Of a DNA stretch of 27,738 bases, positions 1 to 27,738 are shown one piece after another. The stretch's first letter is position 1, and every line of letters starts with the position of its first letter. The stretch lies in assembly GCA_016213865.1 (NCBI GenBank), contig JACQZL010000412.1, forward strand, positions 1-27,738, read 5' to 3'. A model generated the notes under the pieces. That model saw nothing but the letters and a program-made list of their open reading frames with translations, was not told the DNA's origin and did no database searches. The DNA comes from Candidatus Rifleibacteriota bacterium (GTDB lineage Bacteria; UBP17; UBA6191; JACPRK01). Made by a program: the position numbers and the translations under genes.

Positions 1-2
1 GC

Positions 3-1136
3 TATGTCGAGCCGATCCTCAGCGAGCTGACCGACAGGGCCTATCGGGACCGAGTTACTCGTGACTTCACGATCATCGCCGAGGCCCTGCCCCGGTTCGA
101 GCTGCAGATCGGCAAGAAGTAAACCGAGACCTCCCTTCAGCAACTGGTCGAGAAGCGGTTCCTCCAGGAGCTGCCCAAGGACCCGTGGGGCAACGAGTAC
201 ATCTATAGCTGGTTCTTCGACGAGCTGATCAGCCCGGGACCGAACCGGGTCGTCAACACCTTCGTCCCGGGGCTCCACAACGAGGCGACCGAGTCCGACA
301 GCGACGACAAGATCAAGAACGTGACCCTCACGACCCGCCTCGTCTATCCCGTCAACTCGGGCGGCGTCGGACAGGTCATGCGCGGAGATATCGACGGCGG
401 CGCTTTCCAGGCGCTGGACGAGATCGCCGGCGAGATGCAGGGCGTTGCCATGCTTCCAACGTCCAAGATCATCGTCTACTCGCTCAAGCGCGGCTCGAGC
501 CACGACCTGCGCACGTTCGACTATGCCACGAACGCTCGACAGGACCTGACCACCGACTCGGCCCAGGACCTCAATCCGGTCTGGGCCTCGGACAAGTGCG
601 ACAGCGTGGTCTTCCAGAGCGACCGGGACAACCCCGGCGGCGCGCCCTCGCTCTACCTGATGCAACTGTCCGACAAGAAGATCACGCGGCTGGTCGAGAA
701 GCCTGGCGACGATCCGTCGCCCGGCGTCGACCTCCGCGGAAGAAGGACCGTCTACTTCGCCATGCGCCAGGGCGAACAGTCCTCCATCCAGTCGCTGACC
801 CTTCCCGGCGGCCAGCCGATGGAGGTCGTGTCCGGACGCGGCAACGTGATGCGGCCCAGTCCCTCGCCCTCGGGTATTCATCTGGCCTATCTCGTCCAGG
901 AGGCAACCGGCGCGTCCCTCGAGGTGATCGAGATCAAGACCAAGAAGCTGGTCTTTCGCAAGGACGGCGCGTCGCCGCGGGGCTGGATCGCCTGGTCTCC
1001 GGAGGGCGACAAGTTGGCCTACCAGGTCGAGGACAGGTCGCAGGCCAGAATCGTGCTGGTCCACCCGGTCTCGGGACGGTCCGTGGTCCACCCCAATTTT
1101 CTCATGGCTCTCGGCCGCTTCGCGTGGGTAAAGTAA
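3..1136 (+). CDS. GspG-like pseudopilin fused to TolB-like beta-propeller (5' partial, interrupted by in-frame TAA)
   Basis: The reading frame enters from the left edge. Its first ~100 residues look like the C-terminal half of a GspG/type IV major pseudopilin: an amphipathic helix, then LQQLVEKRFLQELPKDPWGN followed by EYIY, which matches the family's LPKDPWGN hallmark. The N-terminal GFTLxE segment would lie outside the window. The rest (from about position 321) is a TolB/PD40-type propeller with blade motifs such as NPVWASDKCDSVVFQSDRD, MRPSPSPSGIHLAYL and IAWSPEGDKLAYQ, each followed by a strand with basic or polar residues. A TAA at 120-122 breaks the frame between the two halves of the pilin domain, while homology continues on both sides. 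A shorter product from GTG at 321 would be the propeller alone. Family logic suggests an extracytoplasmic, pilus-associated protein. The fusion is seen; the function is inferred. Confidence 0.75.
120..122 (+). other. In-frame TAA inside the pseudopilin domain
   Basis: The codons run GGC AAG AAG TAA ACC GAG ACC TCC. GspG-type proteins usually have G-x-Y-P/T-x-x at this point (as in GRYPT), so a Tyr codon (TAC or TAT) is expected where TAA stands. Pilin homology continues in the same frame without a shift, so this is a point change (mutation or assembly error), not a gene boundary. No ATG, GTG or TTG follows in frame until position 321. Confidence 0.7.
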
Positions 1137-1245
1137 CCGCACAAGGTCGAATCTGACGCCCGGGACTCATCTTTTTGTGCGCACAGATCGATGCCTTTAT
1201 CGGTGAGAAGTGTCTCACCCTGACCTTTCCAAAGAGGTAACGCAC

Positions 1246-2361
1246 ATGGGATCGACGGAATCGGTGCTCTCCGGCCAGTCAGGCATGGCCCAGATCGGGT
1301 TCGGCGCGGACAAGTTCTCCGAGTACTTGAAGGAGCAACTCTCCGAGGCCGCCGTCCCCGAGGTCTCCTTCTCTCCGGGCCAGAAAGTCTTCGAGGAGGG
1401 GCAGCAGGGAGACACCGCGTTCTTCCTCATCAGCGGCAAGGTGAAGGTCCTCAAGAAGGCCAAGGACGGCGGCGACAAGGTGCTCAGTGTCGTCACCGAC
1501 GGGAGCCTCTTCGGCGAGATGGCCCTCTTCGACGAGCCGACCCGTTCGGCGACCATCCAGGCGGTAGAGCCGACCCGTTGCTACCGCTTCACGCGCGCCC
1601 AGATCACCAGCCTGGTCAACAAGTCGCCCGAGATCGCCTTTGGCCTGCTCGGCATCCTGTCCAACCGCCTGCGCCTCAGCTCCAAGACCATCGCCCAGAT
1701 GGAGCAACTCCAGGAGGTCAACACGAAGATCATCCTGGGCCAGGAGGCCGAGCGAAAGCGACTGGCCCGCGAGATCCACGACGGGCCGGTGAACCAGTTT
1801 GCCGACTACATCATGCGCATCCAGATCATCGAGAAGCTGCTGGAGCGCGACCCGTCCAAGGCCCCCTCCGAGCTGACGTCCCTCAAGGACGTCCTCAACA
1901 AGGGCCTCAACAAGATACGGGACATGGTGGAGACGCTGAACCCGCGCGACATCTCGGAGCTCGGCCTCGAGGAAGTGCTGCGCAAGTACCTCAAGCGGAT
2001 CGAAAAGGACTTCCCCTTCAAGGTCGTCTTCCAGTGCGATCACATCGATGCCGATCAGATCGACTTCGCCCGGCAGAACACCGTCTTCTGCCTCGTGCAA
2101 GAGGCCTTCAACGCCATCTCGAGACAGCCCTCCACCAAGAACGTCGAGATCGCCGTCGCCAGGTTGCCCGGCAAGCTGGTCCTCAAGATCGCCGATGACG
2201 GCGAGGGCTACGACCTCGAGAAGATGAAGCAGGGCTACTACAAGCAAGAGGTCATCGGCTTCACCAGCATGAAGGAGCGCGTCAGTCTGCTCGAAGGCAA
2301 GATGCAGATGCTCTCCAAGGTCGGAGTCGGCACCCTGCTCGAGTTCGAGATCCCGCTCTGA
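1246..2361 (+). CDS. Cyclic-nucleotide-binding domain histidine kinase (NarL/LiaS-type)
   Basis: This is a 371-residue soluble protein. Residues ~30-150 are a CRP-like cNMP-binding domain with the phosphate cassette FGEMAL...RSAT (residues 89-102). A linker helix leads to a HisKA_3-type dimerisation domain with the phospho-acceptor in ERKRLAREIHDG (His178). A HATPase domain follows with DDGEGYD (317-323) and a GTLLEFEIPL end. No membrane segment is visible, so it should sense a soluble ligand, plausibly cAMP or cGMP. The N box reads QEAFNAISRQ, with Asn one place before the usual EA-L/F-x-N position. Start: ATG 1246 is preceded by AGAGG with 8-nt spacing, better than the upstream GTG at 1210. 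No response regulator lies beside it, so it is an orphan kinase here. The domain call is strong; the ligand is inferred. Confidence 0.88.
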   Translation: MGSTESVLSGQSGMAQIGFGADKFSEYLKEQLSEAAVPEVSFSPGQKVFEEGQQGDTAFFLISGKVKVLKKAKDGGDKVLSVVTDGSLFGEMALFDEPTRSATIQAVEPTRCYRFTRAQITSLVNKSPEIAFGLLGILSNRLRLSSKTIAQMEQLQEVNTKIILGQEAERKRLAREIHDGPVNQFADYIMRIQIIEKLLERDPSKAPSELTSLKDVLNKGLNKIRDMVETLNPRDISELGLEEVLRKYLKRIEKDFPFKVVFQCDHIDADQIDFARQNTVFCLVQEAFNAISRQPSTKNVEIAVARLPGKLVLKIADDGEGYDLEKMKQGYYKQEVIGFTSMKERVSLLEGKMQMLSKVGVGTLLEFEIPL

Positions 2362-2453
2362 GCGGCCGTTCGCCTGCCGTCACCGCTCCGGCAGCCCAAG
2401 ACAACCCGCCACCCCACCAGCCGAAGCTCTCTTTGCCGAACCCACAGACACCC

Positions 2454-3092
2454 ATGGTCATCTGCAAGCGCTGCCAGTCCGAGAACCGGGACCAGACCCG
2501 ATTCTGCACCTTCTGCGGAGGGCGATTGCCCTCCCGCGTCGAGCTCCCCGGGGCCGCGACCGCCGCCCGGGCGCCCCAGCCTGCCACCGGTGCGGCCGCC
2601 CGCGCCGGTGCTTCCGACCCCGAGGGTCGTGCCCGCTACGTCCAGAAGGTCGTCTACCAGCACTTCATCCGCGCCAAGGAGCTTATCCGCGAGCGCAAGT
2701 TCGACCAGGCGATTCGCGAGTTCAAGATGGCCCTGGAAGTCAGCCCGGGCGAACCGACCATCACGGAGATGCTGGCCAAGACGCTGGCAGCCCAGAAGAA
2801 AGCCCGCGTGGCCCTGGGAGAGCCCGCGCCAGCCGTCGCTTTCCGGCCCGCTCCCGCGATGAAGGCCCCCACCAAGGCGTCCCTTCCCGCGGAGGTCGTC
2901 GCCGATCTCTGCGCGCCCCCGTCCGGCCGGAAGCCCTCCGTCGAGCAGTGGTTCCGGACCGCTGCCGCCGTACCGGCCCTCTACCCCTCGATGGTCCTCG
3001 ACGTGCCGACCCACGATCGGCTCTGGGAAGTCGCGGTCTCGCTCTTCATCCTGGGTGGCCTGGCCTTCTTCGCCTTCTTGCTGACGATCTGA
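2454..3092 (+). CDS. Zinc-ribbon protein with TPR-like helix pair and C-terminal membrane anchor
   Basis: The 212-residue protein opens with a zinc ribbon, CKRC near the start and CTFCG about 15 residues later, as in the zinc-ribbon sensors common in kinase-rich bacteria. An Ala/Pro linker follows. Next is a TPR-like helical hairpin (AKELIRERKFDQAIREFKMA, then LEVSPGEPTITEMLAKTLAA), a second low-complexity linker, and one C-terminal hydrophobic helix (VSLFILGGLAFFAFLLTI) ending at the stop. It is therefore probably tail-anchored with the zinc ribbon and TPR in the cytoplasm. The start is uncertain: ATG 2454 puts the ribbon at the very N-terminus, as usual for such proteins, while a TTG at 2433 would add seven residues. 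Neither has a strong ribosome site. Function unknown; a protein-interaction role is likely. Confidence 0.75.
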   Translation: MVICKRCQSENRDQTRFCTFCGGRLPSRVELPGAATAARAPQPATGAAARAGASDPEGRARYVQKVVYQHFIRAKELIRERKFDQAIREFKMALEVSPGEPTITEMLAKTLAAQKKARVALGEPAPAVAFRPAPAMKAPTKASLPAEVVADLCAPPSGRKPSVEQWFRTAAAVPALYPSMVLDVPTHDRLWEVAVSLFILGGLAFFAFLLTI

Positions 3093-3118
3093 GGCTGCAG
3101 GCTGCGCGCCTTCTCCCG

Positions 3119-3150
3119 TTGCGTCCCTGCGCCTTCGCGTCTTTGCGTTG
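3119..3150 (+). repeat. Octamer-periodic repeat arm (TTGCGTCx type)
   Basis: Just after the zinc-ribbon gene the bases repeat with an 8-nt period: TTGCGTCC, CTGCGCCT, TCGCGTCT, TTGCGTTG. The same consensus forms the right arm of the palindromic element near 12648-12671, and its complement forms that element's left arm. Only one arm is present here, so this looks like a decayed or partial copy. Confidence 0.6.
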
Positions 3151-3237
3151 GGTCTTCTCCAGGTTCCAGTGCGGGCTCAGCTGGAGCTTCCAGGGCGGAG
3201 CCCAGCTTCTGGGCGGGTGGTTGCAGGAAAAGCGACA

Positions 3238-3261
3238 GCCGGCGCACCTTCATGCGCCGGC
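3238..3261 (-). terminator. Possible minus-strand terminator hairpin
   Basis: GCCGGCGCA and TGCGCCGGC form a perfect 9-bp stem around a 6-nt loop (CCTTCA on the plus strand). Read on the minus strand the stem is followed by TGTCGCTTTTCC. It lies about 50 nt past the stop of the small membrane protein gene at 3314, so it could end that transcript. The T-run is short and interrupted, so support is moderate to weak. Confidence 0.35.
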
Positions 3262-3313
3262 CGTCTGATGGAGCTCGTGCCCCGAAATCGGGGAGGACTC
3301 GCGGGTTTCCTGG

Positions 3314-3442
3314 TTACTGCCGAACGGGTGTTCCGACCCGCTCTTGCAGCATGTGGATGAGCTTGAAGAAGGAGAGCATGAGCAAGTAGCTCACGCCCAC
3401 CGAACTCATCAGGATGAAGACGATTCCAATCGCTTCCAGCAT
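3314..3442 (-). CDS. Small single-span membrane protein (42 aa)
   Basis: A short minus-strand frame starts at ATG 3442-3440 and ends with TAA at 3316-3314. It is preceded by a near-ideal ribosome site, AAGGAGA, 8 nt upstream. The product begins MLEAIGIVFILMSSVGVSYL and continues with a hydrophobic helix (LLMLSFF), a short basic stretch (KLIHM) and a polar tail (LQERVGTPVRQ). It would be a one-pass inner-membrane microprotein, N-terminus out or in not determinable. Nearby repeats and possible terminators (3238-3293) frame it as an independent transcript, opposite to its neighbours. I do not recognise a family. The strong ribosome site together with the clean hydrophobic pattern argues that it is real rather than chance. 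Confidence 0.6.
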   Translation of the reverse strand: MLEAIGIVFILMSSVGVSYLLMLSFFKLIHMLQERVGTPVRQ

Positions 3443-3709
3443 CTGCAAGGTCTCCTTGGATAAGGACCGTGGCGGCGGACCCCCTACACGTTATCGGCGT
3501 ACATGCCCCACGACCTGAGAACCCTCTAAACCGCGGCAAGGATATCATGGCTTCGACAAGAAATCAACCCTCATGCTCGAGTTTGTCTGGACCGCCGCGT
3601 CAGGGCTTCGATCCGGCTGCTATCATGGGACACCATGAACGGTCAGGCGCGTGCGAATCGGGACACCGGTGAATCTAGCCACGACCTCCCGCACACTTTG
3701 GCCTGGGAA

Positions 3710-3782
3710 GGTAGAAGCGGCTTCCAGCCGCTTCAGGGCTCCGGCGACCGTAACTTGGAAGCGGCAAGATGCCGCTTCTACC
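3710..3782. repeat. Paired inverted hairpins (REPIN-like) GGTAGAAGCGGC element
   Basis: The left arm at 3710-3734 starts GGTAGAAGCGGC, and the right arm at 3758-3782 ends GCCGCTTCTACC. The arms are inverted copies matching at 22 of 25 positions. Each arm is itself a hairpin: GAAGCGGC-TTCCA-GCCGCTTC on the left and GAAGCGGC-AAGAT-GCCGCTTC on the right. Two hairpins in inverted order separated by ~23 nt is the architecture of REP doublets. Confidence 0.75.
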
Positions 3783-3872
3783 TTGCGGACTGTCAGCCCG
3801 AGTCGGCCCGACTTGACCGGTGCCCGAATCGGAACTCGGCAAGGCAGCGGGGCCGCCTCGGAAACGGCCCAT

Positions 3873-3911
3873 CACCGCGAAGGCACGAAGAACACGATGA
3901 GGACGCGAAAG
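3873..3911. repeat. CGAAG/CACGAAG periodic tract
   Basis: CACCGCGAAG, GCACGAAG, AACACGATG and AGGACGCGAAAG repeat with an 8-9 nt period. The same motif family (CACGAAG) builds the palindrome nested in the element at 6178-6309. No matching inverted arm is seen nearby, so this may be a partial copy. Confidence 0.45.
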
Positions 3912-3955
3912 AGGGCGGGAGCGAGCCGGCCTCCCGAGCTCCGCTTGCTTCCCGG

Positions 3956-5209
3956 TTGTACCGATGCCTCGCTGTCCTTCTGCTGGCGGTTGTGCTCCTC
4001 GGGGCCGTAACGTCTCGCACGGAGTCGGCCGAACGCACGACGACGCCCAAGCCCCTGATGTCGACCGAGCTGATCCGCCGCGGTGCAGGGCTCAGCATGA
4101 TCCAGAGCTACCTCGAGCTGGGCCGGTTCTACCTCTCCCACGGACGGGCTTCGCGGGCCAAGCAGATCCTCGTCTTTGGACTGCTGCACGACCCCTCGAA
4201 CCCGCTGCTCCTCTCCGAGACGGCCACCGCCGAGTTGCGCCTGGGCAACCTCGACGAAGCGCATGCCTACGCGGCGGAGGCCTTGCGGCTCGACCCGACT
4301 CCCGAGCGGAGCTGGACACTGACCGAGATCGAGCGCCTGCAGGCAGCCCGAGCGGCCCAAGCCCAGGCGACCTCCACCAGCGGGGCCGAGGCCAGTACCG
4401 CGCCCGCTCCACCTCCCGAGAAGCCGGCCGCCCCCGCGCCGGCGCCAGCCGCGATCGGTCTGATGGCCAAGGTCCGGGCCCTCCACCTGGCTCGCGCTCT
4501 CGATGGCGCGGTGAAGGCCTACAACACGGGCCGCAAGAAGGCGGACCGCATGACCAAGCTCGAGGTCCAGAAACTGACTGCCGAGCACCTGTTGCCCGAC
4601 GAGTTCGAGATGTCGAGCTTCCCTGGCACCGAGTTGACCTCCTCCGGAGCCATCAACGTCCCGGACCACGGCACGGTTGCCGAGTTGGCCCCGCAGGTCG
4701 CCGAGTACGAATCGATGGCCGAGCAGGTCTCGAAGCTCCTCCACGAGGGGGCGCTCGCCGAAGCGGTCTATTTGCTCCGGGACATGCACGCCAAGTTCCC
4801 CGGTGAAGCGGACGTCACGGCCCGGTACCTGTACACTCTGCGGCTTCGGGGCCAGTTCGCCGAAGCGCTGCAGGTGGCCGACGGCGCGCTGAGCCGTGGA
4901 GCGAAGGACCCGGCGCTCGCCTACGAGAGGGCGGTTCTCCTCCTGGACCTGGGCCGGACGGGCGAGGCGGCGTCTCAGGCCGAGGCGGTCGCCACCGGCG
5001 CCCAGGGCGGCGTCCACTCCGTCCTGGCGCGGGAGCTCGCTCGTCTGGCACGGGACGGCCTGGACCGGGAGCTCGAGGCGGACGTGCGCAAGGCAGCCGG
5101 CGCCGGTCCCCGGGCGGAACCTGCCGGCGGAGCGCCGCCGCCGAGCTCGCCCGCCCCGGCACCCGCGGCCCCAGGCTCCCCGGTTTCGACCACCGGAGGC
5201 ACCCCGTGA
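3956..5209 (+). CDS. Exported TPR protein
   Basis: The protein (about 417 residues from the chosen start) begins with a signal or anchor helix, CLAVLLLAVVLLGAV, then a first TPR block (SYLELGRFYLSHGRASRAKQ ... HDPSNPLLLSETATAELRLG, LDEAHAYAAEALRLDP). An Ala/Pro/Gln linker leads to a second repeat block around LLHEGALAEAVYLLRDMHAK, GQFAEALQVADGAL and TGEAASQAEAVA. It ends in a Pro/Ala tail. It is probably a periplasmic or membrane-anchored scaffold. The open frame extends to ATG 3635 but that part is repeat DNA, so TTG 3956, just before the signal helix, is preferred; no good ribosome site supports it and the start is uncertain. The last codons overlap the NAD kinase start in a GTGA junction, suggesting co-translation. 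No specific function can be named. Confidence 0.75.
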   Translation: MYRCLAVLLLAVVLLGAVTSRTESAERTTTPKPLMSTELIRRGAGLSMIQSYLELGRFYLSHGRASRAKQILVFGLLHDPSNPLLLSETATAELRLGNLDEAHAYAAEALRLDPTPERSWTLTEIERLQAARAAQAQATSTSGAEASTAPAPPPEKPAAPAPAPAAIGLMAKVRALHLARALDGAVKAYNTGRKKADRMTKLEVQKLTAEHLLPDEFEMSSFPGTELTSSGAINVPDHGTVAELAPQVAEYESMAEQVSKLLHEGALAEAVYLLRDMHAKFPGEADVTARYLYTLRLRGQFAEALQVADGALSRGAKDPALAYERAVLLLDLGRTGEAASQAEAVATGAQGGVHSVLARELARLARDGLDRELEADVRKAAGAGPRAEPAGGAPPPSSPAPAPAAPGSPVSTTGGTP

Positions 5210-6111
5210 GCCCTCGCGAGGCCCGGACCCCGCGAGTGCCACGCAAGGTGGGCCTCGTCTTCTATGTCCACAACCGCCTGGCGTCGAAGCTGACGGGGTC
5301 CATCCTGCGCTGGCTGGAGCAACGCGGGGTGGAGGTCTTGCTCGAAGCGGACTGCGGCAAGTTGCTGCATCGCAAGGTGACCCTCGTGCCCATGGCGGAG
5401 CTGGTCCACCAGATCGATCTGCTGCTGGCGGTGGGCGGGGACGGTACGCTCCTGAACGCCGCGCGGCACGCGGCCCGGAGCGGGGTGCCGCTCCTGGGGA
5501 TCAACCGCGGTACCGTCGGGTTCCTGACGGCCCTGTCGCCGAGACAAGTCTACGCGGGCCTTCAGCGCGTGCTCGCGGGCGAGTACCGGGTCGAACCGCG
5601 GATGATGCTGGACGTCAAGATCCTGAGGGACAAGAAGACCCTGGCCAGCTACCTTGCGCTCAACGATGCGGTCGTCAAGCGCGAGATCAGCCGCATCCTC
5701 CACTACGACCTGGCGCTCAATGGAGTCCACCTGGACAGCTTCCCGGGCGACGGCGTGATCGTCTCCACGCCGACCGGTTCCACGGCTTACTCGCTCGCGG
5801 CGGGCGGGCCGATCATCAAACCCGACGTTCACGTCTTGTTGATCTGCCCCATCTGCCCGCACCGCTTCTGGGGACGCAGCCTGGTGGCCAGCGCCGCCGA
5901 CGTCCTGGACGTGACCTTCCGCTCCCACACGGCCGCGCCCGCGGACGACACCGTCAGCACCGAGGGGCTGTGCCTCACCGTCGACGGGCAGACGACCTGG
6001 CACCTGCGGGCCCAGGACACCGTGCGCATCTGCCGTTCGCGCCGATACACGCACCTCGTTCGGTTCCCCGACTCCGACTTCTTCCAGGTGCTCAGGACAA
6101 AGCTGGGGTGA
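5206..6111 (+). CDS. nadK: NAD kinase
   Basis: This 301-residue cytoplasmic enzyme phosphorylates NAD+ with ATP (or polyphosphate) to make NADP+. All family motifs are visible: GGDGTLL at 77-83 with catalytic Asp79, GINRGTVGFL at 99-108, LNDAV at 152-156, and TPTGSTAYSLAAGGP at 188-202, followed by the PICPH turn and a VDGQ motif in the C-terminal beta-sandwich. Length and order are normal for bacterial NadK. Start GTG 5206 overlaps the TGA of the TPR gene (GTGA), so translation is probably coupled. The only odd thing is the partner, since NadK more often sits by recN or hemolysin-like genes. Confidence 0.96.
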   Translation: MSPREARTPRVPRKVGLVFYVHNRLASKLTGSILRWLEQRGVEVLLEADCGKLLHRKVTLVPMAELVHQIDLLLAVGGDGTLLNAARHAARSGVPLLGINRGTVGFLTALSPRQVYAGLQRVLAGEYRVEPRMMLDVKILRDKKTLASYLALNDAVVKREISRILHYDLALNGVHLDSFPGDGVIVSTPTGSTAYSLAAGGPIIKPDVHVLLICPICPHRFWGRSLVASAADVLDVTFRSHTAAPADDTVSTEGLCLTVDGQTTWHLRAQDTVRICRSRRYTHLVRFPDSDFFQVLRTKLG

Positions 6112-6177
6112 GGCGCAGAGCGAACCCCGAAGACCTTCGCTCCATGAGTACGGTGACGACTTCTCAGCTCACCGTCC

Positions 6178-6309
6178 GTAAGCGTTCACCACCAAGTCAC
6201 GAAGGGCACGAAGTGGGCACCAAGTTGGTGTGCTCCGTGTCTTCGTGGTGAAAGGGCCTCCAAACCTGTCGTTTCGCCTGCTGCTCGCGATGTTGCCGTG
6301 AACGGTTAC
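6178..6309. repeat. MITE-like element, copy 1, with nested CACGAAG palindrome
   Basis: The ends are imperfect inverted repeats: GTAAGCGTTCA (6178-6188) and TGAACGGTTAC (6299-6309), matching at 10 of 11. Directly inside the left end sits a palindrome: TTCACCACCAAG ... CTTCGTGGTGAA, with inner stem CACCAA-G-TTGGTG. Then comes a unique body GGCCTCCAAACC...GTTTCGCC. The body and ends recur at 16391-16504, where the nested palindrome is different. It fills the gap between two convergent genes and ends 7 nt from the stop of the kinase gene. Confidence 0.75.
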
Positions 6310-6316
6310 CACCGTC

Positions 6317-8284
6317 CTACCGCACCAACCGCAGCTCGACGTCCCGCACCAGGATCTTCGTGATGGCCTTGAAGCCCGGGAGCGGTCTCAACGTCAAAGT
6401 GAACTCGTTGGTCCCCTCGGTCAGGGCCCGGGGGTCGAACCCGTGCACGAACCTCAGGTGCCTCGACGCCTTTGACGGGTCCAGAGGGGCGCGGAGCACC
6501 AGCTCCACTTCGGAGTTGATCTGGACCGCCACCTCGCCCTCGAAGGCGAACTCCTCTTCCCACATCGTGTTCGTGATGAACTCGACCTGCTTGACGACCG
6601 CGACGTTGGAGATCTGGAACGGGATCTTCACCTTCTTCGCGGTCTTCGCGAAGGCCGAGGCGAGGTCGGCCAGCGCCGAGCTCATGCTGGCCCCCATGAC
6701 CTGGGTCGCGACGTCGACCTTGAGGGATTCCTTGTCGGGAAGCCGCGCGGATGCGATCGGGCCGAAGTCGGGGCCGAGCATACGGACCGCTCCGCTCGAG
6801 AAGGGCAGCTTGAGCCGGAAGGCGCAGTGGTCCAGCGCGTCCAGGCGCATCAGCAGGCGGTACAGCGCGAGCTTCTCGTCCAGGAGGACCTTCTGCGAGC
6901 CGAAGAAGGCCGGCCCCACCGGAGCGAACCGCGTCATCGACTCCACGACTGCCTTCGGGAGCACGTCCTTGACCAGGTCGGGCGTGAGCGTGCGCTGGCG
7001 CTCGGCCTTCTCCAGGGCGGCCAAGGTGACGTCGACGTGCCCCATGATGCCGCCGAGCGTGCGGACCAGGTCCCTGGCCATCGTACGGGCATTGGGCATC
7101 GGCACGGGGTTCGGGGTCCATTGTTCTTGCAGGGCGTTGGTGCACTGCACCAGCACCGTCCCGTCCGAGAGCGGGTCGGCGTCGGCCAGTACGGCCTCGT
7201 GAGAGGTCGAGAGCCCGGACGGCTTGGCCGAGACCAGGGCCCCGTGTCCGGGCCGGACCGTGGCGGTGACCGGCACGAACGTCGTGAAGGTGAAGACCAT
7301 GGCGCCGGTCTCCGTCATGGAGAACCCCGTCGAGGCCAGGGCAGGGTCCTGCGTCCGGAAGGTCTCGGGCAGCGAGAGGCTGCCGTTCGGATAGACCAGC
7401 TCGAGCTGGTAGGGGCTGTCGGGCTGCAGGTCCCGGAGCTCGAGCGTATGGTGGGTGGCCGCGGTCTCCTCGGCGTTGGCGACCTCCGTGCCGCCGGCTT
7501 CGGCCGCACGCGCACCTGGAGCGCCGGCCGCCGATGCCGGCCGGAAGATGGCCCGGGTGGAATAGGCCCGGTCGCTGTCCCAGACCACGCGGGCCTTGCG
7601 CAGACCCGGCACCACCTTGAGATTGCGAGACTCGTAGCCGCCGGCGGGGTAGAACGTCCAAAAGAGGATCGCCATGGCCGCCGCCAGGCACAGCAGCCCG
7701 GAAGCCACCTTCATCGTCAGCAGCGAGCCGGGGTCTCGCGCCGGGGCCAGGGCCGCGGTGACGGTGGCCGAGGTGGGCGCCGGGATGGCTGCCGAGGAGT
7801 TGAGGGCGGGCTTGCGCCCGTTGCCCATCGGCTTGAGGCCCTTCTCTACCCGCCGCAGGTCGTTGGCCAGGTCAGCCGCCGACTGGTATCGATCGTCGGG
7901 TGCCTTCTCGAGGCAGAGAAAGACGACCCACTCGATGATCGGCGTGACCTTCGGGTTGAGTGCCGAGAGCGAGGGCGGCGGCTTGGATACGCAGCTCGTC
8001 GCCATCTCGAAACTGTCGGAGCCGTCGAAGGCGTGGCGGCCGGAGAGCATCTTGTAGAGGACGGTCCCGAGCTGGAAGATGTCGCTGCGGTGGTCCACCT
8101 CGTGGCCGCGTAGCATCTCGGGCGACATGAAGGCGGGAGTCCCTATGACCACGCCGGTCACGGTGATGTTCGTCGCGAACCGCGACTTCACCAGGCCGAA
8201 ATCCACGAGCTTGGCCACCCCGTCGCGGGTGACCATGATGTTGCCGGGCTTGATGTCGCGGTGGACGAACCCCCGGGAGTGCAT
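6317..8284 (-). CDS. Transmembrane Ser/Thr kinase, C-terminal part (catalytic loop onward, outer domain)
   Basis: This is the continuation of the Hanks-type kinase that begins at 8650, cut off by a TAG at 8287-8285. It starts MHSRGFVHRDIKPGN, so it holds the catalytic loop (HRD), VDFGLVKS (DFG) and GTPAFMSPE (activation end) plus the C-lobe. A Pro/Ala linker follows. One membrane helix (ASGLLCLAAAMAILFWTFY) is near residue 200 of this part. Outside is a fibronectin-III-like stretch (ARVVWDSDRAYST ... HTLELRDLQPDSPYQLELVY) and about 320 residues of unrecognised beta-rich sequence ending LRLVR and TAG. Known kinases of this layout sit in the inner membrane with the kinase inside. The unbroken homology across the stop argues that both parts were one gene; whether restart at the ATG next to the stop gives two chains is unknown. 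Confidence 0.85.
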   Translation of the reverse strand: MHSRGFVHRDIKPGNIMVTRDGVAKLVDFGLVKSRFATNITVTGVVIGTPAFMSPEMLRGHEVDHRSDIFQLGTVLYKMLSGRHAFDGSDSFEMATSCVSKPPPSLSALNPKVTPIIEWVVFLCLEKAPDDRYQSAADLANDLRRVEKGLKPMGNGRKPALNSSAAIPAPTSATVTAALAPARDPGSLLTMKVASGLLCLAAAMAILFWTFYPAGGYESRNLKVVPGLRKARVVWDSDRAYSTRAIFRPASAAGAPGARAAEAGGTEVANAEETAATHHTLELRDLQPDSPYQLELVYPNGSLSLPETFRTQDPALASTGFSMTETGAMVFTFTTFVPVTATVRPGHGALVSAKPSGLSTSHEAVLADADPLSDGTVLVQCTNALQEQWTPNPVPMPNARTMARDLVRTLGGIMGHVDVTLAALEKAERQRTLTPDLVKDVLPKAVVESMTRFAPVGPAFFGSQKVLLDEKLALYRLLMRLDALDHCAFRLKLPFSSGAVRMLGPDFGPIASARLPDKESLKVDVATQVMGASMSSALADLASAFAKTAKKVKIPFQISNVAVVKQVEFITNTMWEEEFAFEGEVAVQINSEVELVLRAPLDPSKASRHLRFVHGFDPRALTEGTNEFTLTLRPLPGFKAITKILVRDVELRLVR

Positions 8285-8287
8285 CTA
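8285..8287 (-). other. In-frame TAG in the kinase gene
   Basis: On the minus strand the codons run AAG GCC TTC ATT TAG ATG CAC TCC CGG. Kinases usually have an aromatic residue (often Tyr) just before the xHSRGxxHRD segment, so TAG most simply replaces TAC or TAT. An ATG follows directly. It could be a true nonsense mutation or a base-call error. Confidence 0.75.
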
Positions 8288-8650
8288 AATGAAGGCCTTG
8301 CACACGTCCCGGGCTATCGAGAGCGCCTTGGGCACGGGTAGCGGTTCGCCGCTGGCGATCAGCTCGGAGAGCGACGAGCCGTCGATGTACTCCATCGCGT
8401 ACCAGATGTGTTCGTCCTGCTCGCCGCTGTCGAAGAGGCGGACGATGTTGTCGTGGCTGAGCCGGCCGGCGCTGACGATCTCGCGGCGGAACCGTTTGGC
8501 GAGCTGCGGGTCGTCGTCCTCGCCGGACTCCAGCAGCTTGATGGCCACGACCTGGCCCGTCTCTTCGTGGACGCCCTTGTAGACCTCGCCCATTCCGCCG
8601 GCGCCGATGCGATCGACGATCTTGTAGGGCCCCAGGCGTTCGACTAACAT
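8285..8650 (-). CDS. Ser/Thr kinase N-lobe (first part of the interrupted kinase)
   Basis: These 121 residues form the kinase N-lobe: YKIVDRIGAGGMGEVYKG (glycine-rich loop), VVAIKLL (ATP-anchoring Lys), RFRREI (alpha-C Glu) and YAMEYIDGSSL (hinge). The chain ends at KAFI before the in-frame TAG at 8287-8285. Alone it lacks the HRD loop and DFG and cannot be an active kinase. The start is taken at ATG 8650, eleven residues before the glycine-rich region; a GTG at 8698 and its extra residues lack kinase homology and no clear ribosome site favours either. The gene is divergent from the exported-protein gene at 8821 across 170 nt. Confidence 0.8.
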   Translation of the reverse strand: MLVERLGPYKIVDRIGAGGMGEVYKGVHEETGQVVAIKLLESGEDDDPQLAKRFRREIVSAGRLSHDNIVRLFDSGEQDEHIWYAMEYIDGSSLSELIASGEPLPVPKALSIARDVCKAFI

Positions 8651-8820
8651 GGATTCGACGGATCGGTGGCTGAAAAGGTCGCCTGTCCATGATACCACTG
8701 CCCGAGATGCCGCGCTGGATGCGGCCAGAGTTCGGCCGTGACGACCGCGGCGGAGGCCCGATTCACCCGGTCGGGCCAGGACGGCAACCGGCGATCTCCA
8801 TCACCTCAGAAGGACGGCTC

Positions 8821-9339
8821 GTGAAAGCACTCTCCGCGTTCTGGCCTCCGGCATGCTGGCTCCTCCTCGCGGCACTCGCCACCTCGAGCTGCCCGGCCGC
8901 GCCGCCCAAGGCCGTGGCCCCAGTGGAGCTCCAGCTTGCTGCCCTCGACCCGATCGTGACCACGGCACCGGTCCGCCTCCAGCTCACGGCGGTCCCCCGG
9001 GTCGACGCTCCGGTCCTGAGGCTGACCTGGCTTCTTCCAGCAGGAGTCGCCTCTCAGGGCGAGGGCACTTCGTGGTCTGGAACCGCCACGGCCGGCACCA
9101 CCGCCAGCCTCGTCGTGCGAGTCCTCTTGCCCGATCTCTCGCCGCGGACTTTCATTGCCGGCGCCACACTCGAGTTCCCCAACGGTTCGCGCCAGGTCCG
9201 CACTGCCACTCTCGAGCTCCCGTCCGGCGCTCGCTCCAAGGCCCCCACCCTGCAACCGGTGACCCACGACAGTCGCGGCCAGGCCCTCCTCGAACACGTG
9301 GTCCCGGCCCGCTCGACGCCTGCCGCTCCGGGTCAGTGA
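8821..9339 (+). CDS. Small exported protein, possible lipoprotein
   Basis: The product has 172 residues. GTG 8821 follows AGAAGGA with about 6-nt spacing, and the first residues form a classic signal peptide: VKAL (Val read as Met), hydrophobic WPPACWLLLAALAT, then SSC. The Cys suggests a lipoprotein, but Thr at -3 makes a weak lipobox, so a plain signal peptide is possible. The mature part is Thr/Val/Leu-rich with alternating hydrophobicity (LRLTWLLPAGV, SLVVRVLLPDLS, RTATLELPSG), suggesting a small beta-sandwich. An open frame upstream to 8689 has no protein-like content. The next gene starts 13 nt after the stop, so the two probably form an operon. I do not recognise a family. Confidence 0.7.
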   Translation: MKALSAFWPPACWLLLAALATSSCPAAPPKAVAPVELQLAALDPIVTTAPVRLQLTAVPRVDAPVLRLTWLLPAGVASQGEGTSWSGTATAGTTASLVVRVLLPDLSPRTFIAGATLEFPNGSRQVRTATLELPSGARSKAPTLQPVTHDSRGQALLEHVVPARSTPAAPGQ

Positions 9340-9352
9340 GCGCCGGCTGCTC

Positions 9353-9820
9353 GTGGACTTCACCAAAATCCAGCAGCAACGCCGAAGCCAGGAGACCCGA
9401 CACAAGGTCCTCCAGCTTCTCGGGGTGATGGCGGTCTTCCTTCTGTTGGCCGGCCTGTGGCCGTACCTGCAGCGCCGCGAGCTCCGGCAGAAGGTCTCCG
9501 TCTCGGCGGACTCCTTCCTGGTGCGCATCCGGAGTGGCGACGTGAGCGGCGCCTGGAGCTCCGAGCTCACGACGTCGCTGCGAAAGCAGCATCCGAAAGC
9601 GCAGTTCGAGACCATCTTCCGCGGGCTGCTGCAGAAGAAGGGGAGCCTGGCCAGTTGGACCCTCCAGTCCTTCGCGTCGCACCCCGACGGCAAGCCCTAC
9701 GACCTGCTGGAGTACAATCTGACCTTCGAGCGAGGGATCGCGACCCTTCTGCTTGCAGTGGAAATGGAACAACGCGTCTACAAGGTCCGGGCCTACCGGC
9801 TGCGGGCGACAGGCTTGTAA
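9353..9820 (+). CDS. Membrane-anchored small protein, SnoaL/DUF3887-like fold suspected
   Basis: The product has 155 residues. A basic N-terminus (TKIQQQRRSQETRHK) precedes one membrane helix (LQLLGVMAVFLLLAGLW), so the rest should lie outside the inner membrane. The outer part has a helix pair (VSADSFLVRIRSGDVSGAWS, then a segment ending QFETIFRGLLQKKG) and a beta-rich end (YDLLEYNLTFERG, ATLLLAVEMEQRVYKVRAYR). This pattern resembles cystatin- or NTF2-like extracytoplasmic domains such as DUF3887, but the match is by impression only. Start GTG 9353; no strong ribosome site, consistent with coupling to the exported protein gene 13 nt upstream. Function unknown. Confidence 0.65.
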   Translation: MDFTKIQQQRRSQETRHKVLQLLGVMAVFLLLAGLWPYLQRRELRQKVSVSADSFLVRIRSGDVSGAWSSELTTSLRKQHPKAQFETIFRGLLQKKGSLASWTLQSFASHPDGKPYDLLEYNLTFERGIATLLLAVEMEQRVYKVRAYRLRATGL

Positions 9821-9977
9821 GGAGGCTGCAGGCCGGAGACACTCGAATCGACCAGCAGACCGGAACCGCGCGCCCCCCCACTCCGTCCGATTCCCCCCTT
9901 CCCAATCAACCGGAAAGAACCTTGTATCTCGGGCTCCCCTCACTTTGCACGTGGTTACTCGATCCGGAGGCGATGTC

Positions 9978-10361
9978 ATGGACGACCCCATCCTGGAATG
10001 CCCCTACTGTCGGGAACTGGTGAAAGCCGGCGCCATCAAGTGCCCTCGTTGCTTCACCGTGCTCGACCGGGTGGCCTATCTCCGTCAGAACCTGGGCGGA
10101 TTCGGATTCTGGCTGGCGAACCGGCTCGACTGGTGCCGCCGCCAGAAGGGCCGCTGGTTCCTGGGGGTCTGCGTGGCCCTCAACGCCCGCACGGGTTTCC
10201 CGCTGGTGCTGTTGCGCCTCCTGTTCGTGCTGCTGGCCCTGACCGGCAACCATGGGTTCACGATCTACGTGATCCTCTTCCTGTTCCTGCCGGATGCCAC
10301 CTGCTGCAAGGGAGAAGAGCCGCCGGCACCCGAGCCGCCCGTCGATCCGGACAAGAGCTGA
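9978..10361 (+). CDS. Zinc-ribbon / PspC-domain membrane protein
   Basis: The product has 127 residues. A clear ribosome site, CCGGAGG, lies 7 nt before ATG 9978. Residues ~8-27 are a zinc ribbon, CPYCRELVKAGAIKCPRC. After a short helix comes a PspC-like domain: RWFLGVCVALNARTGFPLVL (the GVCAGLA/TGxP signature), then the hydrophobic LLRLLFVLLALTG and YVILFLFLP helices. A Pro-rich tail ends the protein. PspC proteins sit in the inner membrane and signal envelope stress through the phage-shock system. Here the ribbon may replace the partner-binding part of classical PspC, which is inference. No pspA-like gene is nearby. The 157 nt upstream show no other gene. Confidence 0.85.
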   Translation: MDDPILECPYCRELVKAGAIKCPRCFTVLDRVAYLRQNLGGFGFWLANRLDWCRRQKGRWFLGVCVALNARTGFPLVLLRLLFVLLALTGNHGFTIYVILFLFLPDATCCKGEEPPAPEPPVDPDKS

Positions 10362-10415
10362 GCCCGGCGGCCGCCCAGCTCACCGGGCTTCCGCCGCAGC
10401 CCGCAGCCCGTAGCC

Positions 10416-11153
10416 CTATTTCAGCTTCGCGCTGAGGACGAACTCGCGGAAGTCCTTTGCTGCCTGCTCGATCGCCTGGACCGGGCCCGCGGCCTTCACG
10501 AACCAGGGTCCTTGCGGGGTCTCGACGATTGCCGCCAGCAGCTTGTGGTTGGCTTTGGTCGGCGCCTCGGCACCCGGCATCTGACTGCCTTTCATGTTGC
10601 CCGATAGCGCGATGAGGGTGACGTCGAGCGTCCCCGCCTTCAGCGATTCGCGTTTGACGGCCTTCTCGGACGGCGACCCGTCGGGTTGCTCGAACTGCTC
10701 GCACCATCGGGTGATGTTGGCGTCCACCGAGCCGGCCTGTGGGCCGAAGTACGACAGCACGACTTCGGAGCCTTCGCTCTCGTCCTTGCCCTTGGGAAGC
10801 CGGAACTGGGCCTTTCGCATCGGGGAGGCCGTCGGTTCGAAGGTCCAGCTCGAGGGGGCCTTGAACTGCAAGGGACCGACCTCCAGCATGCCCTCCTTGG
10901 AAAGCGTGGCCGCCTTCTCGGCCGGCGCGTCGAGCATCGAGCCGGAGCCGGGTGCCGGTGCGGGTGCCGGCGAGCTCACCTCGGACCCTGAACCTGGCTG
11001 CGGGGCCTGCGCGGGCGCGGCCGCCGGAGGAGTGCCGCCGCCGATCGGGGGATGACCTTCGGGCAGGCTCTGGGCCACGAGGGCGGTCGAGGCGGCCAGG
11101 AACAGGACGGTCAGGACGAGCAGGGCACTGGGGGGGATCATGCGATGGATCAT
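10416..11153 (-). CDS. Exported protein of unknown function
   Basis: The product has 245 residues. ATG 11153 is preceded by AAGGAGA with 8-nt spacing. A signal peptide (ALLVLTVLFLAASTALVAQS, cleavage likely after ALVA) is followed by LPEGHPP, a long Pro/Ala/Gly linker and a globular part starting near LEVGPLQFKAPSSW. That part includes FEPTASPMRKAQFRLP, VVLSYFGPQAGSVDANITRW and a C-terminal helix, EQAAKDFREFVLSAKLK. The FKAPSSW...KAQFRLP pattern is one I associate with conserved hypothetical exported proteins of soil and aquatic bacteria, possibly lipid- or ligand-binding, with no defined role. The gene points away from the flippase-like gene across 309 nt. It ends with TAG at 10416-10418. 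Confidence 0.7.
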   Translation of the reverse strand: MIHRMIPPSALLVLTVLFLAASTALVAQSLPEGHPPIGGGTPPAAAPAQAPQPGSGSEVSSPAPAPAPGSGSMLDAPAEKAATLSKEGMLEVGPLQFKAPSSWTFEPTASPMRKAQFRLPKGKDESEGSEVVLSYFGPQAGSVDANITRWCEQFEQPDGSPSEKAVKRESLKAGTLDVTLIALSGNMKGSQMPGAEAPTKANHKLLAAIVETPQGPWFVKAAGPVQAIEQAAKDFREFVLSAKLK

Positions 11154-11462
11154 CGTTCAATTCTCCTTGCGGGGGTCGTGGACGGGAGCCTGGTTCAGGA
11201 TACACGATACGGCGCGGCGAGCTCGGGACCCATCGCTGCTGCGAGAGTCCCCCGACCACGGCACGGAGACGCCAGGGCATGGGCGAAGTCGGCAGGCCCG
11301 CGAAAGCGGGAATCCAGGGGTCGCATCGATCCTGGACCCCCGCCTGCGCGGGGGTGACGAAACCGGGTTGCCGAAGTCCTTTCCGGGGACTTCGCCGATG
11401 CCCTGCCTCGGCCACAAACACCAGATGCGCTCCGGGCCGCTCTCCTGTATCCTGGGCACTCC
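11154..11462. other. Divergent intergenic region
   Basis: About 309 nt between divergent genes. Its main content is the paired-hairpin element at 11297-11358. No promoter with both hexamers could be singled out, and no open frame with a ribosome site was found. Confidence 0.5.
11297..11358. repeat. Paired hairpins, CCCGCGAAAGCGGGAATCCAG-type repeat
   Basis: The left part reads CCCGC-GAAA-GCGGG followed by AATCCAGG; the right part reads CCTGGA followed by CCCCCGC-CTGC-GCGGGGG and TGACG. AATCCAGG and CCTGGA are inverted, so the element is a palindrome of two hairpins. This motif family is widely seen between genes in environmental bacteria. It lies between two divergent genes. Confidence 0.7.
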
Positions 11463-12449
11463 ATGTCCTTCGGCGGCAAGCTCGCACTCTCGGGCCTGGC
11501 AGGGCTCGCGGTCTTCGGCCTGATGGCGATGCTCCTCGACTGGCGAGCCACGTGGAGCGCCCTGGGGCACCTGACGGCCGGCTGGATTCCGCTCATCTTG
11601 GCCCTGGCGTTGGGCAATTACCTGTTCCGCTTCCTCAAGTGGCACTACTACCTGCGGCTGGTAGGCGTTCGCCTGCCGGTCAAGGAGAGCCTGGCCATCT
11701 ACCTCAGCGGCTTCATGATGGCCGTGACGCCCGGCAAGCTCGGCGAGGTCGTGAAGGCCTTTCTCATCAAGCGGATGACCGGCGTGAAGATGAGGGTCAC
11801 GGCCCCGGTCGTGCTGGCCGAGCGCATCACCGACGTCGTGGCGCTGCTCGTGCTGAGCGCCGCGGGGGCGGCGACGCTCCACTACGGCCAGGAGGCCCTG
11901 GCGGCCGCCGCCGTCCTGACGGCCCTGGGCATCGCGGCCCTCTCTTCCCGGTCGCTGGCCATGTGGGGCCTCGGGCTGTGCTCCCGGCTGCCCGTGCTCG
12001 ATCGGCTCGAGCCCAAGCTTCGCGAGGCATACGAGTCGATGGCGGCCCTGCTGGCCCCGGCGCCGCTCCTGCTGGGCACCGCCGTCAGCGTCCCCGCGTG
12101 GGCTTGCGAGGGCGTCGCGTTCTACCTGATCTTCGCCGGGCTCCAGGTTCCCGGCACCGACTTTCAGGGCCCGCCACTCCTTGGCGCGGTCTTCATCTAC
12201 TCGTTCAGCACGCTCGTCGGCGCGCTCTCGATGCTGCCCGGCGGACTGGGGGCCGCGGAGGCCGGTCTGGCCGGTCTGGCGGTTTCGCTCTTCGCCGTCC
12301 CGACCGGGATCGCCGCCGCGGCCACCCTGCTGGTTCGGCTCCTGACGCTGTGGTTCGCGGTGGCGCTGGGTGCGGCCACCTTCGCGGCCTTCCGCCTCAC
12401 CTTCGGCGTCGGCTTCGGCGAGGTCGACTCGGTGCGGCGGGAAGAGTGA
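11463..12449 (+). CDS. UPF0104 / LPG-synthase-TM family membrane protein (flippase-like)
   Basis: The 328-residue integral membrane protein has about 8-9 hydrophobic helices. Family landmarks are LKWHYYLRLVGVRLP after the second helix, the loop VTPGKLGEVVKAFLIKR, an AERITDV segment and LPGGLGAAEAGLAGL near the C-terminus. These define the UPF0104/AglD2-like family (PF03706 domain) related to the flippase part of MprF. Members are thought to move or modify lipid-linked molecules across the inner membrane; no catalytic synthase domain is attached here. ATG 11463 is accepted although no strong ribosome site precedes it. It stands alone between a divergent exported-protein gene and a 437-nt repeat region. 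The specific substrate cannot be deduced. Confidence 0.87.
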   Translation: MSFGGKLALSGLAGLAVFGLMAMLLDWRATWSALGHLTAGWIPLILALALGNYLFRFLKWHYYLRLVGVRLPVKESLAIYLSGFMMAVTPGKLGEVVKAFLIKRMTGVKMRVTAPVVLAERITDVVALLVLSAAGAATLHYGQEALAAAAVLTALGIAALSSRSLAMWGLGLCSRLPVLDRLEPKLREAYESMAALLAPAPLLLGTAVSVPAWACEGVAFYLIFAGLQVPGTDFQGPPLLGAVFIYSFSTLVGALSMLPGGLGAAEAGLAGLAVSLFAVPTGIAAAATLLVRLLTLWFAVALGAATFAAFRLTFGVGFGEVDSVRREE

Positions 12450-12552
12450 AAAAGCGCAACCACCCGCTCAGAGCATGGGAAACGTTTCTCAGATTGACTT
12501 GTCGGGCTCAATTCGAGCCAAACTGGTAGGCGATCGGGGGCAAGAGGACCCA

Positions 12553-12671
12553 ACGCGAAGACGCAAAGACGCCAGGACGCAAAGGTGGACAAACGAGCCA
12601 CCCCTATGGCAGAGACTGGGCGGGAGAATCCTGTCAGCTCTGACTCCCTTGCGTCCTTGCGCCCTTGCGTT
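12553..12671. repeat. Palindrome of octamer arrays (ACGCAAAG / CTTGCGTC)
   Basis: Left arm 12553-12584 is four octamers: ACGCGAAG, ACGCAAAG, ACGCCAGG, ACGCAAAG. Right arm 12648-12671 is three inverted-type octamers: CTTGCGTC, CTTGCGCC, CTTGCGTT. About 63 nt separate them. The strict 8-nt period in both arms and their inverted order mark one element; single arms of the same kind occur at 3119-3150. Confidence 0.75.
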
Positions 12672-12742
12672 CGGTTACCTCGGCCTACTTGCCTCGCGCG
12701 CGCCAGGCCTGATGCGGGCTCCCATCCTCCCCGCGGATCATT

Positions 12743-12765
12743 GAAAAAGAGACCGAGGCTCGGTC
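12743..12765 (-). terminator. Rho-independent terminator, minus strand, after sppA-like gene
   Basis: On the minus strand GACCGA-GCC-TCGGTC is followed at once by TCTTTTTC. The stem is 6 bp and GC-rich, with a run of five T. It lies about 120 nt after the stop of the peptidase gene at 12887 and no gene intervenes, so it most likely ends that transcript. Confidence 0.55.
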
Positions 12766-12886
12766 CCCGGCTCTCGGCTTGGGGCTCGCCGATCGGTGAT
12801 CGCTCTCTGGCCTGGGGATCCGGAGTCGCGGCACGCGCCTCACTGCTTCGCAGCCCTGCAGCCCGCAGCCCCTTGCGCCAGCCACG

Positions 12887-13861
12887 TCACGGCTCCCAGA
12901 GGTACATGAACTGCGGGGCCGAACCGCGCGATGCGAAGCGGTCCAGCAGTGGGCCGCGCAGGCCTCCGAACGACGAGCCGGCCGAGAAGAAGTCCTGGAG
13001 GTTGAATGGCTTGCGGTACTTCACGATCTTCGGTTCCTTGGCCAGGCCGCAGAGCTTGTAGAGCTCGGCCAGCGCGTCCTCGCGGAAACCGATCGCGTCG
13101 ATCAGGCCCAGGTCCTTGGCCTCCCTGGCCGAGTAAACGCGACCGTCGGCGAGCTTTCGCGCCTGCTCGGGCGTGAGCTTGCGATGGCTCGCGACCAGGT
13201 CCACGAACCGGTCGTACATCTGGTCGAGCAGCGACTGCATGACCTTTCGCTCTTCCTCGGTCATCGGCCGGGTCGACGACAGCATGTCCTTGAGCGGCGT
13301 GGCGCTCGACTTGAGGGTCGTGTCCTTCAGACCGAGCTTCTGGTACAACCCCTCCACGTTGACCGACTTGACCAGGACGCCGATGCTGCCCGTGATCGTC
13401 GTCGGGTGCGCCAGGATGCGTTCGGCAGGCAGCGAGACGAAGTACCCGCCCGAGGCCGCCATGTCTTCCATCAAGGCGACGACGTGCTTGCCCTTGCCGC
13501 GGAAGTCGGCGAGTGCCTTGTAGAGGATCTCGCTGGCCGTGATCCCGCCGCCCGGGCTGTCGATCTCGACCAGCACTCCCTTCAGGTCCGGGTCCTTGGC
13601 CGCGTGCGCCAATTGCACGCGAAGCGTCTCGACCAGGTCCGTCATGCCGCCGATCGGCATCTTCTGGCTCAGGATGAGCCCCTCGATCGCCAGCAGGGCG
13701 ACCTTCGGCTTGGCCAGCGGGTCGCCGGCATAGAACTCCTCGGAGACGGACTTCTTCGGGGCATTGGGATTGAGCAGTTCGAAGAAGCCCTGGGCCCTTA
13801 GCGACGTGGCCGAGAGCACGAGCAGGGATGTCAGCAAGAGACCGCGAAGCACGAAACCCAT
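12887..13861 (-). CDS. sppA: Signal peptide peptidase SppA (short form)
   Basis: This 324-residue serine protease of the ClpP/crotonase fold clears cut signal peptides from the membrane. An N-terminal hydrophobic segment (GLLLTSLLVLSATSLRAQ) anchors or exports it. Key parts seen: VEIDSPGGG at 98-106, the nucleophile Ser137 in DMAASGGYF, the oxyanion-region GSIGVL, and a likely general-base Lys191 in the TPLKDM segment, about 54 residues after the Ser as in the Bacillus-type enzyme. RVYSAREAKDLGLIDAIG is the typical C-terminal motif. It is a single-domain form, unlike the two-domain E. coli protein. GGAGGTAA lies 5 nt before ATG 13861. It follows the FHA-kinase gene on the same strand after 116 nt and is followed by a terminator. 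Confidence 0.93.
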   Translation of the reverse strand: MGFVLRGLLLTSLLVLSATSLRAQGFFELLNPNAPKKSVSEEFYAGDPLAKPKVALLAIEGLILSQKMPIGGMTDLVETLRVQLAHAAKDPDLKGVLVEIDSPGGGITASEILYKALADFRGKGKHVVALMEDMAASGGYFVSLPAERILAHPTTITGSIGVLVKSVNVEGLYQKLGLKDTTLKSSATPLKDMLSSTRPMTEEERKVMQSLLDQMYDRFVDLVASHRKLTPEQARKLADGRVYSAREAKDLGLIDAIGFREDALAELYKLCGLAKEPKIVKYRKPFNLQDFFSAGSSFGGLRGPLLDRFASRGSAPQFMYLWEP

Positions 13862-13977
13862 GGGTTACCTCCGTGAGGGCGATGGTCGGGGACGGCCGGC
13901 GCCGCCCCACGGTCTACAGTTTAACTCCCGAGAGGTCGGCGGTAGCCGCAAGGAGTGGGAGCCAGGTCCTTCCCTGG

Positions 13978-16347
13978 TCACCCCACGACGTGCGGGCGCC
14001 TGGCGGCGATGCCGATCTCCCGCAGAGCACACACGAGTATCTCCGAGAACCGTCGAATCGACCTCCAGCGCCTGCACCGATCGAAACGGATGGCCTTCTC
14101 GACCAGACCGCTCAAGACCCGGGGGATCCTTGGGTCGAGCTCTCCAGGCGGCCTGGGATGCGGGCCTTGGGGCAGGCGGTGCACGAGCAGTTCGTAGAAG
14201 ACCACGCCGAGCGAGTAGAGGTCGGCTCCGACATCGACGCGCTTGGCGTCCAGGACCGACTCCGGGGCCACATAGCCCGGGGTGCCCAGATATCTTCCCG
14301 TGGTCGTGATCCGGCGAACGTCGGGAGCGATGGCCAGGCCGAAGTCGGTCAGCCGGAGCTCTCCGGACTTCGTCATCAAGATATTCTCCGGCTTGATGTC
14401 CCGATGGAGCACGCCCTTCCCGTGGCAGTAGTCGAGGGCCTTGGCAACCTCCAGCACGATGAAGGATGCTTCCTCGACAGTCGGCAGGTAGTCCGGCGCT
14501 CTCTCTTTCTGCCACCTCCGCAGCGACGGACCATCAATGTACTCCATGACGATGAACAGACGCGAGGCGCAGCTCAGGAGCTCGATGACCTGGACGATGT
14601 TCGGGTGCGCCAGTCTCGTCAGGATGTGTCCTTCACGCCGAAAGCGCTCGATCGCTTTCTGGTTGAAGCTGAGCGCAGGAAGGAACTCCTTGATCGCGAC
14701 TCGATAACCATCCCGGAGGCGAACCGCTTCGTAGACGCGCCCCATGGCACCCTCGCCGATGCCTCGCAGCAACCGGTATCCTGGCAATGGAGGGAGCTCG
14801 CCAGGGTCCGGCCCGGCCTCTCCAACGACGGTCGAGTCGCCTGCTTCGGCCCGGGTCTTCCCGTAAGCCGAAGAGTGCAGACGAAAGCTGGTCCAGCACT
14901 GCCCGCACAGGGCCAGGGGTTCGCCGGCGGCCTCGTCCAGGTCGTATCGGGTTGCGCAGACCGGGCAAGCTTGCTGGGCCCCGCTGAAAAGCCGCTCGAC
15001 GGCGTCCCCACTGACCGACTCGGGCCAGTCGCCGCGCGCCAGGGCCTCCACGAAGGTCCACCCGTGGTCCCCCGAGGCGTGCTCTTCGAGCGAGACTGTG
15101 GTCGCGCCCAGACGGGAGCTTACGCCATCGAGGTCCATGCCAAGCTCGTCGCCGGGCCTGAGGGTCCCGGTGCAGGGCATGAGTGCCAGTAGGTGCCGCG
15201 CACGTCCCAAACGTCTCAGAGGCAGCACCCGGCCAGGCAGGGGTTCCGCAGCCCCCGGAGGGTGGAACCGGGCCGCGACCTGGCCCGATGCCCGATCGGC
15301 GCGAGACGCGGGACCGTTCCGAAGCTGTGCGAGGACTCGGACTCGGCCGAAATCCGGGATCTCCAGGATGGTCTCGGAGCATCCGCGAAGCCACGAATGA
15401 GCGTAGGCGGCGAGTCCGCCGAGCACGATCTGTCCAGGCGCTCTGGCGCGCGCTGTCAGCTCGGCCAGGAAGGCCCGGGCCTCAGGAATGGCAGACGGCC
15501 AACCCGGCTGTCCGTCAGCCGCGGCACCGTTCGCCGGCCGAGACCAGACCACGACAGAGGCGTTGTCGTTGGCCAGCACGGAGAGAAGGGACTGGGCGCA
15601 GTCGAGGGCTTCCAGGAGGTCCAGCCCCTTCCAGCAGGCCAGGAGTCCCCGGGAGTCCGCGGCCAACAGTCTTCCTGCAAAGGAACTGACGTGCCGACGG
15701 AGCCTCCAGTGCAATGCACGCAATGCGAGTTGCCCCTCGAGCTCGTCCTGGCCCCCGAGTGGCCTTGCCTCGACCGGACCGATTCCGAGCAGATGAAGCG
15801 CTCCAGGCACGAGCAACGGATTGGAGGAAGCACCCTCCAGAGCTGCAGCAGTTTCTTCCGAAACCGAAGAGCGCAGGCCGGCGGTCGCGGGGGAGACGCG
15901 GGAGGTTTCGGTGGCATCGTCCTGCGGAGACTCGACCCACGTCGTGCTGCCAAGGCTCACCAGACACCTGCCTGCCCGCAGCAGGTCTCCTTCTGCCAGG
16001 TGTCCGCTGGACACCCGCTGCTCGCCCACGAAGCAGCCGTTCTTGCTGCCCAGGTCGTGGAACTCGATCCTGTGAGCCCACGGGACGGGCACCAGCAGCA
16101 CGTGGGAGTCGGACACACAGTCGTCGGCCAGGCGGAGCCGGTTGTGGTTCCCGAATCCCGCTGTGATGGGAAGGCCACCGAGCTCGGAGCAAGTGGAGCC
16201 ACCGGGCCCGCGGGCCTGGAGCCAGAGGATGGGGGCCCTGCAGGGACCGGGTGCGATGAGATTGCACGCCGGGCAATTCAAGGAGGTGACGCTTACGCCT
16301 CTGTCGGGGCGTACCGCCTTGGCACAGTTGGGGCAACACAGGAGCAT
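13978..16347 (-). CDS. Zinc-ribbon / FHA / degenerate cyclase-like / Ser/Thr kinase protein
   Basis: This 789-residue cytoplasmic signalling protein has no membrane helix. In order: zinc ribbon (Cys5/8, Cys25/28); FHA domain at ~60-130, with S79-x-x-H82 and SKNG (101-104), which binds phospho-Thr; a region at ~180-345 that resembles a class III nucleotide cyclase without its metal-binding Asp residues (GRLLAADSRGLLACW, ARAPGQIVLGGLAAY); a second zinc ribbon (CPVC ... CGQC) near 470-500; and a C-terminal Hanks kinase at ~530-785 with GEGAMGRVYEA, VAIKEF, LHRDIKPEN, TDFGLA and GTPGYVAPE, all intact. Placing the kinase at the C-terminus after the sensors is less common than the reverse. The start ATG 16347 has only a weak ribosome site. 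The cyclase-like call is by pattern and uncertain; the FHA and kinase calls are firm. Confidence 0.9.
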   Translation of the reverse strand: MLLCCPNCAKAVRPDRGVSVTSLNCPACNLIAPGPCRAPILWLQARGPGGSTCSELGGLPITAGFGNHNRLRLADDCVSDSHVLLVPVPWAHRIEFHDLGSKNGCFVGEQRVSSGHLAEGDLLRAGRCLVSLGSTTWVESPQDDATETSRVSPATAGLRSSVSEETAAALEGASSNPLLVPGALHLLGIGPVEARPLGGQDELEGQLALRALHWRLRRHVSSFAGRLLAADSRGLLACWKGLDLLEALDCAQSLLSVLANDNASVVVWSRPANGAAADGQPGWPSAIPEARAFLAELTARARAPGQIVLGGLAAYAHSWLRGCSETILEIPDFGRVRVLAQLRNGPASRADRASGQVAARFHPPGAAEPLPGRVLPLRRLGRARHLLALMPCTGTLRPGDELGMDLDGVSSRLGATTVSLEEHASGDHGWTFVEALARGDWPESVSGDAVERLFSGAQQACPVCATRYDLDEAAGEPLALCGQCWTSFRLHSSAYGKTRAEAGDSTVVGEAGPDPGELPPLPGYRLLRGIGEGAMGRVYEAVRLRDGYRVAIKEFLPALSFNQKAIERFRREGHILTRLAHPNIVQVIELLSCASRLFIVMEYIDGPSLRRWQKERAPDYLPTVEEASFIVLEVAKALDYCHGKGVLHRDIKPENILMTKSGELRLTDFGLAIAPDVRRITTTGRYLGTPGYVAPESVLDAKRVDVGADLYSLGVVFYELLVHRLPQGPHPRPPGELDPRIPRVLSGLVEKAIRFDRCRRWRSIRRFSEILVCALREIGIAARRPHVVG

Positions 16348-16390
16348 GGGGACAATCCTATCATCGCAGCCTTCCGCTGGAATCGGCGCC

Positions 16391-16504
16391 GTAAGCGTTC
16401 AATCGCGGTAGGGGCGGCCCGCAAGGGCCGTCCCTACCGCGATTGAAAAGGCCTCCAAACCTGTCGTTTCGCCCGCTCCTCGCGACACTGCCGTGGACGG
16501 TTAC
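16391..16504. repeat. MITE-like element, copy 2, with nested GGTAGGG palindrome
   Basis: The terminal inverted repeats GTAAGCGTTCA (16391-16401) and TGGACGGTTAC (16494-16504) match those of copy 1 at 6178-6309. The body from 16444 on matches copy 1 from 6249 on without gaps (about 59 of 71 positions, running to the stop codon of the next gene). The nested palindrome at 16398-16447 is different: TTCAATCGCGGTAGGG ... CCCTACCGCGATTGAA, nearly perfect, around a GCAA loop. Confidence 0.78.
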
Positions 16505-16511
16505 TCGGCTC

Positions 16512-19130
16512 CTACCTGGGCGGGGCCACGCCGGCACCGAGCACCTGCACGCTGCCCGACAGGAACACCACCCCGCGTTCCTTGCGGTCGACGATGACCC
16601 CGTCAGCCTGAATTGCCGACCCAACGCCCAGGGGCTCCGAGAACGGGACCTCTGACTTCACGACGAAGAAGTGACCGCCACTTTCGGCCAGCAGGCGATT
16701 TCGAGAGGGGTTGATTTCGCGTACGGTACCGTTCCACGCGACCTGCTTTCCGCGGTAGCGCCCAGCATCGGGGGCGATGGCCACGGTTGCGAGCGTGAGC
16801 TTCGACGTCTCCGCCGGCCCGGGGCCCATCGCCCCGCGCGCCAGGATGATGACCGTAACCAGTGCCAGCGCGGCGGAGGCAATGAGCCAGACGTAGGCCT
16901 TCGCGTTCTCGATCGCCCTCGAGTAGAGCGGTGGCGGCGCCGGCGGCAGGGCGGTCGCCTTCGAGGATCGGCTCGCATGCGGTGCGGCTGGCCGCGGCCT
17001 CGCCGCCGGCATGAGGGCCCCGCCGGACAAGTCCGCGCCAGGGGTGGTCGGGCCGCCGGCGACGGCACCCGCGGGCGGGGCCTCACCGCGGGTGCGGAGC
17101 TCCTCGAGCGCCTTGCGGGTGCGTCCGCAGAGCTGCGCGAGGAAGCCGCTGGGCACCTGGCCAGAGTGGAACAGGCCCATGACCTTCTTGCCAAGAGCAG
17201 TGAGAGTCTGGTTGCGCAACGCCAGCGTTTGCTTGGGATCGGCACCGTGGTCCAGCATGGTCCCCAGACCCCGCAACTCCTCGATTTCGGCGGCCAGGCC
17301 GAGGTCTGGCAGTCCCCCCGATTGGGCCAGCTTGAAAACCGACATCCCCAGGCGCTCGTGGATCCGACGCTCTTCGTCCGCGGCGTTGGCGGCCTGCAAG
17401 AGGACCGCGGCGCGCTGGCGCACCGGCTCGGCGGTGTCATTCATCGCCAGCTCGATCCTGAGCCGCGCATGTTCGTCGTCGAGCTTCGCCAGCAACTCGA
17501 GTGCCTCGAGCCGGACCTGCGCATCGCGCTGGTTCATCTTGGCGAAGAGCCCGGCCAGTTGATCTTCCAGATAGGCCGCGGCCAGCTCTCCCTGCCGGTA
17601 TCGCTCGAAGAGCTCTTTGGCCGCCGGGTTGGAGGCACCCAGCGCATCCAGGACCCCGAGTGCCTTCAACTGGATCGAAGGCTCGTCCCGCTTCAGCGCC
17701 AGCTCCAAGATCCCCAGGCAGTCGTGGGTCCCCACGTTCTTCAGACCATACAGGGCGCTCTCGGCGACCTTGACGTCGGGCGAGGCGATCATGGCCTCGA
17801 GGGCCGCGAGGGCCCTACGAGTATCCCGTTTGGCAAACGCAATGGCGAGGTTGGCCTGGACCCGGGGGCTCGCGTCATCCTTGACGGCATCCACCAAGGC
17901 CAGGGCCTCGTCACTTCCAAAGGCACAGAGACCCTCGACGGCGTTGGCTCGAACCCGCGCATCCGCGGACTTGAGGTACTCGCCCAGCGCCGGGAGATCC
18001 TCGGGTGTCCCCAGCCGGCCCAGGGCTTTGGCGAGGGTCGCCTGCACGAAGAGATTGCTCTCGGTCTGGCTCAGGGCCCTGAGTCGGGACAGCACGATCT
18101 CCCGGGGGAAAGCGTCGGCGTTCTGAAGAGCGTGGATGCGACGCTCGGGCTCCAGGGCCGAGAGGTGGTCGTCGAAGTCGGCCACGGTCTCCAGTTCGGG
18201 GAAGTCCTTGGTGAGGGGAGTTCGCTGGGTGGCCAGGAGTGCCCGGACGTTTCGCAGGTCGTCCGGGGCAGCGTCCGCCGGCCCGGTCAGGGAAGGCGTG
18301 GACGGTGCTTCGAGCCCGTGGTTCGGTGCGAGGGTCAGCCTTTCCTGGACGTGCCTGCAAGCCTCCTTTAGCTTCCGACTCAGGGGTGAGCCTTCACCTT
18401 CCGCCAGCGCGAGTTCTTCGAGGTCGGCGAGGCACCACGGAGCCGCAATCGTGCGCATGACATAGACGGCGCTGTCCTTCATCCACAAGAGACCTGTGGC
18501 GATCATCCCATGCAGCATGAGCTGCACCTTGTCCGGCGATCGCTTCGAGAAGAAAATGGCCACATTGCTGCGCACCCGGTTGTCCCGATCCATGGCCAAC
18601 AAGCCGACAGCCTCGAAGATGGAAGCGTCCTCGAAAGGGGTCAGGGCCTCGACAGCGTTGGCCCTCACCCGGGCATCCGGATGGTGCAGCATCGAGAGCA
18701 TCCGTGGGATCGCCGCAGGCTTTCCCTGAGAGCCGACGGCCTTCACCAACGTGGCGATGACCCGGACATCGGTCTCGGCGTCCAGGCAGTGGACCAGCGA
18801 GCCCAACAGCTCCGGGTCGTTTCGGTCGTAGCAGGCCAGCGCTCCTCGCAGGCGCACCCGGGCATCCGGGCTCGTCAGCATCGCCAACACCTGCTGGACA
18901 CCCTCGGAAGAGGGCGCTGACTGCCGTTGCTGCACCGAAGCTCTCTGCAACTGCGTGATCGCTCGGCGGGCGAAGTACCTGACGGACACCTCCGGGTCCT
19001 TGACCATCTTCTCGAGATGGGGGAGCACCGACGGATCCTCGAGTTGCGCCAGCCACATGACGGCACACTTCCGGACGTCCTCGAGCTCGCTCGAGAGGTC
19101 CAAGACGAGCTCCTGAATTCTACGGTCCAT
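16512..19130 (-). CDS. HEAT-repeat protein with membrane helix and C-terminal OB-like domain
   Basis: The protein has 872 residues from ATG 19130, which lies inside the end of the kinase/FGE gene (11-nt overlap). The N-terminal ~600 residues are PBS-lyase-type HEAT repeats in two blocks, e.g. DARVRANAVEALTPFED and DARVRANAVEGLCAFGS, with SVRYFARRAITQLQ and RVQANLAIAFAKRD helices. Then come a coiled or helical stretch, an Ala/Pro linker, one membrane helix (VWLIASAALALVTVIILA, ~747-769) and ~100 outer residues resembling an OB fold (GKQVAWNGTVREINPSRN, GSAIQADGVIVDR, VVFLSGSVQVLG). HEAT arrays bind proteins, so it may connect the kinase of the same operon to an envelope assembly. A longer open frame to 19589 overlaps the upstream gene and is rejected. 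The operon link is seen; the role is inferred. Confidence 0.88.
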   Translation of the reverse strand: MDRRIQELVLDLSSELEDVRKCAVMWLAQLEDPSVLPHLEKMVKDPEVSVRYFARRAITQLQRASVQQRQSAPSSEGVQQVLAMLTSPDARVRLRGALACYDRNDPELLGSLVHCLDAETDVRVIATLVKAVGSQGKPAAIPRMLSMLHHPDARVRANAVEALTPFEDASIFEAVGLLAMDRDNRVRSNVAIFFSKRSPDKVQLMLHGMIATGLLWMKDSAVYVMRTIAAPWCLADLEELALAEGEGSPLSRKLKEACRHVQERLTLAPNHGLEAPSTPSLTGPADAAPDDLRNVRALLATQRTPLTKDFPELETVADFDDHLSALEPERRIHALQNADAFPREIVLSRLRALSQTESNLFVQATLAKALGRLGTPEDLPALGEYLKSADARVRANAVEGLCAFGSDEALALVDAVKDDASPRVQANLAIAFAKRDTRRALAALEAMIASPDVKVAESALYGLKNVGTHDCLGILELALKRDEPSIQLKALGVLDALGASNPAAKELFERYRQGELAAAYLEDQLAGLFAKMNQRDAQVRLEALELLAKLDDEHARLRIELAMNDTAEPVRQRAAVLLQAANAADEERRIHERLGMSVFKLAQSGGLPDLGLAAEIEELRGLGTMLDHGADPKQTLALRNQTLTALGKKVMGLFHSGQVPSGFLAQLCGRTRKALEELRTRGEAPPAGAVAGGPTTPGADLSGGALMPAARPRPAAPHASRSSKATALPPAPPPLYSRAIENAKAYVWLIASAALALVTVIILARGAMGPGPAETSKLTLATVAIAPDAGRYRGKQVAWNGTVREINPSRNRLLAESGGHFFVVKSEVPFSEPLGVGSAIQADGVIVDRKERGVVFLSGSVQVLGAGVAPPR

Positions 19131-21039
19131 GGGGACCCCCTGCAGCCAAGGTCGAGTCCATGACAGTTCGAAACCCGACATCATCCGCCGAGAAAGACGG
19201 AGGGTGGCCCAGCCGTCGGGTGCCCGAGAGCGTCGCTCCCTGGCTGCGGAAACTGCCTCCGCGCACGACGCGCTTGGTGCCACCGGCGGGTCCCGGGGGG
19301 GAGACGGGCGGCGCTTCTCGATAATAGTCGCTCTGATACCAGTCGGCGCACCACTCCCACACGTTGCCTGCCAGATCGAGGCACCCTGCGGCCGAGGCTC
19401 CGGCAAGCCTCGAGCCCACACGCTCGGGGGCCCGGGCCAGGTGCGGCCCCGAGCCAAACACGGCCAGCTCGGGCGACGGCTTCGCGTGGCCCCAGGGATA
19501 CTGCCGGCCGTCGCTGCCTCTGGCTGCCTTCTCCCATTCGGCTTCGGTCGGCAGGCGCCGGCCGACCCACGTGGCGTAGGCGACTGCATCCGACCACGAG
19601 ACTCCCGTGGCGGGCAGGGTGGCCATGACGCTGTCTGCCACGGAATCAGCGAGCGCGTACTGCCCCGACGGCACGTAGGATGCGGCTGTCAGAAAGACCT
19701 GGAAGCGGGCCCGGGTGACCTCTGTCTCTTCGATGTAGTAATCGGGCAGGCAGACCTCGTGAGGCGGGCCCTCATCGGGCTCGAGGTCGGAGCCCATCAG
19801 GAACTCTCCCGCCGGAACCAGCACCAGCACGGCCCCATCCTTCTCGTGACGGAACCGTTTGGCCCCCTTCGCGTGGTCACCCAGCAGGTGCAACGACGCG
19901 GGCACGGGAGGGTGAGAGAGGTCGCAGACGGCGCCAGGGCCCCGCACGGCCCAAGCGCCACCGAGCAGCAGGACAGCCAGCGTGCCGCCGGCCAGGACCT
20001 TGCGGTGGCCGGGCCTCGACGGGCCGCCGGCGGGTGGCAGTGCCGGCACTCTCCCCGTTTCGAGCGGCGCAGCGAGGAAGGCGACTGGTGGAGCGGCATC
20101 GGCAGGTTGAGGGGGGGGCGTGTAGCTCGGGCCGGAGCCGAAGCACTCCATCAACTCCCGGCGAAAGTCGGCGGCGTCCGTAAAGCGCTGGTCGCGCGCC
20201 TTTCGAAGCGACTTCAGCACGGCGTCCTCGAGCCGCACGGGTATCTCGGGCCGATGAGTGCGCAAGGGCACCGGCGCCGAGTGGACGTGGTGGTACAGGA
20301 TGCCCGCGACCGTGTCGGCCTGGAATGGGAGTTGACCGGCGAGCATCTCGTAGAGCAGGACGCCAACGGAGTAGACGTCGGTGCGACCGTCGACTTTCTC
20401 GCCCTGGACTTGCTCGGGGCTCATGTACGTTGGCGTTCCCACGATGATCCCGGTGCGCGTCAATGCTGGACCCGGGGCCGCCTGCACCCCGGCCAGCCCG
20501 AAGTCGCCGAGCTTGATCGCCCCGTCCGGCGTGACGAAGATGTTCTCGGGCTTGACGTCACGGTGGTGAATCCCCTGGGCGTGGGCGGCCGACAATCCCT
20601 CGAGGACGGCGCAGGCAATCTGGACAGCCCGCTGCACCGACGGCTGCTGGCAGCTCAGATGCTCTCGCAGCGTGGCTCCCTCGACATATTCGCAGACGAG
20701 GTACGGCAGGCCGTTGTCCTCGCCCGCATCATGGACGGCCACGACGCCCGGGTGGTTCAACTTCGAGAGCAGTTTTCCCTCGACGCGGAACCGCGCGGTG
20801 TCCGACGGGTCGAGGGCCCGCAGCGTCTTGATGGCAACCTGCCGCTCGAGTGCCACTTGGATCCCGAGAAACACCTGTCCCATCCCGCCCTCGCCCAGCT
20901 TGCGCAGGATCCGGTAACGCGTCAAGAAGGCTTCCGAGAAAGGCGAATCGACAGGCGGCTCCGGGGCTTTGCCGCCGGGCGCGGGAGACCCGCGTGGCAT
21001 TGACACGGTCTGGCGCGGTTTCAGCTCCTCGAATCCCAC
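19120..21039 (-). CDS. Transmembrane Ser/Thr kinase with extracytoplasmic FGE-sulfatase (SUMF1) domain, Pkn1-like
   Basis: The protein has 639 residues. The kinase spans ~43-310 with GEGGMGQVF, AIK (Lys71), HHRDVKPEN (159-167), GDFGLA (DFG 179-181) and GTPTYMSPE (201-209), all intact. A Pro/Ala linker and one membrane helix (AGGTLAVLLLGGAWAV, ~350) precede an outer FGE/SUMF1-fold domain: AGEFLMGSD, TEVTRARFQVFL, GVSWSDAVAYATWVGRRLPT, EAEWEKAARG, YPWG, DLAGNVWEW, VVRGGSF and GFRTV. The Cys pair used by true formylglycine-generating enzymes after RGGS is absent (RSQGATLSGTRR), so sensing or sugar/protein binding is likelier than catalysis. GTG 21039 follows GGGAGG with 8-nt spacing, 16 nt after the GspJ-like gene. 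It overlaps the HEAT gene by 11 nt, so both are co-made. Confidence 0.93.
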   Translation of the reverse strand: MGFEELKPRQTVSMPRGSPAPGGKAPEPPVDSPFSEAFLTRYRILRKLGEGGMGQVFLGIQVALERQVAIKTLRALDPSDTARFRVEGKLLSKLNHPGVVAVHDAGEDNGLPYLVCEYVEGATLREHLSCQQPSVQRAVQIACAVLEGLSAAHAQGIHHRDVKPENIFVTPDGAIKLGDFGLAGVQAAPGPALTRTGIIVGTPTYMSPEQVQGEKVDGRTDVYSVGVLLYEMLAGQLPFQADTVAGILYHHVHSAPVPLRTHRPEIPVRLEDAVLKSLRKARDQRFTDAADFRRELMECFGSGPSYTPPPQPADAAPPVAFLAAPLETGRVPALPPAGGPSRPGHRKVLAGGTLAVLLLGGAWAVRGPGAVCDLSHPPVPASLHLLGDHAKGAKRFRHEKDGAVLVLVPAGEFLMGSDLEPDEGPPHEVCLPDYYIEETEVTRARFQVFLTAASYVPSGQYALADSVADSVMATLPATGVSWSDAVAYATWVGRRLPTEAEWEKAARGSDGRQYPWGHAKPSPELAVFGSGPHLARAPERVGSRLAGASAAGCLDLAGNVWEWCADWYQSDYYREAPPVSPPGPAGGTKRVVRGGSFRSQGATLSGTRRLGHPPSFSADDVGFRTVMDSTLAAGGPHGP

Positions 21040-21055
21040 GGATTGCGCCTCCCGG

Positions 21056-21655
21056 TCAATGCCACGGGATGTTCGTCGGATCGTCGGGGCCGTTCTTTTC
21101 GAGGCTGCGCAGGAAGACCGACGTGACCATGTTGGCCGTGGCAGTCGTCGCCTCGGTGCTGCTCGCGGCCAGGTCCAGATTGACGCGACTGGGCGCGCGA
21201 CCCGGGCCGGCCGCGGCTGTCGTGACCCGAAACCAGTGGACGTGCTCGATGAGGGCTTCCTCTTCTTCGCAGTCGCTCGGGTTCACGTTGGACCGCCACA
21301 GGGTCCGGGTGCCGGAGACAGTGCCGTCGTCGCGAGTGTAGTAGAACACCAACTGTCCCCTGGCATTGACGAAGCCGACGCCGCAGGACGATTCCTGCCC
21401 AGGCTCGGGGTAGATGAGACGGGTCCCCTCCTGCAGTTCGTAGGTCAGTCGCTTGAGCTTGAGGCGCAGCTCACGAACGGACGCGGACTCCTTTGCCACG
21501 CGGTCGGCGGGCCGCGGCTGCCCCAGCATCAGGTAGACGGCCGTGGCCAGAACGAACGAGATCGCCAGCGACAGCATCAACTCCACGAGCGTGAAGCCCG
21601 AATCCGGCGGGGTGCGTTTCCGAGAGCACCAAGCGCGTCTGAGTGCAGCCGTCAT
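21056..21655 (-). CDS. GspJ/PilW-like minor pseudopilin
   Basis: The product has 199 residues. A basic leader ends in DSG, then the prepilin N-terminus FTLVELMLSLAISFVLATAV with Glu at +5. A prepilin peptidase would cut G|F and the helix would insert in the inner membrane. The globular part contains a long helix (RELRLKLKRLTYELQEGTRL) and beta strands (GVGFVNARGQLVFYYT, LIEHVHWFRVTT, SVFLRSL), the pattern of the J-type pseudopilin that joins the tip complex in type II secretion. ATG 21655 overlaps the stop of the GspI-like gene (ATGA), the coupling usual for tip pilins; a longer frame to 21742 is not needed. Assignment to J rather than PilW rests on its position after an I-type gene. Confidence 0.82.
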   Translation of the reverse strand: MTAALRRAWCSRKRTPPDSGFTLVELMLSLAISFVLATAVYLMLGQPRPADRVAKESASVRELRLKLKRLTYELQEGTRLIYPEPGQESSCGVGFVNARGQLVFYYTRDDGTVSGTRTLWRSNVNPSDCEEEEALIEHVHWFRVTTAAAGPGRAPSRVNLDLAASSTEATTATANMVTSVFLRSLEKNGPDDPTNIPWH

Positions 21656-22311
21656 GGGAGGTTCTCCGGCGGCAGGTACTGATGGTGCGTGAGCATGGTG
21701 AAGAACCGTTCCTGGCGCTCTTCCTGGGTGCGGTCCTGCCACGAGACAGTGACCAGGACTTCCGCCATGTCGAGCTCATCGCGCCCGTCTTCGTCCGAAT
21801 CGATGAGGTTCTCGGGAACACTCCACGAGACCTCGAGCGTGACGCGGTAGCTGGCCAGGTCCTGGAACAGGCCAGGGTTGGAGCTGGCCGTGAGCCCGTG
21901 AAGGGGAGTCCCCCGCAAGTTCGCGAAGTCGACGAAGTACTGCGAGCAGTCACCCGAGGTAACCTCGGTGACTTTCTGGCCTTCCTCGCGCAGCTTCGTG
22001 AAGAAGTCGCGGAAGCGGTTTCGGGGGTTGCGGAGCTTGCGGCGCCGTTCCTCGGGGCTGTCGTTGAGCGTGAAGAAACGAGTATCGCCGTCATACAGGC
22101 GATAGCGGACGTTCTCCAGGATGGCCTGGCCAATCATCGTTGCGTGGGTTGCTTCGCGGGTCTTGCCGAAGCCGTGGAAGACGGAGCTGAAGTTGGCGAC
22201 GATGGGCACGAGCGCGGCCGTGAGGACGAGGCTGGCGATGAGGACTTCCAGGAGCGTGAACCCGCACCTTGCCGCGATGGGTCCGAAAGCCGAAGGCGTC
22301 CTGGTTCTCAT
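21652..22311 (-). CDS. GspI/PilV-like minor pseudopilin
   Basis: The product has 219 residues. The leader ends in CG and the prepilin motif is FTLLEVLIASLVLTAALVPI, with Glu at +5 after cleavage. The segment after the helix (GKTREATHATMIGQAILENV) is typical of the I/V class, where a conserved polar helix follows the transmembrane part. The rest has beta strands (RVTLEVSWSV, MAEVLVTVSWQDRT) and an acidic loop (DSDEDGRDELD) that could bind calcium, as major and minor pseudopilins often do. It overlaps the OB-like gene upstream and the GspJ-like gene downstream, both by ATGA. The fold class is clear; I versus V is decided by gene order. Confidence 0.82.
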   Translation of the reverse strand: MRTRTPSAFGPIAARCGFTLLEVLIASLVLTAALVPIVANFSSVFHGFGKTREATHATMIGQAILENVRYRLYDGDTRFFTLNDSPEERRRKLRNPRNRFRDFFTKLREEGQKVTEVTSGDCSQYFVDFANLRGTPLHGLTASSNPGLFQDLASYRVTLEVSWSVPENLIDSDEDGRDELDMAEVLVTVSWQDRTQEERQERFFTMLTHHQYLPPENLP

Positions 22312-22961
22312 GGTTCATCCCCTTCGAGGAGATGTTCCAGGCGCGGGGCCGACGTGGCCATCTGCGGCGCGGCACTCTCGAGGCTGTCGAGGGTAGGGGG
22401 ACCCATCGGCGGTGGGTCGGCCCCACCGGACTGGGTCGAGGCGCGGGGGGCCGCAGCCAGGAGCTTGTATGTGCCGTCCAGGTACCGGGCGCCGAACCGG
22501 CTTCGGCCCACCACTCGACCCGTTATCTCCACTCGGGCCCCCTCCATCAGCGCCGTGGACGAGGTTTCGCCGGTCTCGGAGGGGGGCGCGGCGCCCACGG
22601 TTTGCGATATGGGCTCGCGCGGTTGAGGCAACGCCTGGGATTCGCACCGCAGAGAGAAGGTCTCGCCTTCCGAGTTGAGCACGAGCCAACTCCGGTCGGG
22701 CGCCACTGCGGTCACGATCCCGACCCTTCGCACCTGCGCGGACGCGTCCTCTTCGTCCCGCACGAGCTCGGTCAGGCCCGGTGCTGGAACCGCAACGGCC
22801 TCCACGCTGCGCCGACGGGCCCAGTGCTCCCTTGCGGTCGTCGATCCGACGAGCAGCCCCGCGAGCAAGAAGGAGACAACTGCCAGGGTCTTGGGCGAGA
22901 GCCGCCCGTGCCACCCGCCGTCTCGCCCAGGGTTGTCCGAGTATGCAGCCCGCCAGGACAT
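22308..22961 (-). CDS. Membrane-anchored OB-like protein, first gene of the pseudopilin operon
   Basis: The product has 217 residues. A polar N-terminus is followed by one membrane helix (TLAVVSFLLAGLLVG). The outer part has the strand pattern of an OB-type barrel (VRRVGIVTAVAPDRSWLVLN, GETFSLRC, GARVEITGRVVGR, YLDGTYKLLAAA) and a Pro/Ser-rich tail. No standard type II secretion component matches; topology is like GspC (one helix, outer domain) but the sequence is not. ATG 22961 is chosen because the sigma70-like promoter at 23029-23057 lies upstream of it and inside the longer open frame to 23078. The end overlaps the GspI-like gene by ATGA, so it is translated with the pilins and may be a pilus-assembly partner. 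Family not recognised. Confidence 0.72.
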   Translation of the reverse strand: MSWRAAYSDNPGRDGGWHGRLSPKTLAVVSFLLAGLLVGSTTAREHWARRRSVEAVAVPAPGLTELVRDEEDASAQVRRVGIVTAVAPDRSWLVLNSEGETFSLRCESQALPQPREPISQTVGAAPPSETGETSSTALMEGARVEITGRVVGRSRFGARYLDGTYKLLAAAPRASTQSGGADPPPMGPPTLDSLESAAPQMATSAPRLEHLLEGDEP

Positions 22962-23028
22962 GATCTTGCCCCATTTCGATGGAGGACCCCATCCGCCGTT
23001 GGCCAAGCCGGCCTTCGCAATCGCCCCA

Positions 23029-23057
23029 AACCTACCACGACCGCCTGGAGCTGTCAA
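23029..23057 (-). promoter_or_regulatory. Sigma70-like promoter for the minus-strand pseudopilin/kinase operon
   Basis: Read on the minus strand: TTGACA (23057-23052), 17-nt spacer, TAGGTT (23034-23029). The -35 box is a perfect consensus; the -10 is weaker. It would give a leader of about 60 nt before ATG 22961. Confidence 0.5.
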
Positions 23058-23107
23058 ATCGGGTGCGCACTCCGGCAAATCCCGGGTTCATTGGAGGAAA
23101 CAGGCTC

Positions 23108-23136
23108 TTGCCTCGTACGCCGCGGCAGGCTACACT
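23108..23136 (+). promoter_or_regulatory. Sigma70-like promoter for the plus-strand propeller-pilin operon
   Basis: TTGCCT (23108-23113), 17-nt spacer, TACACT (23131-23136), about 40 nt before ATG 23176. Each box has 4 of 6 consensus bases. It faces away from the promoter at 23029-23057, so the two operons may be controlled together. Confidence 0.45.
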
Positions 23137-23175
23137 GACCGGCGCTCAGGGAGAGTTCTGATTGGGGCGACCATC

Positions 23176-25482
23176 ATGGGTCTGTCTGCGGCAACAGGGC
23201 CAACTCCACGACGCGGGTTCGCATACGCGCTCGTGCTGATGGCGCTTTTCGTGCTGTCTGGCGCGCTCGCTGTCTCGTACACCCAGCTCATCGACGATTT
23301 GAGGGGAACGAAGCGGCTATCCGACGACACGACTCACCTGTACCTGGCCGAAGCCATCATGGCCAAGGCGATCAACCGCCTCAAAAAGGTGCCCTGGAGC
23401 CAGCGATGGTACGCGCAGCCGGGGGCCGTCCCCAGTGACCGCGGGACTTATCGCGACGCGGATTACTACCTGTCCGTCCAGGACGTCGCTGACACGACCG
23501 GCACGGCGTTGCGCGATCAGACAGACATCTTCCTGAAGGTGAACTACCTGGACCAGAGCCTCAACTACCTCGAGCGCGTCCGCGTGCGCGTGCCCAGTGA
23601 GACCCGCCCGACCCAGGCCAACATCCGGCGGATGATGCGCACTTCGGAAAACGTCGAGACGCGCTCCGGCAAGTCAATGGCCCTGGTCCGTCTCGAGCGC
23701 GAAGAGAGCGAGCGCGAGGCACGGCGGGCCGCGACCAACGTGCTGGGTCGTTTCGCCAGGCACCTGCTGGCTCAGGGGTTGCCGCCGGCGCGGGTGGTCG
23801 AGGTGCTGAGGAGGGGAGACGGCCGTCCTGCCGTCAGCATTGCATGGTGGCGGCAGTTGCTCGAGGGCGCCCAGTTCCTGCTGCGTCCGCGAGCGGCCTA
23901 CGCAGGGATCGGACAGGACGAATCGGCGCGCGAGGAGAACCGCGCCGAGCGCAACGTCCTTTCTCGCGAGGCGCTGGACCCCGCGTTTCCACGAGACGCC
24001 GCCAGCGTCGCCGTGCGCCTGCGCACCACGAGCTACGCGACCCAGGTCGAGCTGGAGAAGACGATCCTCGAGAAGATTCTGGAGGGTGACAGGATCCTCT
24101 TTGCCGTGCCGCCTGCGGGCGGGGCGCTTCCAGCCGCGATTGCCGCGTATGAGGAGGCCCTGCGCGCCGCGGAGAGCCAGGACGCGGTGAACCGCGTCGA
24201 GACGATTCCCCGCTGCCTCTACCGACTGGCCGCGGCCAAGACCGCGCAGGCGGAAGGGCACGTCTACGACCTGTTCGATTCGAGAGGCAACTTGCAGACA
24301 CGGCTGTCGGGGCCTCCGAGCCGCACCGATCTCCTGGATGAAGCCGGCGCACTCTACGCCCGGATCGTCCGCGACCACCCGAACTCCGTCGAGGCGCCGC
24401 ACGCTTACATCCCGTGGGCGTGGACCGAGATGAAGAAGGTCCCGGGTACGAACGCCGGAGCGTGGAACGCTGCCCGGTCTCGGGCCTACGTTCATCTGGA
24501 GGAACTGCGCCGCAAGTACCCGCTCTATCACCTCTGGGACGAGGAGGCGATCGTCTCCGTCCCCGGTTCGCCCGGAGCGCTTGCTCCCATCTCCGACGAG
24601 CTCGTCTACTACGTCGAGACCCAGATCAAGCCTCGCATGCTCTGGACTCGCTCGGACCCATACCTCGGCAGCGATGCCTACGGCAACTATCGGGTCACCT
24701 TCATCGTCGTCGGTGACCCCGACTACGGGAACGTCCGCCCCCTCTTCCCGCCGTTTGCTCTCACCAAGGCCCCGACCGTCTCTCCCGACGGCTCGCGGAT
24801 TGCCTTCCTGGCCTTCGTCGAGAAGCGATGGGACCTCTTCCTGGCCAACTCGGATGGGTCCGACGTGCGCCAGCTCACACGTGACCTGGTCGAGGTGGAC
24901 AACCCCAGCTTCTCGCCGACCGGGCGGGAGATCACCTTCAATTCCCGGCGCTCGGGCACCTGGGCGATCTACTCGATCGGGGCCGACGGCGGCGGACTGC
25001 GCCGGATTGCCGCCATCAGCGGCGACTGCGGCCGCGCACCGATCTCTCCGAACGGACAGTCCATCGCGTTTGCCAGCGCCGGTTCCAGTGGCCGCGTGGC
25101 CATCTGGGTGGGGAACGCGGACGGCTCCAACCTCCGACAATTGACGGACCCGTCTTCCGGCATCAACGACTACGACCCGTCGTGGTCGCCCGACGGGACA
25201 GAGCTGTTGTTCAGTCGCGAGCCCGGCTACCCGTGCCAGATCTGGTTGATGAGGGCCGACGGTTCGGGGCAGCACGCTCTGACCAACCGCAGCGCGCACC
25301 CCGAGCAGAGTTACTCGGCCTCGTGGTCCCCGGACGGCGGCAAGATAGCGATGGTCAACGGGGAGCGCTGGTACGGATGGCCTGCGCAGATGAACCGTGA
25401 CGGGACCGGGTTTCGTAGGTGTTCCTCCGAATCGATGGGGCGTTGTGGTCGGGCCCCCATCTTTGCCGCCGGAGCTCCATAG
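23176..25482 (+). CDS. GspK/PilX-like pseudopilin with C-terminal TolB-like beta-propeller
   Basis: The product has 768 residues. The N-terminus reads RRG then FAYALVLMALFVLSGALAVS, a prepilin-type helix with Leu instead of Glu at +5, as GspK proteins have. A helix (THLYLAEAIMAKAINRLKK) follows, then ~500 residues of mixed, largely helical sequence with a TPR-like part (GALYARIVRDHPNSVEA). The C-terminal ~235 residues are TolB/PD40 blades: PTVSPDGSRIAFLAF, NPSFSPTGREITFNSRRSG, APISPNGQSIAFASAG, DPSWSPDGTELLFSRE and ASWSPDGGKIAMV. In type II secretion GspK caps the tip with GspI and GspJ, and those two are encoded divergently 200 nt away. ATG 23176 is the start nearest the prepilin motif, with the promoter boxes upstream; the longer open frame is promoter and antisense DNA. 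The propeller may bind protein or polysaccharide outside; that is inference. Confidence 0.87.
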   Translation: MGLSAATGPTPRRGFAYALVLMALFVLSGALAVSYTQLIDDLRGTKRLSDDTTHLYLAEAIMAKAINRLKKVPWSQRWYAQPGAVPSDRGTYRDADYYLSVQDVADTTGTALRDQTDIFLKVNYLDQSLNYLERVRVRVPSETRPTQANIRRMMRTSENVETRSGKSMALVRLEREESEREARRAATNVLGRFARHLLAQGLPPARVVEVLRRGDGRPAVSIAWWRQLLEGAQFLLRPRAAYAGIGQDESAREENRAERNVLSREALDPAFPRDAASVAVRLRTTSYATQVELEKTILEKILEGDRILFAVPPAGGALPAAIAAYEEALRAAESQDAVNRVETIPRCLYRLAAAKTAQAEGHVYDLFDSRGNLQTRLSGPPSRTDLLDEAGALYARIVRDHPNSVEAPHAYIPWAWTEMKKVPGTNAGAWNAARSRAYVHLEELRRKYPLYHLWDEEAIVSVPGSPGALAPISDELVYYVETQIKPRMLWTRSDPYLGSDAYGNYRVTFIVVGDPDYGNVRPLFPPFALTKAPTVSPDGSRIAFLAFVEKRWDLFLANSDGSDVRQLTRDLVEVDNPSFSPTGREITFNSRRSGTWAIYSIGADGGGLRRIAAISGDCGRAPISPNGQSIAFASAGSSGRVAIWVGNADGSNLRQLTDPSSGINDYDPSWSPDGTELLFSREPGYPCQIWLMRADGSGQHALTNRSAHPEQSYSASWSPDGGKIAMVNGERWYGWPAQMNRDGTGFRRCSSESMGRCGRAPIFAAGAP

Positions 25483-25498
25483 GAAAGGCAGGTGCGCG

Positions 25499-26212
25499 AT
25501 GCCGCGGTGTTCCCTGGCCATCTTCGGTTACCGCCAGCCCGGTGCCCTTCGCACAGTCGTGTCTGGCCTTCTTCTCCTGCTATTCGCGTCGGCTCTCGGT
25601 TGCGGCCGTCGGGAGGCCCAGCCGGCCGCGGAGCTCACTGCCGTCACCGGTTCCGTGAACGTCAACTCGCAGCCGGCCCAGGTGGGCCGGTCGCTGGTCC
25701 TTGGAGACCTGATCGAACTGGCCCCCGGCAGCCGCGGTCAGGTCGTCTTCACGGATGGAGCCCGAGTCGAGCTCCTTGGCGAGGCCGGCCAGGGGACCAG
25801 TCTGAAACTGGCCTATCCGGTCACGGGTGCCCTGGCAACCACGCTGGAGCTTGGTCGCGGGACCCTCTCCATGTTCGTCCCAAAGGGGGTAGCAGGTCAG
25901 ACACGCTACGAGGTCGAGACGGCCAACTGCACGACCTCCATCGAGGGGACTGTCTTCCTCGTTTCCGCCCTGGGGGCCAAAACCCGCGTGCTCGTGGCGG
26001 ACGGGGGTGTGAAAGTGGCGAACCCGCTTGGAGCCGTGACGGTCTCGAAAGGCTTCGAGGCCGTCGCCCGTGATGGAGAGGCCCCTGTCCTCCTTGCAGA
26101 ACCGTACGATGTCCGGGAGGGCCCCGGGAAGGTCGTCGAGGACCTGCTGGAGAATTCCAAACACCTTCGGTCGCTTCGCGATCGCGACTTTCGCCCGCGG
26201 GGGGGGCAGTGA
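25499..26212 (+). CDS. FecR-domain lipoprotein
   Basis: The product has 237 residues. ATG 25499 follows GGCAGGTG. A signal peptide (VVSGLLLLLFASALGCG) ends at Cys in an ALGC box, a probable but not perfect lipobox. The mature protein has the FecR signature, VTGSVNVNS then VGRSLVLGDLIELAPGSRGQ, VVFTDGARVELLG, and later ETANCTTSIEGTVFLV, where the usual text is (T)PxAxxxxRGTxF. FecR domains occur in sigma-regulator proteins and in envelope or sensor proteins; no sigma factor is present here, so a surface or periplasmic structural role is likelier. It lies 16 nt after the propeller-pilin gene and overlaps the CHASE2 gene by GTGA, so the three form an operon. Confidence 0.86.
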   Translation: MPRCSLAIFGYRQPGALRTVVSGLLLLLFASALGCGRREAQPAAELTAVTGSVNVNSQPAQVGRSLVLGDLIELAPGSRGQVVFTDGARVELLGEAGQGTSLKLAYPVTGALATTLELGRGTLSMFVPKGVAGQTRYEVETANCTTSIEGTVFLVSALGAKTRVLVADGGVKVANPLGAVTVSKGFEAVARDGEAPVLLAEPYDVREGPGKVVEDLLENSKHLRSLRDRDFRPRGGQ

Positions 26213-27738
26213 GGCCCGACTGGCGCCGACTGCTCCTTGGTGCGGTCACGGGCACGGTGGTGGCGGTCATCTACTCGGCCGTACCGCGCTCCGGCGTGCT
26301 CGACAGGCTGGAAACCGATCGACTCGTGCGCCTGATGCGGCGCACTCCGCGAGCCCACGCTTCCCCGGTCGTCATCGTGGGGCTGGACGAACCGGCGATG
26401 CGGTCGATGAGCACGACCAGCGTGCCCGGTTTCGACCGGGCCGCCTTCAGCCGGCTCGTGAAGATGATCGCAGCCGCCAGGCCGAGAGTGCTCGGCGTGG
26501 ATGTTCTGTTCGCCAAACCTCGTGCGCCGGATGGAGACCGCCTGCTCGGTGAGGCGCTTGCAGGGGCTCCCTCGCCGGTCGTGGCCGCGGCGCTCGAGTT
26601 CGAGTCCGCTGCCGGCGAGCCCAGACTGGTCGAGCCGATGGCCGAGCTTTCGTCGCGCGGGCTCGCGTTCGGCGTGGCCAACACTGCCCCGGACGACGAC
26701 GGCGTCGTCCGCAGGGTCGCGCTCCTGCGCTACCACCAGGGCAACCGCTTGCCGCACCTCGGTCTCGAACTGGCCCGACGCTATCTTGGAAGCGACCTGA
26801 CGCGGGTCACGGAATCCGGGCTCTGGCTGCGCAGTCCTCAGCCCGGCTGCGACCGGTTCGTACCGATCGACGCGGCGACCGGCTCGACCTTGCTTCCCTA
26901 CGGTGGGCCAGATCGGTTCAGTGTGCTCGACGCGTCGAAGCTCCTGGGCAACAACACCCTGGAGCCCGGTGCCGCCGAGATGCTTCAAGGGCGCATCGTG
27001 CTCGTGGGGGCCACGGGCGGCGCCCAGGGGGATCTCCACCTCACGCCCTATGGTACCGCCACCGGTCGCGGCGGGTTGGTGCCGGGGGTCGTCGTGCTGG
27101 CCCACATCGTCGACGGGATCGTCAGCGATCGCCTGCTGGCCCAGCCCGGTCCGGGCGTTCGCTCCATCGTTGGCGGAGGTGCGATTGTCCTCGGGACCGC
27201 GTTGCTCTCGCTTTGCCCGCCGTTCTGGGCGGTTGGGCTCCTGGTCCTTCTGGGGTCGCTGACCGCGATCGGGACCATGATCGCGTTTGACCACGGTCTG
27301 GCAATCGGCGGCCTGACCTTCGCCCTGGCCCTGCTCGCAGGCCAGTTCTCGGTGCTGACAGCGCGGCTGGCGTGGCAGCACGGCGAGACCCTTGCGAGAC
27401 CCGACGGTTCGAGTGCCTCGTGGCTCGCTCGCACCGGGCGGACTTTGCTCGAGTCCGCGACAGCTCCGGAGTCGCTGGCGGTGACCGTGGTCGTCCTCGA
27501 GTCGACCGAACTGACACGGCGCGCGCTGGCCTGGGACGCCAGAAGGCAGGCCGAAGCGGTCGCGTGGTTCCTGGAGGCGGTCGAGGGTCTTTCGCAAGCC
27601 GGTGCATGGGTCCAGCAGCGAGGCCCGTTCCGGGTTCTGGCGATGTTCCACGGGACGGGTCCGGAGAACGAGTCGCCGCGAGCCAGCCCGGCTGACCCGG
27701 CTCGCGCCGGGTCAGAGCCGGCAGGGACGCCGGCCCTA
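26209..27738 (+). CDS. CHASE2 sensor with degenerate class III cyclase-like domain (3' partial)
   Basis: GTG 26209 overlaps the FecR gene stop (GTGA). The 510 residues in the window start with a membrane helix (LLLGAVTGTVVAVIYSA), then a CHASE2-type outer domain: SPVVIVGLDEPAMRSMS, RPRVLGVDVLFAKP, RGLAFGVANTAPDDDGVVRR, GRIVLVGATGG and VVVLAHIVDGIV. Then come three membrane helices near residues 325-390. The cytoplasmic part resembles a class III adenylyl/guanylyl cyclase N-terminus (LAVTVVVLESTELTRR, FLEAVEGLSQAGAWVQQRG, FRVLAMFHG), but the first metal Asp is Glu and the second is missing, so it is probably inactive or a binding domain. The gene runs off the right edge, so the C-terminus is unknown. 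CHASE2 proteins sense external or periplasmic signals. Confidence 0.87.
   Translation, partial: MRPDWRRLLLGAVTGTVVAVIYSAVPRSGVLDRLETDRLVRLMRRTPRAHASPVVIVGLDEPAMRSMSTTSVPGFDRAAFSRLVKMIAAARPRVLGVDVLFAKPRAPDGDRLLGEALAGAPSPVVAAALEFESAAGEPRLVEPMAELSSRGLAFGVANTAPDDDGVVRRVALLRYHQGNRLPHLGLELARRYLGSDLTRVTESGLWLRSPQPGCDRFVPIDAATGSTLLPYGGPDRFSVLDASKLLGNNTLEPGAAEMLQGRIVLVGATGGAQGDLHLTPYGTATGRGGLVPGVVVLAHIVDGIVSDRLLAQPGPGVRSIVGGGAIVLGTALLSLCPPFWAVGLLVLLGSLTAIGTMIAFDHGLAIGGLTFALALLAGQFSVLTARLAWQHGETLARPDGSSASWLARTGRTLLESATAPESLAVTVVVLESTELTRRALAWDARRQAEAVAWFLEAVEGLSQAGAWVQQRGPFRVLAMFHGTGPENESPRASPADPARAGSEPAGTPAL

Follow-up and report, generated by a model that had tools for sequence, protein, structure and literature searches.

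One gene of the 27,738-nt window (the whole stretch of DNA analysed) encodes a modular pilin-like protein, here K, in which a pilin-type start is followed by helical and TPR-like regions and by a TolB-like propeller (Table 1). Sequence comparison firmly supports the propeller. The best reading of the protein as a whole is one of the tip-cap (PilX/GspK) class that lacks glutamate at position 5 (E5) and would act as PilX and PilY1 do together, although by the tests made K belongs to neither of these two families. A second pseudopilin-propeller fusion is located at the opposite end of the window; this is a new finding, missed by the earlier sequence-only reading of the same DNA.

Table 1. Location of the features discussed, with the regions of K given as residues
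Feature	Position	Strand	Length, basis or remark
GspG-like C-terminal part fused to TolB-like propeller	123..1136	+	T2SSG, gspG, TolB
HEAT-repeat protein with TM and small C-terminal beta domain (by eye)	16512..19130	-	HEAT_2 E 6.2e-33
Ser/Thr kinase with C-terminal FGE-sulfatase-type domain	19120..21039	-	Pkinase E 3.2e-49, FGE-sulfatase E 1.2e-52
J-type minor pseudopilin	21056..21655	-	199 aa; N_methyl, gspJ
I-type minor pseudopilin	21652..22311	-	219 aa; TIGR02532, XpsI, gspI
One-TM protein with small beta domain (OB-like by eye)	22308..22961	-	217 aa; start ATG 22961
K-like modular pilin	23176..25482	+	768 aa
K leader and cleavage site	residues 1-14	+	sequence
K pilin module	residues 15-about 140	+	hhalign pilin class; strand/helix order from weak models
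K helical region	residues 147-about 300	+	helix order from weak models
K TPR-like helices	residues about 315-450	+	weak models and sequence reading
K TolB-like propeller	residues about 500-750	+	PD40, TolB profile, PDB TolB
FecR-domain protein, lipoprotein-like leader (by eye)	25499..26212	+	FecR E 3.2e-8
CHASE2 membrane sensor	26209..27738, runs off window	+	CHASE2 E 8e-40

Domain architecture of K

The C-terminal part of K is matched by PD40 (Pfam, E 6e-23) and by the TolB model TIGR02800, where it scores 160.8 bits, below the equivalog cut-off of 343.15; the K sequence also finds TolB in the PDB (E 4.7e-21). Blade motifs were located at residues 535, 579, 623, 670 and 717, whereas 1000 shuffled sequences contained 0.117 on average and never more than 2, in agreement with the roughly five PD40 blades reported earlier for this protein. 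Up to E 1, the Pfam listing for K contains only PD40, THOC3, DPPIV_N and Pectate_lyase22, with neither the N-terminal domain of TolB nor a PilY1-type propeller domain. For residues 1-488, Pfam up to E 10 returns only ENT (E 0.14) and TPR_6 (E 0.8), and given this single TPR match, "TPR-like" is to be understood as an interpretation of helices and sequence. As in modular pilins, the extra domain, a PD40/TolB-like propeller, is not specific to pilus biology. Third-position GC is 0.81 across the entire open frame. A tRNA-Ala call inside K was taken as false, being on the opposite strand and within the coding frame.

Class of the pilin-like module

The N-terminus of K, MGLSAATGPTPRRG↓FAYALV (arrow, cleavage site), has a basic leader, Gly at -1 and no Glu at +5, as read by eye and in the hhalign register with GspK. 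The cleavage site is RRG↓F, position 5 is occupied by Leu, and the helix that follows the leader is pilin-like. The pilin family models of Pfam and NCBIfam gave no match to K; N_methyl was absent, as was PilX_N (PF14341) up to E 10.

Profile comparison was based on 12 GspK and 14 PilX frames, among which L096 and L121 do not reach the family cut-offs and the starts of a few others (e.g., L087, L089, and L118) are doubtful. With these sets hhalign gave 82% for PilX over residues 5-71, which comprise the helix (75% with full-length K), versus 57% for GspK over residues 11-122 (41% with full-length K). Among 20 families from T2SS loci used as background, the median was 0.4% and the top six were all pseudopilins by eye, with a single high score for a GspI-like set (52%) and the remainder ranging from 12% (GspK) to 1.2%. 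Judged by these profiles, the pilin part of K is nearer PilX than GspK. At the level of sequence, the GspK alpha-domain (PF03934) was not detected in residues 1-488 by Pfam up to E 10, and the hhalign match to GspK covers only residues 11-122.

The N-terminal pilin of the sequence-only reading has the leader pattern and the similarity to PilX in its favor, and the absence of any Pfam or NCBIfam pilin match against it. The naming of K as the type II secretion K subunit finds no support as a family assignment, given the undetected GspK domain and the higher PilX score. Structure prediction, which had been put forward as a check, was too weak to settle the fold (AlphaFold, mean pLDDT 40 and 54); the second model has, at low confidence, a helix of 59 residues and a sheet of four strands.

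Relatives and distribution of K

A single full-length relative, P0002, was found on another contig. It shares 33% identity with K over 97% and keeps the same architecture and domain order, and profile comparison of its tail with PD40 propellers gave 95.1% across 100 columns, the highest value among 20 shuffles being 1.0%. The blade motif of K occurs at only two places in P0002 and at none or one in P0014-P0017, the relatives of the second fusion described below; given this sparseness, the propellers of these proteins rest on profile comparison.

Since P0002 shows the same architecture on a separate contig, the K fusion is no assembly accident. A misassembled join between a pilin gene and a TolB-type gene, to which the in-frame stops in two other genes of the window might lend some weight, is for this reason very improbable, and the third-position GC of the open frame also argues against it.

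Genome contigs scanned with K gave 46 stretches, none of which was confirmed. K without its propeller had no match at E 1e-4 in 195 and 294 genomes, sets that contain no genome known to match and hence provide no proof of absence. Viral contigs yielded no relative of K. None of the 69 matching plasmid records covered over 80% of K, and the 20 listed matched the propeller side only (23-34% of K).

A GspG-derived protein with a propeller

Upstream of the second fusion, beyond an in-frame TAA at 120-122, its frame stays open (3-119) and runs off the edge of the window. It matches T2SSG below the cut-off (E 1.4e-3, profile positions 57-107), gspG at E 2.2e-3 and TolB at 90 bits. Four full-length relatives, P0014-P0017, share 47-69% identity and match gspG (TIGR01710) at E 4.7e-7 to 4.3e-6, corresponding to 26.8-29.9 bits against a cut-off of 88.85. 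In the PDB, the family profile finds both TolB (1.1e-8) and GspG 5wda (4.7e-6).

The family has kept the GspG helix and head, and its leader is acidic. Aligned with 16 GspG from named loci under two MAFFT settings, the Glu5 column holds Lys in four of four relatives, and retention of Glu5 was dropped on these grounds. An alternative register read by eye, x↓VSILE, places Glu at +5 in all four, with Gly at -1 only in P0017. The family seems, from its sequences, to have lost the cleavage site together with Glu5.

When genome contigs were searched with the alignment of this family, at least 589 stretches matched and 226 were confirmed; for the best 80 of these 226 the best segment was in the GspG part in every case, and none reached past residue 148 of the 408-residue query. 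P0014 was also compared with 12 genomes from which such loci came; its 18 matches there fall either in the GspG part or in the propeller part, and none spans both. At E 1e-10, P0014 was matched in 0 of 294 genomes, in 0 of 119 and 0 of 199 in partly overlapping sets, and in 0 of 28 and 0 of 194, these blank searches being of sets without a genome known to match and thus no proof of absence; sets of 146 and 193 gave one match each, in both cases to one and the same plain GspG, whose frame is 194 aa long.

Gene neighborhood

Both I and J pass TIGR02532, the model of the prepilin N-terminus, and J is also over the cut-off of Pfam N_methyl (E 1.4e-6), where I falls short (E 1.4e-3, 18.5 bits against 21.2). 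On the specific models they remain below the cut-offs, J on gspJ (E 1e-4) and I on XpsI (E 7.9e-6) and gspI (E 4e-4). E5 is present in both, as read by eye from G↓FTLLE in I and G↓FTLVE in J. The placement of pseudopilins I and J on one strand and K on the other is confirmed, but the 200 nt said to separate them needs correction: a gap of this size (214 nt) lies between K and the divergent one-TM gene, and the starts of I and K are 864 nt apart with that gene inside. K lies close to I and J on the opposite strand, with one gene between, and is in this sense encoded with them as GspK is. The coding sequences overlap by 4 nt both where I ends and J starts and where the one-TM gene ends and I starts. 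The one-TM protein has no Pfam match over the cut-off, only GspM at E 0.062, and a PDB search gave no useful match.

The kinase gene follows J after 16 nt and is likely in the same operon; the HEAT-repeat gene, from its likely start, overlaps the kinase stop and likely belongs there as well. On the other strand FecR follows K after 16 nt, likely in one operon, and the CHASE2 start overlaps the FecR stop by 4 nt. In-frame stops were observed in two window genes other than K. No secretion or pilus machine genes, gspC-F included, are among the window genes scanned.

This neighborhood bears on two other explanations. K could be a pilin-derived, membrane-anchored sensor whose pilin helix is an anchor only, the TPR-like part and propeller sensing the periplasm and feeding the FecR/CHASE2 and kinase genes, with no filament. 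The position of K ahead of FecR and CHASE2, the lack of machine genes among the window genes scanned, and a GspG-propeller family with GspG helix and head, acidic leader and Lys for Glu5 all favor this explanation. In K, however, the leader is still basic and the Gly-Phe cleavage site is kept, the nearby I and J retain canonical sites with E5, and we consider a sensor somewhat unlikely. Alternatively, K may tip a real T2SS pseudopilus and select substrates, its propeller recruiting a secreted protein before the push through the secretin. The weak gspI and gspJ matches, the GspG-derived protein in the same window and the substrate contact proposed for GspK or the tip (PMC7541494, PMC4471445) are in line with this, but the GspK alpha-domain is undetected, the pilin module is nearer PilX, gspC-F were not found in the window and the GspG-derived protein is without Glu5, which makes a selector distinctly unlikely.

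Proposed function

We hold with about even confidence that K is a modular tip-cap minor pilin, E5-less and of the PilX/GspK class, that presents its propeller at the filament tip. This reading is based on the open reading frame, on the leader with its E5 pattern, on the match to the pilin class and on the propeller, together with P0002, which shows the same architecture, and the nearby E5-bearing I and J. K would be cleaved at the Gly-Phe site, assembled with I and J and seated at the tip as a cap; with the propeller behind the pilin and TPR-like parts, the tip would present the propeller, which may bind an envelope partner, secreted cargo or surface polymer. K would then function like PilX plus PilY1 within one chain. 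The propeller may give the tip of a filament a ready-made gripping head, a rare combination, and gripping is a conceivable role for K. With a FecR lipoprotein, a CHASE2 sensor and a Ser/Thr kinase encoded nearby, such a filament may be used in a regulated way. It can be speculated further that an uncharted lineage has a machine with propeller-headed subunits, in which a cap pilin that lacks E5 and bears a TolB-type propeller unites the functions of PilX and PilY1, the GspG-derived propeller protein lies beside or beneath it, and Ser/Thr-kinase and FecR/CHASE2 genes exert control; this whole picture is unlikely.

If the tip-cap reading is true, K is a single-chain counterpart of the type IVa tip made from a cap pilin and PilY1, and pilins have acquired propellers on more than one occasion, in this case from the TolB family. 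K makes it testable whether a tip pilin itself presents a propeller and what this head binds, and the GspG-propeller family is a route to study how a filament subunit turns into a fixed periplasmic protein.

Comparison with known systems

A tip complex with a Glu5-less subunit as its cap is described in PMC10191384. GspK is a minor pseudopilin without E5, accompanied by I and J (PMC8179133, PMC6211770), whose pilin sheet contains an inserted alpha-domain (PMC8179133). K is likewise E5-less with I and J nearby; unlike GspK, it has no detected alpha-domain, and its extra modules come after the predicted sheet. K also has propeller blades as TolB of the Tol-Pal system does, but it falls well short of the 343-bit cut-off for TolB, is without a detected N-terminal domain of that protein, and has a pilin-type membrane anchor.

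In type IVa pili the tip combines an E5-less cap pilin, PilX/PilK, with the beta-propeller of PilY1 (PilC) (PMC7541494). K would join the same two elements, but PilY1 is not a pilin and comes as a separate protein with a domain of its own, whereas K is a single chain with a TolB/PD40-type propeller. The modular type IV pilins PilB and PilC of S. sanguinis carry on an N-terminal pilin module a grafted module that binds ligands and is presumed to be exposed at the tip (PMC8179133), and K similarly has a pilin-like start followed by a grafted module; it differs in its proposed E5-less cap class and in that the grafted module, which comes after a helical TPR-like part, is a TolB-like propeller. 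A pilin fused to a TolB/PD40 propeller was not encountered in the portions of the literature covered, a scope outside which lie supplements such as the 264 architectures of PMC8179133 Dataset S1. Modular pilins are a known kind, of which the propeller fusion in K would be a new form.

Propeller and pilin-like start of K

The 27,738-nt window has a GC content of 67%, and its features are collected below.

Features of the window discussed in the text
Feature	Coordinates	Strand	Remarks
GspG-TolB propeller fusion	123-1136	+	GspG signature ...LPKDPWGNEYIYSW..., then TolB-like propeller
Ser/Thr kinase, split	6317-8698	-	
Ser/Thr kinase	13978-16347	-	
HEAT protein	16512-19130	-	C-terminal TM and small beta domain, by eye similar to the TM/OB-like product of its operon
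Ser/Thr kinase	19120-21039	-	
J	21056-21655	-	site G/FTLVE (E5 kept)
I	21652-22311	-	site G/FTLLE (E5 kept)
TM/OB-like gene	22308-22961	-	
K	23176-25482	+	768 aa; third-position GC 0.81 across the open frame; stop codon TAG
tRNA-Ala (ARAGORN)	23959-24035	-	falls within the reading frame of K; most probably spurious
FecR protein		+	lipoprotein-like leader; 16 nt after K
CHASE2 protein	26209-27738	+	overlaps the FecR gene by 4 nt; extends past the window end; end resembles a decayed class III cyclase domain by eye (Pfam, none up to E 1)

The propeller of about five blades that the sequence-only reading had placed at the C-terminus of K was confirmed. The C-terminal third matched PD40 (E 6e-23), solved TolB chains (best E 4.7e-21) and, over two stretches, the TolB profile TIGR02800 (160.8 bits, cut-off 343), and it contains five blade motifs (1000 shuffles: mean 0.117, maximum 2). 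The TolB propeller has six blades, and the sixth in K would consist of residues near 500 together with the C-terminus. In the full AlphaFold model (mean pLDDT 40), Foldseek matched the propeller part to TolB (E 1.5e-10).

The pilin N-terminus claimed for K stands in part. The protein begins with MGLSAATGPTPRRG followed by FAYALVLMALF, and so has a short, basic leader, Gly ahead of the hydrophobic helix and Leu, not Glu, at position 5. Residues 1-300, as a profile built from two sequences, matched PilX (82%, E 1.1e-5, residues 5-71) and GspK (57%, E 1.1e-4, residues 11-122), but no pilin model in Pfam or NCBIfam matched the start. Full-length K gave 75% for PilX and 41% for GspK. Against 20 background families taken from T2SS loci the median was 0.4%, and inspection by eye showed each of the six top families to be a pseudopilin (52% for a GspI-like set, 12% for GspK, then 7.8, 2.2, 1.4 and 1.2%). 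On these scores against the background, pilins are the nearest class to K and PilX is the nearest among them, although the helix by itself accounts for part of the signal. For residues 1-155, the best AlphaFold model places a helix (11-69) before strands 91-94, 97-105, 111-124 and 127-138, the order that a pilin would be expected to have, at a pLDDT of only 54 and with fold searches not decisive.

A full-length relative of K

P0002, a 707-residue protein from a different contig, is the only other full-length K relative among the candidates scored (11 matches among 7,991 in one search, 2 of 7,994 in the other, one of each being the window itself), and the family may be larger than these candidates show. 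Its identity to K is 33% across 97% of K and 40% over the first 488 residues; as called, it begins at K residue 15-16 and shows no leader. Single-sequence searches for its propeller gave nothing from NCBIfam at an E limit of 0.1, nothing from the PDB and a single propeller match, THOC3 (E 0.0042). Compared with an alignment of nine PD40 propellers, the P0002 tail reached 95.1% probability over 100 columns; 20 shuffles gave at most 1.0% and pieces of its N-terminal part 0.6%. Because this tail matches PD40 propellers, both members carry a pilin-like helix, middle and propeller, and we regard the fusion in K as real.

The GspG-propeller fusion and interrupted genes

The GspG part of the fusion at the left edge matched T2SSG (E 1.4e-3, below the cut-off) and gspG (E 2.2e-3), and its propeller part is TolB-like (90 bits). 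The window copy is broken by an in-frame TAA (120-122) and truncated by the contig edge; intact copies occur among relatives. Full-length relatives number four (P0014-P0017; 408-415 aa, identity 47-69%), comparison of their tails with PD40 propellers gives 91-97%, and the family profile matches solved structures of TolB (E 1.1e-8) and GspG (5wda, E 4.7e-6). Aligned with 16 GspG, all four have Lys in the Glu5 column, no canonical cleavage site in the GspG register, and an acidic leader, which makes a fixed, pilin-derived periplasmic anchor more likely than a filament subunit. Owing to this apparent loss of Glu5, the odds among the readings of K shifted slightly, and a propeller-headed pseudopilus-like machine, combining an E5-less cap with the GspG-derived propeller protein, went from unlikely to quite unlikely.

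The second interrupted gene of the contig is the split kinase (in-frame TAG, 8285-8287), whose first piece matches the kinase profile to about position 110 and the second from 114 onward. Decay, sequencing error or something stranger may underlie the two interruptions. Of the three Ser/Thr kinase genes in the 27.7-kb window, one also encodes an FHA domain and another an FGE-sulfatase domain.

Neighbourhood and possible roles of K

On the minus strand the TM/OB-like gene, I, J, the kinase with the FGE-sulfatase domain and the HEAT protein follow one another, each overlapping the next slightly or lying 16 nt from it. The scan of window genes turned up no assembly ATPase, platform, secretin or prepilin peptidase. 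Together, I (E5), J (E5) and K (no E5) have the make-up described for tip complexes whose cap subunit has no Glu5 (PMC10191384). We give an even chance to K being a modular tip-cap pilin displaying a TolB-type propeller, which would act as PilX-class cap and PilY1 propeller together. The main rival, a pilin-derived periplasmic sensor, draws on the adjoining FecR and CHASE2 genes and on the existence of the GspG-propeller family, and seems somewhat unlikely; that K selects T2SS substrates is quite unlikely.

Comparison with known systems

The tip-cap pilin proposed for K resembles PilX in its cap role and PilY1 in its propeller role, but neither the PilX_N model nor the PilY1 domain has a match in K, and by the tests made it belongs to neither family. 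Its proposed identity as a GspK-type tip subunit keeps the missing E5 and the adjoining I and J, but the GspK alpha-domain was not detected and PilX scores higher; the propeller falls below the TolB cut-off. Modular pilins are known and diverse, with more than 1,200 proteins in 264 architectures (PMC8179133). No description of a pilin with a TolB/PD40 propeller was found in the literature, a comparison outside which the list of 264 architectures lies, and such a propeller on a pilin is apparently a new form. Since modular pilins are known and this combination was not found described, we judge K to be a variation on a known theme.
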